DNA from: Fictibacillus marinisediminis | Lineage (GTDB): Bacteria; Bacillota; Bacilli; Bacillales; Fictibacillaceae | Direction of reading: 5' to 3' | Length of the DNA: 64,000 nt | Assembly (NCBI RefSeq): GCF_023149135.1 | Contig: NZ_JAIWJX010000002.1 | Coordinates: 1,426,001 to 1,490,000 of the forward strand | Shown: one piece after another, positions 1 through 64,000 of the stretch | Position numbering within the stretch: position 1 is the first letter of the stretch | How the letters are laid out: the number at the start of each line of letters is the position of its first letter | Notes under the pieces: model-generated | The model's input: only the letters and a program-made list of their open reading frames with translations | The model's database searches: none | What the model was told of the DNA's origin: nothing | Program-made: the position numbers and the translations under genes

Positions 1-1
1 T

Positions 2-364
2 AGCTATTGGGAAAGCTATTGGGTCAAGGGGGATGTGGTTGAAGAAGTGTACGAGGCAGATCCCTACGACCAGGGTGTTCATCTTTTGATCGGTGAAAAA
101 GACTGCTTAGGAATGGGATACTCACTTTCGATGATCAAAGCGATGGTGAGATACCAGTTCCATGAACCGTACACTGCAAAGGTGATTGCTGAACCGGATA
201 TCCGCAACAAAAAGATGATTCATGTGTTTGAAAAGTGCGGGTTCAATCCTGTCCATCCGGTCACGCTCCCGGATAAGACAGCACTGTTGATGTTCTGTGA
301 CCGGAATGAGTTTCATAGGAGGTGGAAATATGAAGACAAACATTGGCTCCAGACCCATTTATGA
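2..364 (+). CDS. Siderophore N-acyltransferase, GNAT fold (IucB/AlcB/RhbD type), 5'-truncated
   Basis: Open from the first in-frame codon of the window, so the start lies outside; about 120 C-terminal residues are present. The segment VHLLIGEKDCLGMGYS followed by a hydrophobic helix, AEPDIRNKKM and FEKCGFNPV is the acetyl-CoA-binding half of the IucB/AlcB/RhbD family, which acylates N-hydroxylated diamines or hydroxylysine during hydroxamate-citrate siderophore synthesis in the cytoplasm. Its last 35 bases overlap the monooxygenase gene, indicating translational coupling in one operon. Family assignment is firm. The amine substrate (lysine, cadaverine or 1,3-diaminopropane) cannot be told without the upstream genes. 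Confidence 0.88.
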   Translation, partial: SYWESYWVKGDVVEEVYEADPYDQGVHLLIGEKDCLGMGYSLSMIKAMVRYQFHEPYTAKVIAEPDIRNKKMIHVFEKCGFNPVHPVTLPDKTALLMFCDRNEFHRRWKYEDKHWLQTHL

Positions 365-1670
365 TGCTGTCGGAATCGGCATAGGTCCCTTTAACTTAGG
401 ATTGGCAGCTCTTGCCGAAGGTTCAGGGCTGGATTGTGTATTCTTTGAGCAAAAAAGTGAATTTCATTGGCATGAAGGGATGCTGATCAACGGAACAACC
501 TTGCAGGTGCCTTTCCTGGCGGACCTCGTCAGTATGGCAGACGCAACGAACAAGTACAGCTTCCTTTCCTATCTTCAGCAGCATGAGCGGCTGTATCATT
601 TTTACTTTCTTGAGAAGTTCCATATCCCAAGGAACGAATATAACCATTACTGCCAGTGGGCAGCCGAGCAATTGGATTCCTGCCGGTTCGGCATGAAGGT
701 GGAAGATGTACTTCCATTTGGTTTTGAGGATGGTTTCCTCTATGAGGTTCATGTTCGAAATGAGACGAGTGGTGAGCTTGAAACGTATCTAGCACGGCAT
801 TTGGTGCTCGGCATCGGCACGAGGCCACATCTTCCTGCTTATGCAGAGGAGCCGGCAGGGAAACGAGTCTTTCATTCCGCCGAGTATTTAAAGAAAAAAG
901 AGGAATGTCTTAACGCACGTTCTGTGACGGTGGTTGGATCGGGACAGAGTGCGGCAGAAATCTTTTTAGATCTTGCACGGGATATGGACTGCAATAATTC
1001 CCGGCTGAACTGGCTGACACGGTCCAGGGGGTTCTTTCCTATGGAATATTCCAAGCTTGGCCTCGAATATTTTTCTCCTGATTATATCGACTTTTTCTAT
1101 CAACTCTCTCAGGAGAAAAAGGACAGGCTGCTGCTTGAGCAGGACCTTCTGTATAAGGGCATCAGTGCAGAGACCATTGGAGAGATCTATGATCTAATGT
1201 ATGAAAAATCGGTGGGGAGCCAGTCTCCGAATTTCCTGCTGCAATCGATGACTGAGGTGACAGGAATAGAGCAGCAGGGTTCATCTCACGTGCTCCATTG
1301 CAGACATTGGATGACAGAAGATACCTTCGAGCTGGAATCAGATGTTGTCATTTTTGCGACAGGTTATAAGCCGGCTATCCCTTCTTTTTTTAAGAGCTTA
1401 GAGGAGTTCATTGAGTGGGATGAGCAAGGAAGGTTTCGGATCGAGAGAAATTACCGTCTAAAGACACATCTGCTAACGAAAAATGAGATCTTTATTCAAA
1501 ACGGCGAGATGCATACGCATGGAGTCGGTGCACCTGATCTCGGACTTGGAGCTTACCGGAATACGGTCATCCTGAATGAGATGGCACAGGAGACTTTGTA
1601 TCCAGTATCAAAAAAGAACGTTTTTCAAAACTTTCAAGGTGGAGAGCGATGCGTTGCTTTACTCCGTTAG
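330..1670 (+). CDS. L-lysine/diamine N-monooxygenase (IucD/RhbE family)
   Basis: FAD- and NADPH-dependent N-hydroxylase of siderophore biosynthesis, 446 aa, usual for the family. Visible motifs: FAD dinucleotide-binding GIGIGPFNLG at residues 15-24, NADPH-binding GSGQSAAE at about 203, and the late ATGYKP motif at about 343. ATG at 330 was chosen because TAGGAGGTGG lies just upstream; an in-frame ATG at 297 lacks a site. It overlaps the acyltransferase gene by 35 bases and the exporter gene by 22, so three genes are translationally linked. The product would supply the hydroxylamine that the acyltransferase modifies. Aerobactin-type (lysine) and schizokinen/rhizobactin-type (diaminopropane) enzymes are both in this family. 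Confidence 0.92.
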   Translation: MKTNIGSRPIYDAVGIGIGPFNLGLAALAEGSGLDCVFFEQKSEFHWHEGMLINGTTLQVPFLADLVSMADATNKYSFLSYLQQHERLYHFYFLEKFHIPRNEYNHYCQWAAEQLDSCRFGMKVEDVLPFGFEDGFLYEVHVRNETSGELETYLARHLVLGIGTRPHLPAYAEEPAGKRVFHSAEYLKKKEECLNARSVTVVGSGQSAAEIFLDLARDMDCNNSRLNWLTRSRGFFPMEYSKLGLEYFSPDYIDFFYQLSQEKKDRLLLEQDLLYKGISAETIGEIYDLMYEKSVGSQSPNFLLQSMTEVTGIEQQGSSHVLHCRHWMTEDTFELESDVVIFATGYKPAIPSFFKSLEEFIEWDEQGRFRIERNYRLKTHLLTKNEIFIQNGEMHTHGVGAPDLGLGAYRNTVILNEMAQETLYPVSKKNVFQNFQGGERCVALLR

Positions 1671-2809
1671 CACGGATTGCTTTATACTCCTGTGTGTTTC
1701 TGTTCGTCTTTACTGAAGTGCTGTTTTCGCCGTTCTATCCACAATTTTTTCAAAAGGTGTTTGGAGTTACTGACCTTCATTTTACAGGAACATACCTTTT
1801 TATGTGCCGTCTGGCAGTTGTTGCAGCATCACCTCTATGGGGTTGGCTCTCCAAAATAGTGGAGAGCAGGAGACTGCTGCTCATAGGACAGGCCGGAACC
1901 GCTATATCGTGCGGCATGATGGCGATATCATCGAATGAAATTCAATTTATGATGTGGTCTTTGGTGCTGCTTCTCTTTAAGAGCAGCTATCTGCTTTTGT
2001 ATAAGTTCTTGATTCAATCGGCACAAGATCAAAAAGCAGTTTCTGCATACTACCACGGTCTAACGCAATGTGCCGCGGCGGGAGCTGCTTTGGCCAGTTC
2101 ATGGCTGATCCAACTTCAAAATCCGCTTGCTGTATTCTGGTGGATCGGCGGATTGGATCTGCTGCAGGCCATCATTTGCCTGGCTGTTTTTTCCAAGGCA
2201 GCTCCCTTCTCATCCTCAGCACGTTCTGCCAGGAAAAGAGGAGATCTTCGTTTCTTGATCAAGCTTGCTATTACGGTTTTTACATTGCATTTTGCGGTTG
2301 CTTTAATCAGGCCTTTGTTTACCGTATATACTGAAGCAGCATATGGAAGCTCCTACTGGGAGAGCTCGTTCTTGTTCCTTTTGCCAAGCGTTATGACATT
2401 GGGTGCCCTGCCTGTAATGAAAAAGCTGAAATCAGAAAACTTGCAGAGAATGTATATGATTTCGGGGGCAATGGTACTCATCTCAATCATCATGCAGGGA
2501 GCAAGTTCAACGGTCGTACTGTTCACGGCCAGCCGCTGTCTATTTGGATTTTTTCTGGCGATCTGTCTGGCTAGTCTGGATATGAGCCTGTTTCAGAAAG
2601 GAAGAGAGGCAGGACATCATTACGGATTAATTTTCTCGTGTCAAAACCTTGGCTTGCTGCTGGCTCCAGTCAGTGTGCCAGCACTGGCTGAGAATGGAGC
2701 ATCATCTGTACCTTTTTGGGCAGCGGGATTGATTCTAGCTGTTCATTTGCCTGCAGCATTTGTTGCTTTCGGCTGGCAGCCATCCAAATCGCGAACCAAA
2801 GCTGCTTAA
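1649..2809 (+). CDS. MFS transporter, probable siderophore exporter
   Basis: Integral membrane protein of 386 aa with roughly eleven to twelve hydrophobic segments and a cytoplasmic loop near the middle rich in S/R/K (around residues 185-200), as in 12-TM major facilitator proteins. ATG 1649 follows AAGGTGGAGAGCG and lies inside the end of the monooxygenase gene. MFS genes in this position of NIS siderophore operons usually export the finished siderophore (AlcS/PvsC-like role); here the role is inferred from position only. No soluble domain or unusual extension is visible. It is followed after 26 bases by the siderophore synthetase gene. Confidence 0.82.
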   Translation: MRCFTPLARIALYSCVFLFVFTEVLFSPFYPQFFQKVFGVTDLHFTGTYLFMCRLAVVAASPLWGWLSKIVESRRLLLIGQAGTAISCGMMAISSNEIQFMMWSLVLLLFKSSYLLLYKFLIQSAQDQKAVSAYYHGLTQCAAAGAALASSWLIQLQNPLAVFWWIGGLDLLQAIICLAVFSKAAPFSSSARSARKRGDLRFLIKLAITVFTLHFAVALIRPLFTVYTEAAYGSSYWESSFLFLLPSVMTLGALPVMKKLKSENLQRMYMISGAMVLISIIMQGASSTVVLFTASRCLFGFFLAICLASLDMSLFQKGREAGHHYGLIFSCQNLGLLLAPVSVPALAENGASSVPFWAAGLILAVHLPAAFVAFGWQPSKSRTKAA

Positions 2810-2835
2810 GGATGTCAATAATAGGAGGAGACGTA

Positions 2836-4635
2836 ATGTTATTTAAAGAAGAACTCGGCAACCATTTGAACAAAAAAAATTGGTTTCAAGCCAATCAAAG
2901 GCTGTTGGCAAAAATGATTTCAGAATATATGTATGAAGATATGCTCGTACCGGAAAGGGTGGAGGGCGCTCATTATATTTTAACGGTAAGCGGCTATGTT
3001 CACTACCGGTTTGAAGCGGAGGCAAGATTGTTTGACAGTTACTCAGTCCATGAGGGTTCAATTGAACGGTACAGCGACGGAAGCTGGGAACAGGCGGAAA
3101 GTGCGGTGCAGTTCATTCTTGACATTCAGCACTTGATTAGAATGTCCTCCGAAACAGCGGGACATTTGATTAAGGAACTGAATGCAACACTGCTGGCAGA
3201 TGTGAATCTGATCAGTAAGAAAACAAAGACAGCGGATGAGCTTGCAGAACTGGACTATGCGGAGTTGGAGGGGGAGATGACGGGACATCCGTGGATCACG
3301 TACAACAAAGGCCGAATCGGTTTTGGGTACGATGATTACTTGAAGTTTGCTCCAGAGAATCAGCGGGTAACCACCCTCTCCTGGCTGGCCGTAAGAAAGC
3401 ATCGGGCTTCGTTTCAGTCGGTGAACGGACTCCGTTATGAATTTCTGATTGAATCTGAACTCGATGAGCGTACCCGAGATGTTTTTGAGAACGTGCTTCG
3501 TGAAAAAGGGGTTTCTAAAGAAGAATATTTCTTTATGCCGGTCCATGAATGGCAATGGAAGAACATAATCATTCAGCATTTTCCGGAGGATCTCGCCAAT
3601 GACCATTTCATTCCGCTTGGCGAAGGGCCGGATGTTTATCTTCCTCAGCAGTCCATCAGGACGTTTGTGAATACGGATCATAAGCATAAACATCATGTGA
3701 AGCTTCCAATGAGCATTCTTAACACGCTCGTATATCGGGGGTTGCCTGCTGAACGGACGCTGATCACACCAAGAATCACTGAATTTATCAAAGGCATTGC
3801 AGAGAAAGACTCTTTCTTAAAAGATACATGTGAAGTGATCCTGCCGGGTGAAATCGCCAGCTTGAATGTTGATCAGCTTTCCTTCCAGCAACTGAAAGGA
3901 GCGCCATATCAGTACTTGGAAATGCTCGGTGTCATTTGGAGAGAGAGTATTCACACGTATCTGAAAGATGGTGAAAAAGCGATCACACTCGCAGCTCTCA
4001 CACACAGCGACCTGGAGGGAAAGCCGTATGTCCAAAGCTTGATGGAAAAATCCGGGCTGTCGCCTGAAATATGGATCAAGCAGCTGTTCCGTACGATTCT
4101 GCCGCCGCTGCTGCATTATCTTTATCAATATGGTACTGTCTTTTCACCGCACGGCCAGAACACGATTTTGGTGCTGAAGGATCATCAGCCCCACCGGCTG
4201 GCGATTAAGGATTTTGTTGATGACGTTAATATAAGTGACCAGCCATTTACAGAGCTTGCGGGACTTGAAAATGAGCTGAAAGCTGTTTTGCGCAGTGAGC
4301 CTCCTGAAGGTTTGACGCAGTTTATTTTCACCGGCTTGTTCATTTGCCACTTGCGTTATTTATCCGATCAGCTGGTAAAAAACCACCTATTGGATGAACG
4401 GGAATTTTGGAAGCTGCTCGCTGAAGAAATTTATGCTTATCAAGATCGGTTCCCAGCCCTCAAGGACCGTTTCGAGCTGTTTGATTTCTTTAAACCGCAG
4501 ATGACCAAACTTTGTCTTAATCGAAATCGGATGGTCGATTACGGTTATGGTGATGGTGAAGATCGTCCGCATGCCTCAGAATTTGGAAAAGTAAACAATG
4601 CATTAAGCCTTTTCTCAAGGCAGGAAGCGAAATAA
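2836..4635 (+). CDS. NIS siderophore synthetase, IucA/IucC family
   Basis: ATP-dependent ligase that joins a hydroxamate-bearing amine to a citrate carboxyl without a carrier protein. 599 aa, the normal length. Family motifs seen: VHEWQWK near residue 236, KLPMSILNT near 289, PHGQNT near 438 and IKDFVDDV near 457, which form the ATP and carboxylate site. The start at 2836 is set by GGAGGAGACGTA; the open frame runs further upstream but without a site and through the exporter gene. It is the last gene of the operon, followed by a strong terminator. In rhb and iuc operons the final synthetase is the IucC/RhbF type that adds the second arm, which I consider likely here. Confidence 0.92.
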   Translation: MLFKEELGNHLNKKNWFQANQRLLAKMISEYMYEDMLVPERVEGAHYILTVSGYVHYRFEAEARLFDSYSVHEGSIERYSDGSWEQAESAVQFILDIQHLIRMSSETAGHLIKELNATLLADVNLISKKTKTADELAELDYAELEGEMTGHPWITYNKGRIGFGYDDYLKFAPENQRVTTLSWLAVRKHRASFQSVNGLRYEFLIESELDERTRDVFENVLREKGVSKEEYFFMPVHEWQWKNIIIQHFPEDLANDHFIPLGEGPDVYLPQQSIRTFVNTDHKHKHHVKLPMSILNTLVYRGLPAERTLITPRITEFIKGIAEKDSFLKDTCEVILPGEIASLNVDQLSFQQLKGAPYQYLEMLGVIWRESIHTYLKDGEKAITLAALTHSDLEGKPYVQSLMEKSGLSPEIWIKQLFRTILPPLLHYLYQYGTVFSPHGQNTILVLKDHQPHRLAIKDFVDDVNISDQPFTELAGLENELKAVLRSEPPEGLTQFIFTGLFICHLRYLSDQLVKNHLLDEREFWKLLAEEIYAYQDRFPALKDRFELFDFFKPQMTKLCLNRNRMVDYGYGDGEDRPHASEFGKVNNALSLFSRQEAK

Positions 4636-4652
4636 ATAGGTAATGTGGAGAG

Positions 4653-4690
4653 AACCGGCGATCTTTTACGAAGATCAGCCGGTTTTTTTG
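4653..4690 (+). terminator. Rho-independent terminator of the siderophore operon
   Basis: AACCGGC plus GATCTT pairs with AAGATC plus GCCGGTT (one bulged A) around a short TTACG loop, followed by a T run. It lies 18 bases after the synthetase stop codon. Confidence 0.93.
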
Positions 4691-4716
4691 TTTGGCAGGT
4701 AGCTTTACATAAGAAA

Positions 4717-4800
4717 TACTGTCCAGAAATCCCAAAATACTGTCCAAGAGCGGAATTTTACTGTCCAAAACCCCAATAATACTAGCCAAACCGATATTAC
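4717..4800. repeat. 21-bp-period intergenic repeat, four units
   Basis: TACTGTCCA begins at 4717, 4738 and 4759, and TACTAGCCA at 4780: four units in exact 21-bp register, with only the first nine bases conserved and the remainder diverged. The same core with the same period recurs at 37665-37790, so this is a dispersed short tandem repeat. It sits between the siderophore terminator and the promoter of the next operon. No function can be read from it; two helical turns per unit would place all copies on one face of the DNA. Confidence 0.8.
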
Positions 4801-4824
4801 GGTAAACTACCTCGAAAAATGGGT

Positions 4825-4881
4825 TTGACATTTTCTTGAATACCGGTGTATTATATCACTAGTACACTAGTTCGTTCGAAC
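4825..4881 (+). promoter_or_regulatory. Promoter and palindromic operators of the GntR/ABC operon
   Basis: TTGACA at 4825-4830 and TATTAT at 4849-4854, spaced 18 bases, form a good SigA promoter. Directly downstream lie two inverted repeats: ACTAGT-AC-ACTAGT (4858-4871) and GTTCG-TT-CGAAC (4870-4881). Their position at and after the start of transcription fits autorepression by the YtrA-like GntR regulator encoded as second gene of this operon. The pairing of regulator and site is an inference. Confidence 0.75.
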
Positions 4882-4904
4882 AATGTGAAAGGGAGGACTG
4901 TTTA

Positions 4905-5663
4905 ATGAACCCTTGGTTGGGACAATTAAAAAAAGAATACAGGTTGGGAAAAGGCGGGGCGCTCGGTGCTTTAATTGCTTTGCTTTTATATTTGGGGCTT
5001 GGAGTGTATACAGCATGGAGGATGGGCAAACCTGAAACCTTTTTTGCATTTTGTGCGTTTGCGGTGATGATGCATGTAGTCTATATGGCAGGATATTTAT
5101 GTGTGAGTTACTTTCTCGAGCAAAAAACACTGCATATATGGCTGCAGACCCCGCTTTCTGTAAGTAAGCTGCTGTTGGCAAAGCTGGTTAATGGGTTGGG
5201 GGCTCTTGCACTTTCATTATTCATTACTAGCGTTGTAACACTTATTGCCGGAACGATGGTAATGGACATTTTTCAATTCAATTCGGATATGACATGGTCT
5301 GATGTCATTTACATTGGCACCTTTCTAGTCATTCATATCCTGCTTATTTCTTTCTACATTGGACTAGGTTTAACGTTTTTGTGGGCGATTTATCTCGTAA
5401 CCACAAAAAACCTCGGTAAAGTAAGCGGATGGGTAATCGGGCTCGGAGTCTTTTTCTTTGGGCCGTGGCTTCTCGCAAAATGGGAAGACACCAAATTATT
5501 TGATGCTCTTTTTATCTGGGGTAAAGTCAACCTTAAGTATAGCGACTTCGTATATGGAGTCTTTAAGCACGTTTATATTGGCTATTATTTTTATCATCTG
5601 CTTTTGGCAATTGTACTATTTCTTGCAGCCAGCTGGTTAATCGAACGAAAAGTTGAGGTGTAG
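4905..5663 (+). CDS. ABC-2-like membrane protein of a GntR-regulated transporter
   Basis: 252 aa with about six transmembrane helices and no enzymatic motif. The N terminus is short and basic, then hydrophobic stretches follow around residues 22-38, 43-66, 85-110, 130-160, 170-188 and 225-245. It is the first gene after the promoter at 4825, with site GAAAGGGAGG before ATG 4905, and ends 3 bases before the GntR gene. Position and topology suggest a permease-like subunit working with the ATPase at 6037, comparable to membrane proteins of the B. subtilis ytr operon. Substrate unknown; such systems often answer to cell-envelope antibiotics. Confidence 0.72.
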   Translation: MNPWLGQLKKEYRLGKGGALGALIALLLYLGLGVYTAWRMGKPETFFAFCAFAVMMHVVYMAGYLCVSYFLEQKTLHIWLQTPLSVSKLLLAKLVNGLGALALSLFITSVVTLIAGTMVMDIFQFNSDMTWSDVIYIGTFLVIHILLISFYIGLGLTFLWAIYLVTTKNLGKVSGWVIGLGVFFFGPWLLAKWEDTKLFDALFIWGKVNLKYSDFVYGVFKHVYIGYYFYHLLLAIVLFLAASWLIERKVEV

Positions 5664-5666
5664 CAC

Positions 5667-6053
5667 ATGGCAGACGATTTTAATGCATCCAAACCGATAT
5701 ACATGCAGCTCGCCGACCGGATTAACCGCCAAATTCTTCGTAAAGAACTGGTAACCGGGCAGAAGCTGCCGTCTGTCAGAGAGATGGCGATCCAGTCGGG
5801 AGTCAACCCGAATACTGTTCAGCGAACCTACAGTGAATTAGAAAGGATGGGTAGTGTGGAATCAAAAAGGGGTCAAGGGACGTTTGTAACGGAAAACCAA
5901 TCAGTATTAAACGAACTTCGGCAAAATTTGAAAAAAGAGCAGATTTCATCCTTTTTTGCCGACATGAAAGAAATGGGATTTTCAGCAGAAGAAATGATGG
6001 CAGGCTTACAAGAGTTCATCTCATCCGAAGAAAGCGGTGAACAGCGTGATTGA
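5667..6053 (+). CDS. GntR family transcriptional regulator, YtrA subfamily
   Basis: 128 aa. The N-terminal winged helix-turn-helix covers about residues 8-78, with PIYMQLADRI at its start, LPSVREMAIQSGVNPNTVQR as recognition region and RGQGTFV at the wing. The short tail (about 50 residues) is helical and too small for the FadR or HutC effector domains, which defines the YtrA subfamily. Such repressors sit inside the ABC operon they control. Its likely target is the pair of palindromes at 4858-4881. The stop codon overlaps the ATPase gene by 17 bases. Confidence 0.9.
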   Translation: MADDFNASKPIYMQLADRINRQILRKELVTGQKLPSVREMAIQSGVNPNTVQRTYSELERMGSVESKRGQGTFVTENQSVLNELRQNLKKEQISSFFADMKEMGFSAEEMMAGLQEFISSEESGEQRD

Positions 6054-6735
6054 ATTTAAGAATGTGACCAAGAAATATAGAAACCATCGTGCAGTGGATA
6101 ACCTTTCGCTGTCATTGCCGCAGGGGAAAATCATCGGAGTTGTAGGGGAGAACGGCAGCGGGAAGTCAACAACGCTGAAATTAATCTCTGGACTAATCCG
6201 GCCTTCTAAGGGCAGTGTATCAGTTGATGGGGAGGAAGTGTCCCGTAATATTAGCAGAAAAGTTTCCTATCTTTCAGAACTGGATACGTATTATTCCTTT
6301 TATACCGTTGGAGAAACGATTGATTATTACGCATCCATATACAGTGATTTTAACCGCAGCAAGGCGGAAGAAATTCTGGACTATATGAAGCTCGACCGCA
6401 GCAAAAAAGTGAAGAACCTCTCCAAAGGAAACCGGGGCCGGTTAAAGATCGCTGTCACACTGGCGAGAGAAGTCCCCGTGATTCTCATGGATGAACCGCT
6501 GTCTGGGCTGGATCCTATGGTAAGGGATTCCATTGTGAAAGGTCTGCTGTCTTTTGTAGACTTTGAAACTCAAACCATCATTATTACAACACACGAGATT
6601 AAAGAGATTGAACCTATTCTTGATCTGGTCGTCTTAATTAAAGATGGAAGGGTACTCCGCATGGAAGACGTAGAGGAAATCCGGATCCATCAGAATGTGT
6701 CCATCGTGGAATGGATGAAGAAAGAATATGAGTAA
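6037..6735 (+). CDS. ABC transporter ATPase (YtrB-like)
   Basis: 232 aa cytoplasmic nucleotide-binding subunit. Walker A GENGSGKST at residues 37-45, a degenerate signature LSKGNRGR at about 128, Walker B VILMDEPLSGLDP at about 148, and the switch histidine in TTHEI. The signature lacks the second glycine/glutamine of the usual LSGGQ, which is common in ABC-2 drug and lantibiotic ATPases. GTG 6037 lies inside the GntR gene; GTG 6046 is an equally possible start. Probably energises the membrane protein at 4905. Confidence 0.88.
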   Translation: MNSVIEFKNVTKKYRNHRAVDNLSLSLPQGKIIGVVGENGSGKSTTLKLISGLIRPSKGSVSVDGEEVSRNISRKVSYLSELDTYYSFYTVGETIDYYASIYSDFNRSKAEEILDYMKLDRSKKVKNLSKGNRGRLKIAVTLAREVPVILMDEPLSGLDPMVRDSIVKGLLSFVDFETQTIIITTHEIKEIEPILDLVVLIKDGRVLRMEDVEEIRIHQNVSIVEWMKKEYE

Positions 6736-6749
6736 TGGAGGGGAAGACA

Positions 6750-7676
6750 ATGAGCAGAAAACCTTTGGTAGAACTGCAAGATGTGAAGAAAAAGATTGGG
6801 AAGAAAGAGATCATTCACGGATTATCGTTTGATATTTATGGGGGAGAAGTGTTTGGTTTCCTCGGACCGAATGGGGCTGGGAAGACGACAACCATTCGTA
6901 TGATGGTTGGATTAATGAAGCTCAGCGGCGGGAAAATTTTAATTAACGGTAAAAATATTGAGACGGAATACAAGAAGGCGATTTCTCATATTGGTGCTAT
7001 TGTTGAGAACCCTGAAATGTATAAGTTTCTTACGGGTTACCAAAACCTCATCCATTATAGCCGCATGGTGAAATCGGTAAGCAAGACAAGGATTGCACAA
7101 GTGGTAGAACTGGTCGGATTAACAGATCGGATTCATGAAAAAGTAAAAACCTACTCGCTTGGGATGCGCCAGAGACTGGGTCTTGCACAGGCTTTGCTTC
7201 ACTCTCCATCTGTTCTGATTTTAGATGAACCGACGAACGGTTTGGATCCAGCAGGTATCAGGGAAATCCGCCACTATCTTCGGGAACTGGCTGAGAAAGA
7301 AGGCATTGCTGTTATCGTATCGAGTCATCTTTTATCCGAGATGGAGCTCATGTGCGACCGGATTGCTATTATTCAGCACGGAAAACTGATCGGCGTTCAG
7401 AGCACGAAGGAATTCGTGGAAAGCGGCAGAACGAGAAAAGTGCGATTCCTTGTGGATGAAGTGGCTGCGGCACGCCATGCCGTGAGCCATCATGTGAAGG
7501 CTGAAAGGATATCTCTTGGCAATGGCTATATTGAGGCAGAGATGGAAAGAGACCTGATACCAGAGGTGACAGCCACTCTTGTGGTTGAAGGACTAAAAGT
7601 CTATGGAATCTCATCAGAAACGAAAACGCTGGAAGATAAATTCTTGGAAGTGACGGGAGGAAAAGAGATTGTCTAA
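6750..7676 (+). CDS. ABC transporter ATPase (BcrA/NatA-like)
   Basis: 308 aa. Walker A GPNGAGKTT at residues 39-47, signature YSLGMRQRLGLA at about 135, Walker B LILDEPTNGLDP at about 155, and SSHLLSEM with the switch histidine. The last 90 or so residues form the extra domain typical of bacitracin/sodium exporter ATPases. ATG 6750 is preferred over ATG 6735 because GGAGGGG lies 6 bases before it. The gene ends 8 bases into the following permease gene, so the two form a BcrAB-like pair; resistance to a peptide antibiotic is possible but not shown. Confidence 0.88.
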   Translation: MSRKPLVELQDVKKKIGKKEIIHGLSFDIYGGEVFGFLGPNGAGKTTTIRMMVGLMKLSGGKILINGKNIETEYKKAISHIGAIVENPEMYKFLTGYQNLIHYSRMVKSVSKTRIAQVVELVGLTDRIHEKVKTYSLGMRQRLGLAQALLHSPSVLILDEPTNGLDPAGIREIRHYLRELAEKEGIAVIVSSHLLSEMELMCDRIAIIQHGKLIGVQSTKEFVESGRTRKVRFLVDEVAAARHAVSHHVKAERISLGNGYIEAEMERDLIPEVTATLVVEGLKVYGISSETKTLEDKFLEVTGGKEIV

Positions 7677-8610
7677 CTTCATGGGATTGATCCGCAATGA
7701 AAATTTGAAAATATACCGGCGTATCGGAAATCTGATCATGCTTGCTTTGCTTATCGGTTTTATCGGCCTGAGCGGAATCATCACAAAAACAGAAAAGTCG
7801 GCACCGGTAAAAGACAACTGGAAACAGGAACTTAAAGCAGAAAATGCATCCATGGAAAAGACGCTGAAAAAAGAGCCGATGTTGAAGAAGCATAATGAGC
7901 GTTTGATCGCGATCAACGAGTATCGTATCTCCCATAATATCAAGCCGCTGGAAACTAAAAATCAATGGTCGTTTGTTAGTGAAAGCCCGGATGCGATTCA
8001 GTTTATCTTAATCTTTACCATTATAATAGCGGGCGGTATGGTTGCCAGTGAATTTTCATGGGGGACGATTAAGCTGCTTCTGATTCGTCCTGTAAGCCGA
8101 ACGACCATACTCGCTTCCAAATACATTTCTACTCTTCTTTATGCACTGTTGATGATTCTCATCACGTTTGTTGTATCATGGCTTCTTGGCGGAGTGCTCT
8201 TTGGGTTCGAAGGAAGCCCTCAGTCCTATCTCAGTTATATGGATGGTAAAGTCGTAGAGGAAAACATGATTTGGCACATGTGGAAAGAATACGGCTTTGC
8301 GAGCATCATGCTGCTCATGATGGCTACCTTTGCCTTCATGATGTCCACCGTATTCCGCAACAGTTCGCTTTCGATCGGTTTTTCTATCTTCTTATCGCTT
8401 TCAGGCACACTGATCGTTAACTTCTTTTCTAAGTATGACTGGGTAAAATATATATTGTTCGCTAATGTGGATTTAAAGCAGTATTTTGATGGAACACCTT
8501 TCATCAAAGGGATGACCCTGAATTTTTCATTGACGGTACTTGCAGTTTACTTCGTCATCTTCATTGCGCTTACCTGGATTGTATTCAAGAAACGTGACGT
8601 GGCTGCTTAA
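7669..8610 (+). CDS. ABC-2 type permease (BcrB-like)
   Basis: 313 aa. One N-terminal helix (about residues 24-44) is followed by a charged extracytoplasmic loop of about 65 residues, then five hydrophobic helices beginning at about residue 107 (IQFILIFTIIIAGGMVASEF), the layout of ABC-2 permeases such as BcrB and NatB. TTG 7669 is used as start because GGAGGAAAAGAG precedes it and no ATG lies between; Met5 has no ribosome binding site. Pairs with the ATPase at 6750. Last gene of the operon that begins at 4905. Confidence 0.85.
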   Translation: MSNFMGLIRNENLKIYRRIGNLIMLALLIGFIGLSGIITKTEKSAPVKDNWKQELKAENASMEKTLKKEPMLKKHNERLIAINEYRISHNIKPLETKNQWSFVSESPDAIQFILIFTIIIAGGMVASEFSWGTIKLLLIRPVSRTTILASKYISTLLYALLMILITFVVSWLLGGVLFGFEGSPQSYLSYMDGKVVEENMIWHMWKEYGFASIMLLMMATFAFMMSTVFRNSSLSIGFSIFLSLSGTLIVNFFSKYDWVKYILFANVDLKQYFDGTPFIKGMTLNFSLTVLAVYFVIFIALTWIVFKKRDVAA

Positions 8611-8754
8611 TTAAAAAGCTAATCAGCCGGTTCTTATCATCGCCAGCGATCACCACTTATTATTGGAGAAAAGACTTGAGGGTTTCTTTTAAGCATCAGT
8701 ATGCGATGCCCAATATGCAAGAAAATCAACAATATGCTTTAATAATGCCAATTA

Positions 8755-8801
8755 AAAATAAGAAAGCTGGCGCAATGGATATGCGCCAGCTTTCTTATTT
8801 T
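8755..8801. terminator. Strong bidirectional terminator
   Basis: A 20-bp perfect inverted repeat (arms 8755-8774 and 8782-8801, beginning AAAATAAGAAAGCTGG) with a 7-base loop and flanking A/T runs. It overlaps the stop codon of the small minus-strand gene and would also stop readthrough from the ABC operon on the plus strand. Confidence 0.92.
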
Positions 8802-8950
8802 TCATCCTTCACGGCATCGTTTAATTTTCTAGTGTTTCCTTTGGCATTTATGAATTCAAGAACCTGATTAAGTCCATCGGTGTTATTTGCTGTATCCTGG
8901 TTGATTTCAAGGCCTGTCTTTTCTGAGTTATTCTTCTTATTCATTATCAT
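8795..8950 (-). CDS. Small hydrophilic protein, 51 aa, unknown
   Basis: Reading frame of 51 residues starting MIMNKKNNSEKTGLEINQD and ending AVKDEK. It is charged, has no membrane segment and no motif I recognise. Support for it being real: an AAGGGAGG site 5 to 9 bases before the start, codon use like its neighbours, and a perfect terminator overlapping its stop codon. ATG at 8950 or at 8944 (third residue) could both serve. Not similar to anything I can name; perhaps a sporulation or stress-related small protein, but that is a guess. Confidence 0.6.
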   Translation of the reverse strand: MIMNKKNNSEKTGLEINQDTANNTDGLNQVLEFINAKGNTRKLNDAVKDEK

Positions 8951-9007
8951 CAAACCTCCCTTCTTATCCTTTCCCTTCGGTGGTGGATGCTACACGTATT
9001 GAGCGAG

Positions 9008-10039
9008 TCAGGAAAGCTTTCTGCTCGACCTCAGCCGGGTACGAAGCGGTGTGGCAGAGGGTTTTTTGGGTTGTGTTGTATTTCTGATAAGGCCGCTGTC
9101 TATACCATAACGCGGCCGGTGCTTTACCTCTTTAAATACTTTTCCAACATATTCCCCAACAAGTCCGATTCCCATCAGCTGAAGACCCCCAATGAACCAG
9201 ATGGACAGGATGATGGATGTCCAGCCCGGTACAGTGTATCCGTTAAACTTCTGAACTAAAGCGAAAATCCCTGCGATTGCACTGAACACTAAGAATAAGA
9301 AGCCGGAAATGGTCAAGAAGCGGATTGGCTTGATGCTGAATGATGTAATTCCGTCGAACGCAAAGGCGAGCATTTTCCGAAGTGGATATTTCGATTCTCC
9401 TGCAGCTCTTTCTTTCCGGTCATAATAAACTTCTGCTGAAGAAAAGCCGAGAAGGGGGACGACCCCGCGCATAAAGAAATTTCTCTCCCGGTACCGTCCA
9501 AGTTCTTCTAACGCTCTTTTGCTCAGCAGCCGGTAATCGGCATGGTTATAGATGAGTTCGACGCCCATCTTTTCCATAACTCTGTAAAACCATTGAGCAG
9601 TATGCCGTTTGAAAGCGGTGTCGTTTTTCCGTTCTCTTCGTATGCCGTAAACTACATCATGACCTGCGCGATACTTGTGGATGAATTGCCGTATCGCCTG
9701 CACATCGTCCTGCAAATCAGCATCGATTGTGATAATGCAGTCAGAATAGGCTTTTGCCGTATCCATTCCAGCAAGGAGGGCATTCTGGTGACCGGCATTC
9801 TTCGCCAGTTTAATTCCGTTCGCATGGTGGTTTGTTTTATGTAAAGCGGTAATAAGCTCCCATGTTTTGTCCATGCTTCCATCATCTACAAAGAGAATGC
9901 TGCTTTCTGGAGAAATAAGAGTTTCTGAAATCATTTCTTTGAGTATGGATGTCAGTTCCCTTGCGGTGATCATGAGCACTTCCTCTTCGTTATAGCAAGG
10001 AACCACAATCGTCAAGACGGGCAATCGATTACTGTTCAT
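9008..10039 (-). CDS. Polyprenyl-phosphate glycosyltransferase, GT2 family (DPM1/YkcC-like)
   Basis: 343 aa. An N-terminal GT-A domain shows PCYNEEEVL near residue 14, FVDDGSMDKTW near 50 and the metal-binding IDADLQDD near 104. It is followed by two membrane helices (about residues 240-262 and 272-295). This is the arrangement of enzymes that move a sugar from a nucleotide donor to undecaprenyl phosphate at the membrane. The extreme C terminus (about 25 residues, basic, proline-rich) is longer than usual. AAGGAGG lies 13 bases before ATG 10039. No neighbouring flippase or acceptor-modifying gene, so the decorated polymer is unknown. Confidence 0.87.
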   Translation of the reverse strand: MNSNRLPVLTIVVPCYNEEEVLMITARELTSILKEMISETLISPESSILFVDDGSMDKTWELITALHKTNHHANGIKLAKNAGHQNALLAGMDTAKAYSDCIITIDADLQDDVQAIRQFIHKYRAGHDVVYGIRRERKNDTAFKRHTAQWFYRVMEKMGVELIYNHADYRLLSKRALEELGRYRERNFFMRGVVPLLGFSSAEVYYDRKERAAGESKYPLRKMLAFAFDGITSFSIKPIRFLTISGFLFLVFSAIAGIFALVQKFNGYTVPGWTSIILSIWFIGGLQLMGIGLVGEYVGKVFKEVKHRPRYGIDSGLIRNTTQPKKPSATPLRTRLRSSRKLS

Positions 10040-10076
10040 TCTATGGTAAAGACCTCCTTATTTCTCATCTCTTCGC

Positions 10077-10340
10077 TTACTCGTAACGGGTGGCTTCAAT
10101 GGCATTTGTCGTTTCTTGTAAATGACGGAGATGTTCACGGGCATGAAAAAGCCTCTTTGTCTGTTCCTCTGTCAATCCATCCGTTTGTCGGGATTGCTGA
10201 ACCATTTCGTGGGCATATTCCAGCAATTGTTTCGCCTGCTGGAATTCTTCGGGATTGTTGTTTCCTTGTGATTCTTCAATGGCTTTTCTTGCATTTTCTA
10301 CGCACTCTAAAGCATTGCTGTATAGGTTTTGATGATCCAT
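10077..10340 (-). CDS. Small helical protein, 87 aa, unknown
   Basis: 87 residues, strongly helical and rich in Q, E, N and H, with no membrane segment. The start at 10340 is well supported by AGGAGGAGTCGGCCG. The repeated spacing of hydrophobic residues suggests a helical hairpin or bundle. I do not recognise the family with confidence; it resembles the small uncharacterised DUF2564-like proteins of Bacillus in size and composition only. It lies 37 bases upstream of the glycosyltransferase start, so the two may be co-transcribed. Confidence 0.72.
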   Translation of the reverse strand: MDHQNLYSNALECVENARKAIEESQGNNNPEEFQQAKQLLEYAHEMVQQSRQTDGLTEEQTKRLFHAREHLRHLQETTNAIEATRYE

Positions 10341-10434
10341 CGGCCGACTCCTCCTGTTATTTTTCTTATTCTTAACATGTGTTTTGGAGAATTTTGTTAT
10401 ACGTTTATGCCTTAAATCCCATCACAAAAAAGGC

Positions 10435-10466
10435 GTACAAGTTCTGATAGCTGAATAAACTTGTAC
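10435..10466. promoter_or_regulatory. Inverted repeat upstream of the LysE gene, possible operator
   Basis: GTACAAGTT (10435-10443) and AACTTGTAC (10458-10466) form a perfect 9-bp inverted repeat with a 14-base spacer, ending 28 bases before the exporter start. No T run follows, so an operator is more likely than a terminator. Confidence 0.5.
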
Positions 10467-10494
10467 AAACAGAAATTACAGGCGGAGGTTTTCA

Positions 10495-11121
10495 GTGGGG
10501 ATCTTACTTAAATACATGCTTTTAGGATTGTCGTTGGCCGCTCCAATTGGACCAATTAATGCTGCACAGATGGATAAAGGTATACGAAGCGGTTTCTGGC
10601 ATGCCTGGATGGTGGGACTTGGAGCAACGACAGCAGATGCAATCTACATGGCTCTTGTTTATATGGGATTGGTTCATTTTTTGGATGCTCCAGTCATCAA
10701 AGCCTTTCTCTGGCTGTTTGGGTGTTTTGTTTTAATCTATACAGGCATTGAAAGCTTTCAAAGTTCTGGAGTGATGGTTCTTTCAAAAAAGCAGGGAAGC
10801 GAAAAAAAATGGAGATGTTTCTTATCCGGCTTTTTCATGTCACTGACCAATCCTCTGACTATTCTTTTTTGGCTTGGCATTTATGGTTCTATTCTGGCTG
10901 AGACAGCGGCGACTTATCATAAACAGCAGCTTTTTCTGATCAGCGGGGCGATTTTCAGCGGAATTTTGCTTTGGGATTTTACGATGGCTCTTGTAGCCAG
11001 CAGTTTCAGGCGGTATTTGGCAGATTCCTTGCTTAAATTGATCTCGCGTATATCTGGCCTTTCACTTATCGGCTTCGGCTGTTATTTCGGATATCAGGCC
11101 TTTAAATTTTTATGGAATTAG
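10495..11121 (+). CDS. LysE/RhtB family exporter
   Basis: 208 aa with six predicted membrane helices. The N terminus holds LSLAAPIGPINAAQ, the conserved P-I-G-P signature of LysE/RhtB amino-acid and small-metabolite exporters, and the S-L-T-N-P-L-T motif near residue 120 marks the second half of the fold. GTG 10495 follows GGCGGAGG. It stands alone, downstream of an inverted repeat that may bind a regulator. Substrate cannot be told. Confidence 0.85.
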   Translation: MGILLKYMLLGLSLAAPIGPINAAQMDKGIRSGFWHAWMVGLGATTADAIYMALVYMGLVHFLDAPVIKAFLWLFGCFVLIYTGIESFQSSGVMVLSKKQGSEKKWRCFLSGFFMSLTNPLTILFWLGIYGSILAETAATYHKQQLFLISGAIFSGILLWDFTMALVASSFRRYLADSLLKLISRISGLSLIGFGCYFGYQAFKFLWN

Positions 11122-11192
11122 GCAGTGGCTTATTGAGAAGATAATATAGAGGATCATTTGGGTATACAATGGTAGAGAAGGGAGATGAGTCA

Positions 11193-11213
11193 ATGGGTGT
11201 GGCAGGAAGTTGA
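11193..11213 (+). other. Six-codon leader reading frame overlapping the next start
   Basis: ATG GGT GTG GCA GGA AGT TGA has a good site (GAAGGGAG) before it, and its stop codon overlaps the TTG start of the next gene by two bases. That gene has no ribosome binding site of its own at the right distance, so translation may be coupled through this short frame. Confidence 0.4.
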
Positions 11214-11509
11214 GACTCTATAAATGGATTTGCTATTTACTTGCATTATTCAATCTGGCTGATGCTTTCCTGACCTACAGGCTTCTGAAGCACGGCGGGG
11301 AAGAATTAAACCCGGTCATGCGGCTTCTCTTCGATTTTCATCCATTTGCCTTTATAGCGGTGAAAATTTTGTTTTCGTTCCTTGTTCTGCTTTTGTCTTT
11401 TTTACCGCTTCGCAGCAAGATAAAGTTTTTTGTTTACATTGCATTTTTTGTCTACCTTTTAATCATGGGCTGGCATATCTACATACTGCTGGTTTTGTCC
11501 ATGCAATAA
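11210..11509 (+). CDS. Small membrane protein, DUF5658-like, 99 aa
   Basis: Four hydrophobic helices cover nearly the whole chain; the first ends with LADAFLTYRLL, and GGEELNPVM lies in the first loop, a D...T...E-x-N-P-x-M pattern that I associate with the DUF5658 membrane family. No ATG exists in frame; TTG 11210 is the only plausible start, and its reading probably depends on coupling to a short leader frame ending at the same place. A strong terminator follows. Function unknown. Confidence 0.7.
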   Translation: MRLYKWICYLLALFNLADAFLTYRLLKHGGEELNPVMRLLFDFHPFAFIAVKILFSFLVLLLSFLPLRSKIKFFVYIAFFVYLLIMGWHIYILLVLSMQ

Positions 11510-11512
11510 AGA

Positions 11513-11541
11513 AGCGCACAGATTCAGTCTGTGCGCTCGTT
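11513..11541. terminator. Bidirectional terminator
   Basis: AGCGCACAGA and TCTGTGCGCT pair around TTCAG between two convergent genes; A and T runs flank both sides. Confidence 0.9.
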
Positions 11542-12813
11542 TTATGATTCCTTGATAAAGAAGGATCGATGCTTCTCCATTATTTCTTTGTAATCTGAAA
11601 TTACTTTTTCCTGAGAAATCCCAAGACTGGAACTGATGTAGTCTATATACTTTTCATCTGGCATAAGCCATGAATTGTACTGGCGTTTCAAGTAATTTTC
11701 TGCAGACTGGAATTCCTCAAATGATTTCGGTACGGGAAGGCTGTTATGAATAAGCTTCCATTGTTTGTTGTTTGTTTGAAAGAGGTTTGTAATTTCTCTA
11801 TTGTAATTAATAAATAGTGTACCATAGACATTTTCTCGCACGTTCCATTCATTGTCGTGTGCATCACGACGTCTTGGCGGAATCTCAAAGGCAGGAAGAA
11901 CGAAGCGCTGGAATCCTTCGGGTGTCAGTGTGCATCCAGAGGCTTTCGGATGTCCGCCGCCACCGAACTGTGCTGCATATTTAGACACGTCGACGTGGTC
12001 ATAAATCGTACGGAAACCGGCTCTTTTTCCGCCGATGTTTAAGATCACGATCAGATCAAGATGCGGATTTTCGCGGTTCAGTTCATTGCCAAGCTCTGAA
12101 TGATGGCTTTCCGCATGGACGATTCCGATCCGATACGGTTCCCCGCCAGTCTTGTAAACCGTATCCCATGTTTCAGCCATTTGTCGTTGCTTTTTCTTAA
12201 TATACGCTTTTCGGCTGTCTTCTTCGAGCTGAAGGATCGTTTCTTCCGTTTCGGAAAAATGGAAGTGTTCTTCTGTTTTTAACCGTTCCAGCATATTTTT
12301 TTCAAATTCACCCGGTGGCAGCAAAAAGAAAAGGTCGTTTAGACGCTTGGCATTTTCGTTTTCATTCTCAAACCATTCCCATGTATCATACTGTCTGACG
12401 AGCTCTACAAATTCTTTTAATGCTCCTTGGTCCTTCAACAGCCCTTTCTTTATAAAGTGTTCATAAAGGAGAGAGGTAGCAGAGGTGAGCTTGCCATCCT
12501 CTTGTTTTGTCTGAACAAGACCCCATTCAAATTTATTGAATTGATCGGCAGTTACATGATGATCGATGAGCTGCACTTCTCGCCCGCTTTCGTACCGTGT
12601 CTGAAGTTTTCCAGCGAGTTCATCATTTACTGCAATATCCGTTATGTATACCGGTTTATTTTCCTGCTCTGGATCAAGCAAAAAATCAGAAACACGGCGA
12701 TTAATATTATCATGCGAGCAGTAAAACGTTTCTACATTTTCTTCTCCCAATGCAAGCATGGCAACGATGCCGCATGACTTCCCATCAAGGTCATTATGTG
12801 AAAAAAGTTTCAT
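11542..12813 (-). CDS. DHH family phosphoesterase (NrnB/YngD-like)
   Basis: 423 aa. Metal-binding motifs of the DHH superfamily are visible: SHNDLDG at residues 5-11, ITDIAVND at about 58-64, DHH at 84-86, and GGGGHPKASG of the DHHA1 domain at about 283. Proteins of this layout in Bacillus degrade short RNA or pAp-like nucleotides (NrnB). The extra C-terminal 100 residues are predicted soluble. ATG at 12813 is preferred over an upstream ATG at 12876 because GAAAGGAGGCG precedes it. Single gene between terminators. Confidence 0.85.
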   Translation of the reverse strand: MKLFSHNDLDGKSCGIVAMLALGEENVETFYCSHDNINRRVSDFLLDPEQENKPVYITDIAVNDELAGKLQTRYESGREVQLIDHHVTADQFNKFEWGLVQTKQEDGKLTSATSLLYEHFIKKGLLKDQGALKEFVELVRQYDTWEWFENENENAKRLNDLFFLLPPGEFEKNMLERLKTEEHFHFSETEETILQLEEDSRKAYIKKKQRQMAETWDTVYKTGGEPYRIGIVHAESHHSELGNELNRENPHLDLIVILNIGGKRAGFRTIYDHVDVSKYAAQFGGGGHPKASGCTLTPEGFQRFVLPAFEIPPRRRDAHDNEWNVRENVYGTLFINYNREITNLFQTNNKQWKLIHNSLPVPKSFEEFQSAENYLKRQYNSWLMPDEKYIDYISSSLGISQEKVISDYKEIMEKHRSFFIKES

Positions 12814-13014
12814 TTCACTAACGCCTCCTTTCTCAATTCCATATTCAATAGTATAGGCACGAGCCCTTTCTTTCAACCGAAAAAAGGATTTTTCTCACAG
12901 CCGCAGAAATAATAGTGGGTTGTCCGTCATTTTTACAGGTGAAAGGAAGAAAAAATGTTAAAGTTAAATAATACATTGATGAATTTCTAAAAGGATAGGA
13001 AAGGGCGATATATA

Positions 13015-13047
13015 AAACACGCTTAGGATGATTTCCTAAGCGTGTTT
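13015..13047 (-). terminator. Terminator of the MEDS-domain gene
   Basis: AAACACGCTTAGG pairs perfectly with CCTAAGCGTGTTT around a 7-base loop, four bases after the stop codon on the minus strand. Confidence 0.9.
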
Positions 13048-13050
13048 CTA

Positions 13051-13623
13051 TTATTTCACATCAATCATTGGCTGGTATTGTTCGGAGACGATGAAATCAT
13101 CCTCCATTAAAACGTAAGGATGTGTTTCCATTAAAATCGTTTTGAGGTAGTCTGGCATTCTCTCTCCTTCGTATGCACAAATTAATGGGAATGACAGCTG
13201 CTTTACAGCTTTGTCTACTATTTTTTCAAAATCTTCTATTAGATGAAGAGGATCTTCCATCGTGGCCCACTCCACATGTGCCCATGAACGGAAAGAGATT
13301 TTCTTTTCCACATATGGCTGTACCGTTTTATTGAAGTAATCAAAGATTGCAGGAGGATGATAACTGCCACTTGAATAATAGAAATCGAAATTGTTTACTC
13401 GGTGAACGAATTCCATTTGATCTTTCGTTAACCTTGTGCTCAGTTCTTTGTGAATCATACGGTAAAAACGCTCATTTTCAATAAGAATAACGTAATCTCC
13501 CGCCACAACGCCATCTTGGATAAAACTTACAACTTGTTCAATATAATTCTTCATTCCATTATAGGAATACAGCACATGAACACTCTTTTGGTCCTCAAAC
13601 AACTGGTTCATTTTGCTCTTCAA
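13051..13623 (-). CDS. MEDS-domain protein
   Basis: 190 aa, soluble. The order HVLYSYNGMKNYIEQVVSFI, GDYVILIEN near residue 42, then WAHVEWA near 113 and ICAYEG near 148 matches MEDS (DcmR-like sensory) domains, which in bacilli occur alone or fused to signalling modules. Such domains resemble the RecA/KaiC fold without a P-loop and are thought to bind ligands or partner proteins. TTG 13623 follows AAGGGGTG; ATG 13611 is an alternative. No partner gene sits next to it. Confidence 0.75.
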   Translation of the reverse strand: MKSKMNQLFEDQKSVHVLYSYNGMKNYIEQVVSFIQDGVVAGDYVILIENERFYRMIHKELSTRLTKDQMEFVHRVNNFDFYYSSGSYHPPAIFDYFNKTVQPYVEKKISFRSWAHVEWATMEDPLHLIEDFEKIVDKAVKQLSFPLICAYEGERMPDYLKTILMETHPYVLMEDDFIVSEQYQPMIDVK

Positions 13624-14041
13624 GTAATCACCCCTTCTTTCCTGTATATTCTCCAGTATATTTGATTTCTATGAATAATGCTAAGAAAGAAAAAGGTGCT
13701 TTCTTTACCTGATACAGCGAATCTAAAGAAGGTCAAGATGGTTAAACAGAAATAGTTAATTTAAATTTTTTAATAGGCTCTTTACTAAAAGATTGTTGCT
13801 TACGGAACATTTTTGTAAAGACTCCATTGATAAGTTGATTGGAGTGGAAGGTGCGAGACTCCTGCGGGAGAAGCGGGACAGGTGAGACCCACAGGCGCCT
13901 GCGCCGAGGAGGCTCACCGCGCGCCCCGCGGAAAGCGAGCAGCCTGGAACAGAAATCAACACCCCCAATAGCAACAAAGAATACGAAAACAGCCTTTTAA
14001 TAAGATAAACTGTTAAGGTGGATTAAATATGAGGTGATATT
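13624..14041. other. Non-coding stretch between the MEDS gene and the 47-aa gene
   Basis: Apart from the structured repeat at 13834-13961 this interval is A+T-rich and holds no credible gene. The promoter of the minus-strand MEDS gene is expected in the first 100 bases; I see no unambiguous -35/-10 pair. Confidence 0.6.
13834..13961. repeat. G+C-rich structured repeat element of Bacillaceae type
   Basis: A 128-bp block much richer in G+C than its A+T-rich surroundings. The ends are inverted: GTTGATT at 13834-13840 and AATCAAC at 13955-13961. Inside are CTCCTGCGGGAG, GGTGAG (13881-13886) pairing with CTCACC (13913-13918), and the hairpin GGCGCCTGCGCC between them. Sequences of this kind recur many times in Bacillaceae chromosomes. 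I know of no proven function; the pairing suggests a folded RNA or a mobile miniature element. A reading frame across it is not credible. Confidence 0.75.
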
Positions 14042-14185
14042 ATGCATCAAGCTGTATATGTTAAAGAGGCTTTTACATTGCTTGATAAGATTAACAAGCA
14101 TTTAGTGAAAAAGCTGCATACCATCGTAACAGAGGATAAGAATGATCAAGAATACACGATAAAAGACAGCGATTTGGAGAAATAG
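14042..14185 (+). CDS. Small protein, 47 aa, unknown
   Basis: Begins MHQAVYVKEAFTLLDKINK and ends SDLEK. A well-placed GAGGTGATATT precedes ATG 14042, and the stop lies 6 bases before the TVP38 gene, so the two are probably one transcription unit. The first 25 residues can form an amphipathic helix; the rest is charged. No homologue recognised. Its length (below 60 residues) explains why it is easily missed. Confidence 0.55.
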   Translation: MHQAVYVKEAFTLLDKINKHLVKKLHTIVTEDKNDQEYTIKDSDLEK

Positions 14186-14191
14186 CCGGAT

Positions 14192-14746
14192 ATGTCTTTA
14201 AAGGACTTAATTATAGACTTGTTTACTGCCTATGAAAATATCGCCTTTTTATTGAGTATTGGAATTAATATGATCATCAGTTTATTGGGAGTCGTACCAA
14301 GTGTGTTTTTAACAGCTGCGAATTTAACAGTGTTTGGGTTTGGGGAAGGAATGGCCGTTTCATTTATTGGTGAAGCATTTGGTGCAGTGATCTCTTTTAT
14401 ATTGTATAGAAAAGGATTCCGCAAAGCAGCGAATATGAGAGGGCTCTCACACCCAAAAGTAAAGCAATTACTTGCAGCTGAAGGAAAGGAATCATTTTAT
14501 TTAATACTGGCTCTTAGACTCCTGCCGTTTGTTCCTTCGGGTATTGTTACTTTTATCGCCGCCATTGGAAAAACCTCTTTATTTATTTTTGTTTTAGCCA
14601 GTTCCATCGGTAAAGTCCCTGCCATTTTAATTGAAGGCTATTCCATCTATCAGATTATACATTGGACCTGGGAGGGCAAGTTAGTTACTGCAATTATTGC
14701 GTGCGTTTTAATTGCAATGACTTGGAAAAAGGTGAAAACGAAATAA
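14192..14746 (+). CDS. TVP38/TMEM64 family membrane protein (DedA-like fold)
   Basis: 184 aa with five to six membrane segments. The core G-x-G-E-x-x-A-x-x-x-G-E-A-F-G-A region (residues about 49-70) and LALRLLPFVPSG (about 109-120) are the two half-site re-entrant motifs of the SNARE-associated/TVP38 family, which is related to DedA lipid scramblases and flippases. Likely moves lipids or lipid-linked molecules across the membrane. Immediately downstream of the 47-aa gene; the ATG has only a weak site, so translational coupling is likely. Confidence 0.85.
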   Translation: MSLKDLIIDLFTAYENIAFLLSIGINMIISLLGVVPSVFLTAANLTVFGFGEGMAVSFIGEAFGAVISFILYRKGFRKAANMRGLSHPKVKQLLAAEGKESFYLILALRLLPFVPSGIVTFIAAIGKTSLFIFVLASSIGKVPAILIEGYSIYQIIHWTWEGKLVTAIIACVLIAMTWKKVKTK

Positions 14747-15090
14747 TTGAGGGGAATTCATAGTCCAAGATTTGAATCTATTTACCTAAAAGTTTAGTCG
14801 GAAGCATAAAAACAAGCTTTAATTCCGGCATCAACCGAATTTAGAATAGAACTAAATTCTCATTTTTCTGAAAATGGTTGTTTTTGGACAAATATTGTGC
14901 TAAAATGATGCAAACACCTATTCCCATACTCCTCAGAAGTTTATGTCAAAAGAAGGGAGGCAGCCTGCAAGGGTTATTCCAGATTCTTTTAAAGGCATAG
15001 CTTATTACGACTTACCGCTCCCTGTCACTTTTCAATGTTTATTGCATCTTTACCTGTTGCATCATCACCTATATAAAGGAGGAAGGACTT
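14747..15090 (+). promoter_or_regulatory. Intergenic region with a possible promoter for the intracellular protease gene
   Basis: No gene seen. TTGTTT, a 17-base spacer and TAAAAT near 14880-14915 form a modest SigA-like promoter pointing at the protease gene, leaving a leader of nearly 180 bases. The leader contains a second purine-rich AGAAGGGAGG near 14950 with no reading frame behind it. AAAGGAGGAAGG just before 15091 is the real site. Confidence 0.4.
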
Positions 15091-16062
15091 ATGAGTGAAG
15101 TTCGTTTAATTCCTTTTAAGTTAGAAGAAGTGCTGCAGACTGCCGGTGAAGAAATTCCGTATGGTATACAAATGATCAACGCTCCTGCGGCGTGGGATCA
15201 GGGATATAAGGGAAAAGATGTTGTCGTTGCTGTTCTTGATACAGGCTGTGATATAAATCATCCTGATTTAAAAGACCGTGTCATCGGGGGGAGGAATTTT
15301 ACCAGCGATGATCCAGAAGACTATTTGGATGGACACTATCATGGGACGCATGTTGCTGGTACGATAGCAGCATCCATTAATAAGCTTGGAGTTGCAGGAG
15401 TATCACCAGAGGCGAAACTTTTAATTCTTCGAGTGCTCGGCGCTGATGGAAGCGGAAGCTACCAGGGAATCATTGAGGCCATTAACTACGCTGTAGAATG
15501 GCGAGGGGAAAATGGAGAAAGAGTAAGGGTGATGTCCATGTCCCTGGGTGGGCCTGACGATGTACCTGAAATGCATGAGGCAATCAAGAATGCTACCGCC
15601 AACAATGTGATGGTTGTCTGCGCGGCTGGAAATGAAGGAGATTCAAGTGAGAGCTCAGATGAGCATGCTTATCCAGGCTATTATAAAGAAGTCGTGCAAG
15701 TAGGCGCAGTGGATGAACAAAAACATTTGGCGGAGTTTTCGAATACGAACGATGAGATTGATTTAGTAGCACCCGGCGTAAACGTGCTTTCCACGTATCC
15801 AGGTGAAAAGTATGCCAAGCTGTCAGGAACCTCCATGGCAACTCCGCACGTTTCAGGTGCATTAGCTGTACTGATTTTAAAAGAAGAAGCCGAATTTGGT
15901 AGGGAACTCACTGATCCAGAGATTTATGCCCAGCTTTGTAAAAATACACAATCCATTGGACTAACCAAAAAAGGGGAAGGGAATGGTTTACTTTATTTGG
16001 GTATGGAATCCAGAAAAGAAGCTAGTCAAAAAGAAGAAAAAAATGTAACCGTTCCAAAGTAA
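15091..16062 (+). CDS. isp: Major intracellular serine protease (subtilisin family)
   Basis: 323 aa, close to the 319-321 of Bacillus intracellular subtilisins. There is no signal peptide. The short propeptide carries LIPF at residues 6-9, the motif that blocks the active site in the zymogen of this group. Catalytic triad: Asp50 in VLDTG, His84 in HGTHVAG and Ser248 in GTSMATPH. It degrades cytoplasmic proteins in stationary phase and sporulation after self-processing. The C-terminal 20 residues are unusually lysine- and glutamate-rich. AAAGGAGGAAGG precedes ATG 15091. Confidence 0.95.
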   Translation: MSEVRLIPFKLEEVLQTAGEEIPYGIQMINAPAAWDQGYKGKDVVVAVLDTGCDINHPDLKDRVIGGRNFTSDDPEDYLDGHYHGTHVAGTIAASINKLGVAGVSPEAKLLILRVLGADGSGSYQGIIEAINYAVEWRGENGERVRVMSMSLGGPDDVPEMHEAIKNATANNVMVVCAAGNEGDSSESSDEHAYPGYYKEVVQVGAVDEQKHLAEFSNTNDEIDLVAPGVNVLSTYPGEKYAKLSGTSMATPHVSGALAVLILKEEAEFGRELTDPEIYAQLCKNTQSIGLTKKGEGNGLLYLGMESRKEASQKEEKNVTVPK

Positions 16063-16098
16063 AATGACAATCCCATTTTAAAAGGGAGGATGTTGTTG

Positions 16099-16236
16099 AT
16101 GGCGGTGTATAAGGTATTGTCCTTAATGATCAGCTTTGCCATGCTTACACTGAGAATGGTGGAGGAACGTAACCGCAGAAGCAAAAAAACATCCGCTCAC
16201 CGAAACAAGGAACGGCCCGAACGTAAACGGGCGTAA
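16099..16236 (+). CDS. Small basic membrane-anchored protein, 45 aa
   Basis: Starts MAVYKVLSLMISFAMLTLRM, one short hydrophobic helix, followed by a very basic tail with EERNRRSKK and ERPERKRA. AAAGGGAGG lies 9 bases before ATG 16099. It sits 36 bases after the protease stop and before a strong terminator, so it is probably the last gene of that transcript. Family not recognised. Single-helix basic peptides of this kind are frequent in Bacillus, usually without known role. Confidence 0.55.
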   Translation: MAVYKVLSLMISFAMLTLRMVEERNRRSKKTSAHRNKERPERKRA

Positions 16237-16242
16237 TTATAG

Positions 16243-16277
16243 AAAAAGCTGATCCTCACGAAGAGATCAGCTTTTTT
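16243..16277. terminator. Bidirectional terminator
   Basis: AAAAAGCTGATC pairs with GATCAGCTTTTT around a short loop; it separates the protease unit from the convergent secreted-protein gene. Confidence 0.93.
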
Positions 16278-16283
16278 ATCTGC

Positions 16284-17750
16284 TTATTTTTTAACTTTAT
16301 AAGTACTAGCATTGCTTGTGTTCTTTGCTTTGTCGGTTGCTGTAACGGAAAGAATTGTACCTGTTTTTTGAGCTTTCATCTTCACATTAAATTTTCCGTA
16401 TTTGTCAGCAGTGTTCTTGCCAAGCGTTATCTTACCTTTCTTTACTAGAACGGTAGAGTATGCTTCTGCTGAGCCGCCTACCATTGTTGTTTTTGAGGTG
16501 ATGGCAGAAACCTTTGGAGCAGAAGGTGCTGTCTTATCAGCGACTTTAACGGAGAAAGCAGGACTAACCGCATTCAAGCTGTCTTGATAGGTTACAGATA
16601 GTATGGTTCCGGCTTTTTGTTTAGGAATAACAAGATTAAAAACACCTTTTGAGTCAGCATTTTTGGCGATGATTGTTTTGCTCCCCTTTTTGACTGTTAC
16701 CTTCATGCCCTTTGGTGCTTTACCTGAAAGACTTGTATCATTATCATCGACTGGATTGACAGAAGGCTTGGACATTGCTTTGGTAATGTAAGCTGATGAG
16801 ATATACCATGTGCCCTTTTCACCCGGAACAATTACAGGAAACCAGACAAACTGATTGATGCTCTTTGGTGTTTCATCATACTTAAAGCTGCCAGTGATCG
16901 TTAAAGGGGTATTTTTTTTTATGTATTTAGAAGAGCTTTCTGTCGTTGGAGCTTTTCTTATCTTCACGTGTGTGAATGAAGGATCATCCCAGCTAGTAAT
17001 GGCTTTATCATTCTTCTTCATTAAATATCTTGAAGCATGAAGCCTTTTGGTTATGCTGTAAGATTTTTTTATAAACTTAATATTGTCAGATTTGGTTGGA
17101 TCATATTGAAAATTATTTGTTGAGAACACTGGTTTTTGGAGGTTTGTATCCCCTAAGAAACTGTCCGCATTCAACAGAGACATTACTTTCTCCTGGTAAG
17201 CACCTGTATTCGGCTTTCCTGTTTTTTGAACAAGCGGGCTATTCATTGGTTTAATGCCATTGTAGGCCATGATTGCAAAGTACCATGATTCAAGCACACT
17301 CTTTTCTTTTGGCAGTACAGCAGGCAACTCGGAATTCTTATACTTAGAGGCAAGAAGGTTAACGCCGAAATCTATGTTGTACAGAATGCTATATTTTAGC
17401 TTTTCTAGTTTTACAGGATCATAGTTTTTCGGAACGGTAATCTGCATAATACCAATGCCATTATCATGTGAGATGACGGGCTGCCCCTTTTTATCGAACT
17501 GCTTCCATCCATTGTTTTCTTTTGAGGCAACAGCCTTCACGATCTCCGGTGGTATGCCGGCTTGGAGTGCTGCGTTTGTCAGCAAACAGTTCATATGCTG
17601 AAAACTGGGATTGGTTCCTTTTTTTAAAATGCCGAATGAGGTACATTTTTCCTGGATATCCGTCGTTTCCGCAGCATGTGCAACATTCGCAGGCCACAGA
17701 CCGATGGCGAGGCAGCCTGCCAAACCCGCTGCTAAAAGCAAAGATTTCAT
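16284..17750 (-). CDS. Secreted SLT-domain protein with SH3-like and two Ig-like domains
   Basis: 488 aa. A signal peptide covers residues 1-26 (AHA/AE cleavage). Residues about 55-190 form a lytic-transglycosylase-like domain with the probable catalytic Glu78 in ASKENNG, GIGIMQIT near 115 and FAIMAYNG near 172. An SH3-like wall-binding region with KIRKAPT follows at about 265-330. Two bacterial Ig-like repeats, each ending GTILSVT, make up the C terminus. This would cleave or bind peptidoglycan outside the cell. ATG 17750 is set by CGGAGGACAGGAA; an upstream ATG at 17801 lacks a site and would spoil the signal peptide. Confidence 0.85.
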   Translation of the reverse strand: MKSLLLAAGLAGCLAIGLWPANVAHAAETTDIQEKCTSFGILKKGTNPSFQHMNCLLTNAALQAGIPPEIVKAVASKENNGWKQFDKKGQPVISHDNGIGIMQITVPKNYDPVKLEKLKYSILYNIDFGVNLLASKYKNSELPAVLPKEKSVLESWYFAIMAYNGIKPMNSPLVQKTGKPNTGAYQEKVMSLLNADSFLGDTNLQKPVFSTNNFQYDPTKSDNIKFIKKSYSITKRLHASRYLMKKNDKAITSWDDPSFTHVKIRKAPTTESSSKYIKKNTPLTITGSFKYDETPKSINQFVWFPVIVPGEKGTWYISSAYITKAMSKPSVNPVDDNDTSLSGKAPKGMKVTVKKGSKTIIAKNADSKGVFNLVIPKQKAGTILSVTYQDSLNAVSPAFSVKVADKTAPSAPKVSAITSKTTMVGGSAEAYSTVLVKKGKITLGKNTADKYGKFNVKMKAQKTGTILSVTATDKAKNTSNASTYKVKK

Positions 17751-17904
17751 TTCCTGTCCTCCGTCTCTATTAATCTCTTTATACTCTACCATAATTTTCA
17801 AGGTTAATTGTGTAAAAAAAATTGAAGGTATTGGAATCGTGAGAAGGATACTGAGGGCTATTAAAGAATATAGTAGACAGATGTCGATAAAGGAGGCGTT
17901 TTTT

Positions 17905-17949
17905 ATGGCAAACCAAAATCAGCGTATACAAAGGAAAGATTTAGTTTAG
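17905..17949 (+). CDS. Possible 14-codon micropeptide
   Basis: MANQNQRIQRKDLV, preceded by a perfect AAAGGAGGCG at 8 bases, and 23 bases before the next gene. The strength of the ribosome binding site is the only argument; the frame is too short to judge by composition. It may be a leader peptide coupled to the hydrolase downstream. Confidence 0.3.
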   Translation: MANQNQRIQRKDLV

Positions 17950-17972
17950 TTAAAAATTGAGGAGATGATTGC

Positions 17973-18530
17973 TTGAAACAAGCCTTGCTAGTAATTGATG
18001 CGCAGCAGGAGTTGCTGGACGGAAACAAAGAAAATGAAGAAGTTTATCAAAAAGAACAGCTGATCCAAACGATAAATAACGTCATTGGTAAAGCGATGAA
18101 CTTAGATGTGCCGATCTTGTTTGTTAGAGATAAGGATGTCGCATCTGGTGAGGGAAAAGGATTTCTTGTTCATAAGGACATCAATGTGCCTGACGATTCC
18201 CCTGTTTTTGATAAGAAAGCAACCAATGCCTTTTATGGCACAGATCTGCTGGAATTTTTGAGAACGAACGAAATGAAGCATCTTGTGATTATGGGATGCA
18301 AGACAGAGCATTGCATCGATTCGGCAGTAAGGATGGCCACTGTGCAAGGATTTGATGTAACCCTTGTAAAAGAAGGGCATTCGACAACGAATTCAAAAAC
18401 GCTGAACGCCGACCAGATCATTGCCCACCACAATGAGATCCTTCACGGTCATTACAATGTCGATCACTTTTCCATCGTAAGAAGTGCTGACGAAGATGTG
18501 TTTAAACCTATACATGACAACTACCGATAA
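17973..18530 (+). CDS. Isochorismatase-family cysteine hydrolase
   Basis: 185 aa, single-domain. Catalytic features: Asp9 in LVIDAQQELL, a lysine around residue 75 (FDKKATNAF) and the nucleophile Cys in KTEHCIDSA at about 114. Members hydrolyse amides such as nicotinamide, ureidoacrylate or N-carbamoylsarcosine; the substrate here is open. TTG 17973 follows GAGGAGATGATTGC. It is not related by position to the purine-island hydrolase at 40771, to which it is only distantly similar. Confidence 0.82.
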   Translation: MKQALLVIDAQQELLDGNKENEEVYQKEQLIQTINNVIGKAMNLDVPILFVRDKDVASGEGKGFLVHKDINVPDDSPVFDKKATNAFYGTDLLEFLRTNEMKHLVIMGCKTEHCIDSAVRMATVQGFDVTLVKEGHSTTNSKTLNADQIIAHHNEILHGHYNVDHFSIVRSADEDVFKPIHDNYR

Positions 18531-18546
18531 GCTTTAGCTGAAACGA

Positions 18547-18574
18547 GGAGACCTTATTTACAGGGTCTCCTTTT
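18547..18574 (+). terminator. Terminator of the hydrolase gene
   Basis: GGAGACC pairs with GGTCTCC around ten bases, followed by TTTTG, 17 bases after the stop. Confidence 0.85.
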
Positions 18575-18867
18575 GTTTGAACTTTCTTAATACAACTTTT
18601 GATGTACCTCGCAGAGTATCATCACTGACTGATGCTTGAAAGAGACCCTCAAGTCTTTTTCTACGAAAGAGGGTGGGATAGCTTTTCAAATGGCTATTCA
18701 ATCCCATCCTAACCAAATAGTGTGTGTGGACCCCATTGATTAACTGAAATTTCCATATTAAGAAAGTCTTAAGATTTATGCTCGCAGATTGTTAAGATTT
18801 ACAGGTTAAGATACAGGTAATCCCAAAAAAGGAACATGATATAATTTTGAAAGGAGTGTGAGAAACC
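18575..18867. other. Intergenic region upstream of the two-component system
   Basis: No gene seen. An imperfect hairpin built on GGTGGGAT and ATCCCATCC lies at about 18670-18715. The last 100 bases carry three TTAAGAT elements annotated separately. Confidence 0.55.
18769..18813 (+). promoter_or_regulatory. Three direct TTAAGAT repeats before the response regulator gene
   Basis: TTAAGATTTA at 18769, TTAAGATTTACAGG at 18792 and TTAAGATACAGG at 18806. OmpR-type regulators bind head-to-tail repeats of this sort, so autoregulation by the product of the next gene is likely. The spacings (23 and 14 bases) are not the uniform 10-11 of classical PhoB boxes. Confidence 0.5.
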
Positions 18868-19560
18868 ATGGGCGAATTCACAGTGCTGATTGTAGATGAT
18901 GAAAAAGAAATACGCGATGCGATAGAAATTTATTTGAAGAATGAAAAGATGACGGTTATCCAGGCGGCAGATGGCCTGGAAGCAATAGAAAAGCTTAATG
19001 AAAAAGCCATTCATTTAATCATACTGGACATTATGATGCCGCGGCTTGATGGCATAGCAGCAACCTTTAAAATAAGGGAACAGAAAAATATCCCCATTAT
19101 CATGCTGAGTGCCAAAAGTGAAGATACCGATAAAATCCTCGGTCTTCAGATCGGAGCTGATGATTATATGACAAAGCCTTTTAATCCGATTGAGCTGATC
19201 GCCAGAGTGAAATCACAGCTTCGAAGGTACATGACATTGGGAAATTATGAAGGCAAAAGTAATGTTATCAACCTAAATGGGCTTACGCTTGATAAAGAAG
19301 CAAGGGAAGTCGCGGTTCTTGGGGAAGCAGTAAAGCTGACCCCTATTGAGTACAAGATTGTAGAGCTATTAATGTCCCATTCTGGAAGAGTGTTTTCCAT
19401 TCATGATATTTATGAGCGGGTGTGGCAGGAGCCTTGCTACAATGCAGAAAATACGGTCGCCGTACATATTCGGAAGATCAGGGAAAAGATCGAAATCGAT
19501 CCGAAAAATCCAAGATATTTAAAGGTGGTATGGGGTATTGGATACAAGATGGAAAAGTAA
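18868..19560 (+). CDS. OmpR-family response regulator
   Basis: 230 aa. Receiver domain at residues 1-115 with acidic pair DDE at 11-13, phospho-acceptor Asp in LDIMMP at about 53, and TKPF near 102. Then a winged-helix DNA-binding domain (about 130-230) with LTPIEYKIVELLMSHSGRVF and AVHIRKIREKIE. AAAGGAGTGTG precedes ATG 18868. The downstream kinase gene starts inside its last codons, so it is a cognate pair. The target is likely its own promoter, among others. Confidence 0.95.
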   Translation: MGEFTVLIVDDEKEIRDAIEIYLKNEKMTVIQAADGLEAIEKLNEKAIHLIILDIMMPRLDGIAATFKIREQKNIPIIMLSAKSEDTDKILGLQIGADDYMTKPFNPIELIARVKSQLRRYMTLGNYEGKSNVINLNGLTLDKEAREVAVLGEAVKLTPIEYKIVELLMSHSGRVFSIHDIYERVWQEPCYNAENTVAVHIRKIREKIEIDPKNPRYLKVVWGIGYKMEK

Positions 19561-21769
19561 ACTTGGCCAGGTGGCCTGGGTGATACTATTTACGATAGGA
19601 TTGAGCGGTACGCTGGCATTTCTGAATCATTGGGATTCTTATATGGGAAAAAGTTATTTTGAAACAGATGAATTTAAGGGTGAGTTCGAAACCTTTCTAG
19701 GCTACCTTCATATTTATGAGGTGAGTAACCTGACCAGTGAGGAGCTCAAGGGTAAAATTACAGTTTCCAAAGAGGAAATAAAGGAATACCGATACAGAAA
19801 TGGTGACTTATCGGAGCAAATTTCAACCATTCAAAACCAGTTCAGACCCCAGCTTGAAGAAGCCAACACGAACCATGATAAAAAGCTGGAATCATATTTT
19901 AAAAAACAAAGAGATAAAAAGATTGAAGACATTCAAAAGAACTTTGAAAGCGATAAGTATGTTAAGCAAAAAGTAACGAAAGAAAAAGAAGAGCAAATCG
20001 ATCAATTTATTGAAAATAAGAAAGCTGTTCAACAAGAATTCCAGCAGTGGCAATCTTCTTTTGAATATTATTTGCAAAACAATGAAACAGCAGAAGTTTT
20101 TACAAATTTAACAGCGGCTAATAAAGAAGATGCATACAAACAGCTGGAAAGCAGGAATATGCTGTACCTTCAAAATTATACTGGCGAAAAAAATAGCTAC
20201 TTGTCCATTTCTGATTTTTCGCCTTCTTTAGATGATGAGGGGGATTCACAACAAGCAGCCATGGGAATTCTTGCAGATGATCATTCTGTTCTAGAAGGGA
20301 AAATTGGTGTCCCGAAGGCTTTGCCAGCCGACAGCATGATAAATAATCAGTACAAAATGTTCAAAAAAAACCAGCTTTTCTTTTTCCTTTTTAGTGCGGC
20401 AGGGCTGATCGCTTTATGTGTCAGTATTTGGCTGGCAAAAAAACATCAGCTGCTGCTGTTAATCGCTCACTCATCTTATATAACTCTTTATAAAAAAATA
20501 CCTGTTGATCTAAAAATAGGCTGTATGATTATTTCTGCTATTGCGTTCTTTATCTCACTTGGGGTTGCGACTGATTACAATATTTATGGAACCTATGCCA
20601 GCATGATTGATGATACGGTCATCACTATTGGATTCGCAAGCTTTATTACTGGATTGACCCTCATCCAGCTGATCTGGCTCATTTCCGAGTGGAAAGAAAA
20701 CGATTGGACTAAAGGATATTGGAAAACATCTTTAACCTATCGTTTCTGGCATGATTTAGAGAAGTTCTTCCATTTTCGAAGTCTTGCTTTTCAATACTTG
20801 ATCTTACTAATCGTCATTTTCGCATCCGGATTTGGGGTAGGCTTTGTTTTATATCATGTTCAGCTGGTCGGTTTATATCTTGTTCTATTTATGGTCGTAA
20901 CGGTTCCGATTTTGATGTTCTCGCTGAAAAAGATCTCTTATTTCAACAGAATCATCCTCCATTCAAGCGAGCTTGCGGCAGGGAACATGGAGCCGGATTT
21001 AAAAGCGAAAGGGAGTTCTGCTCTGGCAGGTTTGGCCCGAAATATCAATACGCTGAAACATGGAGTTAAGTCTCTCCAAAAATCGGAGGCAAAGAGTGAA
21101 CGGCTTAAAACAGAACTGATTACAAATGTAAGCCACGATCTCAGGACCCCTCTGACTTCCATTATTACGTATACAGAGCTTTTAAAGACCCCTGATCTAG
21201 ATGGAGAGAGCAGGGAAGCCTACGTGCAGATCATTGATAAAAAGTCAAAACGGTTAAAGGTTTTGATAGAAGATCTGTTTGAAGCTTCCAAGATGGCAAG
21301 CGGAAGTATTGAACTTGTGAAGGCTAGAGTGGATATCGTTCAGCTACTGCAGCAGGCCTTGGCTGAGTACGATGAAGCGATTGAACAATCAACGCTCCAA
21401 ATCAGGATGTCTGCTTCCGAACAGCCGATTGATGCGTATGTTGATGGACAGAAAATTTGGCGGGTTTTTGATAATTTGATTGGAAATATCCTTAAATATT
21501 CTCTTGAGAACACGCGGGTGTATATAGCGGTTGAAAAAAGGCAGGATTTAGCCGTTCTTTCCTTTAAGAATGTCTCGAAATATGAATTGGGAGGCAACAC
21601 AGAAGAATTGTTTGAACGATTCAAGCGCGGAGATACCTCCCGTCATACAGAAGGCTCTGGACTGGGGCTGGCGATTGCAAAATCCATTATTGATCTTCAC
21701 GAGGGCAGCATGGACGTTGAAGCAGACGGCGATCTTTTCAAAGTAAACATTGAACTTGATTTAGCATAA
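19538..21769 (+). CDS. Membrane sensor histidine kinase with coiled-coil ectodomain
   Basis: 743 aa. One N-terminal helix (about 12-30), then an extracytoplasmic region of about 250 residues that is lysine/glutamate-rich and predicted helical (about 90-175). A set of five membrane helices follows (about 280-460), then a kinase core: H box NVSHDLRTPLTS at about 530, N box FDNLIGNILKY at about 646, and G box GSGLGLAIAKS at about 706. TTG 19538 is the only credible start (AAAGGTGG before it) and overlaps the regulator gene by 23 bases. The large charged ectodomain may sense envelope or cation stress; ligand unknown. Confidence 0.9.
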   Translation: MDTRWKSKLGQVAWVILFTIGLSGTLAFLNHWDSYMGKSYFETDEFKGEFETFLGYLHIYEVSNLTSEELKGKITVSKEEIKEYRYRNGDLSEQISTIQNQFRPQLEEANTNHDKKLESYFKKQRDKKIEDIQKNFESDKYVKQKVTKEKEEQIDQFIENKKAVQQEFQQWQSSFEYYLQNNETAEVFTNLTAANKEDAYKQLESRNMLYLQNYTGEKNSYLSISDFSPSLDDEGDSQQAAMGILADDHSVLEGKIGVPKALPADSMINNQYKMFKKNQLFFFLFSAAGLIALCVSIWLAKKHQLLLLIAHSSYITLYKKIPVDLKIGCMIISAIAFFISLGVATDYNIYGTYASMIDDTVITIGFASFITGLTLIQLIWLISEWKENDWTKGYWKTSLTYRFWHDLEKFFHFRSLAFQYLILLIVIFASGFGVGFVLYHVQLVGLYLVLFMVVTVPILMFSLKKISYFNRIILHSSELAAGNMEPDLKAKGSSALAGLARNINTLKHGVKSLQKSEAKSERLKTELITNVSHDLRTPLTSIITYTELLKTPDLDGESREAYVQIIDKKSKRLKVLIEDLFEASKMASGSIELVKARVDIVQLLQQALAEYDEAIEQSTLQIRMSASEQPIDAYVDGQKIWRVFDNLIGNILKYSLENTRVYIAVEKRQDLAVLSFKNVSKYELGGNTEELFERFKRGDTSRHTEGSGLGLAIAKSIIDLHEGSMDVEADGDLFKVNIELDLA

Positions 21770-21952
21770 AGAAAGAGGGCCTTTTTAATTAAAGTCTTTA
21801 TGTAACCCCTCATGTTAAAGATTCAAACAAAACCTGCAGGAAGAAGAGAAGTTTGTTATGGTAAGGAGAGAAAAATAAATAAATCTTTTGTTTACTTTTT
21901 TGAAGGGTTTTGTTTTATTATAGGAATAGACTGAATGTAAGAGGTATATCAT

Positions 21953-22894
21953 ATGCTAAATGTTTATTACACTGACAGTGCCAATCAAATGACAGAGATG
22001 GAAGATATCAAAAAAGGGTGCTGGATTAACTTGATTGCACCTACCAATGAAGAAATCAATTTGGTTGTAGAAAAAATTGGAATTGATCCGGATTTTTTAC
22101 GAGATGCCTTGGATGAAGAAGAACGGTCCAGGGTTGAAAAAGAAGGAAACACCGTGAGCGTTATCGTAGACCTTCCAATTCTTGTTTCTGATGAAAATGG
22201 AATACAGTACGATACGTTTCCGCTTGCCATGATTTCAACTGATTCTCACTTTATTACCGTTTGTCTTAGGGAGAACCCTATTCTGGAGTTGTTTGCGAAA
22301 CATAAAGTCAAGAATTTTTATACCTATAAGAAAACCCGCTTTGTCTTTCAGCTGCTTCAAATGATCGCAACTTACTATTTGCGGTACCTGCGCCAGATTA
22401 ACCGGAAAACGGAGCAGATCGAAAATGAACTGAGAGAATCATTGAAGAATGAAGATTTATTTGAGCTGCTCAGACTTGAAAAGTCCCTAGTTTATTTTGC
22501 CACCTCACTTAAGTCGAATGATGCTGTGCTTGAGAAGTTATTGAAAGTCAGCTATCTGAAGATGTATGAAGAGGATAAGGATCTTCTTGAGGACGTTATT
22601 ATTGAAAATAAACAGGCGATTGAGATGAGCCTGATTTATCGAAATATCTTGAAAAGCTTAATGGATGCTTTTTCTTCGGTTATTTCGAATAACCTGAACG
22701 TGGAGATGCGGTTCTTAACTTCCATTACAATCATTCTCGCTCTTCCCACCATGGTCGCGAGCTTTTATGGCATGAATATTCCTTTGCCGTTTCAAAAGTA
22801 TCCCCATGCATTTTTCGTAAGTCTATGCTTGGCGTTTACACTTTCAGGCCTCGTCTCCTTTATTTTTTGGAAAAAACGTTTCTTTCGCAAATAA
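21953..22894 (+). CDS. corA: CorA-family magnesium/divalent cation transporter
   Basis: 313 aa. Large cytoplasmic N-terminal part with helical stalk, then two C-terminal membrane helices. The channel signature YGMN is in SFYGMNIPLP after the first helix. TIGR-type CorA proteins form pentameric Mg2+/Co2+ channels in the inner membrane. ATG 21953 follows TAAGAGGT. Followed by its own terminator; it lies alone. The nearby sensor kinase is a separate unit. Confidence 0.93.
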   Translation: MLNVYYTDSANQMTEMEDIKKGCWINLIAPTNEEINLVVEKIGIDPDFLRDALDEEERSRVEKEGNTVSVIVDLPILVSDENGIQYDTFPLAMISTDSHFITVCLRENPILELFAKHKVKNFYTYKKTRFVFQLLQMIATYYLRYLRQINRKTEQIENELRESLKNEDLFELLRLEKSLVYFATSLKSNDAVLEKLLKVSYLKMYEEDKDLLEDVIIENKQAIEMSLIYRNILKSLMDAFSSVISNNLNVEMRFLTSITIILALPTMVASFYGMNIPLPFQKYPHAFFVSLCLAFTLSGLVSFIFWKKRFFRK

Positions 22895-22906
22895 AAGATT
22901 ATGGAT

Positions 22907-22942
22907 AAAAAAGGTATCTCCTATTATAGGAGGTCCTTTTTA
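22907..22942 (+). terminator. Terminator after corA
   Basis: CTCCTAT and ATAGGAG pair directly, extended by AAAAAGG and CCTTTTT. Confidence 0.85.
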
Positions 22943-22952
22943 CATTTTTGAA

Positions 22953-22966
22953 AGAAAACGCTTTCT
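22953..22966. promoter_or_regulatory. Catabolite-responsive-element-like palindrome
   Basis: AGAAAACGCTTTCT matches the central part of the CcpA-binding cre consensus (TGNAANCGNTNNCA) with only the outermost bases differing. It lies about 30 bases upstream of a putative promoter (TTTACA 22984, TAAAAT 23008) for the pantothenate kinase gene. Confidence 0.45.
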
Positions 22967-23119
22967 TATTTAAGTCGTTTGGGTTTACAATCAGGTTATC
23001 TTATCTTTAAAATTGTGTTAACATTGTAAAGCGATAGAAAGAACTTTTAAATGTATGAGTATCCTATGACCGTTTATATAGAATATTAAACATAGTGATC
23101 CAAAAAGGAGATGCCAGCA

Positions 23120-24082
23120 ATGAGCCAGATGATGTTAGAGAATGAGTCGCTCTCGCCTTATCTTTCTTTTTCAAGAAACGAGTGGGCGAGCCTGTATTCG
23201 GCCGATATACAGCCGTTAACGGAGTGGGAGATATCGGAGCTTCAGGGAATCAACGAAAACGTTTCTCTAGATGAGGTGTCCTCCATCTATTTGCCGCTTT
23301 GCCGGCTGCTGAACCTGTATGTCACATCCTCACAGCAGCTGCATCAGCAGTCCAATGCTTTTTTGAGAAAACAAATAAAAAAGCCGCCATTCATTATAGG
23401 GATTGCGGGGAGCGTAGCCGTCGGAAAAAGCACGACATCAAGAATCATTCAGGCGCTTCTTTCAAGGTGGCCGAATACACCGAAAGTCGAGCTCGTAACG
23501 ACGGATGGCTTTTTATTTCCCAATGCTGTCCTGGAGCAAAAGGGGCTTATGGGGCGGAAGGGATTTCCGGAGAGCTATGATCTTAAAGGTCTTATTCATT
23601 TTTTATCCGAACTAAAATCAGGCAAGCGAGCCGTTGAGGCTCCAATTTATTCCCACTTGGAATATGATATTTTGCCTGACCGGGTACAGACGATATCAGA
23701 GCCTGATATTGTTATTGTGGAGGGAATAAACGTCCTGCAGGTTCCGAAACAAAAACGGAATAAGCAAACACCGCAGATTTTTGTCTCTGACTTTTTTGAT
23801 TTTTCCCTTTATGTTGATGCGGACGAAGAAGAGATCAAGAAATGGTATGTTGAGCGATTTAAAATTCTAAGAAACACAGCATTCCAAAGCCCGGTCTCGT
23901 ATTTCCATCGGTATGCTGATTTAAAAGATGATGATGCCATCCAGTTCGCGTTGAATATTTGGAACACCATCAATGGATTAAACTTGCGTGAAAACATTCT
24001 TCCTACGAAGTACAGGGCTCATTTGATTTTAGAAAAAGAAAAAAATCATTCAGTTTCCGGCATTAAAATGCGGAAGATGTAA
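23120..24082 (+). CDS. coaA: Type I pantothenate kinase
   Basis: First step of coenzyme A synthesis: ATP-dependent phosphorylation of pantothenate. 320 aa. P-loop [15 protein letters not shown] at about residues 94-108, TTDGFLFPN at about 128 and IVEGINVLQ near 200 are diagnostic of the prokaryotic type I enzyme, which is usually inhibited by CoA. ATG 23120 is chosen since AAAAAGGAG lies 9 bases before it; ATG 23111 touches that site. Many bacilli carry type III CoaX instead or in addition. Confidence 0.95.
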
Positions 24083-24162
24083 TGGATGAACGATGTATTG
24101 AAACAGCAGGTAAAAGAAAGCGGCAGTGAACAAAAAGCTTAAAAAACCTGATGAAATTTAAG

Positions 24163-24192
24163 GCGCATGGTGAAAAACCATGCGTTTTTTTT
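24163..24192 (+). terminator. Terminator after coaA
   Basis: CGCATGG and CCATGCG pair around TGAAAAA, followed by eight T. Confidence 0.9.
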
Positions 24193-24285
24193 ATTAGGCA
24201 AAAGATCAAGATCATGGATCCTCTAGTTTGAAAGCTTGAATAATAGGTAAAAGATAAGAGTACATACAGAAGGAGTGGAGTAGCC

Positions 24286-25074
24286 TTGAAATTAAAAACA
24301 GCAAACCTTAGATCTGTAAAAATGTCCTATATCGATGAGGGTAAAGGAGATCCAATGGTGTTGCTTCATGGATTTTGCGGCAGCCATCAGTATTGGGAGG
24401 AAGTCATTCCTGAGCTGGTAAAGGATTATAGAGTGATCGCTCCCGATTTGCGAGGTCATGGGAAATCATCGATAAGTGAATCAGCGTGCGCGGTAGAAGA
24501 TCTTTCCGAAGATATTAAAGATTTACTCCAGCATCTAGGGCTAGAAAAGGTAACGATGTTTGGCCATTCTTTAGGAGGATATATCACATTAGCTTTTGCA
24601 GACCATCAAAGTAACAGGCTGAATGGTTTTTCACTTATTCATTCAACTGCTTTTCCTGATGATGAAGCAGGCAGGAAGGGGAGAGACGAGAAGATTGCCC
24701 AGATTAAAGAAGTTGGAATGGATGGGGTCATCGATCAGCTCGTTCCGAAACTTTTCGCTGCTGGAACTCAACAGAAAAGCAGAATAAACAGAGCGAAGGA
24801 TATTGGCTATGATACTCCTGCAGAAGGAGCCATATGTGCACTGGTTGCGATGAAGAACCGCCCAAACCGGAATGATGTCATTCAATCAGCAAAAATGCCG
24901 GTTCTCCTGGTGGCAGGCGACAGTGATCAAGTTATTCCTTCTGAAAAAACCTTTTCAGTTTCCGGTGAGATGATTACACAGATCCTTTTAAAGGAAACCG
25001 GCCATATGGGAATGTACGAATCTCCACATGAGCTTATTAAAGAAATAAAATCTTTTATGAAAAAAGTAAAATAA
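24286..25074 (+). CDS. Alpha/beta hydrolase
   Basis: 262 aa. Oxyanion motif LHGFCGSH near residue 26, nucleophile Ser in GHSLGG at about 94, acid in AGDSDQVIP at about 211 and His in TGHMGMYE at about 239, so a complete triad. TTG 24286 follows AAGGAGTGGAG. Similar to general esterase/lactonase-like enzymes of Bacillus; substrate unknown. Single gene, sharing a bidirectional terminator with the cold-shock gene. Confidence 0.88.
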   Translation: MKLKTANLRSVKMSYIDEGKGDPMVLLHGFCGSHQYWEEVIPELVKDYRVIAPDLRGHGKSSISESACAVEDLSEDIKDLLQHLGLEKVTMFGHSLGGYITLAFADHQSNRLNGFSLIHSTAFPDDEAGRKGRDEKIAQIKEVGMDGVIDQLVPKLFAAGTQQKSRINRAKDIGYDTPAEGAICALVAMKNRPNRNDVIQSAKMPVLLVAGDSDQVIPSEKTFSVSGEMITQILLKETGHMGMYESPHELIKEIKSFMKKVK

Positions 25075-25105
25075 AAAAAAGACTCCTGAAATCAGGAGTC
25101 TTTTA
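25075..25105. terminator. Bidirectional terminator
   Basis: GACTCCTGA pairs with TCAGGAGTC, flanked by A and T runs, between convergent genes. Confidence 0.92.
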
Positions 25106-25114
25106 TAGTCACAC

Positions 25115-25312
25115 TTACTTTTGAACGTTAGCAGCTTGAGGTCCGCGAGCACCTTCAGTGATTTCAAAAGTTACATCTTGACCTTCTTCAAGAGATTTGA
25201 AACCGTCGCCTTGAATTGCAGAGAAGTGTACGAATACATCGTCTTGGCCTTCAACTTCGATGAAGCCGAAACCTTTTTCTGCGTTAAACCATTTAACTTT
25301 ACCTTGTAACAT
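25115..25312 (-). CDS. Cold-shock protein (CspA family)
   Basis: 65 aa, a single cold-shock domain. RNP1 KGFGFIEV and RNP2 VFVHFSAI are intact, with the aromatic residues that stack on single-stranded RNA. Starts [28 protein letters not shown] sets ATG 25312. Acts as RNA chaperone during cold and stationary phase. A promoter about 115 bases upstream leaves the long untranslated leader that is typical of csp genes. Confidence 0.97.
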
Positions 25313-25427
25313 ATGATGTTCCTCCTGTGTGGATAATCCCACGATTTATTACTATTCCTGCTCAAATATCATTCAAGACGCAAACCGCTGCGAAGAAGTC
25401 ATGTACCGAACAAAAATAACTGTTATC

Positions 25428-25456
25428 ACTGTAACATGGTTTAAACTTTTTATCAA
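25428..25456 (-). promoter_or_regulatory. Promoter of the cold-shock gene
   Basis: On the minus strand TTGATA, 17-base spacer, TACAGT. It gives a leader of about 105 bases. Confidence 0.6.
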
Positions 25457-25533
25457 GCAAGTTAAGGATTTATTCACTTTTTTATTTAAAATATAAGGAA
25501 ATGGGGAATAGGAGTGCTAAGGAGGCTGAGATC

Positions 25534-25848
25534 ATGAAGGCACAAGGATATTTGATATTCGGTTTACTTTTTGCCCTGTTGATCGCCGTTTTTGCCGTAG
25601 TAAATGGCAATGATGTAGAATTTAATTATATTTTTGGAACGGTAAAATGGCCGCTTGTCCTTATTATTTTAGGATCGGCTGCCTTTGGCGGATTGACCGT
25701 CGGCTTTTTTGGCATCTTAAAGGTGGTTCAGTTGAGAAAAAAGGTGAGACGTCTTGAACATGATCTGAAAAAGCATGAAACCATGCAAAGAGAAGTAGTT
25801 TTGGATAAAGAGAGAGGCGTAGAAGAACAAAGCCAGACTCCAGGTTAA
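25534..25848 (+). CDS. LapA-domain (DUF1049) small membrane protein
   Basis: 104 aa. Two N-terminal membrane helices (about 4-22 and 41-64) separated by NGNDVEFNYIFGTVKWPL, the LapA/DUF1049 pattern, followed by a charged coiled-coil tail. ATG 25534 is set by AAGGAGGCTGAGATC. LapA proteins of Gram-negatives assist lipopolysaccharide assembly; in bacilli the role is unknown, and lipid or envelope homeostasis is a guess. Confidence 0.85.
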   Translation: MKAQGYLIFGLLFALLIAVFAVVNGNDVEFNYIFGTVKWPLVLIILGSAAFGGLTVGFFGILKVVQLRKKVRRLEHDLKKHETMQREVVLDKERGVEEQSQTPG

Positions 25849-25861
25849 TCCTGAGTCTGGC
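25832..25861. terminator. Bidirectional terminator overlapping a stop codon
   Basis: GCCAGACTC-CAGG pairs with CCTG-AGTCTGGC; the left arm holds the last codons of the LapA-like gene. Confidence 0.85.
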
Positions 25862-25871
25862 CGTTCTCTTT

Positions 25872-26849
25872 TTATGGAAGTTTATTTCCTCTGGAAGAAA
25901 CATAAAGCTCATACCATTCTTCGCGTGTCATCATTTCGGTCTGTCGGACAGCATCTACAGCGTCTTTAATGCGCTGAACGTTGGTCGTACCAATAACTGG
26001 CTGAATTTTCGCCGGGTGCCTCATGAGCCAGCCAAGGACAATTGCTTCAAGAGTGGTTCCTTTTTCAGCGGCCATTTTTGCTACTAATTCTTTGGTCTTC
26101 GCTTCTGCTACAGACAATTCCAACGAGCTGTTCCCTGAAAAAATTCCTTGAGCTAGAGGAGACCAAGCTTGAATCTGAATATCTTCCCGCATGCAATGTT
26201 CAATCAAACCATCAGCAAAATGGACAGACGTTCCAGCCTGTTGGTTAACATGTACGCCTTGATCGACAAAATCAAGCTTATTTAAACTCATCTCCAATTG
26301 GTTAACGATCAAGCGCTCGTCTGAATAGGCTTCAAGAAGCTGGATTTGCGCTTTGTTCATATTTGAAACACCGAAATGGCGGACTTTCCCGGAGGATTTT
26401 AGCTGCTGAAAGGCTTCTGCTACCTCTTCAGGCTCCATTAGAGGATCAGGGCGGTGAAGAAGGAGAATGTCCAAATGGTCAATCGTAAGCCTTTGCAAAA
26501 TTTCATCCACTGAACCCAAAATGTGTTCTTTAGAAAAATCATACCGGCCAGGACCGATATCATCAGCAAAGCGGATTCCGCATTTACTTTGAATGACCAT
26601 TTTGTCGCGTAGGTCTGGATTTCCCTTTAACACATGCCCAAATGCTTCTTCAGCTTTACCCATCGTATAGATGTTGGCATGATCAAACATCGTTATGCCT
26701 GAAGAAAGTGCGGCATCAATTGCTTTTTCGGTTTTTAAGATTTCTTCGTCGGAGATGGGGCTGCGGTCCCAATTGCCGCCAAAGCCCATACACCCTAATG
26801 CTAGACGGCTAGATGTGATTTCTCGTTTTGCTAAAGGCATCGTACGCAT
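25872..26849 (-). CDS. Aldo/keto reductase (YdhF/YcsN-like)
   Basis: 325 aa, cytoplasmic TIM barrel. Catalytic tetrad visible: Asp56 and Tyr61 in DHANIY, Lys89 in SKCG, His in LLLHRPD at about 129. NADPH-binding residues near IGTTNVQRI in the C-terminal part. AAAGAGGT precedes ATG 26849. Broad-specificity carbonyl reductases of this group are hard to assign. Single gene. Confidence 0.9.
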   Translation of the reverse strand: MRTMPLAKREITSSRLALGCMGFGGNWDRSPISDEEILKTEKAIDAALSSGITMFDHANIYTMGKAEEAFGHVLKGNPDLRDKMVIQSKCGIRFADDIGPGRYDFSKEHILGSVDEILQRLTIDHLDILLLHRPDPLMEPEEVAEAFQQLKSSGKVRHFGVSNMNKAQIQLLEAYSDERLIVNQLEMSLNKLDFVDQGVHVNQQAGTSVHFADGLIEHCMREDIQIQAWSPLAQGIFSGNSSLELSVAEAKTKELVAKMAAEKGTTLEAIVLGWLMRHPAKIQPVIGTTNVQRIKDAVDAVRQTEMMTREEWYELYVSSRGNKLP

Positions 26850-26968
26850 CGAATAACCTCTTTCTTTTTTAGAATAATAACCTAATCACCGTAATTGTAG
26901 GCAAGCCGGGGAAAAACTGCAACTTTTATGAACCGTCTGGAGAAGGGAGTTCCTTGTCTCTGCGGCAT

Positions 26969-27003
26969 AAAAAAACTGCCGAAGATTCCGGCAGTTTTTT
27001 TTA
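26969..27003. terminator. Bidirectional terminator
   Basis: AAAAAACTGCCG pairs perfectly with CGGCAGTTTTTT. It lies directly downstream of the minus-strand DUF2512 gene. Confidence 0.9.
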
Positions 27004-27011
27004 GTCAGGCC

Positions 27012-27365
27012 TCAATTATAAGAATGCCTCATTTGATCAGCCACGATTTGTCTGTGAATGAGCAGTTCGACCAATGTAAAAGTGAGGGCGATTAAAAAAG
27101 TTCCCCATAATGTTACATAAGCACCGGACATTAATGAACTAATCGCGTAAACCAAAATGTAAGAAACGATGAAGTCAGCTGCAAAAACAGACCAAAAGGA
27201 CAGGCGGGGCAGAAATACATATTCCATTAAAACAGCAATCGGCGCAAGGATGATTGTAATGATGAAGAAGGGAAGCGGTTTGTTAAAGGTAACACTCTCA
27301 AACCAAAACGTGCACAGAAGAAGAATCAGCGGTATGCTGATGATCTTCAGCAATAAACTTTGCAT
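27012..27365 (-). CDS. DUF2512 membrane protein (YndM-like)
   Basis: 117 aa, four hydrophobic helices filling the chain. FIITIILAPIAVLMEYVFLP and WSVFAADFIVSYILVY are characteristic of the DUF2512/YndM family, seen in spore formers and without known function. AAAGGAGG lies before ATG 27365. Confidence 0.85.
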   Translation of the reverse strand: MQSLLLKIISIPLILLLCTFWFESVTFNKPLPFFIITIILAPIAVLMEYVFLPRLSFWSVFAADFIVSYILVYAISSLMSGAYVTLWGTFLIALTFTLVELLIHRQIVADQMRHSYN

Positions 27366-27459
27366 AAAAAAACCTCCTTTTCATTCCATTATTTTCTGCG
27401 ATAGGTAAGAAATTATGCCATAATTTTAGAGAGAGAAATTGTTGGAATGGGGGAAAAGG

Positions 27460-28071
27460 ATGCAGCCGATCATACATGGATTTCTGCTGGCGTTAGGATT
27501 GATACTTCCTTTAGGAGTTCAAAATGTGTTTGTTTTTAATCAAGGTGCCAACCATAAGCAGTTTAAAAAAGCTTTGCCTGTTATCATAACGGCTTCTATC
27601 TGTGATACAGTCCTCATCCTGCTGGCTGTTTTTGGTGTTTCATTGCTGATCTTAAGTTTTTCTTGGCTTAAAATGATTCTATTTGTGGGAGGATTTTTTT
27701 TCTTGCTGTTCATGGGCTGGTCCGTTTGGAGAAGTAAGCCATCAAAAAGCAGTGAAGCAGCGCCCCTTCCCATGAAGAAACAAGTGACCTTTGCGGCGTC
27801 GGTATCTCTATTAAATCCGCATGCTCTGTTGGATACAGCAGGCGTAATCGGGACAAGCTCAATTGTGTATAGCGGAGCAGAGAAATTGGGTTTTACAATA
27901 GCGTGTATATCCGTTTCCTGGGTGTGGTTTATCGGTTTGGCTTTTGCAGGAAAGTGGATTGGAGAACGGGATGGAAACGGGAAGCGGCTTTTGTTCATAA
28001 ACCGCTTGTCCGCTATCTTAATTTGGGGAGTTGCGTTATATATTGCTAAGGAGATTATCAAGCTGTTATAG
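27460..28071 (+). CDS. LysE/ArgO family amino acid exporter
   Basis: 203 aa, six membrane helices. LGLILPLGVQNVFVFNQGA near the N terminus is the ArgO/LysE signature, and SLLNPHALLDTAGVIG in the centre is its second hallmark (N-P-H-x-x-x-D). Probably exports basic amino acids. ATG 27460 is chosen; TTG 27439 is possible and would add seven residues. The 3' end overlaps the convergent small gene by 6 bases. Confidence 0.87.
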   Translation: MQPIIHGFLLALGLILPLGVQNVFVFNQGANHKQFKKALPVIITASICDTVLILLAVFGVSLLILSFSWLKMILFVGGFFFLLFMGWSVWRSKPSKSSEAAPLPMKKQVTFAASVSLLNPHALLDTAGVIGTSSIVYSGAEKLGFTIACISVSWVWFIGLAFAGKWIGERDGNGKRLLFINRLSAILIWGVALYIAKEIIKLL

Positions 28072-28275
28072 ATTATTGTTCTGTTGACTAATTTCTCCTT
28101 CATCTAAATAAAGGTTGGCGCTTTCTAAATTTTTATGTTCGTCCACAGAATCTCCCGGGGCATAAGCGTCAGACCCCAGTGGATGTTTTGAATTCAATCC
28201 TGTAGCGATGCTAAACTCTTTTTCATCTGGTGCATTGGTTATTGCTTCATCTGTTTTTTGCTGTTTCTTTTTCAT
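28066..28275 (-). CDS. Small hydrophilic protein, 69 aa, unknown
   Basis: Lysine/glutamate-rich start, then GLNSKHPLGSDAYAPGDSV and an acidic tail; likely unstructured. AAGGAGGCCTT precedes ATG 28275 at ideal distance. Overlaps the end of the exporter gene by six bases in convergent orientation. Not recognised; size and composition resemble minor spore or stress proteins of Bacillus. Confidence 0.65.
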   Translation of the reverse strand: MKKKQQKTDEAITNAPDEKEFSIATGLNSKHPLGSDAYAPGDSVDEHKNLESANLYLDEGEISQQNNNL

Positions 28276-28412
28276 AAGGCCTCCTTAAAGTAAGACATTT
28301 ATAGGGTACGCGGATAGATTATTCATTATTCGAAACAACCCAATGGAATAACATAAAAGTGAGACAAACAGGGTATAACTTAATTATCCTATTGAAGGAG
28401 GAGGTATTTGCC

Positions 28413-28655
28413 ATGGAGTACTCTTTGTACAAAAAAGATGGAGCCTTTCCTTGTGATGTAACAATCGATGTAGATAACAACATATATACCGTTCGAGACA
28501 GTGATACAACAGGACAGGTTTTTCAAAGTGCACCGGAAGTGGCCTCCTGGATCCAACAGAACTGGGCGCCCGATCAATTTGAAAAGCCTGATGATTATTA
28601 TGATTTAATGAATACTTTGCAATCGTCGCTGCAAGAGGATGAAATGGAATATTAG
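28413..28655 (+). CDS. Small acidic protein, 80 aa, unknown
   Basis: Starts MEYSLYKKDGAFPCDVTID; strongly acidic, no membrane helix. AAGGAGGAGG sets ATG 28413, and a bidirectional terminator follows 8 bases after the stop. A beta-rich N-terminal half (repeating V-x-I-D-V pattern) and helical end suggest a small folded domain. Family not known to me. Confidence 0.7.
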   Translation: MEYSLYKKDGAFPCDVTIDVDNNIYTVRDSDTTGQVFQSAPEVASWIQQNWAPDQFEKPDDYYDLMNTLQSSLQEDEMEY

Positions 28656-28663
28656 AAAAAGCT

Positions 28664-28710
28664 AAAAGCTGGTTTTTAGGCGTAAGAATTCGGCCGGAAA
28701 CCAGCTTTTT
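28664..28710. terminator. Bidirectional terminator between the 80-aa gene and ade
   Basis: AAAAGCTGGTTT pairs perfectly with AAACCAGCTTTT around 22 bases. Confidence 0.85.
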
Positions 28711-28748
28711 CATTTATCGGAATTTAGACAGAATGTGATAAGAAGGTG

Positions 28749-30500
28749 CTAATTTGAATCTTTTCGTTCAATTGGTATGTGCTGAAATGTTATCACATCG
28801 AACAATCCCATATCAGTAAGCTTTAGTTCAGGTATAACGGGAAGAGCCAGAAAGGATAACGTCAAAAAAGGGTTATAATCATGTGCAAATCCAATCTGCT
28901 TTAATGCTGTATTGATTTCGAGCAGCTTCTGATAGACATCCGTATGGCTCTTGTCTGACATGAGGCCGGCGATCGGAAGCGGGAGGGAAGCAAGTACTTC
29001 ACCATTCTCGATGACAGCCAGGCCGCCCTTCATTTCAACCATAATCTCAATCGCTTTTAATAGGTCGCTGTCACTTGTCCCAGCAGCAACAATGTTGTGT
29101 GAATCATGGGCAACAGTGGATACGATGGCTCCTGATGTTATTCCAAGGCCTTTAAGAATTCCGCATCCAATGTTTCCAGTCAAGTGGTGGCGTTCAGCAA
29201 CAACCAGTTTTAGCTGGTCTCTGTTCACATCAATTACGAAGCTGCCGTCAGAAGTACTGACTTTTTCTTTCAGATGTTTCGTTACAATACTGTTTGGAAT
29301 AATTTTAATGATGTTTGCAGTCCCATTGTTTTTCATAGGAATGGCCAGTGAGTTGCTGGAGACCGGGTGAAGCTGAACGCTGTTAGTAATGGCAGGTGAG
29401 GCGGTAGCGGCCATTTTTTTATAGGGAAGCATTCTGCCTTCTGCAGCCACTTTCTTTCCGCTTTTATAAACTTCTTGAATTTTAAAGCTTGTAAGATCAG
29501 ATAAAAGGATAAGGTCCGCATCATATCCGGGAGCGACGGCCCCCTTTTGTTTTAGGCCAAAGCATTCGGCTGCATTAAGACTGGCCATCTGAATGGCAAG
29601 TAAAGGGTCAAATCCCTTTTCAATTGTCAGTCTGATATTATGGTCAATGCTTCCGTTTTCGATTAGATCATCCAGATGCTTGTCATCCGTTACAAACAAA
29701 CATCTGCGGGCGTTCCTCTCATTCACTGCGTCAAGAAGTACGGCAAGATCCCTGGCAGCCGAGCCTTCCCTTAGCATGACATACATCCCTCTCATCAGCC
29801 TGTCTTTTGCTTCCTGGGGTGTCACACATTCATGGTCGGTTCGAATTCCAGCTGCCATATATACATTGATTCCATCTGCAGGGACACCGGAAGCATGTCC
29901 GTCGATGTGCTTATCATGGAACGACGCATCTGACAATTTTGTTATCATGTCATTTTCACCTTGAAAAACAGCCGGATAGTTCATGACCTCACCTAAACCG
30001 ATCACCTGTGGATGAGCGTAGAAGGGTGCAAGATCGGACGCGGTAAGTTCTGCTCCAGCATGTTCAAATGGTGTAGCCGGTACACAGGAAGGAAGTGAAA
30101 TATAGACATCAAGCGGCAGCTGCTGAGATGTTTTCATCATATATTCAATGCCTTCTCTGCCGCTGACATTGGCGATTTCGTGAGGATCAGCAATGACAGT
30201 GGTGACGCCATGAGGAACGACGACGCTGGCAAATTCCTGAGGAGTAACCATGGATGATTCAATATGTACATGGCCATCAATGAGTCCAGGGCATATGTAT
30301 GCACCATTTGCATCCATTTCATTTTTTCCCTGATATTCACCAATCCCAACGATCACTCCATCTGATATTGCGACATCGGCTTCAATCAAGGTAAGGCTGA
30401 ACACATCAATAATTTTGCCGTTTTTGATGACCAGGTCGGCAGGGACTCGTTTAGAAGCGGCGTCCAGTCGTGCAGAAAGCGATTTTTGATTCAAATTCAT
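28749..30500 (-). CDS. ade: Adenine deaminase
   Basis: Converts adenine to hypoxanthine and ammonia. 583 aa, the usual length. Metal ligands HVHIES at 77-82, then PHEIANV at about 107, SCVPA at 138-142, DGH at 200-202, HEC near 226, REGSAARN and TDD. All residues match canonical Ade. It lies 83 bases downstream of the purine permease gene on the same strand, so uptake and deamination are linked. AAAGGGGCTC precedes ATG 30500. A divergent paralogue lies at 46202. Confidence 0.95.
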   Translation of the reverse strand: MNLNQKSLSARLDAASKRVPADLVIKNGKIIDVFSLTLIEADVAISDGVIVGIGEYQGKNEMDANGAYICPGLIDGHVHIESSMVTPQEFASVVVPHGVTTVIADPHEIANVSGREGIEYMMKTSQQLPLDVYISLPSCVPATPFEHAGAELTASDLAPFYAHPQVIGLGEVMNYPAVFQGENDMITKLSDASFHDKHIDGHASGVPADGINVYMAAGIRTDHECVTPQEAKDRLMRGMYVMLREGSAARDLAVLLDAVNERNARRCLFVTDDKHLDDLIENGSIDHNIRLTIEKGFDPLLAIQMASLNAAECFGLKQKGAVAPGYDADLILLSDLTSFKIQEVYKSGKKVAAEGRMLPYKKMAATASPAITNSVQLHPVSSNSLAIPMKNNGTANIIKIIPNSIVTKHLKEKVSTSDGSFVIDVNRDQLKLVVAERHHLTGNIGCGILKGLGITSGAIVSTVAHDSHNIVAAGTSDSDLLKAIEIMVEMKGGLAVIENGEVLASLPLPIAGLMSDKSHTDVYQKLLEINTALKQIGFAHDYNPFLTLSFLALPVIPELKLTDMGLFDVITFQHIPIERKDSN

Positions 30501-30537
30501 TATTTGAGCCCCTTTCGATCTGCTTTTTTTGAGAATT

Positions 30538-30564
30538 GGCCGGGAAATCTGCTTAATCCCGGCC
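30538..30564 (-). other. Hairpin between permease and ade
   Basis: GGCCGGGA pairs with TCCCGGCC around 11 bases. No T run follows on the minus strand, so it is more likely an mRNA-stabilising or processing hairpin than a terminator. Confidence 0.5.
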
Positions 30565-30583
30565 CGTTTCTAAGCATTCTTCT

Positions 30584-31933
30584 TTAATGGCTTCCCCAAA
30601 TAAAGTTGATAATAAACGCAATACTGATCAAGTACATCATCCAATGTAATTCCTTATGCTTGCCGGTCGTTAGTTTTAGTATGGTGTAAGAGATGAAGCC
30701 GAAAGCCAGCCCCTGGGCGATACTGAAGGTTAAAGGCATGAGAATTATGGTAAGAAAAGCAGGTATTACATCGGTATAATCATTAAAGCTGATTGCTTTG
30801 ATTTCACTGAGCATCAGGGCACCGACCAAAATTAAGATGGGCGCTGTGGCTACTGATGGGACAAAAGCAATCAAAGGGGCAAAGAGGAGCGTCAAAAAGA
30901 ACAGAATTCCGGCAGTTAAAGCTGTAAGCCCGGTACGCCCGCCTTCTGAAATACCCGTGGCGTTTTCAACATAGGCATTCATGACTGTTCCGCCCATGGC
31001 TGCACTGGCCATCGTACCAATGGCATCTGCCTGAAGGGCACGGTCCAGGTTTTCTATTTTTCCGTTTTCATCTGCCAGACCGGCTTTGCTGGAAAGGCCG
31101 ATTAATGTTGCGAGGTTATCGAACAGTTCAACAATGGTAAAAGAGAATAAAATCGATAGGATGCCATAAGCGAATGCACCTTTCAGATCCATCGCCAGGA
31201 AGGTATCAGAAAGGCTCGGAAGGGAAAAGGAGGCTACATCTTTTGCAGCATGCGGATAGTCAATAAAGCCTGTAATCATAGCGACAACGGTCGTAAGCAA
31301 AATACTGATCAGCAAAGCACCCTTCTTTTTCTTCGCCATTAAAAAAGATGCCGCAAGAAGTCCGAACAGTGCGAGCAGCGGGCCTGTTTCAGTAATCTGG
31401 CCTAAGCTCACAAAGGTTTCTTTATTGGAAACTACGATACCAGAGTTTTTCAGTCCGATAAAGGCAATAAACAATCCGATTCCGACACTTATCGATGATT
31501 TTAATAGTGCAGGAACTCCGTCAACAATTTTCTGCCGGACACCGGTGATCGTTAACAAGAAAAACACCATTCCGGAAATGAACACGGCACCAAGCGCTGT
31601 CTGCCATGTTAAACCGGCACCCAGCACGACCGTATATGTGAAAAATGCATTCAATCCCATGCCTGGTGCTACAGCTACCGGAAAGTTTGCCCAAAGAGCC
31701 ATTAACAGCGTACAGAAAACACTGCCGTAAATGGTGGCTGCGAGAGCGGCTTCTTTCGGAATTCCGGCGTCGGCCAAAATGGAGGGATTGACAAAAATAA
31801 TGTAGCTCATGGTAAGGAAGGTCGTAATTCCTGCGAGGATTTCAGTCTTTGTGTTCGTCTTTCTTTCAGTTAACTTAAAAAATCTGTCCAGAGATGAGCT
31901 TTTGCCTGATGTGCTTTTTCCTGCCGCTGACAT
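30584..31933 (-). CDS. AzgA/PbuG-type purine permease
   Basis: 449 aa, twelve or more membrane helices. EILAGITTFLTMSYIIFVNP near residue 30 and VAPGMGLNAFFTYTVV near 90 mark the hypoxanthine/guanine (PbuG) or adenine (PbuO/AzgA) branch of the NCS2 superfamily. With ade next to it, adenine or hypoxanthine uptake is likely. ATG 31933 follows AAGGGGTG; the frame extends to a GTG at 31942 that would sit in the site. No purine riboswitch was found in its leader, unlike B. subtilis pbuG. Confidence 0.87.
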   Translation of the reverse strand: MSAAGKSTSGKSSSLDRFFKLTERKTNTKTEILAGITTFLTMSYIIFVNPSILADAGIPKEAALAATIYGSVFCTLLMALWANFPVAVAPGMGLNAFFTYTVVLGAGLTWQTALGAVFISGMVFFLLTITGVRQKIVDGVPALLKSSISVGIGLFIAFIGLKNSGIVVSNKETFVSLGQITETGPLLALFGLLAASFLMAKKKKGALLISILLTTVVAMITGFIDYPHAAKDVASFSLPSLSDTFLAMDLKGAFAYGILSILFSFTIVELFDNLATLIGLSSKAGLADENGKIENLDRALQADAIGTMASAAMGGTVMNAYVENATGISEGGRTGLTALTAGILFFLTLLFAPLIAFVPSVATAPILILVGALMLSEIKAISFNDYTDVIPAFLTIILMPLTFSIAQGLAFGFISYTILKLTTGKHKELHWMMYLISIAFIINFIWGSH

Positions 31934-32068
31934 GGAAAACACCCCTTTTCTTCATTTGAGGATCCATAGACCAATCAATTAACCGGAAAAAAGGGAAGGT
32001 TCATTTTAAAGATGAAAGTAGAAACGCTGCACATGGGGTGAGACAGGTTAATTTGTACATCCTATGAA

Positions 32069-32097
32069 CAAAAAAACAGGAATATTCTCCTGTTCTT
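32069..32097 (-). terminator. Terminator of the xanthine dehydrogenase operon
   Basis: AACAGGA and TCCTGTT pair, with a T run on the minus strand, immediately after the CoxI-domain gene. Confidence 0.85.
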
Positions 32098-32415
32098 TTA
32101 TAGCAGCGGTTCAATGAATACATCCATGATTCCTCCGCAGATGCCTCCATCCTCGTAAAGAAGTCCGCTTGTTAAATCTACCACATGGATGACAGGAAGG
32201 CCTGTGTTGATCACTTCCAGTGCTTTTTCGATCACTTCACCTTCTCCGCAGCCTCCGCCGACTGTACCCGTAATGGCCCCTGTTTGATAGACAATCATTT
32301 TGGATCCGGCCTTTCTGGGGGTCGAGCCTCTTGTACGGACGATCGTTGCTAATGCAGCAGTATTGCCGGTGTTAAAGATGTTTTGTATGGTGTGAATAAA
32401 TTCATTTTCTTTCAT
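32098..32415 (-). CDS. Stand-alone XdhC/CoxI N-terminal domain protein
   Basis: 105 aa corresponding only to the N-terminal XdhC_CoxI domain: ALATIVRTRGSTPRKAGSKM, then TGTVGGGCGEGEVIEKAL and CGG near residue 93. In typical XdhC this domain is fused to the Rossmann part; here that part is the separate gene just upstream, which it overlaps by 14 bases. XdhC proteins bind sulfurated molybdopterin cofactor and load it into xanthine dehydrogenase. Possibly acts in trans with its neighbour. Confidence 0.85.
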   Translation of the reverse strand: MKENEFIHTIQNIFNTGNTAALATIVRTRGSTPRKAGSKMIVYQTGAITGTVGGGCGEGEVIEKALEVINTGLPVIHVVDLTSGLLYEDGGICGGIMDVFIEPLL

Positions 32416-33226
32416 CTTTTTTGCCCTTTCTAAAACCTATTTTCGCCAGTTCACGGATTGTAGAGCTGAGTGGAGCACCGGTTTTGCCTTTTTTTACGGC
32501 AAGGATCTCTGCAAAAATACTGACGGCGATTTCTTCCGGTGTCTCCGCTCCAATATCCAGCCCGACAGGTGTATATAGATTGGCAAAGGTTTCATTTGGA
32601 AAATCAGCACGAAGCTGTTCAAAGACTCCTGCGATTCTCCGTCTGCTTCCAATCATGCCAATATACGCTGGTTTTTCGTTTCTGGCTAGCAGCTGCTGCA
32701 GACTGAGTACGTCGAATTGATGCCCTCTCGTTAGCAGGAGAATATAGGTGGAGTCATTGAGAGGAACAGACTTGAAATACGAATGGAAGGATTGGCAGCA
32801 AACGTTATCAGAAAATGGAAAACGTTCTTTGCGGGCAAATTCTTGCCGATCATCAATGACTGACGTATAGAAACCTAGCATCTTGCCCATTTGTGCAACG
32901 GGCTCTGCGACATGTCCAGCACCGGCGATGATTAAATGCGGTGGCGGGGCAAATGCTTCATGAAACACCCTGACGGTTTCATCATGACTCTCAAATGTTA
33001 CGGATCGCGTATGTTGTTGGAGGAAAAAGGGGAAGCAGATCTCAGCGAGCTGAAAGGCGAGTTTCATGTCAAGACCTGCTTCGGGATAGAATTCATCCTG
33101 TGAAAAGAAAAGCATGCGCTTACCGACCATTTCGGCTCGGCCGGCAGCAGTAATTGTTAGAAGAGAGACACGTCTTTTCTGTGTGATGGCTGTTGAGAGT
33201 TTTTCGTACAGTTCCATTTTATTCAT
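32402..33226 (-). CDS. pucA: XdhC/PucA-like molybdenum cofactor maturation protein
   Basis: 274 aa. The C-terminal XdhC Rossmann domain is clear: PPHLIIAGAGHVAEPVA at about 99, LLTRGHQFD at about 172 and YIGMIGSRRR at about 198. The N-terminal 95 residues replace the usual CoxI domain with a diverged segment; the CoxI domain follows as its own gene. Needed for insertion of sulfurated molybdenum cofactor. Start ATG 33226 overlaps the stop of pucD by 8 bases; no strong ribosome site, so coupled translation. Confidence 0.85.
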   Translation of the reverse strand: MNKMELYEKLSTAITQKRRVSLLTITAAGRAEMVGKRMLFFSQDEFYPEAGLDMKLAFQLAEICFPFFLQQHTRSVTFESHDETVRVFHEAFAPPPHLIIAGAGHVAEPVAQMGKMLGFYTSVIDDRQEFARKERFPFSDNVCCQSFHSYFKSVPLNDSTYILLLTRGHQFDVLSLQQLLARNEKPAYIGMIGSRRRIAGVFEQLRADFPNETFANLYTPVGLDIGAETPEEIAVSIFAEILAVKKGKTGAPLSSTIRELAKIGFRKGKKDERK

Positions 33227-35534
33227 TTCTTATTTCCCGCGGAGTTGTGGTTTGTTTCTCTTTAAGTGCTGTGAAAATTCGTTCGGGAGTAGCAGGGAGA
33301 TGCTGAATCCGGATTCCGGCAGCATCATAGATTGCGTTTGTAATGGCCGCAATAATCGGAATCATCACCACTTCACCGATTCCTTTCGCTCCAAAAGGGC
33401 CGGTTTCTTCTGCACTTTCGACTGGAATTGTTTCAATGAACGGTGTTTCCCGGATCGTAGGAAGGATGTAATTCGTGAAATTCGTGGTCTTGTGATACCC
33501 CGCTTCCATGAGAACGTCTTCATACAAGGTATAACCGATTCCCATAACGGCTCCGCCTTCTGCCTGTCCCTCAAGCCCCTGAGGATTCAGAACTTTGCCG
33601 GCATCGGGAATAGAAACAACCCGGAGCACGTCTGTTTCTCCCGTCAAGGTATCCACTTCCACAAGAACGACGTGCGTTAAATAGCCATACAGATGGTGAG
33701 GTGCTCCGCCCGAGCCTTTGATCTCTTCCTTTTCTTTTGGAAGCATATAATGGCCTTCCACTTTTACAGGCCGGTGCTTTTCATAGAGATAATGGTATAT
33801 GTCCCTGTAGGAAACAATGTGCTCATTGTCCTCTTCCAAAACATACATTTCGTTTTCGCCGATCAGCACATTTTCAGGCAAGACATTTTTAAACTCTGCT
33901 GCGGCTTCTGTTAAAAGGCGGATCATATTGGGAGCGGCTGCGGCAATTGCTTTACCGCCAGTGTAGGTAGAACGGGATGCGGTCACCGTTCCGCTGTCGA
34001 TGGTTTCTGCGGTGTCTCCCTGGACGACTGAGATGTTTTTAATGTCACAATTTAACAGCTCTGCTGCAACCTGCGCATAGACGGTACTGTTCCCTCCTCC
34101 AATATCCTCGCATCCGACCCCGACTTTAAAGGTTCCATCAGGCATCAGCTCGAGGGTAGCCGCTCCATAATCCGGGAGGCCGATTCCCATGCCGACTGCA
34201 TGAAAGGAGGTGGCTATTCCGATTCCGCGTTTTTTCCAAGGTTCGGTGATGTTCTGTTTATGGAGATTACGATTCTTCCAGAGCTCGCAATTTTCCGCAG
34301 TCTCCAGTGTTTGGAGTGTACCGACGCTTGTTTTCAGTACATGCCCTATACTCGATGTATCGCCTTTTTGATAGACGTTCTTTTTACGAAGTTCAATGGG
34401 ATCAAGATCGAGCTTCTCAGCAAGCATGTCCATGTGTGTTTCGATGGCAGCACATACTTGATTGACCCCAAAGCCTCTGAACGCCCCTGAAATGCCATTA
34501 TTGGTATAAACACAAAATCCTTCGAGATCAACATTGGGAACCTTATAAGGGCCGCAGCAATGTTCAATGGCCAGTGCGATGACGGCACCGCCCAATGAAG
34601 CATATGCCCCCGTGTCGGCTACCGCACGAACCTGGTTGGCAATAACCGTTCCGTCACTTTTGGCGGCGGTCTTCATCTGAACTTTAAAGGGATGGCGTTT
34701 AATGCCTGCAATAACGGATTCTTCCCGGTTTAAATGTATTTTTACCGGGCGTCCTCCCGTATGAAGCGCAAGGAGGGCCAAATAGATCTGAACCGTAATC
34801 TCGTCTTTTCCACCAAACGCCCCGCCAATCGGATTAGAGACCACACGAATTCTTGCCGGGTTCAATGCCAGGGCGCGGGCAATCTGAAGACGGTCTCTAT
34901 AGGCGTATTGCCCCGGACAGCGGATCGTGAGCATCCCGTCCGGCTCCACAACACCCCAGCCGCCTTCTGTTTCAATAAAGGCATGCATCTGGCGCGGGGA
35001 ATAGAAGGTGTTTTCAAGAATAATATCTGCTTCTGCAAAGGCCTTTTCTGTGTCTCCGTTTTTTATCGTTACGTGGCTATGGATATTCCCGCCCTCGTGG
35101 AGCAAGGGCGCGCTGTCTGTCATCGCAAAATCAGCATCGGTAACAGGGGAGAGGGGTTCGTAATCAACATGGATCAGCGAAAGGGCGTGTTCAGCAATCT
35201 CCAGAGTTTCCGCCGCGACGAGCGCGACGGCATCCCCTGTACACCGGACCACATCGCTTGCGAGGACGGGCTGGTCAGGAACGACGATGCCAAAACCGTT
35301 AAATCCGGGAATATCTTTATGCGTTAAGACCGCAATAACGCCTGGAAATTCTTTGGCTTTTGAAATATCGATATGTTTGATGCGTGCGTAAGGAAAAGAT
35401 GAGCGGAGTACTTTTCCCCAGACCATATTCTCAAAATGATAATCCGTCATATACTTCAGTTCGCCTGTCACCTTTTCAGGGCCGTCTATCCTGGGAATCC
35501 GCTTTCCCACGTACTTATAATGACTGTTTTCCAT
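33219..35534 (-). CDS. pucD: Xanthine dehydrogenase, molybdenum-binding subunit
   Basis: 771 aa. Fe-S-free large subunit of the xanthine oxidase family, with the molybdopterin site: GGAFGGKDEITVQ near residue 240, GAFRGFGVNQ near 350, and the catalytic Glu near the C terminus in GAKGIGEVVMIP (about 728). Oxidises hypoxanthine to xanthine and xanthine to urate. GAAAAGGTGGGC precedes ATG 35534; the first 20 bases overlap pucC. All three catalytic subunits are present and intact. Confidence 0.93.
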   Translation of the reverse strand: MENSHYKYVGKRIPRIDGPEKVTGELKYMTDYHFENMVWGKVLRSSFPYARIKHIDISKAKEFPGVIAVLTHKDIPGFNGFGIVVPDQPVLASDVVRCTGDAVALVAAETLEIAEHALSLIHVDYEPLSPVTDADFAMTDSAPLLHEGGNIHSHVTIKNGDTEKAFAEADIILENTFYSPRQMHAFIETEGGWGVVEPDGMLTIRCPGQYAYRDRLQIARALALNPARIRVVSNPIGGAFGGKDEITVQIYLALLALHTGGRPVKIHLNREESVIAGIKRHPFKVQMKTAAKSDGTVIANQVRAVADTGAYASLGGAVIALAIEHCCGPYKVPNVDLEGFCVYTNNGISGAFRGFGVNQVCAAIETHMDMLAEKLDLDPIELRKKNVYQKGDTSSIGHVLKTSVGTLQTLETAENCELWKNRNLHKQNITEPWKKRGIGIATSFHAVGMGIGLPDYGAATLELMPDGTFKVGVGCEDIGGGNSTVYAQVAAELLNCDIKNISVVQGDTAETIDSGTVTASRSTYTGGKAIAAAAPNMIRLLTEAAAEFKNVLPENVLIGENEMYVLEEDNEHIVSYRDIYHYLYEKHRPVKVEGHYMLPKEKEEIKGSGGAPHHLYGYLTHVVLVEVDTLTGETDVLRVVSIPDAGKVLNPQGLEGQAEGGAVMGIGYTLYEDVLMEAGYHKTTNFTNYILPTIRETPFIETIPVESAEETGPFGAKGIGEVVMIPIIAAITNAIYDAAGIRIQHLPATPERIFTALKEKQTTTPREIRNE

Positions 35535-36408
35535 CTTCTGCCCACCTTTTCATTAAACGATATAGTCCGCGTTCGAGAAGTGCGCTAGCCATATCTCTGC
35601 GATAAGAAGCAGAAGCGCGGATGTCAGAGATCGGCATGACTTCCTTCCAGGCCACTTTACCAATGTTGGCGATCATTTCATTCGTCAGTGCACCGAGTGT
35701 CAGCAGTGCCTCGCACTTTCTCGCCCGTATGGCTGTTGGACCAGCCGAACCGAAAGCTATACGGCCGCCAGTACACTGGTTTGTTCCTTCCTTCATGGAA
35801 AGCGTAACCGCAACATTGACAATCGAGATCGATTGAGCCTTCCGCGGACCGAGCTTTTGAAAGATACCGATGTCATTTTTATCTCGGACATTGAACGCAA
35901 TTTTAGTGATGATTTCATTAGGATTAGCTGCGGTTTTTCCTGGACCGATAAAGAAGTCCTCCACATCCATCTCTCGTTTTCCGGATAATGAAGTAAGCTC
36001 AATAACCGCTCCAAGTGCATATAAAGCAGGAATCGTATCACCCGCAGGGGAGGCTGTCGCAATATTTCCTCCGAGGGTCCCCATGTTCTGCATCTGTGCT
36101 GCTCCGATTTCCTGACAGGCCTGTACAAGAACATCGGCATGTGCCTGCAGGAGAGGGGAAGCGATGATTTCAGAATGAGTCGTCATAGGTCCGATCTGAA
36201 TCTCATCCTTCTGTATCGTAATAAAACGGAGTTCTTCAACATGTTTAAGGCTTACCCAGCAATCCGGACGCCACTTTCCTTCCTTCATGCGGACGACGGC
36301 GTCTGTTCCCCCGGCTAAAAGGCGAAGGCTTGCTTTTTCGTTCTCCAGGATATAAAGACATTCCTTTAAAGAGCGTGGTGACAGCATATCAATCTCTGAT
36401 ACAAACAT
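35515..36408 (-). CDS. pucC: Xanthine dehydrogenase, FAD-binding subunit
   Basis: 297 aa, CoxM-type. FAD-binding LLAGGTDAVVRMK near residue 35 and AAQMQNMGTLGGNIATASPAGD near 100 (ribityl and phosphate contacts) are intact, and C-terminal ASASYRRDMA is conserved. ATG 36408 sits in a TAATG overlap with the stop of pucB and follows GGAGG; an upstream in-frame ATG is not supported. Transfers electrons from molybdenum and Fe-S centres to NAD+. Confidence 0.92.
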   Translation of the reverse strand: MFVSEIDMLSPRSLKECLYILENEKASLRLLAGGTDAVVRMKEGKWRPDCWVSLKHVEELRFITIQKDEIQIGPMTTHSEIIASPLLQAHADVLVQACQEIGAAQMQNMGTLGGNIATASPAGDTIPALYALGAVIELTSLSGKREMDVEDFFIGPGKTAANPNEIITKIAFNVRDKNDIGIFQKLGPRKAQSISIVNVAVTLSMKEGTNQCTGGRIAFGSAGPTAIRARKCEALLTLGALTNEMIANIGKVAWKEVMPISDIRASASYRRDMASALLERGLYRLMKRWAEDGKQSL

Positions 36409-37001
36409 TACGAATCCTCCCAACAGGCTGATTGGTAGTCGGCTTGCTCATTTAAGTTTAAAAGAATACTTGGTTCATTGATTTCCACAGTCGCAATTTC
36501 GTTCTGACGGTTGCTGAGGAAATGGCGGAGTCCCTGTGTTTGTTCGCTGATGCTGCAAAGCTCTGGATAAAATTGCTCTGGTATAAGCAGGGGATGTCCG
36601 CGTTTTCCATTAAAGGCAGGGATAATGATTGAGACAGGCTGTTCACCGTGAAACTTGTACAGCTGCCTGATGACGTTCAGCGAGAGCGGCTGATCCACCG
36701 CAGCAATGACTACGCCTGTAGAAGAGGGGCTTAAACCTGCCATTCCTGCTTTGATGGACGAGCATTTCCCAGATTCATAGGCTTTGTTTATGACTGTTTT
36801 TACGTTGTAAGAGCTGAGTTCCTTTGACAGCTCTGAAGCCTTATACCCCAGTATGACTGCAATGTCGTCTATTCCGGCGTTTAACAATGTTTCGGTTTGG
36901 TAGCGAACGAGTGAGGTCTCTCTCCATGGAAGCAGAGCTTTTAATGTACCCATTCTGGATGAGCGGCCGGCGGCGAGCAGGATGGCCGAGACGGAAGGCA
37001 T
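36408..37001 (-). CDS. pucB: Molybdenum cofactor cytidylyltransferase-like protein (PucB/MocA)
   Basis: 197 aa. NTP-transferase fold with SAILLAAGRSSRMGTLKALLPW at the N terminus and AAVDQPLS near residue 90. Members modify molybdopterin to the dinucleotide form needed by xanthine dehydrogenase. The reading frame stays open far upstream inside pucE; ATG 37001, one base after the pucE stop, gives the family length. GTG 37013 is an alternative. The ribosome site is weak, so coupling to pucE is likely. Confidence 0.85.
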   Translation of the reverse strand: MPSVSAILLAAGRSSRMGTLKALLPWRETSLVRYQTETLLNAGIDDIAVILGYKASELSKELSSYNVKTVINKAYESGKCSSIKAGMAGLSPSSTGVVIAAVDQPLSLNVIRQLYKFHGEQPVSIIIPAFNGKRGHPLLIPEQFYPELCSISEQTQGLRHFLSNRQNEIATVEINEPSILLNLNEQADYQSACWEDS

Positions 37002-37002
37002 C

Positions 37003-37485
37003 CTAGAGTTCACGTGCTGAAAACTGCCGGGAGGCCGCTGTCTGTACTGCTTTAAGTATTTTTGTATAGCCTGTACACCTGCAAAGATTTCCGCCAAGTG
37101 CCCGTTTAATTTCATCGAGCCCCGGAACATGGCCGATAGAAGTTAAATAAGCTCGTGAAGCCACAATCAGTCCCGGTGTACAATATCCGCACTGGGTCGC
37201 CCCTTCATCAACAAACGCTTGCTGTACGGAATCCATATTTCCTTTCGTTCCGATTCCTTCTACCGTGACCACCCGTTCTCCTTGAACTTGTCCTGCAAGC
37301 ACTAAACATGAACAGACGGGTACATCGTTCAGCAGAACCGTACAGGAACCGCATTCTCCTTTTCCACAGCATTCTTTGCTGCCTGTTAGTCCCGCATCTT
37401 CCCGCAGCACATCGAGTAAAATCTTTGTCGGACTGCATGTTACCGAAACGTCCTTTCCATTTACGCAAAAATCAATGGTCTTCAA
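37003..37485 (-). CDS. pucE: Xanthine dehydrogenase, 2Fe-2S subunit
   Basis: 160 aa. Plant-type [2Fe-2S] cluster cysteines in CCGKGECGSC (about residues 39-48) and a distal Cys at about 60; second cluster motif QCGYCTPG near 98 and LCRCTGY near 133. TTG 37485 follows GGGGAGG at 8 bases. First gene of the minus-strand operon, so its promoter lies in the 375-base divergent region. In B. subtilis pucE is last of pucABCDE; here it is first. Confidence 0.92.
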   Translation of the reverse strand: MKTIDFCVNGKDVSVTCSPTKILLDVLREDAGLTGSKECCGKGECGSCTVLLNDVPVCSCLVLAGQVQGERVVTVEGIGTKGNMDSVQQAFVDEGATQCGYCTPGLIVASRAYLTSIGHVPGLDEIKRALGGNLCRCTGYTKILKAVQTAASRQFSAREL

Positions 37486-37860
37486 TGTTCATCCTCCCCA
37501 TATAATTTATGGACAAATTGGCTTGTATAAATCTAGCGGTTGTATGTCTTAAAGAGTCAGTTTGTACAAATATAGTAGAGTTTCAAAAAAAACATTCCTA
37601 TTTTCATAGCTGCGGATGATTATGGGAATTTGCAGGCTGCAGATGCATGGCGCTTTGATGAGTTTACTGTCCGCTTTTTGAGGTTTACGATCCGCTTCGA
37701 TGAGTTTACTGTCCACTTTTTGAGGTTTACGATCCACTTCAAGGAATTTACTGTCCACTTCGAGAGATTTACGTGCCGCTTCAACCATATTCCTGCTCTT
37801 AAAGGAGGTGATGAAAGCAACCACACAAGCTGCACAAAAAACATCAAGGAGGCAGGCAAA
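37486..37860. promoter_or_regulatory. Divergent control region between the pucE and permease genes
   Basis: Must hold both divergent promoters. I see only weak candidates (minus strand: TTAAGA, 17 bases, TATACA, starting transcription near 37520). No riboswitch core and no clear regulator site is visible. The right half is filled by a 21-bp tandem repeat (annotated separately). No PucR-type regulator gene lies in the window. Confidence 0.5.
37660..37790. repeat. 21-bp tandem repeat, six units
   Basis: TACTGTCC(A/G) or TACGATCC(A/G) starts at 37665, 37686, 37707, 37728, 37749 and, diverged as TACGTGCCG, 37770: exact 21-bp period over 126 bases. Odd and even units alternate between TACTGTCC and TACGATCC, so the real period may be 42 bp. 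The core is the same as in the repeat at 4717-4800. Because 21 is a multiple of three, both strands stay open as heptad-like peptides, but no start signals support a gene. Confidence 0.9.
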
Positions 37861-39189
37861 ATGGCAGCACTCAAAAATTGGAAGGTTGGAGTACTCGGGT
37901 TACAGCATGTTCTGGCCATGTACGCAGGAGCGGTTATCGTACCGCTGATTGTAGGGCCGGCGATCGGTATGAACGCCCAGCAGCTGGCATATCTCATTTC
38001 CATTGATCTGTTTACTTGCGGAATTGCCACACTTCTGCAGGTCATTGGAGGAAAGCATTTCGGCATCAAGCTCCCAGTCATTCTCGGCTGTACGTTCACG
38101 GCGGTAGCCCCAATGATCGCGATTGGAAAGCTGGAGGGGATCACCGCCATTTACGGTGCAATTATCGCTTCGGGGCTTGTCGTCATGGTGCTCTCACAGT
38201 TTGTGGGAAAGATCCTGAAATTTTTTCCGCCGATTGTTACCGGCTCGGTCGTACTCATCATCGGGGTATCGCTCATACCGGTGGCGATGAATAATGCAGC
38301 GGGCGGGCTCGGTTCGAAAGGATTCGGCAGCCTTGAAAATTTATCGCTCGCCAGTTTTACGTTTGTGCTCATCATTCTGATCAACCGGTTCTCCAAAGGA
38401 TATGTACGGGCCATTTCTGTTCTTTTATCGCTGATCGCCGGAACAGTACTTGCTTCTTTTATGGGGCTCGTAGATGTTACACCGGTTAAGGATGCTTCTT
38501 GGTTCCATCTTGTACAGCCGTTTTATTTTGGCGTTCCGGAATTTCATTTTTCTGCCATCCTCACGATGAGCATCGTTGCGATTGTAAGCATGATTGAATC
38601 TACTGGTGTCTTCCTTGCTTTGAGTGACATTTGCGAAAGAAACCTTAAGCCGGAAGATATTAAAAAAGGCCTTCGTGCTGAAGGACTTGCAGTTATGATC
38701 GGAGGCGTTTTTAATTCCTTTCCGTATACGTCCTTCTCTCAAAATGTAGGTCTCGTGGCTTTAACCAAAGTAAAAACGAGAAATGTAGTCATGGCTGCAG
38801 GAGGGCTGCTGCTCATTCTCGGTCTTCTTCCAAAGATAGCGGCGCTGACGACAATCATTCCAACGGCTGTTCTGGGAGGTGCGATGGTTCCGATGTTTGG
38901 GATGGTCATTGCGTCTGGCGTAAAGATGCTCTCTCAGGCTGATTTTTCAAACAATGAAAATTTGCTGATCGTCGCCTGTTCCGTTGGGATCGGGCTTGGT
39001 ACAGCGGTCGTTCCCATGGTGTTCAGCCAGCTGCCGGACAGTGTCAGGCTGCTCGTTGAAAACGGAATTGTAATCGGAAGTTTGACAGCAATTTTGCTCA
39101 ATCTAGTATTTAATTTTAAGTCTATGAATATAGATGAGCAGGAAAGGATGGAGCAGCTGAAATCGGATGCTTCTGCAGAGGCTTTATAG
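37861..39189 (+). CDS. Xanthine/uracil permease family transporter (PbuX/PucJ/PucK-like, NCS2)
   Basis: 442 aa, about 12-14 membrane helices. GLQHVLAMYAGAVIVPLI near the N terminus, PVILGCTFTAVAPMI at about 79, and SQNVGLVALTKVKTR near 292 (the NCS2 signature Q-N-x-G) identify a xanthine/uric acid:cation symporter. ATG 37861 follows AAGGAGGCAGG; the frame extends upstream through the 21-bp repeat to 37630 without a site. It is the first gene of the plus-strand island and would feed xanthine to the pathway genes behind it. Confidence 0.92.
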   Translation: MAALKNWKVGVLGLQHVLAMYAGAVIVPLIVGPAIGMNAQQLAYLISIDLFTCGIATLLQVIGGKHFGIKLPVILGCTFTAVAPMIAIGKLEGITAIYGAIIASGLVVMVLSQFVGKILKFFPPIVTGSVVLIIGVSLIPVAMNNAAGGLGSKGFGSLENLSLASFTFVLIILINRFSKGYVRAISVLLSLIAGTVLASFMGLVDVTPVKDASWFHLVQPFYFGVPEFHFSAILTMSIVAIVSMIESTGVFLALSDICERNLKPEDIKKGLRAEGLAVMIGGVFNSFPYTSFSQNVGLVALTKVKTRNVVMAAGGLLLILGLLPKIAALTTIIPTAVLGGAMVPMFGMVIASGVKMLSQADFSNNENLLIVACSVGIGLGTAVVPMVFSQLPDSVRLLVENGIVIGSLTAILLNLVFNFKSMNIDEQERMEQLKSDASAEAL

Positions 39190-39205
39190 CGGTATGCTCA
39201 CGATC

Positions 39206-39232
39206 AGGGGCATGTCAAAAATGCCCCTTTTT
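39206..39232 (+). terminator. Terminator-like hairpin between permease and BMC operon
   Basis: AGGGGCAT pairs with ATGCCCCT, then five T. Only 41 bases follow before the next start, too few for an independent promoter, so partial readthrough is probable and the hairpin may tune expression of the catabolic genes against the permease. Confidence 0.75.
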
Positions 39233-39273
39233 CACTGGTTCTGTCCTGAAAACGTAAAAAGGGAGAGACGGAA

Positions 39274-40755
39274 ATGGACTTGATTTTAAAAAATGCAATG
39301 ATTCCACAAGGAGACCGTACAGTCATCACCAACATCCTCGTGCATGAAGGAAAGATAACAGGTTTTTGCAGTGATATTCATTTTTTAAATGCGGACAAGG
39401 TGATCGACATGGAAGGAAGGCTTGTCGTCCCTGGGTGTATTGATCCGCATACACATTTTATGGATCCAGGCTTTACACACCGCGAAACATTCGCTACTGG
39501 ATCAAGATCGGCAGCAGCAGGCGGGCTGACAACGATCATTGACATGCCTTGCTGTTCCAAGCCTTCTGTTCGGGACGGTGAAAGTTTTCAGAAGAAAATT
39601 GCCCCGATACGGGGACAGGCTTATATCGATTATTGCTTCTGGGGCGGCATGACCGGAGAAGACGCGAGGAACGGATGGATTGATAATATTTATCCGCAGA
39701 TGGACGAAGGGGTGGTGGCTTTCAAGGTTTACATGACGCCATCAGTACCAACGTTCCCGAAAGTATCGGATGGCGAGATGCTGGAGATCTTCCAAAAGGT
39801 CGCAAAAACCGGCATGCCGATAGGTGTTCATGCTGAAAACTACGATATTTGCACGTTTTATACCGAGAAGTTGAAGAAGGAGGGGCGCGAAGATGGTCCG
39901 GCTTGGGCTGAGGCACGGATGGCGCTCGCTGAAAAAGTGGCGATCGAGCTGATCATCAGCTATGCAGAAGCAACAGATGCACGGGTGCACGTCGTTCATA
40001 TGAGTACGAAAGAAGGCGTAAAACTTGTCCGGGAAGCCAAAAAACGGGGAGTTAAAGTAACCGCTGAAACGTGTCCGCATTACTTGATGCTTAACGCCCA
40101 GGATTCCATGAGTGAGAGAGGGACGTTCGCTAAGATCGCTCCGCCGCTTCGGGGCAAAGAAGATAACCGGTCACACTGGCAGGCACTTGCAGATGGAACG
40201 ATTGATTTTGTAGGGACCGATCACGCGCCATATGAGATTGCGACGGAAAAAGCAGCCGCAGACTCATCGATCTGGAACAGTTTCCCGGGCATTCCGGGAG
40301 TGGAAACAATGGTGCCTATTCTCGTCAGTGAAGGTTTGAACAAAGGACGCTTATCATTGTCCCGCTTTGTGGAAGTAACGAGTAAGAATGCAGCGATCCA
40401 TTATGGCATCTATCCGAAAAAAGGTGCAATGGAAATCGGCAGTGATGCGGATTTTACGGTTATTGATCTTGATTGCGAGTGGGAGATCGATGAGAAGCAG
40501 ACAGAATCCATGGCAAAATATAACCCGCTGCATGGCATCAAGCTTAAAGGCCGGCCGGTGCAGACGATTGTCAGAGGTAACATGGTCTATAACTATGAAG
40601 CCGGCGGGATTGTAGGTGAAGCCGGATATGGCGAGTACGTCAAACGGCAAAGCATCCAGCGCCTTGACCGGACTTTGAAGTATGAAAACTATGAAGGAGC
40701 GATTAAAACAACAGCACCTAAATCCGGCCGCCAGCAGCTTGAAAAAAGCAAGTAA
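39274..40755 (+). CDS. Cyclic amidohydrolase (hydantoinase/dihydropyrimidinase/allantoinase family), candidate xanthine ring-opening enzyme
   Basis: 493 aa, metallo-dependent TIM barrel. Binuclear site complete: His59 and His61 in DPHTH, carboxylated Lys151 in AFKVYMT, His186 in VHAEN, His242 in VVHMST and Asp316 in GTDHAP. Enzymes of this family hydrolyse cyclic amides (dihydropyrimidines, hydantoin, allantoin). In this setting I infer xanthine amidohydrolase, forming 4-ureido-5-imidazolecarboxylate; allantoinase would be the alternative but no uricase or allantoin genes lie here. AAAAGGGAGAG precedes ATG 39274. The last 30 residues are a charged tail. Confidence 0.85.
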   Translation: MDLILKNAMIPQGDRTVITNILVHEGKITGFCSDIHFLNADKVIDMEGRLVVPGCIDPHTHFMDPGFTHRETFATGSRSAAAGGLTTIIDMPCCSKPSVRDGESFQKKIAPIRGQAYIDYCFWGGMTGEDARNGWIDNIYPQMDEGVVAFKVYMTPSVPTFPKVSDGEMLEIFQKVAKTGMPIGVHAENYDICTFYTEKLKKEGREDGPAWAEARMALAEKVAIELIISYAEATDARVHVVHMSTKEGVKLVREAKKRGVKVTAETCPHYLMLNAQDSMSERGTFAKIAPPLRGKEDNRSHWQALADGTIDFVGTDHAPYEIATEKAAADSSIWNSFPGIPGVETMVPILVSEGLNKGRLSLSRFVEVTSKNAAIHYGIYPKKGAMEIGSDADFTVIDLDCEWEIDEKQTESMAKYNPLHGIKLKGRPVQTIVRGNMVYNYEAGGIVGEAGYGEYVKRQSIQRLDRTLKYENYEGAIKTTAPKSGRQQLEKSK

Positions 40756-40770
40756 GAGAGGAGACCGTAC

Positions 40771-41361
40771 ATGGAACTGAGAGGAAAGAAGCACGTAGTC
40801 GTTGTGATTGATATGCTGAATGACTTTATCGGAGAAAAAGCGGCGCTCCGCTGCGAAAACGGCGAAAAGATCGTTCCCTCCATCAAAGAGCTCGTTGATT
40901 TTTGCCATGAGGAAAGTATTCAGGTCGTTTTTGTACAGGAAGCTCACCGGAAAAACGACCGGGACTTCCGGGTCCGTCCGGTCCATGCCATCAAAGGGAC
41001 ATGGGGTTCTCAGTTTATTCCAGAACTGCAGCCCGATGAGAGCAAAGGAGATTATATCGTCCAAAAAAGGAGGCACAGTGCATTCAGCTATACCGATTTT
41101 GACCTGTTCTGCCGGGAAGAAGAGATCGATACGGTCGTCCTGACGGGTGTTTGGACCAATGTATGTGTAAGAAGCACTGGTTCTGATGCGCTGTACCATG
41201 GCTACAATGTGATCTGCCTGTCTGACTCCACGGCTTCAAAAGATGATTCCATGCACGAATCCGGGCTTCGGGACATCGATCTTTTTGGCGACATCATGTC
41301 AACAAAGGAATATATGGAAGCGGCCAGGAAAAAGTTTTCAAAAAATAGCCAGGTTGTTTAA
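40771..41361 (+). CDS. Isochorismatase-family amidohydrolase, candidate ureido-imidazolecarboxylate hydrolase
   Basis: 196 aa. Catalytic triad Asp14 in VVIDMLNDF, Lys99 in VQKRRHSAF and Cys132 in WTNVCVRST are all present; this resembles N-carbamoyl-type hydrolases (ureidoacrylate amidohydrolase, N-carbamoylsarcosinase) more than nicotinamidases. That chemistry, removal of a carbamoyl group as CO2 and NH3, is what the second step of the clostridial xanthine route needs. GAGAGGAGACC lies before ATG 40771, 15 bases after the amidohydrolase. Substrate is inferred. Confidence 0.83.
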   Translation: MELRGKKHVVVVIDMLNDFIGEKAALRCENGEKIVPSIKELVDFCHEESIQVVFVQEAHRKNDRDFRVRPVHAIKGTWGSQFIPELQPDESKGDYIVQKRRHSAFSYTDFDLFCREEEIDTVVLTGVWTNVCVRSTGSDALYHGYNVICLSDSTASKDDSMHESGLRDIDLFGDIMSTKEYMEAARKKFSKNSQVV

Positions 41362-41367
41362 CCTGCC

Positions 41368-41937
41368 ATGGCCCGAAACAAACGAATCGTTGTAGGAATT
41401 ACCGGAGCGAGCGGATCATTATATGGCTACTCGCTCGTCCGGGCCCTGCATCAGCTTGGGGTAGAAACCCATTTGATCGTGACGGAAATGGGAGAGAAAG
41501 TCTTGCAGTTTGAGTGCGGTGTAGGAATGGAGACGGTGAAACAATATGCAGAAGTGCACAGCAACAAGAACCTGTTTGCCTCTGTGGCGAGCGGCTCCTT
41601 TTTAACAGACGGGATGGTTGTTGTGCCATGTTCCATGAACACGTTGGGCGCGATGGCCAATGGTGTAGGAGATACCTTATTGAGCCGGTCGGCCAGTGTC
41701 ATGCTGAAAGAGAAAAGGCAGCTGATTGTCGTTCCAAGGGAAGCGCCGTTTCACCTGATCCATCTTCAGAACATGACGAGGCTTGCTGAAGCGGGTGCCT
41801 GCATTATGCCGGCCTCACCCGGGTTTTACCATAAACCGAAAGAGATATGGGAACTGATTAATTTTATGTCCGGCCGGATTCTGGACATGTTGGGCATTGA
41901 TCATGAGCTTCTACAACGATGGGGGGAGAAAGCATGA
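41368..41937 (+). CDS. UbiX-like flavin prenyltransferase
   Basis: 189 aa. FMN-binding GITGASGS at residues 10-17, and VVVPCSMNTLGAMANGVGDTL with the conserved S-M-N-T-L of UbiX/Pad1. The dimethylallyl-phosphate site PREAPFHLIHLQNM is intact. UbiX makes prenyl-FMN, the cofactor of UbiD-type decarboxylases. It lies 6 bases after the hydrolase stop with only a weak site, and overlaps the UbiD gene by four bases (ATGA). Pairing with the neighbouring UbiD is certain by context. Confidence 0.93.
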   Translation: MARNKRIVVGITGASGSLYGYSLVRALHQLGVETHLIVTEMGEKVLQFECGVGMETVKQYAEVHSNKNLFASVASGSFLTDGMVVVPCSMNTLGAMANGVGDTLLSRSASVMLKEKRQLIVVPREAPFHLIHLQNMTRLAEAGACIMPASPGFYHKPKEIWELINFMSGRILDMLGIDHELLQRWGEKA

Positions 41938-43274
41938 ACCCTTCTTCACTGCGTGCCCTGCTTGACCACTGGGAAGCGGATAATAAACTTCTCAGGGTGA
42001 AAAAAGAAGTAAACCCCCTGTATGAGCTCGGAGCTGTTCTCAATGCCAGGCAGGGGAGGCAGCCGTTCTACTTTGAAAAAGTAAAAGGCTACTCTTCACC
42101 CATGGTTGGCGGCTTAGGCGGGGATCGTGCCCTCCTGGCGGACAGCATCGGCATTGCACCGGATCAGTTTGTTCCAAAGATTATTGATTCAATTGTTTCC
42201 CCGATCCCAACACGATTGATCGGAACAGGACCGGTTCATGAAAACGTGGTTCTGGAGCCATTTGATCTGGATGCGCTCTTTCCTATTCCAACCTATCACG
42301 GAGATGATTCCGGCGCTTATTATGTTTCAGGAATTCTTGTCGTGAAAGATACAAGCGGAAAAAAGAGATATACATCGATCAGAAGGATGCAATTCTTAGG
42401 TGAAAACAAGACGAACGTGCTGATTACCTCTCCTGAACTTCTCCAGCAATTTTATGAGTATGAAGAGCGCGGTGAACCGATGGAAGTCGCTGTGATGTTT
42501 GGAGTAGTGCCTGCTGTGGTGCTCAGTTCCCAGATCAGCACACATCTGTATCATGCAGATAAACTTGATGTTGCGGGTTCTTTGATCGGCAAACCGCTTG
42601 ATGTGGTGCAGTGCAAAACCGTGGATCTGGAGGTTTTGGCAGAAGCGGAAATCGTTCTGGAAGGCAAAATGATCCCGCATGAACGTGAGATGGAAGGCCC
42701 GTTCGGAGAACTCGCTGGTTTTTATGGTACAAGAGCTCCTCAGCCAGTTATTGAATTTTCAGCGGTAACCTACAGAGACAATGCCATCTGCCAGACGATC
42801 TTTCCTTCGAGCTATGAGGAGAGGCTTCCGATGGCGCTTGTACGGGAAGCCACACTTCTGAGTACGGTCAGACAGACGGTGCCGAACGTGAAACAAGTCC
42901 ATATTACAATGGGCGGAGTGGCAAGATTTCATGCGGTAATTCAGATTGAAAAGAGGTCGGAAGGTGACGGGAAGCAAGCGGCGATTGCTGCCTTTGCGAG
43001 TGATAAGGACTTAAAGCACGTTATTGTGGTAGATGAAGATGTGGATATCTTTGACCCGGAGGATGTGGAATGGGCGATGGCTGTAAGAGTACAGGCCGAT
43101 CAGGATATTTTTATCGTACCCGGTGCAAAAGGCTCTCCGCTGGAAGCGTCTCACAATGTCAGGGGAGTCACAGCGAAAATGGGGATTGACGCTACCGTGC
43201 CGCTGGCCCATAAGGAATCGTTCAAACGTACGTCCATACCGTTCGGGCCCATTGATCTGGAAGATTATTTGTAA
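41934..43274 (+). CDS. UbiD-family prenyl-FMN decarboxylase, candidate aminoimidazolecarboxylate decarboxylase
   Basis: 446 aa. The catalytic core REMEGPFGELAGFYG contains Glu254 and Glu259, spaced as in UbiD/Fdc, and Arg150/Arg151 of SIRRMQFLGEN gives the active-site Arg; so the enzyme should be active. UbiD members decarboxylate aromatic or alpha,beta-unsaturated acids, including five-ring heteroaromatics. I infer 4-amino-5-imidazolecarboxylate as substrate. ATG 41934 follows GGGGGGAG. Directly followed by BMC shell genes, which would be unusual for ubiquinone-type or phenolic-acid enzymes. Confidence 0.9.
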   Translation: MNPSSLRALLDHWEADNKLLRVKKEVNPLYELGAVLNARQGRQPFYFEKVKGYSSPMVGGLGGDRALLADSIGIAPDQFVPKIIDSIVSPIPTRLIGTGPVHENVVLEPFDLDALFPIPTYHGDDSGAYYVSGILVVKDTSGKKRYTSIRRMQFLGENKTNVLITSPELLQQFYEYEERGEPMEVAVMFGVVPAVVLSSQISTHLYHADKLDVAGSLIGKPLDVVQCKTVDLEVLAEAEIVLEGKMIPHEREMEGPFGELAGFYGTRAPQPVIEFSAVTYRDNAICQTIFPSSYEERLPMALVREATLLSTVRQTVPNVKQVHITMGGVARFHAVIQIEKRSEGDGKQAAIAAFASDKDLKHVIVVDEDVDIFDPEDVEWAMAVRVQADQDIFIVPGAKGSPLEASHNVRGVTAKMGIDATVPLAHKESFKRTSIPFGPIDLEDYL

Positions 43275-43292
43275 AGCAAGGGGGGACATTGA

Positions 43293-43556
43293 TTGAATGC
43301 AATTGGCATGATTGAAACGAGAGGCCTGACTGCAGCGATTGAGGCACTGGACGCCATGGCCAAAGCGGCAAATATAAAGATGACAGGATTTAAAAAAGTC
43401 GGCTCAGGCCTTGTCACCGTCATTATTGAAGGAGATGTAGCCGCTGTGTCGTCTGCCATCGAAGTAGGCAGGCAGGCCCACACCCAGACGGGGGGAGAAC
43501 TGATTTCTTCTAATGTCATTCCCCGGCCTCACCCCGAATTGTCCAAAATTCTATAA
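43293..43556 (+). CDS. BMC-domain shell hexamer protein (BMC-H), first
   Basis: 87 aa, one BMC domain. The start NAIGMIETRGLTAAIEALDAM and the pore loop KVGSG at about residues 34-38, then VTVIIEGDVAAV, are as in PduA-type hexamers with a small polar pore. TTG 43293 follows AAGGGGGG at 7 bases. Forms hexameric facets of the protein shell of a microcompartment. One of three single-domain shell paralogues in this operon. Confidence 0.96.
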   Translation: MNAIGMIETRGLTAAIEALDAMAKAANIKMTGFKKVGSGLVTVIIEGDVAAVSSAIEVGRQAHTQTGGELISSNVIPRPHPELSKIL

Positions 43557-43572
43557 AAGGAGGTGAGTCCAT

Positions 43573-44508
43573 GTGTCGGAATTCATGCGAGCCATCGTAC
43601 AGGAAGTGTTAAAAAGCAATGATCACCCCGCAAGAGCGAAACAGGAACTGTCAGAGAAGAGGAGAGAAACAGCTCAAACAAAGAAAGCGCAAGAGCTCTA
43701 CCGGCCGAACTACCAGAAGCTGAATAAGGAGAAGCGTCTTGGAAGTGCAGCTGGTTCTCCACCTGTAAAGGCCGAAAAAAAAGAAAAACACTCATCGTTC
43801 AGCAAGGATCCGGGGAGTGAGCTCGTATCCAAACTTCAAGTTCTTTCTCTTACTCAAGGCATTCCATCCCGCCAAGATACAGAAACACACCATAGGCCAG
43901 AGAGGCATAACGGCGATGAACCTTCAGTAAAGTCATTTGGCAAAACAAAATGCGGATTTTCTGTATGGCTATACTCAAATCTCCAGCCTGAAACGATGGA
44001 ATGGTTTCATCGGCCGATCCCCGCAAAAGCGGTCGCTGTTTTTGCTTCTCAGGTTTCATCTCCCGGCCATCTGGTGATCGTTCAAGAGTGGCTGGCACAG
44101 AACGGAGATATTAAATACTTCATCCAATGGGATAAAAACGGCCAGAAGCCTTTTCTTCTTGAACTCTATCACAATGATAGCAGCGATTTGGAAGCAGCCA
44201 TACGAACTCTGTTTCAGACGCTGAACCACCAATCGGAAAAAAAGATCAAACGTTTTTATATCGAACAGCCGGGAGCTTGGCTCCTTAAGCAGCTTGAGGT
44301 CTCATGCACTAGAGAATCACTCGCGATCATAGAAGGAATGTCGCGTTACGAGACGATTGCTCTACTTCTTCCGGTCTCTGCAAATCTATCAAAATGGAAT
44401 ATACGCTTCAAAATTGAAGAAGGTTACTTTTTACTTTACGGACCCCATCAGCACCTTTCCAGCTGCTTGCCGAGCGTCTATAAGATGCTGGATGGCAATT
44501 TATATTAG
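43573..44508 (+). CDS. Unknown BMC-associated protein with N-terminal encapsulation-peptide-like helix
   Basis: 311 aa; not a family I recognise. Residues 1-16 (MSEFMRAIVQEVLKSN) have the amphipathic spacing of encapsulation peptides that bind shell proteins. Residues about 18-120 are polar, lysine- and proline-rich and probably disordered, a linker. Residues about 125-311 are a folded domain without known motif (FSVWLYSN, YFIQWD, YFLLYGPH). GTG 43573 follows AAAGGAGGTGAG. It lies between two BMC-H genes, so it is probably cargo, a scaffold or an assembly factor. Confidence 0.75.
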   Translation: MSEFMRAIVQEVLKSNDHPARAKQELSEKRRETAQTKKAQELYRPNYQKLNKEKRLGSAAGSPPVKAEKKEKHSSFSKDPGSELVSKLQVLSLTQGIPSRQDTETHHRPERHNGDEPSVKSFGKTKCGFSVWLYSNLQPETMEWFHRPIPAKAVAVFASQVSSPGHLVIVQEWLAQNGDIKYFIQWDKNGQKPFLLELYHNDSSDLEAAIRTLFQTLNHQSEKKIKRFYIEQPGAWLLKQLEVSCTRESLAIIEGMSRYETIALLLPVSANLSKWNIRFKIEEGYFLLYGPHQHLSSCLPSVYKMLDGNLY

Positions 44509-44526
44509 ATAAGGATGGTGGAAGCA

Positions 44527-44841
44527 TTGTATGCATTAGGCATGATTGAGACGGTAGGATATTGTGCCGCTGTTTCAGCAGCTGACGCGGCTGTTAAAGC
44601 GGCTGACGTAAAGATAGCCGCCATCGAGAAGGTGATCGGGGTTCGCGGCGCTCTTGGTGTTACCTTGCATTTGAGCGGAGATGTCGCCGCTGTTGCTTCA
44701 GCAGTAGAAGCAGGAAAAAAAGAGGCAGAGAGGGTGGGTACTGTCATTTCAGCACACGTCATTCCAAGAACCCATACGAATGTGGCGGAAATGCTTCTGT
44801 CAAAGTTTACCTTGAATTCAGGCGATGCGGCGAAGGAATAG
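44527..44841 (+). CDS. BMC-domain shell hexamer protein with enlarged pore loop, second
   Basis: 104 aa from TTG 44527 ([12 protein letters not shown]..., matching the five residues that precede MIET in the first shell protein; ATG 44515 would add four residues but has its purine run directly against it). The BMC fold is evident ([27 protein letters not shown]). The pore region reads [10 protein letters not shown], four residues longer than the usual K-x-G-S-G, so the pore should differ in size and charge (an Arg is placed there). The C-terminal tail is 15-20 residues longer than in the other two. Confidence 0.9.
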
Positions 44842-44896
44842 AACAAGCAAAAACATAGAATCTCAGCAAACCAAAGAGACCGGGAGGAATGAAAAA

Positions 44897-45175
44897 ATGG
44901 GAGAAGCTCTAGGCTTGATCGAAACAAAGGGCCTTGTCGGGGCGATTGAGGCAGCAGATGCAATGGTAAAAGCTGCAAACGTCGAGATCTGCGGCTATGA
45001 AAAAGTAGGCTTCGGACTTGTTACAGTTATGGTCAGAGGAGATGTTGGAGCAGTGAAGGCTGCAACAGATGCAGGCGCCAGTGCGGCAAGCCGAGTGGGA
45101 GAACTCGTATCCGTTCATGTGATCCCGCGGCCTCATAGTGAAATCGAAAGAGCAATGCTTTCTAAAGGAGAGTAA
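44897..45175 (+). CDS. BMC-domain shell hexamer protein, third
   Basis: 92 aa. [28 protein letters not shown] at the start, pore loop KVGFG (Phe in place of the usual Ser) at about residues 37-41, and [18 protein letters not shown] as in PduA/PduJ. ATG 44897 is chosen since CGGGAGGAATG precedes it; the frame continues upstream to 44825 without a site. Third hexamer paralogue of the operon. Confidence 0.95.
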
Positions 45176-45177
45176 TC

Positions 45178-45906
45178 GTGCATGACGCCAGGCAGAGCGC
45201 TCTGGTCAGGAATACATTGCTGCATATGCTTTGTCCGCCAGGAGAAAAAGTTCCCTATGTGCTCTCCCTGCTAACCTATCATTTTACAGGGATGGAAGAA
45301 GGGCTTGCCCTTCTCCGTGAAGCAGGAAAAAGCAAGATCAGGCTGGAAGTGTTCACAGAAAAAATCCTGTTCCGCCATTTCACGAAAGAACATCTTGCTG
45401 GGGAAAGCAATCATGATGCCTGGTATCCCAGTTCAAGTCTTACTGAGGATAAGATGCGAATGGCCGATTGTATCCTTATTCCTGTACTTTCTTTTTCTCT
45501 TGCAGCCGATCTTTTGCGATTTAACGACCAGCGGGATTTTGTCCGTATCATCCTGCAAGCATTATTAAGCGGTAAAAAAGTTGCTGCCCTGCCGTATGGC
45601 AACGATCCTTTTCATAAAGTATTCCGCAGTAAGGAACTGGATCGAGGATCAGAATACTTGAAAGCAGAGCTGCACAAAACACTTTTTCAGTTGAAGAAGC
45701 TTGGTGTTACATTGCTGAGAGATAGGGGTGGCCTTGCCTCCTGGCTGAACGATAGCGGCCAAACGCAGTCTGTCATCACAGAGGCAGATATCCTGTCTGC
45801 AGCAAAAGCACAGAAGAAGTTGCTGATTGCGGAAGAACATACCATTATCACACCGCTGGCGCGGGATGCAGCAAAACAATATGGTATAAAAATCAGCAGG
45901 CAGTAA
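45178..45906 (+). CDS. BMC-associated flavoprotein-like protein
   Basis: 242 aa, soluble. The body (VPYVLSLLTYHFTGMEEGL, CILIPVLSFSLAADLL, GKKVAALPYG) resembles the flavoprotein/HFCD-like Rossmann proteins found in several BMC loci. The end AAKAQKKLLIAEEHTIITPLARDAAKQYGIKI is a tail shared with EutQ/EutT-type and glycyl-radical BMC flavoproteins (I-T-P-x-A-x-D). Could bind FMN and help UbiX/UbiD, or be a BMC assembly-related protein; unproven. GTG 45178 begins 3 bases after the shell gene and is only weakly primed by GGAG. Confidence 0.65.
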   Translation: MHDARQSALVRNTLLHMLCPPGEKVPYVLSLLTYHFTGMEEGLALLREAGKSKIRLEVFTEKILFRHFTKEHLAGESNHDAWYPSSSLTEDKMRMADCILIPVLSFSLAADLLRFNDQRDFVRIILQALLSGKKVAALPYGNDPFHKVFRSKELDRGSEYLKAELHKTLFQLKKLGVTLLRDRGGLASWLNDSGQTQSVITEADILSAAKAQKKLLIAEEHTIITPLARDAAKQYGIKISRQ

Positions 45907-45918
45907 GGAGCGGACGAC

Positions 45919-46197
45919 ATGCAAATGGGTTTAGTTATTGGACGGGTAACAGCAACCAGAAAAGATGAAAAGCTGATAGGTACGAAACTGCTGATCACCC
46001 AGCCGATCGGTATCAGTGAATCTCCTCAGCAAATGCCGATCATCGCTGTTGATACGGTGGGGGCGGGAGTAGGAGAAAAAGTTTTATATGTCACAGGCAG
46101 TATGGCTTCGCGGGCAGCAGCTGACAAAGATGCCCCTATAGATGCAGCAATCGTAGGAATTATTGATAGCCTGGATTGGGAAAGGTCAGGAGGTTGA
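45919..46197 (+). CDS. EutN/CcmL-family BMC vertex pentamer (BMC-P)
   Basis: 92 aa. MGLVIGRVTATRKDEKLIGTKLLI and VDTVGAGVGEKVLYVTGS are the conserved halves of the EutN/CcmL/CsoS4 fold, which caps the twelve vertices of the shell. Only one pentamer gene is present, enough to close a shell. It overlaps the preceding context by none; AAGGAGCGGACG precedes ATG 45919. The next gene starts 5 bases after its stop. Confidence 0.95.
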   Translation: MQMGLVIGRVTATRKDEKLIGTKLLITQPIGISESPQQMPIIAVDTVGAGVGEKVLYVTGSMASRAAADKDAPIDAAIVGIIDSLDWERSGG

Positions 46198-46201
46198 ATT
46201 C

Positions 46202-48010
46202 ATGGATACAAAAGGTATTAAAGAAGCCATCCAGTGGCGGAAACTCATTGATGTGCTGCTTGATGCCAAACAATTTGCAGATACCGTATTAAAAGGCGGA
46301 CAATTTATCAATGTCATAACCCGTGAGATCTATCAGGCCGATGTGGCTATAAAAGGGGAATATATCCTGATGGCAGGGGACTGCGAAAGACTGATTGGTC
46401 CTTCCACAAAGGTTGAAAATGTCGCCGGCCACTATATTTGTCCCGGTTTTATTGATTCGCATATGCATTTTGAAAGCGCAATGCTTACGGTTACTGAATT
46501 TTCCAAGCTGTCCATTCCTACAGGAACAACGACACTTGTTGCGGATCCCCATGAGATTGGTAATGTCCTCGGTGTTCATGGCATGCAGGAGATGGTCAGG
46601 GAGGCAAAGACGCTTCCTAACAACGTATTTTTTACAGTGCCATGCCTGACTCCAGATGCGCCGGGATTGGAGACGGCCGGCCAGGATATCACATCAGCGG
46701 ATATGAAGGAACTGCTAAACGATCCTCATGTCCAGGGAATTGGTGAAATACAGGGGTTCAGCAATGTCAGGCCTGTGTTTGAGAACGCCCCTGAATTGAT
46801 AGACGATTTGATTGCTTCGGTCTCTTATGCCAAAAGCATCGGCAAAACGATCGAGGGAAATGCTCCGGCCTTGTTTGGAGAAGAGCTCGCCGCTCATATT
46901 ATCAGCGGAGGTACCCATGTATCCTGCCATGAGACAACAACGAAAGAAGAAATGGTGGAGAAACTTCGCTACGGAGTAAGTGTGTTTATGCGGGAGGGTT
47001 CATCTCAGCGGAATATGGCCGAGTGCATCCGGGCGATCACGGAAGAAGGCATGGATTCGAGGCGAGCCATCCTTGTTTCGGATGATATGGTGCCAGAAGA
47101 CTTAATGAATTCCGGTCATATGAATGATATCGTCAGAAGGACGATTGCCCAGGGGATTGATCCGGTGGAAGCGATTCAGATGGTGACGATCAATCCGGCG
47201 GCTCACTTCGGCTTCAGGGATATCGGGGTACTGACACCAGGAAAGCGCGCAGACATCGCTGTAATCAGCGATCTTATTAACATGACGGTTGACCAAGTGT
47301 ATCTTAGCGGCAGAAAGGCGGCACAACAGAATAAACTGACGACAGATATTCCCTCCTATACGTATCCTGAAAGTGTGAAGTGTTCTGTGAAAAGGAAACC
47401 GGTAAAAGCGCAAGATCTAGTGCTGGCGTCGCAAGCCTCAAGCGCAAAGGTAAGAGCGATCGAAGTGATACCCGATCAAAATCTTACAGGTGCCCGTGAA
47501 TTTGAACTGAAAGTAAAAGACGGCATCATTCAGCCTTGCCTTCAGCAGGATGTTCTTCCGCTCCTGGTGATCGAACGGCACGGCAGAAGCGGAAGAATCG
47601 GGAAAACATTTATTCATGGATTTAAGCTGAAAAGAGGCGCGATTGCAGAAAGCGTCGCCCATGACACACATAATATCATCGTGACCGGTACTAACTATGA
47701 CGACATGGTTACAGCAGTCAACCGGGTTATTGCTATGAATGGCGGCCTGGCGCTAATCCTTGACGGAAAAGTAGTTGGGGATATGGCACTCAATATAGGC
47801 GGGCTGATGACCGATGAGATGACAGGCGTGGAGGTCAGTGAAAAGATTACAGAACTTCACAGGCTCGCCCAAGAAGAATTGGGATGCGGGATCCACGTGC
47901 CCTTTATGCATTTATCTTTTCTCTCACTCGTTACAAGCCCTGAGTGGAAGATTACCGACATGGGCCTTATTGATGTCGACCGCTTCCAAGTCATTCCAAC
48001 AGTATTGTAA
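46202..48010 (+). CDS. Adenine-deaminase paralogue with altered active site, candidate 4-aminoimidazole deaminase
   Basis: 602 aa, same family as Ade. Metal motifs HMHFES at 87-92, PHEIGNV at 116-122, HE at 243-244 and REGSSQRN are kept. The canonical D-G-H is E218-G219-N220 here, and the S-C-V-P-A segment reads P-C-L-T-P. The N terminus is about seven residues longer than that of the true Ade at 28749, with a helix at 5-30. These changes, and its place between shell and pathway genes, suggest another substrate: an aminoimidazole is the obvious candidate. GGAGGTTGAATTC sets ATG 46202. Confidence 0.85.
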   Translation: MDTKGIKEAIQWRKLIDVLLDAKQFADTVLKGGQFINVITREIYQADVAIKGEYILMAGDCERLIGPSTKVENVAGHYICPGFIDSHMHFESAMLTVTEFSKLSIPTGTTTLVADPHEIGNVLGVHGMQEMVREAKTLPNNVFFTVPCLTPDAPGLETAGQDITSADMKELLNDPHVQGIGEIQGFSNVRPVFENAPELIDDLIASVSYAKSIGKTIEGNAPALFGEELAAHIISGGTHVSCHETTTKEEMVEKLRYGVSVFMREGSSQRNMAECIRAITEEGMDSRRAILVSDDMVPEDLMNSGHMNDIVRRTIAQGIDPVEAIQMVTINPAAHFGFRDIGVLTPGKRADIAVISDLINMTVDQVYLSGRKAAQQNKLTTDIPSYTYPESVKCSVKRKPVKAQDLVLASQASSAKVRAIEVIPDQNLTGAREFELKVKDGIIQPCLQQDVLPLLVIERHGRSGRIGKTFIHGFKLKRGAIAESVAHDTHNIIVTGTNYDDMVTAVNRVIAMNGGLALILDGKVVGDMALNIGGLMTDEMTGVEVSEKITELHRLAQEELGCGIHVPFMHLSFLSLVTSPEWKITDMGLIDVDRFQVIPTVL

Positions 48011-48021
48011 GGAGGGTGTCT

Positions 48022-48705
48022 ATGGGTGTGAAACTTGTAGATTTGTCACAGGAAATCTATCAGGGTATGCCTGTTTTTCCGCTGCATCAAAAAACAATGA
48101 TCTTTCCAAACATTTCTCATGAAGAAAGCATGAAGAAGATCGGATTTCCGTTCGCGACCAACAATCTTTTGATCAATGAACACGGCCCTACCCACAGCGA
48201 TGCCACGTATGAGTATGATCCCAATGGAAAATACATCGATGAGATGCCGCTGGAATTCTTTTACGGGCCCGCCGTATGCCTGGACTTGTCTCATGTTCAT
48301 CCAGAAGAGTATATTACTCCGCAGGAGCTGGAAAACGCGCTGGACGCTTCCGGCCAGATTTTGCAAAAAGGAGACATCTGCCTGTTATATACTGGCCACT
48401 ACAACAGAGCTTACGGGACGGAGGAATGGCTGACACGTTATTCCGGTTTAGATTACAGCGGAGCACGGTGGCTTGCTGAAAAAGGAGTAGTCAATATCGG
48501 GATCGATTCCCCGGCTATCGATAACCCGCTTGATCCGGATTACTCCGGCCATCTTATCTGCAAGGAATTTGGCATAACCAATACAGAAAATCTATGTAAT
48601 CTTGATCAGGTTGCCGGTATGCGTTTTCTGTATTTCGGACTGCCGTTGAGAATACGAAAAGGGACGGGATCCCCGGTTCGAGCGGTTGCCGTATTCATTG
48701 AATAA
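48022..48705 (+). CDS. Cyclase-family metal hydrolase (kynurenine-formamidase-like), candidate imidazolone-opening enzyme
   Basis: 227 aa. Metal motif H54-x-x-x-H58-x-D60 in HGPTHSDA, and HLICKEFGI near the C terminus, are those of the cyclase/formamidase family that hydrolyses amide or cyclic amide bonds (kynurenine formamidase, isatin hydrolase). Ring hydrolysis of 4-imidazolone to formiminoglycine would suit the fold. ATG 48022 follows AAGGAGGGTG. The assignment is inference from context; isatin hydrolase-like or formamidase activity cannot be excluded. Confidence 0.8.
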   Translation: MGVKLVDLSQEIYQGMPVFPLHQKTMIFPNISHEESMKKIGFPFATNNLLINEHGPTHSDATYEYDPNGKYIDEMPLEFFYGPAVCLDLSHVHPEEYITPQELENALDASGQILQKGDICLLYTGHYNRAYGTEEWLTRYSGLDYSGARWLAEKGVVNIGIDSPAIDNPLDPDYSGHLICKEFGITNTENLCNLDQVAGMRFLYFGLPLRIRKGTGSPVRAVAVFIE

Positions 48706-48716
48706 GGGGGAGAAGT

Positions 48717-49340
48717 ATGCCGATCGATCACAAATACCGTATTAAAGAAGAAATTATTATTCCGCCGTATGAAGCAAGAAGCATGCTTGTAAAAGCAGGG
48801 GAAGAACTCGTGATTATTGACATGGAAGGAAAACAGGTCGGTGACTTTGTCTGTTTTTCTCTCAATGATCATAACGAACATGTCTCACCCGTCCACATGA
48901 GGGCGAGCTTAAGCAGCATCCGCCTGAAAGAAGGAGATTTTCTTTATAGCAACCGGCGCCGGCCGCTCATGCAGCTTTTGCAGGACACGGTAGGAAAGCA
49001 CGATTTCTTTTTTCCGGCATGCGATTATTACCGATATAAAGTAGATTTCCAGCTTGAAGATCATCCGAACTGCCATGATAATCTTAATAGAGCATTAGAT
49101 ACCTATTCTTTAGGTCATCTGTCTGTACCGGATCCAATCAACTGGTTCATGAACAATGTGCTTGATGAAGAAGGCGACTATATGATTGCAGAGCCGCTGT
49201 CGAAGCCGGGGGATTTCGTTCGTTTAAAGGCGCTGGAGGATGTGGTGATCGCCTGTTCCACGTGTTCGCAGGACATGGCACCCGTAAACGGCTTTTCGGT
49301 TACTTCTTTAAAGCTGCAAGTTTTAAATAAAATGCGCTGA
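48717..49340 (+). CDS. DUF1989 (urea carboxylase-associated) family protein
   Basis: 207 aa. The C-x-x-C motif in ACSTCSQDMAPVNG near residue 178 and the acidic/His pattern near the centre (FFPACDYYRY) are DUF1989 hallmarks. Members are found beside urea carboxylase, urea/guanidine and purine genes; no biochemical role was known to me. Here it may act on the urea, formamide or glycine-amidine intermediates. AAGGGGGAGAAG precedes ATG 48717. Its stop is 15 bases before the riboswitch. Confidence 0.85.
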   Translation: MPIDHKYRIKEEIIIPPYEARSMLVKAGEELVIIDMEGKQVGDFVCFSLNDHNEHVSPVHMRASLSSIRLKEGDFLYSNRRRPLMQLLQDTVGKHDFFFPACDYYRYKVDFQLEDHPNCHDNLNRALDTYSLGHLSVPDPINWFMNNVLDEEGDYMIAEPLSKPGDFVRLKALEDVVIACSTCSQDMAPVNGFSVTSLKLQVLNKMR

Positions 49341-49354
49341 TAGAAAACTAGAAA

Positions 49355-49459
49355 GATTTCATATAGTTTCGATAATATGGATCGAAAGTATCTACCGGAG
49401 AACCTTAAATTCTCCATGCTATGAAATCGTTCTTTTCTTTTCTGTTATAAAGAAAAGGA
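49355..49459 (+). promoter_or_regulatory. Guanine-class (purine) riboswitch before the guanine-deaminase-like gene
   Basis: Aptamer 49355-49428: P1 GATTTCAT with ATGAAATC, P2 TTTCGAT/ATCGAAA with loop AATATGG, J2/3 TATCTACC, P3 GGAGA/TCTCC with loop ACCTTAAAT, and J3/1 CTATG. The specificity base is C (guanine/hypoxanthine type, not the U of adenine riboswitches). J3/1 has one or two extra bases (ATG before CTATG) against the canonical A-CTATG. Expression platform: hairpin CTTTTCTTT/AAAGAAAAG (49432-49457) takes in part of AAAAGGAGG, and its start at 49430-49432 can alternatively extend P1. So translational control is likely; ON or OFF cannot be settled by eye. Confidence 0.85.
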
Positions 49460-49467
49460 GGATATCC

Positions 49468-50805
49468 ATGCCATCGATACTTATAAAAAATGCAGAAATT
49501 GTAACGATGAATGCACAGGAAGAGATCGTTCAAGGAGATCTTTACATTGAAAACAACCGCATAACTGATATTGGCTTAAGCCTTGATTATCAGGCGGATA
49601 AAACCATAGATGCTACAAACAGAACCATCATCCCCGGGTTTATTCAAACGCATATCCATCTGTGCCAATCCTTGTTCAGAGGACAAGCAGATGATCTGGA
49701 ACTAATGGATTGGCTGAAACAGAAAATCTGGCCGCTCGAAGCATCCCATGATGAAGAATCCCTTTATTATTCGGCCATGCTTGGAATTGGAGAACTGATT
49801 CAGAGCGGTACCACTACGATCGTTGATATGGAGACCGTCAATCATACGGATTTTGCGTTTCAGGCTATTGCGAAGGGCGGTATTCGTGCACTTTCCGGTA
49901 AAGTGATGATGGATAAAGGGGAAGAAGTTCCAATCGGATTGCAGGAGAGCACATCAAAATCTCTTCAGCAAAGCGTCGACCTGCTTGAAAAGTGGCATGG
50001 AAAAGAGAATGGAAGGATACAATATGCCTTCTGTCCACGCTTTGTGGTTTCCTGTACGGAGGAGCTGCTTACAGAAGTTCAGAAACTTTCAGGCCGCCAT
50101 GGTGTTTGTGTTCACACCCATGCAGCGGAAAATCGCGGAGAGATCGCACTGGTAGAACAGGAAACCGGAATGCGCAATGTGGTTTATCTTGACCATATCG
50201 GGCTTGCCAATGAGAGGCTGATTCTGGCGCATTGTGTCTGGCTTGATGATGAGGAAAAGAACATTATAAAAAAGCGGAAGGTAAAAGTAAGCCATTGTCC
50301 AGGGTCAAACCTGAAGCTTTCCTCAGGAATCGCCGACGTGCCAGACATGCTGCAGCAAGGAATTCATCTCAGCTTAGGTGCAGACGGTGCACCCTGTAAT
50401 AACAATTTGGACATGTTGAATGAAATGAGGCTTGCAGCGCTGATTCAAAAGCCAGTCCATGGGCCTACAGCCATGAATGCGAAAACCGTATTTCGGATGG
50501 CGACCATCGGAGGAGCCCGGGCAGTAGGAATGGATCATGAGATCGGCAGCCTTGAGGTTGGAAAAAAGGCGGATCTTGCTATTTTAAACCTGAATGATTT
50601 TCATTTGTATCCCTCTTATGGTGTAGACACGATCTCTCGTATCGTCTATTCGGCCACACGGGCCGACGTCGAAACGACGATTATTGATGGAGAAGTGGTG
50701 ATGGAGAACCGCATGTTGAAGAACATGGATAAGAATGTGGTCCTTCACGAAACGAATAGATGCATCGGCCGTCTGATGAAACGGATTGAAGCCGCTTTTA
50801 TGTAA
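49468..50805 (+). CDS. Amidohydrolase, guanine-deaminase/8-oxoguanine-deaminase-like
   Basis: 445 aa. TRZ/ATZ-type amidohydrolase: His62 and His64 in QTHIHL, HTHAAEN at about 216, LAHCVWL at about 252, SHCPGSNLKLSSG near 275 and the catalytic Asp in GADGAP near 307. This branch deaminates purines and triazines (guanine, 8-oxoguanine, 5'-deoxyadenosine, S-adenosylhomocysteine). A guanine-type riboswitch in front makes guanine the best guess, yielding xanthine for the pathway. AAAAGGAGG precedes ATG 49468. Last gene of the island. Confidence 0.87.
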   Translation: MPSILIKNAEIVTMNAQEEIVQGDLYIENNRITDIGLSLDYQADKTIDATNRTIIPGFIQTHIHLCQSLFRGQADDLELMDWLKQKIWPLEASHDEESLYYSAMLGIGELIQSGTTTIVDMETVNHTDFAFQAIAKGGIRALSGKVMMDKGEEVPIGLQESTSKSLQQSVDLLEKWHGKENGRIQYAFCPRFVVSCTEELLTEVQKLSGRHGVCVHTHAAENRGEIALVEQETGMRNVVYLDHIGLANERLILAHCVWLDDEEKNIIKKRKVKVSHCPGSNLKLSSGIADVPDMLQQGIHLSLGADGAPCNNNLDMLNEMRLAALIQKPVHGPTAMNAKTVFRMATIGGARAVGMDHEIGSLEVGKKADLAILNLNDFHLYPSYGVDTISRIVYSATRADVETTIIDGEVVMENRMLKNMDKNVVLHETNRCIGRLMKRIEAAFM

Positions 50806-50810
50806 ACAAG

Positions 50811-50843
50811 AAAAAGCACGCGGAACATTGTTCCGCGTGCTTT
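50811..50843. terminator. Bidirectional terminator ending the purine island
   Basis: AAAGCACGCGGAAC pairs perfectly with GTTCCGCGTGCTTT around a 3-base loop. Confidence 0.93.
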
Positions 50844-50854
50844 CATCCATGTTT

Positions 50855-51877
50855 TTATGGAAGGTACCTTCTTGCCCCGGCAAATTCCTGTGCGTAAATT
50901 CCTTCAATTTTATCAATTCTTACCGTTGTGCTTGAGTTTGGAGAATGGATCATCATGCCGTCACCTGCATACATTCCTACATGGTGAACGCTTCCTTTTC
51001 CTGAATTATAGGCGAAGAAGAGAAGATCCCCCTTTTTCAAGTCTTCTTTTGCAACGGGTGTACCAGCTCGGGATTGGGGTCCAGAATCTCGAGGGATTGT
51101 AATTCCTGCTGCTTTATAGAGCGTATGGGTAAATCCTGAGCAGTCGAATCCAAATCCGGAAGCACCGGCCCATAAGTAAGGCAGCCCCAGGAATTTCTTG
51201 CCTTCATTTACAAGGTCCTCACCGGTTGGTACCGGAATGGAGTCTTCTGAGAGATAGACTTGAACATCCTTGCGGTCAAGATATCTTGTCTTTCCATCTG
51301 GTGTAAGCACGCTAACAGAGGAACCTTTTATTTTGTGAACGGGCAGCCTGGTATTGTAGCTTAATTCAAGATCAGTATGCTTCAATGATTTTTCCTTGTA
51401 CAGCCATGCTGTTGGACTTTTGATCAAGGCAAAAGGCTTGTTCTCTTCTTTGGCAAATTTTTTGTTGTACACCAGCTGTGATTTTGGCATCCAGCCTGGG
51501 TATCCTGCTTCGAGTCGAGGGGTTGGCTGACCATCAACAGCTACTTTTACCCAGTCTCCCTGCTCGTCCGTTATCGTTACCTTGTTTCCGTATAATGCTT
51601 GGGTTTCCAGAGGCCCAACAAGCCAAATCTTCTCTTCATAGGTCATACTCGTCGTCCATTTTCTTAGATCTACGGGGTTGCTTAAGGATGGCGCATCTAA
51701 AGGCCTTGTTTCTGCCGGTTTCGTCCACAATGTCGCAGCAGCAACATCTACATAGGCCGTGTCAGGTGATAAATCATGTGACTGGGAAGGTTTGGCGGCC
51801 TGTGCCGTACCGGCAAACATTGAGAAAACCAGACCGGCAGCTAAAACCGTACCTGTCCATTTTTTTATGTACTTCAT
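50855..51877 (-). CDS. NlpC/P60 cell-wall endopeptidase with SH3-like domains (YkfC-like)
   Basis: 340 aa. Signal peptide to about residue 27 (TAQA/AK). Two SH3-like regions follow at about 40-130 and 140-215. Then an NlpC/P60 domain with Cys248 in FDCSGF, His in HHVGMYAG at about 299, and a third polar residue near HSPN. It cleaves gamma-D-glutamyl-diaminopimelate bonds of released muropeptides. AAAGGAGGAGC precedes ATG 51877. Confidence 0.9.
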   Translation of the reverse strand: MKYIKKWTGTVLAAGLVFSMFAGTAQAAKPSQSHDLSPDTAYVDVAAATLWTKPAETRPLDAPSLSNPVDLRKWTTSMTYEEKIWLVGPLETQALYGNKVTITDEQGDWVKVAVDGQPTPRLEAGYPGWMPKSQLVYNKKFAKEENKPFALIKSPTAWLYKEKSLKHTDLELSYNTRLPVHKIKGSSVSVLTPDGKTRYLDRKDVQVYLSEDSIPVPTGEDLVNEGKKFLGLPYLWAGASGFGFDCSGFTHTLYKAAGITIPRDSGPQSRAGTPVAKEDLKKGDLLFFAYNSGKGSVHHVGMYAGDGMMIHSPNSSTTVRIDKIEGIYAQEFAGARRYLP

Positions 51878-52048
51878 ATTCTTGCTCCTCCTTTAGTTTG
51901 ATAATAAAAAGTTCCGTTTAAGCCGTTTTGTTTCCTTTTTATGAAGAGAATTTCGTTCAAAAGTCATTTGACTGATTAAAGTTTGCTGGGATAATGGTCA
52001 CGATAAAGGCTGCCGAAATATAGATCTTCAGTAAAAAAGGCGGGTATT

Positions 52049-52076
52049 AAATAATCCCTGCATGCAGGGATTATTT
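52049..52076. terminator. 28-bp perfect palindrome, terminator of the small minus-strand gene
   Basis: AAATAATCCCTGCATGCAGG continued symmetrically to 52076. It overlaps the TAA stop of the gene at 52071 and reads as a hairpin in both directions. Confidence 0.75.
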
Positions 52077-52367
52077 ATGGTAAGAGATATTTATTTTCAG
52101 GCTGTCAGCAAGGATTTTAAAAGGATATGGAGCGAAAAAAAGAGTTTCGTTGGTCTTTTTATTCATACTGAGGATGGTTTCTCCGACACCTGTAGCTGTG
52201 GTTCGAAAAGCCAAAATGTCTTGAAAGTGTTCAATCTGTTTTGCTAAACCTTCTTCGACGGCTGACTGTAATAACTGGACAACTGTATGAAAATCATCTG
52301 GATGGATGAGAGTTTGGTCACCTTTTCCTATCAGGTTTACTGTAACTTGTTTTTTTTCTGTTTTCAT
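52071..52367 (-). CDS. Small protein, 98 aa, unknown
   Basis: Soluble, with a helical first half (FHTVVQLLQSAVEEGLAKQIEHF) and a beta-like second half. GAAAGGAAAATGT precedes ATG 52367. It ends inside a perfect palindrome that may act as terminator. I do not recognise the family. It lies divergent to the HxlR regulator gene, with 136 bases between, and could be controlled by it. Confidence 0.6.
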   Translation of the reverse strand: MKTEKKQVTVNLIGKGDQTLIHPDDFHTVVQLLQSAVEEGLAKQIEHFQDILAFRTTATGVGETILSMNKKTNETLFFAPYPFKILADSLKINISYHK

Positions 52368-52503
52368 ACATTTTCCTTTCGTGGAATCTGTTCTATACTA
52401 AGTATAATGGGACATAGGTAATTTAAATAGTATGTACTTTTAAGATAGATAGTTACTTTTTTGATACTATGAAAAACTAACAGTAGCAGGGGGATTGGGT
52501 TTC

Positions 52504-52869
52504 ATGAAGGAAAGAAAGAAAAAATATTTTCATCCTATTGAGGTAACATTGGATGTGGTTTGCGGGAAATGGAAAGGCGTAATTCTTTGTCTGCTTCAGG
52601 AGAAAGACTTTCGCTTTGGGGAATTAAAGGAGAAGCTTTTTGCTGTCACACCGAAAGTGCTGACGCAACAGCTACGAGAACTGGAAGAAGACGGGCTGAT
52701 CACAAGAACCGTATATCCCCAAGTGCCTCCAAAGGTGGTTTATTCCCTTACACCATACGGTAAAGATCTTGAGGAGACTTTGCGTATGATGGAAAAGTGG
52801 GGGAAAACTCATCAGGAAAAAGTAGGATATGAGTTTGAAGAAGAGATCAGTGAGGCAGGTTTATCTTAA
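52504..52869 (+). CDS. HxlR-family transcriptional regulator
   Basis: 121 aa. Winged helix with CGKWKGVILCLL at about 20 and the recognition part FGELKEKLFAVTPKVLTQQLRELEEDGL at about 40-68, then YSLTPYGKDL. This is the HxlR/MarR-like group, DNA-binding and often answering to aldehydes, oxidants or thiol stress. ATG 52504 is preferred over TTG 52495, which abuts the purine run. Forms a likely pair with the VOC gene 46 bases downstream. Confidence 0.9.
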   Translation: MKERKKKYFHPIEVTLDVVCGKWKGVILCLLQEKDFRFGELKEKLFAVTPKVLTQQLRELEEDGLITRTVYPQVPPKVVYSLTPYGKDLEETLRMMEKWGKTHQEKVGYEFEEEISEAGLS

Positions 52870-52915
52870 ATTAAGCGTTTCTAAACTCTGCCGATCATGG
52901 GAGGAAGGAAGTAAG

Positions 52916-53596
52916 ATGAAGTTTAAAGAGATTAAACTGTTTACACATTGTCTTGTTGAACAGCGTAATTTTTATCATCAGCTTCTTGGCTTGCCATTGT
53001 TGAAGGAAGACGGCAGCTCGTTTGGGGTTGCTGTCGGATCGACCTTGCTTACTTTTCGTTCAACGAACGAGGAAAGCTACTATCATATTGCGTTTACGAT
53101 ACCGAAAAATGCTTTTTCGGAAGCAAAAAAATGGATCAGTTCCTTCGTTTCGCTGAATTTCGTGGAAGGAAAGGACGAAATCTATTTCGGGAACTGGGAT
53201 GCCAATGCCTGTTATTTTTATGATTCAGCGGGAAATGTGGTCGAATTGATCGCTCGGCATAGTATGAATTATTCAATCAATCATCCCTTTACGAGCAAGG
53301 ATATTTTAGCCATCAGCGAGATTGGTATGCCAGTAAAAGATGTCCGGAAAGCTGCAAACCAACTAAAAGCAGCTTTGGGGGTAAGTACGTATCATGGAGA
53401 AAATGAAACATTTGCACCACTCGGAAACGAAGAGGGGCTGCTGATTGTTTCTGATAACAGCAGAACATGGCTTGGTTCTAATAAGCAGGCAAAAATCTTT
53501 CCGATTGAGCTTGTAATGGATAGTCCAATATCTGTAACACGGCTGGATGGTTATCCTTACACGTTCAGCAGCAAAAAAGCGTCAGCAGACGGCTAA
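52916..53596 (+). CDS. VOC-superfamily (glyoxalase/dioxygenase-like) protein
   Basis: 226 aa with two VOC modules. The first has a FYHQLLGLPL start and its end YFYDSAGNVVELIAR (metal-site Glu); the second (about 130-226) is shorter and lacks an obvious metal-binding set. GGGAGGAAGG precedes ATG 52916; the frame runs upstream to 52829 without a site. Glyoxalase-like, fosfomycin-type or dioxygenase activity cannot be told apart. Following an HxlR gene, it probably belongs to a detoxification response. Confidence 0.8.
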   Translation: MKFKEIKLFTHCLVEQRNFYHQLLGLPLLKEDGSSFGVAVGSTLLTFRSTNEESYYHIAFTIPKNAFSEAKKWISSFVSLNFVEGKDEIYFGNWDANACYFYDSAGNVVELIARHSMNYSINHPFTSKDILAISEIGMPVKDVRKAANQLKAALGVSTYHGENETFAPLGNEEGLLIVSDNSRTWLGSNKQAKIFPIELVMDSPISVTRLDGYPYTFSSKKASADG

Positions 53597-53615
53597 AGCC
53601 GGACTGACGCTTTTT
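53574..53615. terminator. Bidirectional terminator
   Basis: AAAAAGCGTCAG and CTGACGCTTTTT pair; the loop contains a second small hairpin. Overlaps the end of the VOC gene. Confidence 0.88.
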
Positions 53616-53616
53616 C

Positions 53617-54699
53617 TTATTCCACAATTCCCCCCTGGGTTACACGGATGTTTACTTTAACATGTACGGGCACATCCGGGTATTTTTTTTCCCAGTCTTT
53701 AAAATTGAAATGCCTGGACTGGCTTCTGGCTCTGTCGCCTATTCCGAGAGGATCAATCTCATCTTTCTGAAACCTCCTTACCATTGCTTTGGCTTGATGT
53801 TCGGTTTGCTTTTTGATTGTTTTTTCGATCATATCAATGGTTTTTTTCTGATAAAGCGGAGTGCCGGCTGCATCGTTGATTTTGCCGGTGATATGAATTT
53901 TCATGTTGATCTCCGGATTTGTATTGCCATGATCGATATCATAATTTACCGTGGAATTCAGGTTTTCAAGGGTAAGATAATTGTTTTTTCTAAATTTGAA
54001 TTCATGGGATCCCTGTCGGAAATTTTGGTACATGAGCTTGAAAATAAAGGCATCGTTAAAGCTGATATGGTCAACGTATTTGGAATGATCAAACAATGCA
54101 ACACCGGCGATCCGAATATGGCCATGTTTCATATCGATCAACGGCATAAAAGGATCACTGCCTTTTCCGTAATAGCTGTAGTTAAAGTGGTGAAAGTTTG
54201 CCCTTGGGAGTGTCAGCTCCATATTTTGTTCGATCATTCGTTTTAAATAAACGGGGACGATTTCTCCAACCGGGTACTGCTTGTTTAATATGTCCTTTGT
54301 TTTTCCTTTCGCAACAGCAATATAAATATTTCTTCCGACTGAAGGATCCCGCTGCAGGGAATCAATAATTTTTGTAATTCCGTGGCTCGCCAGCTCTTCA
54401 TTAAACAAGATGACCGCAATTCGGCCCGACGCAAAGGGTCGAGGCGATTCTGCTTGAAGGATCTGCCGAATGTTTTTACTCGAATGCGATTTTGCAGAAA
54501 AGGTTATGCTCGTTAAGGTCGCTTGCTGAGTTCCTCCTGTTGTAATAGGAACAGCTACAGTAGCTTCAATTTTCTTTCCATCAACATAATCATACCCGAC
54601 CACTCCGATGAGCTGAATATCTTCCAGCACTTGTTTTTGTGGAGTACAGCCAGCAGCAAGCAGAAGCACAATTAAAAATACAAGTTTGATCTTATTCAT
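53617..54699 (-). CDS. Ger(x)C family spore germination lipoprotein
   Basis: 360 aa. Lipobox LLAAGC (Cys18) after a hydrophobic signal. The rest is the three-domain Ger(x)C fold with QLIGVVGYDYVDG, RPFASGRIAVILFN and VKVNIRVTQGG at the end. C subunit of a germinant receptor; anchored on the outer face of the spore inner membrane. Overlaps the B-subunit gene by 8 bases. The A subunit is the gene at 55814. Confidence 0.92.
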   Translation of the reverse strand: MNKIKLVFLIVLLLAAGCTPQKQVLEDIQLIGVVGYDYVDGKKIEATVAVPITTGGTQQATLTSITFSAKSHSSKNIRQILQAESPRPFASGRIAVILFNEELASHGITKIIDSLQRDPSVGRNIYIAVAKGKTKDILNKQYPVGEIVPVYLKRMIEQNMELTLPRANFHHFNYSYYGKGSDPFMPLIDMKHGHIRIAGVALFDHSKYVDHISFNDAFIFKLMYQNFRQGSHEFKFRKNNYLTLENLNSTVNYDIDHGNTNPEINMKIHITGKINDAAGTPLYQKKTIDMIEKTIKKQTEHQAKAMVRRFQKDEIDPLGIGDRARSQSRHFNFKDWEKKYPDVPVHVKVNIRVTQGGIVE

Positions 54700-55789
54700 T
54701 TTTCCGTTGCCTCACTTTGTAAATCAGCAACTGAAGCAGGAAAAGAAGCGGAATGTAAAAATAGATGAAATAGTAACCTACTTTAGAAACCCAAGTGTTT
54801 AGCTGGTCAATCTGCTGCCGGTCTTTAAATAATAATGAACCGATAAATAGAAGAATGACGATGATGATCAGAGAGTGTTTTTGTTTTACAGAAAATAGCC
54901 GCTTGCCTCCCCGTGTCACACACCAGATAGCGATACAGATGTTCGGCAGGACAACAAACAGCCATACCGAGATTCCGATATATTCAAAACGCTCAACAAA
55001 AGGAAATTCAACGATTTTCCAGATCGTAAGTGTTGCCCAGATCGTATGCTTTAATTGCCCTTGGCTGTAGTAGGCAAACGATACTACCGCTGTAATGGTA
55101 TAGAGGATGATCGTGAAAAATACACCCCATTGAGACCATTTGTGGGAGGTCTCAGCATTTTTGATAAAAGGATAATAAAAGAAGAGCATTTCAAAGCCCA
55201 GGTAATTAAGGGTCATTGCTTTCGTACCTACAAAATAGTCGATCAGCGAGTGATCAAACAAAGGAAGAATATTATAGATATGAGAATTCTTTATCGCAAA
55301 GCATTCTAAAAAGAAAAGCGGGGTTCCGATCAGCACACTAAAGAATGCGACAGCTGTTACAATCCGAAATCCGCCGCTGACAAAATAATAGACCAGCAGC
55401 GATAAAATAAGGGAGATTCCCCATGTGTTGATGTGGGGAAACATCCAAACTTGAATGACCTCTATATACGTTCTCAGAACAGTGAGCGCCAGGAATGCAG
55501 TATAAATCATGAATATAGAACTTAATAGACCGCCTATCCATTTGCCAAGCACATCATTATGAACGGCGATAATGTCCCCATCACTGCGTTTTAAAATCTT
55601 ATAGATCATCCAGACGAGAAGATGAATCAGTATGCCGCCGAAAATGACAGCCATCCACGCATCATGGCCCGCGGATTTGGCGATGTATCGCTGAAATCCC
55701 AAAACCCCGACACCAATCTGCATGGTTGATATAAGGTAAAAGGTAAAATAGGGAGATACCTGTTTATTTTCTGGCGGATGAATGTTCAT
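54692..55789 (-). CDS. Spore germination protein, GerAB/GXT permease family
   Basis: 365 aa, ten membrane helices, APC-like. Typical start VSPYFTFYLISTMQIGVGVLG at about 12 and SYYVFD-type segments; substrate-binding B subunit of a germinant receptor. ATG 55789 follows GAAGGTG; GTG 55798 would overlap that site. Middle gene of the A-B-C operon. Confidence 0.9.
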   Translation of the reverse strand: MNIHPPENKQVSPYFTFYLISTMQIGVGVLGFQRYIAKSAGHDAWMAVIFGGILIHLLVWMIYKILKRSDGDIIAVHNDVLGKWIGGLLSSIFMIYTAFLALTVLRTYIEVIQVWMFPHINTWGISLILSLLVYYFVSGGFRIVTAVAFFSVLIGTPLFFLECFAIKNSHIYNILPLFDHSLIDYFVGTKAMTLNYLGFEMLFFYYPFIKNAETSHKWSQWGVFFTIILYTITAVVSFAYYSQGQLKHTIWATLTIWKIVEFPFVERFEYIGISVWLFVVLPNICIAIWCVTRGGKRLFSVKQKHSLIIIVILLFIGSLLFKDRQQIDQLNTWVSKVGYYFIYFYIPLLFLLQLLIYKVRQRKNE

Positions 55790-55813
55790 GTTCTTCACCT
55801 TCGTTCTGTTGAA

Positions 55814-57328
55814 TTATTCTTCAATATCGTTCTTTTGATTTGCTCTTTTAAAATTTAATCGTGCCGGATCTGCAGGCCTCATTTGCATGGGCCGCAATCC
55901 CTGACGGTTGAATGGGAGTCGGATGAACGCATCTTTAAGGTCAACCATCCTTAAAGGATAGAGAGGAGCCAAATAAGGCCTGCCCAGCGAGGTTAGACGA
56001 AGCATATGGCCCATTACAAAGGCAAAACAGATGGAAACACCAAGCAGTCCCCAAAATTGAGCAAAAATCAGAAAGGGAAAGCGGATCAGGCGGATCGTGT
56101 TGCTCATCTGATAAACAGGCGTCGTAAAGGAGGCCAGTGCAGCAAGGGCAACGATGATTAATAGAACGTTGCTCGTTAATCCGGCCTGTACCGCAGCAGT
56201 TCCAATAACGATACCGCCAACGATACCGATCGTCTGCCCGACTTTGGAAGGGAGGCGTGCCCCGGCTTCCCGAAGCAATTCGATGGATAACTCCAAGATG
56301 ATCGCTTCTACGATCGGCGGAAACGGTATGCCGGAGCGGGAAGCTATCAAAGTACCAAGAAGATCGGTCGGGATCATTTCATAGTGAAACGTGAGAACAG
56401 CAACGTAAAGTGGTGTGGACAGCACGGAAAACAGAACTCCCAGCAAACGGATCATCCGGAAAACGGAAGCGACATGCCATGACAGGAAGTAATCTTCAAA
56501 GGCCGAGAAAAATTCTACAAGCGTAGTAGGGCCCGTCAGAGCACTCGGTGAACCATCAACGAGTAAAGCAACTTTTCCTTCGGCTAAAACAGCCGCAACA
56601 CGATCAGGACGCTCTGTGTTGATCAACTGGGGAAATGGAGAATTCTGGTTGTCTGATATCATCTGAAGAACATAGCTACTGTCTAAAATGTGATCGTATT
56701 CAATGTCCGAAACCCGCTGCAGCAGGGTGTTAATATTCTCCTGGCTGGCGATGCCATCAATATAAAGAATCGTGACCCTTGTTTTCGAGAGCTTTCCTAT
56801 TTTGACTTCTTTTACATGTAGTTCAGGGATTGGCAGCCTTTTTCGAATCATATTGATGTTGACTTCAATCGCTTCAACAAACGCTTCCTTCGGCCCAACA
56901 ACGCTGAATTCAGTTTCAGGAACAGAGATCTGGCGCTTCTCGGCAGTCGCCGCAGGAACTAACAGACAGTCGGCCTTTTTAGGGTCTGGCTGTACAAGCA
57001 CTGATCCGGTCAACAAACTGTCCTGTATCTTTTGAACATCCTTTGTATGCTCGATGGTCTCCACCGGGATTTCTGAAGCCAGCTGTTTGAGAGGCATTAA
57101 TGAACAGCGCGTCAAATAGGGTATTAAATCACGATGAACAAGATCCGGGTTTACCATACTTTTGTAATAGGAAATGGTAAATGGATGCTGATCGCTTTTT
57201 GTAAAGGATACAAAGTCTTGTGAAGCCTTGCATTTATCCAGTAATTGTTTAATGGTAAGCTGGCTTCCACTTTGTCCGGAAGGCTTACTCGCTGCTTTTT
57301 CTTTTTTCTTCTGCCGTTTACCGAACAT
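55814..57328 (-). CDS. Spore germination protein, GerAA family
   Basis: 504 aa. Soluble N-terminal half of about 260 residues (two subdomains, SDQHPFTISYYKSMVNPDL near 65 and QDSLLTGSVLVQPD near 130), then membrane helices from about 300 with RSGIPFPPIVEAIILELSIELLREAGARLP (about 370-400), the GerA family signature region. Subunit A of a nutrient receptor that triggers spore germination. ATG 57328 follows GGAGG; the frame runs 31 codons further upstream without a site. First gene of the operon. Confidence 0.92.
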   Translation of the reverse strand: MFGKRQKKKEKAASKPSGQSGSQLTIKQLLDKCKASQDFVSFTKSDQHPFTISYYKSMVNPDLVHRDLIPYLTRCSLMPLKQLASEIPVETIEHTKDVQKIQDSLLTGSVLVQPDPKKADCLLVPAATAEKRQISVPETEFSVVGPKEAFVEAIEVNINMIRKRLPIPELHVKEVKIGKLSKTRVTILYIDGIASQENINTLLQRVSDIEYDHILDSSYVLQMISDNQNSPFPQLINTERPDRVAAVLAEGKVALLVDGSPSALTGPTTLVEFFSAFEDYFLSWHVASVFRMIRLLGVLFSVLSTPLYVAVLTFHYEMIPTDLLGTLIASRSGIPFPPIVEAIILELSIELLREAGARLPSKVGQTIGIVGGIVIGTAAVQAGLTSNVLLIIVALAALASFTTPVYQMSNTIRLIRFPFLIFAQFWGLLGVSICFAFVMGHMLRLTSLGRPYLAPLYPLRMVDLKDAFIRLPFNRQGLRPMQMRPADPARLNFKRANQKNDIEE

Positions 57329-57411
57329 AGCTGCCTCCATCCAAGAGTAGAATCGGGTGTTTATTTGTATATCATTCCAATAGATGAGGACTCTATTCAA
57401 TTTCGGCATAA

Positions 57412-57437
57412 GAAAAAGCACCCCGGAAAAGGGTGCT
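57412..57437 (-). terminator. Terminator after the YdcF-like gene
   Basis: AGCACCC pairs with GGGTGCT; a T run follows on the minus strand. Confidence 0.8.
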
Positions 57438-57439
57438 GA

Positions 57440-58201
57440 TCATTTAAAATAATCCTTATCAAAGACATAGTATTTGGCGAGTGCAAGAATCTCACGTACA
57501 TGTACCTGAGGGGTGACGGACAATGGGACAGAAGATCCTTGCCCAAATGCTTTTAAACCCAATCCTTCTGCCAGGCATTTCGCACGGTGGAGATGAAAAT
57601 CACTGGAGATGATCAGCACTCGCTGGTGTTTTCCGGCAGGTAGATATTTTTTCATCAGATTTCGTGAGAACTTTATATTTTCATAAGTGCTTGTTGCTTT
57701 GTTTTCATAAACAATCGAGGTTGAAGGAACTCCTTTGTTTTTTAAATACCTCCCCATGACTTCTGCTTCTGTCTTACTCTCGCCGACGGTCAGTCCTCCG
57801 CTTACGGCAACTATAACACCGGGATGTTTGTGAAGGTACAATGCGGCTTTGTTCAGCCGCTCTTTCAGCACTCTTGAAGGCGTACCATCCTTGATCCCGG
57901 CGCCTAAAATGAGTACATAATCAATATTTGCGGGATGCTCATCCTTGATGGAAGTAAGAATCAGCCCTTCAAGCAGCAGGGCAATGATCAGGGCAATGGA
58001 TACCGTTGAAACTGTGAAAATCCGGAATTTCTTGTTTTTTCTCCACTGCTTTTTGAGAGGATGGAAGACAATAGCTATTGCCAGTAACAGGAGAGAAACG
58101 AACAGTATAGCGAGAGCGCCAGTGTCTAATCTGGTGATCGCTATCACGAAAAAAGAATAGATGATTCCGATCAAGCCGATAAGAAAAAATAGTAATCGCA
58201 T
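57440..58201 (-). CDS. YdcF/DUF218 family membrane protein
   Basis: 253 aa. Two to three N-terminal helices, then the DUF218 domain: YVLILGAGIKDGTPSRVLKERL near residue 93, VAVSGGLTVGE near 130, EAEVMGRYL, and SSDFHLHRA near 198 with its histidine. The fold is that of SanA/ElyC proteins, which influence peptidoglycan precursor or vancomycin sensitivity. AGGAG lies before ATG 58201. Confidence 0.88.
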   Translation of the reverse strand: MRLLFFLIGLIGIIYSFFVIAITRLDTGALAILFVSLLLLAIAIVFHPLKKQWRKNKKFRIFTVSTVSIALIIALLLEGLILTSIKDEHPANIDYVLILGAGIKDGTPSRVLKERLNKAALYLHKHPGVIVAVSGGLTVGESKTEAEVMGRYLKNKGVPSTSIVYENKATSTYENIKFSRNLMKKYLPAGKHQRVLIISSDFHLHRAKCLAEGLGLKAFGQGSSVPLSVTPQVHVREILALAKYYVFDKDYFK

Positions 58202-58244
58202 AATAACTCCTGATTTTTTGTGGTAGGCGATAGCCGTTGTTTCT

Positions 58245-59741
58245 CTAAGACACGGAAGAAAGCTTCAGTTCCTCAACTAATAGAGGAACTAATGCTGGAT
58301 CCCATTGTGTACCCTTGCCGTCAAGCAGAATGGCGACTGCCTTTTCTCTGCTCATGCCTTTCCTATAAGGCCGGTCTGATGTCATGGCGTCATAAGCGTC
58401 TGCTACAGCAATTATCCTTCCGAAGAAGGGAATGTCATCACCAGAAAGCCCTTCTGGATAGCCTTTTCCATCATAGCGTTCATGATGGTATTTCACACCG
58501 GGAAGAAGTGGCTCCATAGCTTCCCTCGGCTGAACCTGAGATAGGATTGAAAATCCAACCACCGGATGTTTTTTTATGTAGCTGAACTCGATATCGTCCA
58601 ATTTTCCTTCTTTTAATAGAATATGATCGGGGATACCAATTTTTCCAATGTCATGGAGGAGAGCTGCTTTTTTTAGTGTAGATAGTTCATCCATACTAAG
58701 GCCTGCTTTCTCACCAATCTGAACCGAATACTCGGCAACCCGCTGTGAATGTCCGGCAGTATACGGGTCACGTGCATCCATTGTGGCTGCCATGACGGCA
58801 AAAAAGCTGTCCAGAAGCTGGTGGTTCATTTCTTCCCGGTCGCGGATGGAAGAACTCATATGATTAAACCCTGAAACAAGCCTTGAAAATTCATCAGAAT
58901 ACGTGTTGTCCAGCAAAAATTGGCTGTTTCCAAGCTGTACTTCTTCCATGGCCGTTTGAAGGTTCTTCATCGGAGCCAGCAAATCTTTGTAGATCAGGTA
59001 CGTCCCGAAAAAAGCAAAAAGCATGCCAAGCATCAGAATGAAGATCGCCCAGCTCCAGTATGACCTCGTGATGGAGGCAGCCTGTTCATATAATTTGACC
59101 TGGTTGGCAAGAGCGAACAAGAGTACAGGAAATGTTCCTATAAAAATGGTGCTTAGCTGAATTTTTCGCTGAATCGAAACAAACACTCTGTTGTTTTGGG
59201 ACAGAGGATCCCCGTGCAGTTCGACCGCCCGATTCCTAAGTTCTTCAATGATCGGTTTCACGGCACTCGTCGTTAAATAAAATTCAACAATGGCATGCAT
59301 TCCGGCTACGATAACGGCCCCAAGACCACCCATGAACAGATACATATAGGGCATGTTGAGAAAACCAAAGTAAATGGCTGCGCTCACTAAAATGATTGCT
59401 GGAACTGATAGTCCAAGAAAGTGCGGCCCCATGATCCGTTTTACCGTCAGCAAAGGAAAACGGTGAGCTTGAACAAATCCGTTCGTCAACGTTCGGATCG
59501 ATGGGGTCGATTTGTAAAACGCCCGGTAGATCGGCTTGATGTGCCGGGAGAAAGCACGGTATTCAATAAAACACATGATGAAAAAAGACAAAGCTATGAT
59601 CCCTAAGATCATCCATTTTTCAAAGGTAGAAAAGTGGAGAGTTGAAAAGACAAAAAAACCCCCAACTCCAATGACTGCGATAAGTGATCCTATGAGATAA
59701 TTTCTTAGAAGCATTCTTTGAAAATGACGATAAAAGTCCAT
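58245..59741 (-). CDS. Membrane HD-GYP protein, probable c-di-GMP phosphodiesterase
   Basis: 498 aa. Several membrane helices in the first 250 residues, then a HAMP-like linker (about 250-300), then the HD-GYP domain: HSQRVAEYS near 328, HDIGKIGIPD at about 363, KYHHERYDGKGYPEGL at about 418, and ADAYDAMTSDRPYR near 447. All metal ligands are present. It should degrade the second messenger c-di-GMP, or act as a related signalling hydrolase. GAAAGAGGTGTGAA precedes ATG 59741. Confidence 0.9.
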   Translation of the reverse strand: MDFYRHFQRMLLRNYLIGSLIAVIGVGGFFVFSTLHFSTFEKWMILGIIALSFFIMCFIEYRAFSRHIKPIYRAFYKSTPSIRTLTNGFVQAHRFPLLTVKRIMGPHFLGLSVPAIILVSAAIYFGFLNMPYMYLFMGGLGAVIVAGMHAIVEFYLTTSAVKPIIEELRNRAVELHGDPLSQNNRVFVSIQRKIQLSTIFIGTFPVLLFALANQVKLYEQAASITRSYWSWAIFILMLGMLFAFFGTYLIYKDLLAPMKNLQTAMEEVQLGNSQFLLDNTYSDEFSRLVSGFNHMSSSIRDREEMNHQLLDSFFAVMAATMDARDPYTAGHSQRVAEYSVQIGEKAGLSMDELSTLKKAALLHDIGKIGIPDHILLKEGKLDDIEFSYIKKHPVVGFSILSQVQPREAMEPLLPGVKYHHERYDGKGYPEGLSGDDIPFFGRIIAVADAYDAMTSDRPYRKGMSREKAVAILLDGKGTQWDPALVPLLVEELKLSSVS

Positions 59742-59841
59742 TTCACACCTCTTTCCAAAGGACTTAAGTCACTATATCTAGAATAACATTGATAACAATG
59801 GTAAAAAAGTCTAATTTTGTTATATATTGAGGAAAAATGCT

Positions 59842-59854
59842 GGTGCCAGGCACC
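59842..59854. repeat. Short palindrome GGTGCC-A-GGCACC
   Basis: A 13-base palindrome 23 bases before the GNAT gene. The motif resembles a short dispersed palindrome common in Firmicute genomes. No role assigned. Confidence 0.4.
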
Positions 59855-59876
59855 AAAAAAATCAGGAGGGGGATTC

Positions 59877-60350
59877 ATGGAGGAATGGACGAAAGACTCA
59901 TACGTTATTTCAATGGATAAGAAGAATCTCAATATTAATCGGATTCACGAGTTTTTGACAAAGGAATCCTATTGGGCACAAGGCATTACCCGAGAAAGGG
60001 TTCAAAAAGCGGTTGATCATTCTCTTTGTTTTGGAGTCTATGAGAAGAATGGCGATGATCAGACACAGGTTGGTTTTGCGAGGATCATAACAGATTATGT
60101 GGCGACAGCTTATGTTTGCGATGTATTTATCTTGGAGCCGCATCGCGGAAAAGGACTCTCCAAATGGCTGATTGAGACGGTTACTTCCCATAAAGAACTG
60201 CAGGAGGTACGAGGAATGCTGCTTGTGACAAAGGATGCTCATGGACTCTACAGCCAATACGGGTTTCAGCCGGTTGAAGCGGAGAAATATATGAAAAAAG
60301 AAATGAAGAGAGAGGAGCAGCCACCTCGTTCTGTAATGCGCGAAAAATAA
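59877..60350 (+). CDS. GNAT family N-acetyltransferase
   Basis: 157 aa. GNAT fold with VGFARIITDYVATAYVCDVFILEPHRGKGLSKWLIE at about 62-96, in which the P-loop-like R-G-K-G-L-S binds acetyl-CoA, then LYSQYGFQPV at the end. CAGGAGGGGGA sets ATG 59877; the frame starts earlier at 59817 without support. Acceptor unknown. Single gene, with a bidirectional terminator after it. Confidence 0.88.
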   Translation: MEEWTKDSYVISMDKKNLNINRIHEFLTKESYWAQGITRERVQKAVDHSLCFGVYEKNGDDQTQVGFARIITDYVATAYVCDVFILEPHRGKGLSKWLIETVTSHKELQEVRGMLLVTKDAHGLYSQYGFQPVEAEKYMKKEMKREEQPPRSVMREK

Positions 60351-60353
60351 ATA

Positions 60354-60383
60354 GAAGACGCTGACATATGATTCAGCGTCTTC
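60354..60383. terminator. Bidirectional terminator
   Basis: GAAGACGCTGA pairs with TCAGCGTCTTC between convergent genes. Confidence 0.85.
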
Positions 60384-60386
60384 AGC

Positions 60387-61028
60387 TTATGAAAGCTTGA
60401 GAATATAGAACATAAGCATAAAATGAGAGGCACTTCCAGCTAGTACGAAGAGATGCCAGATTGCATGGTTGAAGGGGAACCTTCGCCATACGTAGAAAAC
60501 GGCCCCGACCGTGTACATAATCCCTCCGCTGATCAGCCAGGCAAGACCTTGCTCAGGAAGAGTGACGACCACACGGTTAAAAGCGAATATGATCAGCCAC
60601 CCCATAAGAATATAGCCGATTGTTGAGAGAATGACGAAGCGCTTCGTAAAAAAGATTTTAAACGCCACACCCGCCAAGGCGATCCCCCAAACGGTTCCAA
60701 ACAATGCCCAGCCGAGAGCTCCCTTTACCACAATCAATAGAATCGGTGTATAAGAACCCGCAATAAAGATATAGATGGCTGAGTGGTCCATGATCTCAAA
60801 AATATCTTTGACCTTTCCCTCAGGAAAGCTGTGAACGAGGGTTGAAGAAGTATAGAGAAGCAGCATGGATCCGCCGAAAACAGCAAAGCATGTGATGTGC
60901 AGCGGTGTCCCTTGTGCGCTGGCAAAAACAACAAGTAGGGTTAAAGCAATAATACTGAAAACCGCTCCGATGCCATGGGTGATGGCATTTATAATTTCCT
61001 CACGTTTTGTATACGTAAATGCATTCAT
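60387..61028 (-). CDS. trhA: TrhA/hemolysin III family membrane protein (YplQ-like)
   Basis: 213 aa, seven membrane helices. EEIINAITHGIGAVFSIIAL near the start and the loop FPEGKVKDIFEIMDHSAIYIFIAGSYTP (about 67-95), with H-x-x-W-H-x-F-V at the end, define the TrhA (PAQR/hemolysin III) family, implicated in membrane lipid and fluidity control. AAAAGGGGTG precedes ATG 61028. The name hemolysin is historical. Confidence 0.92.
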   Translation of the reverse strand: MNAFTYTKREEIINAITHGIGAVFSIIALTLLVVFASAQGTPLHITCFAVFGGSMLLLYTSSTLVHSFPEGKVKDIFEIMDHSAIYIFIAGSYTPILLIVVKGALGWALFGTVWGIALAGVAFKIFFTKRFVILSTIGYILMGWLIIFAFNRVVVTLPEQGLAWLISGGIMYTVGAVFYVWRRFPFNHAIWHLFVLAGSASHFMLMFYILKLS

Positions 61029-61093
61029 TTTTTCACCCCTTTTATAGTATCCTGCACTAAGACCGACATTAAGTTTCACTTATTTTAACATAG

Positions 61094-61126
61094 AAAAAAG
61101 AGCTCATGGCAACTGAGCTCTCTTTT
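61094..61126 (-). terminator. Terminator of the glnQHMP operon
   Basis: AAAAAGAGCTCA pairs with TGAGCTCTCTTTT; T run on the minus strand, 10 bases after the last stop codon. Confidence 0.9.
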
Positions 61127-61135
61127 CTTCGTTAT

Positions 61136-61849
61136 TTACATCGGTTCACTGCCGGCCTGCTGCTGAATCGGCAGTGTTTTTCCTGTTGATTTCCGGTTGC
61201 TCCGTTCTTTCGTTTCAAGTCTTCTTGCGAGCAATGATAATGAATAGTTAACGAGAAAGTAGATGAATGCAATGAGTAAAAAAGTGGGAATCACGTAATT
61301 TACGTTTTTACCATTCACGATTTGCGCATTATGCAGCAGCTCAGGAAGCGAGATGACAACAGCAAGAGAGGTGTCTTTTAAAAGAGATATAAACTGACTG
61401 ACAATCGGCGGAACCATTCTTCTTAGGGCCTGAGGCAATATAATGTGCTGCATCGTCTGAATGTAGGTAAGGCCGGAGGAGCGGGCAGCTTCAATCTGTC
61501 CTTTTTCGATTGAGTTTAATCCGCTACGGACAATCTCAGATAGCATGGCAGATTCAAAGATAATAAGAGCTGTTACGGCAGCCATCATAACGCTCATTTT
61601 AATGCCGACTTCAGGCAAGGCGAAAAATGTGAAAAAGATAATCAGCAGCAAAGGCAGATTCCGTATTGTTTCAACACATACGGCAACGACCTTTGATAGA
61701 ACCGGTATCTTTGCATAGCGCAAGATTCCTAAGATACTTCCGAAAATAAAACTGAAAACAATAGCGATGAAGGCAACGAAAAGTGTAGTCATCAGACCTT
61801 TTAGCAAAAAGAGCAGATTTCCTGCGGAATAAGCACCGATAAAATCCAT
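61136..61849 (-). CDS. glnP: Polar amino acid ABC transporter permease
   Basis: 237 aa, five helices. HisMQ-type sequence with EAARSSGLTYIQTMQHIILPQALRRMVPP at about 138-166 (the EAA loop, which contacts the ATPase). The C-terminal basic tail of 30 residues is unusually long. In B. subtilis GlnP is the last gene of glnQHMP. AAGGAGG lies 9 bases before ATG 61849. Forms a heterodimer with GlnM. Confidence 0.93.
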   Translation of the reverse strand: MDFIGAYSAGNLLFLLKGLMTTLFVAFIAIVFSFIFGSILGILRYAKIPVLSKVVAVCVETIRNLPLLLIIFFTFFALPEVGIKMSVMMAAVTALIIFESAMLSEIVRSGLNSIEKGQIEAARSSGLTYIQTMQHIILPQALRRMVPPIVSQFISLLKDTSLAVVISLPELLHNAQIVNGKNVNYVIPTFLLIAFIYFLVNYSLSLLARRLETKERSNRKSTGKTLPIQQQAGSEPM

Positions 61850-61863
61850 TGTGCGTCTCCTCC

Positions 61864-62517
61864 TTATCCGCTCACAGCAAGACGCCGTTCAAGATAACCG
61901 ACGAATAAGCTGAGTGGAATAGTTAGAACAAGATAGAACATCGCCACAAAAATATAGACGTCAAATACAACATACGTAGCTGAAGAGATGGAATCTCCAA
62001 AGTACATTAAATCCAATCCTGCAACAACGCCAAGGATGGAAGAGTTTTTCACCAGATTAATGAACTGATTGCCAAGCGGAGGAATAACGATTTTAATGGC
62101 CTGAGGAAGTATGATGTATCTCATCGTTTGGATGTACGTCAAGCCTGATGAACGGCCAGCTTCCATTTGACCCTTATCCACAGATAAAATACCCGCGCGG
62201 ATTGCTTCTGCAATAAATGCCGCTGTATAGATGGAAAGAGCAATGGTTCCCGCTTGAAAACCGCTAAGCTTCATGCCTAAACTCGGCAATCCATAATAAA
62301 AGATGAACAGGATCAAGATGAGAGGAATATTTCGGACAAATTCCACAAAAGCTGTTCCGATGATCTGAAAAATCTTTAACGGAGAGATCCGCATAACAGC
62401 GAAGATCACACCAAGAATAAAGCTGCAGACCAAAGCAAGAAGGCTTGCTTTCAGTGTGTTGACAAAGCCATCAAGATAGGTGTCAAAGTTGTCGATCAGT
62501 ATGGTGAAGTCTAGCAT
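61864..62517 (-). CDS. glnM: Polar amino acid ABC transporter permease
   Basis: 217 aa, five helices with an EAA loop EAGRSSGLTYIQTMRYIILPQAIKIVIPP at about 126-155. Nearly the same length and EAA sequence as the neighbouring GlnP, so they arose by duplication. TAAAGGAGG precedes ATG 62517. A hairpin lies between glnH and this gene. Confidence 0.93.
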   Translation of the reverse strand: MLDFTILIDNFDTYLDGFVNTLKASLLALVCSFILGVIFAVMRISPLKIFQIIGTAFVEFVRNIPLILILFIFYYGLPSLGMKLSGFQAGTIALSIYTAAFIAEAIRAGILSVDKGQMEAGRSSGLTYIQTMRYIILPQAIKIVIPPLGNQFINLVKNSSILGVVAGLDLMYFGDSISSATYVVFDVYIFVAMFYLVLTIPLSLFVGYLERRLAVSG

Positions 62518-62545
62518 GAATTCCCTCCTTTACGAAAGAAGGATA

Positions 62546-62565
62546 GATGGGCAAAGCTGCCCATC
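62546..62565 (-). other. Intercistronic hairpin between glnH and glnM
   Basis: GATGGGC and GCCCATC pair around six bases, 15 bases after the glnH stop. There is no T run, so it is likely an mRNA-stabilising hairpin that raises binding-protein levels over permease levels. Confidence 0.55.
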
Positions 62566-62579
62566 CATCACAAAAATCA

Positions 62580-63383
62580 TTATTGTTCTTTTATCCATTT
62601 GCTCTTGATTTTGTCATATTCACCGCTGTCCTTAAGCTCTTTAAGGAATTTATTCACGTACTTTGTGAACTTGTCATCGCCTTTATTCAAAGCGATTCCA
62701 TATGGCTCATCGGTAAATGGCTGTCCTACCAATTGATAGTTCGAATCCTGGTCAGCCATCCCGTATAGAATCGAGTTATCTGTTGTTAATGCATCACCTT
62801 TCCCAGCTTTTAACGCGGTAAAGGCTTCAGCATAGTTTTCAAACTCGAGTACCTGGGCATCAGGAGATTTGTCTTTGATGTTTTGAACAGAAGTGGAGCC
62901 TTTTACAGCCAACACCTTTGTGCCTTTCTTCACATCATCAATACCCTGGATTTTACTTCCTTTTTTCACGAGCAGCGACTGGCCTGCTTTAAAGTAGACA
63001 TCAGAGAAGTTAACTTCCTTTTTACGGTCCTCTGTAATAGTCATTGTGGCAATAATCGCGTCAATGTCACCGTTTTTCAGCATTTGTACACGTGTCTTTG
63101 ATGTAACTTCTTTTAGTTCAAGCTTTTTTTCGTCACCAAAGATTTTTTTGGCAAGTGCTTTTGCAATATCAATATCGAAGCCTTCTACTTTTCCGCTGGA
63201 AGGATCCTTGTAACCGAAAAGATTGGTATCATATTTTACACCGACCACCAGTTTACCGCGTTTTTTGATGGCAGATAGTGTATCTTTTGATTCTCCGCCT
63301 GTCTTGTCGCTTCCGCATGCTGAGAGCATGCTGATTACGAGTACCAGAATTATAGCCAACAACCAGCTTTTCTTGTTTTTCAA
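62580..63383 (-). CDS. glnH: Glutamine/polar amino acid ABC transporter binding lipoprotein
   Basis: 267 aa. Signal ending in lipobox LSAC (Cys about 23). Bacterial periplasmic-binding (SBP_bac_3) fold: GKLVVGVKYDTNLFGY near 46, and GFDIDIAKALAKKIFG near 71, then VDAIIATMTIT-type region. TTG 63383 sits 8 bases after AAAGGAG; ATG 63392 would overlap that site. Binds glutamine or glutamate outside the cell. Six bases after glnQ. Confidence 0.92.
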   Translation of the reverse strand: MKNKKSWLLAIILVLVISMLSACGSDKTGGESKDTLSAIKKRGKLVVGVKYDTNLFGYKDPSSGKVEGFDIDIAKALAKKIFGDEKKLELKEVTSKTRVQMLKNGDIDAIIATMTITEDRKKEVNFSDVYFKAGQSLLVKKGSKIQGIDDVKKGTKVLAVKGSTSVQNIKDKSPDAQVLEFENYAEAFTALKAGKGDALTTDNSILYGMADQDSNYQLVGQPFTDEPYGIALNKGDDKFTKYVNKFLKELKDSGEYDKIKSKWIKEQ

Positions 63384-63397
63384 ATGTCTCATCTCCT

Positions 63398-64000
63398 TTA
63401 ATGGTTTAGAACTCTGCTTAAAAATAATTTTGCACGGTCTTCTTTTGGATTGGAGAAAAACGCTAAAGGTTCATTGTCTTCAAGTATTCTGCCGTGATCC
63501 ATAAACACGACCCGGTTAGCCACTTCACGGGCGAATCCCATCTCATGGGTGACGACCACCATGGTCATTCCGTCCTTCGCGAGTGTTTTCATAACATCCA
63601 GAACCTCACCAATCATTTCGGGATCAAGGGCAGAGGTAGGCTCATCGAACAACATGATATTCGGTTTTAATGCGAGGCCCCTGGCGATGGCCACTCGCTG
63701 CTGCTGTCCTCCAGAGAGCTGGGATGGATAGGAATCAGCTTTGTCTGGAATCCCGACTTTTTCAAGGTAGAACATCGCCGTTTTTTTGGCTTCTGAAGGT
63801 GAGATCCCTAATGCTTTTTTTGGTGCGAGTGTGATGTTCTCAAGCACAGTCATATGTGGATAAAGATTAAAGTGCTGAAATACCATGCCAATGTTTTTGC
63901 GTAGATCATTAATATTTGTTTCCTTGCTGTTTACTGCCTTCTTGTTGACGGTGAGATCTCCGTCAGTAATTGTTTCAAGCCGGTTGATACACCGGAGCAA
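63398..64000 (-). CDS. glnQ: Polar amino acid ABC transporter ATPase, 5'-truncated by window end
   Basis: 200 C-terminal residues. The reading frame is still open at the window edge and begins within the [11 protein letters not shown] helix, so Walker A lies outside. Seen: Q-loop [17 protein letters not shown], signature [16 protein letters not shown] at about 94-109, Walker [15 protein letters not shown] at about 117-130, and switch TTHEM-like VVTHEMGFA. First gene of glnQHMP, in the same order as in B. subtilis. Confidence 0.95.

Follow-up and report, generated by a model that had tools for sequence, protein, structure and literature searches.

The window analysed here, a 64,000-nucleotide stretch of the Fictibacillus marinisediminis genome, carries a tight plus-strand operon at 39274..49340 that runs from the start of an allantoinase-like amidohydrolase gene (39274) to the end of a DUF1989 gene (49340). 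It comprises three BMC-H genes, one BMC-P gene and nine further genes with intergenic gaps of -19 to 55 bp, and its neighbours are a xanthine permease gene and a divergent xanthine dehydrogenase operon.

Gene content and organisation of the locus

The leftmost four genes encode a candidate xanthine amidohydrolase (xanthinase; 39274..40755), an allantoinase/hydantoinase-like protein whose pathway role is proposed from synteny and the literature, a cysteine hydrolase matching PF00857 (candidate 4-ureido-5-imidazolecarboxylate amidohydrolase; 40771..41361), a UbiX flavin prenyltransferase (41368..41937; above the NF004685 and TIGR00421 cut-offs), and a UbiD protein (candidate 4-amino-5-imidazolecarboxylate decarboxylase; 41919..43274; TIGR00148, 320.6 bits, above cut-off). 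To their right are the BMC-H shell proteins H1 (43293..43556; PF00936, 96.7 bits), H2 (44515..44841; 77.7 bits) and H3 (44897..45175; 102.8 bits), with the gene at 43573..44508 (u311; see below) between the first two. These are followed by hyp242 (45178..45906), a candidate PduM/TIGR02536-like structural protein whose matches to TIGR02536, two PduM models and PF15953 are all below cut-off, the PduM-type matches covering the C-terminal part only, and by the BMC-P vertex protein (45919..46197; PF03319, 104.4 bits). The operon ends with an Ade paralogue (candidate 4-aminoimidazole deaminase; 46202..48010), a PF04199 cyclase-family hydrolase (candidate 4-imidazolonase; 48016..48705) and the DUF1989 protein (PF09347; candidate formiminoglycine iminohydrolase; 48717..49340). 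The starts of H3 and the Ade paralogue were refined from 44825 and 46163 respectively, each to an ATG preceded by a ribosome-binding site. A purine riboswitch (49339..49441; RF00167, 72.4 bits, above gathering score) and, 3' of it, a 5'-deoxyadenosine deaminase-like gene (49468..50805; NF005557, 725.9 bits, above cut-off) are also on the plus strand.

As originally predicted, there are three BMC-H genes and one EutN/CcmL pentamer gene, all exceeding the Pfam cut-offs, and the genome has no PF00936 match other than these three at E <= 0.001. The predicted amidohydrolase, isochorismatase-family cysteine hydrolase, UbiX, UbiD and Ade paralogue are likewise present, although the PF04199 and DUF1989 genes had been left unnamed. 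The reported absence of a conventional core also holds, in that Pfam scans (E <= 0.001) covering all of the operon genes and part of the rest of the window found none of the aldehyde dehydrogenase, PduL, alcohol dehydrogenase, glycyl-radical or B12 enzyme families in the operon.

The genes to the left of the permease are transcribed on the minus strand. They include an adenine deaminase gene (ade; 28749..30500), which scores far higher against TIGR01178 (670.2 bits) than the Ade paralogue of the operon, which barely exceeds the cut-off (474.2 vs 472.5), and a second NCS2-type purine permease (30584..31942; PF00860, 151.1 bits; no NCBIfam match). The dehydrogenase operon encodes an XdhC-type maturation factor in two ORFs (32098..33226; 32098-32415 and 32402-33226) that match the first and second parts of NF045664 below cut-off, a split that recurs in many relatives. 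It further encodes the xanthine dehydrogenase Mo subunit (33219..35534; best match TIGR03196 pucD, 689 bits, below the cut-off of 783.65), the FAD subunit (35515..36423; best match NF043083, below cut-off), a MocA-like Mo-cofactor cytidylyltransferase with an over-long ORF start (36408..37130; NF045665 and TIGR03310, below cut-off) and the 2Fe-2S subunit (37003..37485; PF01799 and PF00111, above cut-off).

The PbuX-type permease gene (37861..39189, plus strand; TIGR03173 pbuX, 556.6 bits, above cut-off), the ORF of which is over-long at its 5' end and was refined from 37630 to an ATG at 37861, adjoins the operon upstream, where the original prediction had placed it. An 84-bp gap with a terminator-like hairpin (39206-39228) nevertheless separates the two, and the permease and the operon may be on separate transcripts, with the reservation that such hairpins are near chance there (16 found vs a mean of 13.4 in shuffles).

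A comparison across lineages, proposed with the original prediction, shows that 44 of 46 related loci share a core of twelve genes in the order xan-iso-ubiX-ubiD-H1-u311-H2-H3-hyp242-P-ade2-cyc and that the two exceptions (L045 and L059) are both cut by contig ends; the arrangement is thus not a matter of chance. In 32 of 44 loci the Mo-subunit gene is present in the 10 kb flanks, in agreement with the relevance claimed for the divergent operon, and a PbuX-like permease is nearby in 30 of 44. Purine riboswitches are present in the window and in six of the seven other loci scanned. The same enzymes, accompanied by a shell, are also found in Clostridia-type genomes and in one Paenibacillus-type genome.

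A probable cryptic trimeric shell protein

The 311-residue product of the gene at 43573..44508 (u311) is matched by no Pfam model and was missed as a shell component in the original prediction, but it looks like a cryptic BMC-T of the PduB/EutL type that carries an RPNYQ motif and whose N-terminus resembles an encapsulation peptide. It gives a profile match of 97.6% (E 3.9e-12), compared with 0.6% for an unrelated control. Two PF00936 stretches occur in each of the three clostridial counterparts scanned, which are encoded at the equivalent position, and u311 is matched over both. The best structural matches of an AF2 model are PduB-type trimers (EtuB, PduB and EutL), and in the model a pair of BMC domains adopts the PduB/EutL trimer fold. 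The model also has an N-terminal amphipathic helix at residues 3-14 (block pLDDT 73 and 56) with a mean hydrophobic moment of 0.52 (0.25 +/- 0.13 in shuffles), which is a predicted signal helix. The resemblance to a degenerate BMC-T suggests that the shell is richer than was first stated.

The protein evolves much faster than the hexamer H3, with 21-34% identity outside the genus compared with 87-100% for H3 across 44 Bacilli loci, and no sequence model finds it. Both features would suit a cargo or scaffold protein that has a BMC-like fold but is not built into the shell, a possibility to which we give a minority but real share; the paired PF00936 stretches of the clostridial counterparts and the PduB-type structural matches argue against it. 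With u311 as a PduB-like trimer, the shell would consist of three hexamers, a pentamer and this trimer, and the shell would be linked to the enzyme core through the u311 N-terminal helix, possibly with the help of the PduM-like protein. No encapsulation peptides were seen on the first, second and UbiD enzymes when compared with loci L077, L078, L080 and L081, which have no shell genes in the sequence retrieved, or on the cyclase, compared with L083 (a short contig) only; UbiX and the Ade paralogue lack a shell-less homologue, and L079, although counted as shell-less in this comparison, has a shell 10 kb away.

A putative xanthinase pathway and its last step

Gene content, its conservation, the mutual exclusion described below and the modelled fold are observations, whereas the reactions, the encapsulation and the reason for the shell are proposed here on the basis of sequence, gene order and a single structure model. 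Purine supply would probably take place outside the shell, with Ade converting adenine to hypoxanthine, xanthine dehydrogenase converting hypoxanthine to xanthine, and PbuX importing xanthine. The amidohydrolase at 39274 would then open xanthine to 4-ureido-5-imidazolecarboxylate, which the cysteine hydrolase at 40771 would convert to 4-amino-5-imidazolecarboxylate; UbiD, with prenyl-FMN made by UbiX, would yield 4-aminoimidazole, the Ade paralogue 4-imidazolone, and the cyclase-family hydrolase at 48016 formiminoglycine. The cysteine hydrolase gene directly follows the xanthinase candidate in all 44 complete Bacilli loci, and at E <= 1e-40 the PF04199 cyclase gene is matched in 35 of the 37 pathway genomes but in none of seven congeners of L040. 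4-Aminoimidazole and 4-imidazolone are unstable, and the likely purpose of the shell would be to hold them together with the prenyl-FMN decarboxylase and to raise the local substrate concentration for a slow xanthinase (kcat 0.1 s^-1 in the available text of PMC12507026).

The DUF1989 protein, whose candidate catabolic role the original prediction overlooked, would convert formiminoglycine to N-formylglycine and NH3 without folate, and its gene most likely replaces the formiminotransferase of the clostridial loci. No formiminotransferase (PF07837) was found in the F. marinisediminis genome. Among 37 distinct genomes with the pathway genes, 28 have DUF1989, eight have formiminotransferase (FTCD_N), none has both and one has neither, an exclusion that tracks the split between Bacilli and other Firmicutes and so amounts to about two independent events rather than 37. 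A swap is seen in one Bacilli genome (L040/L100), where DUF1989 and the M20 amidase are both absent and formiminotransferase and cyclodeaminase genes (FTCD and FTCD_C) are directly behind dadD in the same gene run. In Bacilli the cyclase gene is followed by DUF1989; FTCD directly adjoins the cyclase gene in L099 (3' side) and in L083 (5' side). An M20 amidase gene follows DUF1989 in 38 of 43 Bacilli loci, which suggests a route from formiminoglycine through N-formylglycine to glycine and formate, the adjoining amidase performing the second reaction in most relatives. Neither the F. marinisediminis genome nor its congener G306 has a close M20 relative (best identities 33% and 32%, respectively), and Fictibacillus would have to use another amidase.

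This lack of an M20 relative, and the lineage-bound pattern of the exclusion, would also fit a correct pathway in which DUF1989 yields glycine and formamide in the manner of a formiminoglutamase, or performs an unrelated nitrogen step, with the link to FTCD reflecting lineage history. We consider this improbable given the joint exchange in L040/L100, the place behind the cyclase gene that DUF1989 takes in Bacilli and FTCD in L099, and the characterised DUF1989 enzyme CgdAB, a deiminase according to the available text of PMC11271267. An iminohydrolase role for DUF1989 thus remains our preferred reading.

The 39274 amidohydrolase falls under every equivalog cut-off among the 25 families listed of 55 in all. 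That the substrate is some other ring amide (hydantoin, allantoin, a pyrimidine or an N-heterocyclic aromatic acid) is very unlikely, for although this enzyme is near allantoinase (356 vs a cut-off of 357.85), exceeds the cut-off of TIGR00857, a broad subfamily-domain model for dihydroorotases (311.1 vs 279.05), and has a hydantoinase as its closest solved structure by sequence, and nicotinamide and pyrimidines were also considered in the available part of Ravcheev 2019 before purines were chosen, the PbuX permease, the dehydrogenase operon, Ade and the riboswitches all point to xanthine, as does the assignment of the cluster to the xanthinase pathway in the available text of PMC12507026. The predicted purine role is thus supported. 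Uricase was not found in the F. marinisediminis genome, which counts for little because the enzyme is in any case rare in this order (29 of 299) and two of the 37 pathway genomes do have it. In favour of the pathway, L052 has serine dehydratase and GcvH genes and an SHMT gene preceded by a glycine riboswitch, with a formate-dehydrogenase-like gene just upstream; such glycine/serine neighbours occur only in L052 and L054 among loci L005-L059 and L073-L093, and more distantly in L101.

Relationship to known systems

The xanthine-type class mentioned in the original prediction exists, as the BUF locus class (Axen 2014), which we take to be BUF1 of Sutter 2021, and as Xau, the anaerobic xanthine utilisation reading of that class (Ravcheev 2019), each as described in the available parts of these sources; purine enzymes without a conventional core are thus an already known arrangement, and a shell role other than aldehyde sequestration, as first proposed, accords with it. 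The locus has BMC-H and BMC-P genes together and, by family and synteny, the putative xanthinase-pathway enzyme set with xanthine dehydrogenase; the BMC-T gene of the class (Axen 2014, available part) has no Pfam-matching equivalent, the profile and fold comparisons suggesting a degenerate one, and the formiminotransferase XauG, which is lacking here, is not required for the class. One of the Ravcheev loci, that of Bacillus fordii DSM 16014, corresponds to our L043. The view that biochemical proof was lacking is outdated for the pathway, since the available text of PMC12507026 (2025) describes a xanthinase-pathway cluster recently identified in Clostridia and Bacilli, but stands for the compartment, experiments on which were not found among the literature matches listed. 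The class was therefore previously predicted, and what appears to go beyond print is the proposed DUF1989 replacement and the probable cryptic trimeric shell protein. We consider it likely that this is a BUF/Xau-class microcompartment running an oxygen-independent xanthinase pathway, with a DUF1989 last step and a PduB-like trimer.

Evenly poised, in our judgement, is a broader reading in which the purine compartment of Bacilli has exchanged a folate module (formiminotransferase and cyclodeaminase) for a folate-free pair, a DUF1989 iminohydrolase and an M20 deformylase, with N-formylglycine as intermediate, and in which a fast-evolving PduB-like trimer that annotation overlooks links shell and core, its RPNYQ linker recruiting peptide-less cargo. 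These soil Bacilli have an aerobic-type lifestyle, and if they use a route known from strict anaerobes, a protective role of the shell for unstable or oxygen-sensitive steps could be put to a direct test in harmless species that grow in laboratory culture. If correct, the account given here would also define a reaction for an unassigned DUF1989 clade, hint at how a compartment may bind its enzyme core without visible targeting peptides, and close the last-step gap noted for Bacillus in the available part of Ravcheev 2019, where XauG is missing from two Bacillus loci.

As far as those sources are available, the locus resembles BUF/Xau in combining shell genes with amidohydrolases, a deaminase, a carboxy-lyase, an isochorismatase and a dehydrogenase in the absence of a metabolosome core, and differs in having DUF1989 (often with M20) instead of the formiminotransferase and a degenerate candidate in place of a recognisable BMC-T. 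Compared with PduB of the Pdu microcompartment, u311 has about 10% identity, BMC domains that escape Pfam, and a long disordered linker with the RPNYQ motif. The operon DUF1989 protein shares the PF09347 family with CgdAB and the N-domain of TMAO demethylase (matching 3oru and 9q59 by sequence), and its residues C102, C119 and C183 are invariant in at least 97% of the 46 sequences aligned, but CgdAB is one enzyme of two DUF1989 subunits whereas this genome has a single DUF1989 match (E <= 0.001, own DUF1989 as query), and the operon has no carboxylase gene. The xanthinase pathway of purinolytic clostridia, reportedly the subject of Tong 2023 and also covered in the available text of PMC12507026, is alike in the order of its chemistry, and its enzyme families are reported to be alike too. 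The classical clostridial route differs in ending with formimino transfer to tetrahydrofolate, as given in the available text of PMC3519856.

Organization and conservation of the operon

The predicted gene run of the microcompartment operon (39274–49340, plus strand) was confirmed by ORF and family searches, and the purine role proposed for it in the original prediction is well supported. Behind a permease it comprises, in order, genes for an amidohydrolase (the candidate xanthinase, or first enzyme, beginning at 39274), an isochorismatase-family hydrolase, UbiX, UbiD, a BMC-H protein, a 311-aa protein (43573–44508; read as a cryptic PduB-like trimer), two further BMC-H proteins, a 242-aa protein, BMC-P, an Ade paralogue, a PF04199 hydrolase (the cyclase gene) and a DUF1989 protein, followed by a purine riboswitch and a dadD-like gene. 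The opposite strand carries ade, an NCS2 permease and a xanthine dehydrogenase operon that includes a 2Fe-2S subunit. A search of the genome (4.57 Mb, four contigs) revealed no PF00936 genes beyond the operon's three. Among named relatives, the closest found is Fictibacillus sp. FJAT-27399, with a first enzyme at 99% identity. XdhC (32098–33226) is present as two adjacent overlapping ORFs; many related loci show the same arrangement, so a genuine two-gene form seems likelier than a frameshift. Spore germination genes (GerA, spore permease and GerAC; 53617–57421, minus strand) lie near the purine locus, and a match to the cspA thermoregulator family (25074–25457, minus strand) scores 79.9, just above the gathering score of 78.

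Scanning with the first enzyme turned up 46 loci. Contig ends cut two of them (L045 and L059); the order from the amidohydrolase through to the cyclase gene is complete in all 44 others. The third BMC-H is 87–100% identical to that of the window across these 44 Bacilli loci; outside Fictibacillus, identity falls to 21–34% for the 311-aa protein and to 26–41% for the 242-aa protein. Among 397 genomes from the order, 10 gave a match to the 311-aa protein, and among 398 from the phylum, 11 gave one to the first enzyme at E ≤ 1e-120; both counts include the window's own genome. Shell genes are near the pathway genes in seven of these 11; in genomes G559 and G633 they were not found within the fetched stretches, G521 is a short contig, and the G441 match (41% identity) is probably another enzyme.

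G559 and G633 also encode the first two pathway enzymes a second time, apart from the decarboxylase (L080 and L081), and in the Paenibacillus-type genome G613 (L098 and L079) the first two enzymes are ~10 kb from the rest of the compartment operon on the same contig. A clostridial-type locus encodes an extra actin-fold protein (MreB/FtsA/EutA-like) and a MerR-cupin regulator (L074:3589–4395 and L074:10490–11413), neither of which was seen in the Bacilli loci. At L073, a purine-microcompartment locus outside Bacilli, there is an encapsulation-peptide-like segment on a match to the diol dehydratase small subunit (L073:6801–7364; PF02287, 33.1 bits).

A probable gene exchange at the last step

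The last step of the clostridial pathway is described as formimino transfer to folate (PMC3519856). We searched 40 pathway-gene genomes for the formiminotransferase domain FTCD_N and for the DUF1989 protein; this is a selected set, drawn from 21 of the 46 named loci and from the order and phylum scans, excluding G441, and three are repeats of others as judged by contig coordinates, leaving 37. A DUF1989 match of at least 68% identity is present in 28 of these and FTCD_N in eight, with no genome having both. Only G559 has neither, and this genome may be incomplete, since its cyclase gene was also not found. Fisher's test for the exclusion (p = 2.3e-7) ignores relatedness and should not be taken as independent evidence.

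Neobacillus notoginsengisoli (L040, L100) provides the informative case: among the 44 complete Bacilli loci, it alone has no DUF1989. The M20 amidase-family gene is likewise missing there, and the genes immediately after dadD encode a formiminotransferase and a cyclodeaminase. At L099 the formiminotransferase comes immediately after the cyclase gene, where Bacilli have DUF1989; it directly precedes the cyclase gene at L083, is the immediate upstream neighbour of the first enzyme at L073, and lies within the wider cluster at L101 and L102. An M20 gene is next after DUF1989 in 38 of the 43 DUF1989-bearing Bacilli loci (37 seen directly, with the truncated L037 completed by separate searches). 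The other five are the set's five Fictibacillus loci, and an M20 search of the window's genome gave only paralogues (best 33% identity).

One DUF1989 member is reported to be a carboxyguanidine deiminase (PMC11271267). Together with the DUF1989 and formiminotransferase distribution, the locus positions and the M20 neighbour, this suggests that formiminoglycine would be converted to N-formylglycine and NH3, with DUF1989 as the candidate enzyme, and N-formylglycine to formate and glycine, with M20 as the candidate. Glycine, serine and formate genes nearby provide supporting context. Upstream of the operon, L052 has a molybdopterin oxidoreductase gene, which we take to encode formate dehydrogenase, together with SHMT, serine dehydratase and GcvH genes behind a glycine riboswitch; in L054, an SHMT gene, the two serine dehydratase genes and a GcvH gene lie close by on the opposite strand; and L101 has serine dehydratase genes before the cyclase gene. 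Among L005–L059 and L073–L093, a search for these glycine and serine neighbours found them in L052 and L054 only.

Shell contents and relation to known systems

Which enzymes sit inside the predicted shell is a guess, as a comparison of the first, second and UbiD enzymes with those of loci showing no shell genes in the fetched stretches revealed no clear targeting extension. The shell may protect 4-aminoimidazole or the prenyl-FMN decarboxylase.

Axen 2014 introduced the name BUF for a type of locus in which metabolosome core enzymes are missing, and asked if this type represents a third BMC paradigm. Sutter 2021 mentions BUF1, BUF2 and BUF3, and we infer that Axen's BUF is BUF1. The Axen cluster was assigned to anaerobic xanthine degradation (Xau) by Ravcheev 2019, where the formiminotransferase gene is noted as missing in Bacillus fordii and one other Bacillus. 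PMC12507026, citing Tong 2023, describes the genes for the oxygen-independent xanthinase pathway as a recently identified cluster, places it in Clostridia and Bacilli, and calls xanthinase a slow enzyme. Among the literature matches listed, we found no description of the DUF1989 module or cryptic PduB-like trimer of the Bacilli variant. The microcompartment class of the window operon is itself already known. Tong reportedly characterised a prenyl-FMN decarboxylase and four hydrolases from different families, a set that fits the five enzyme types of the window operon.
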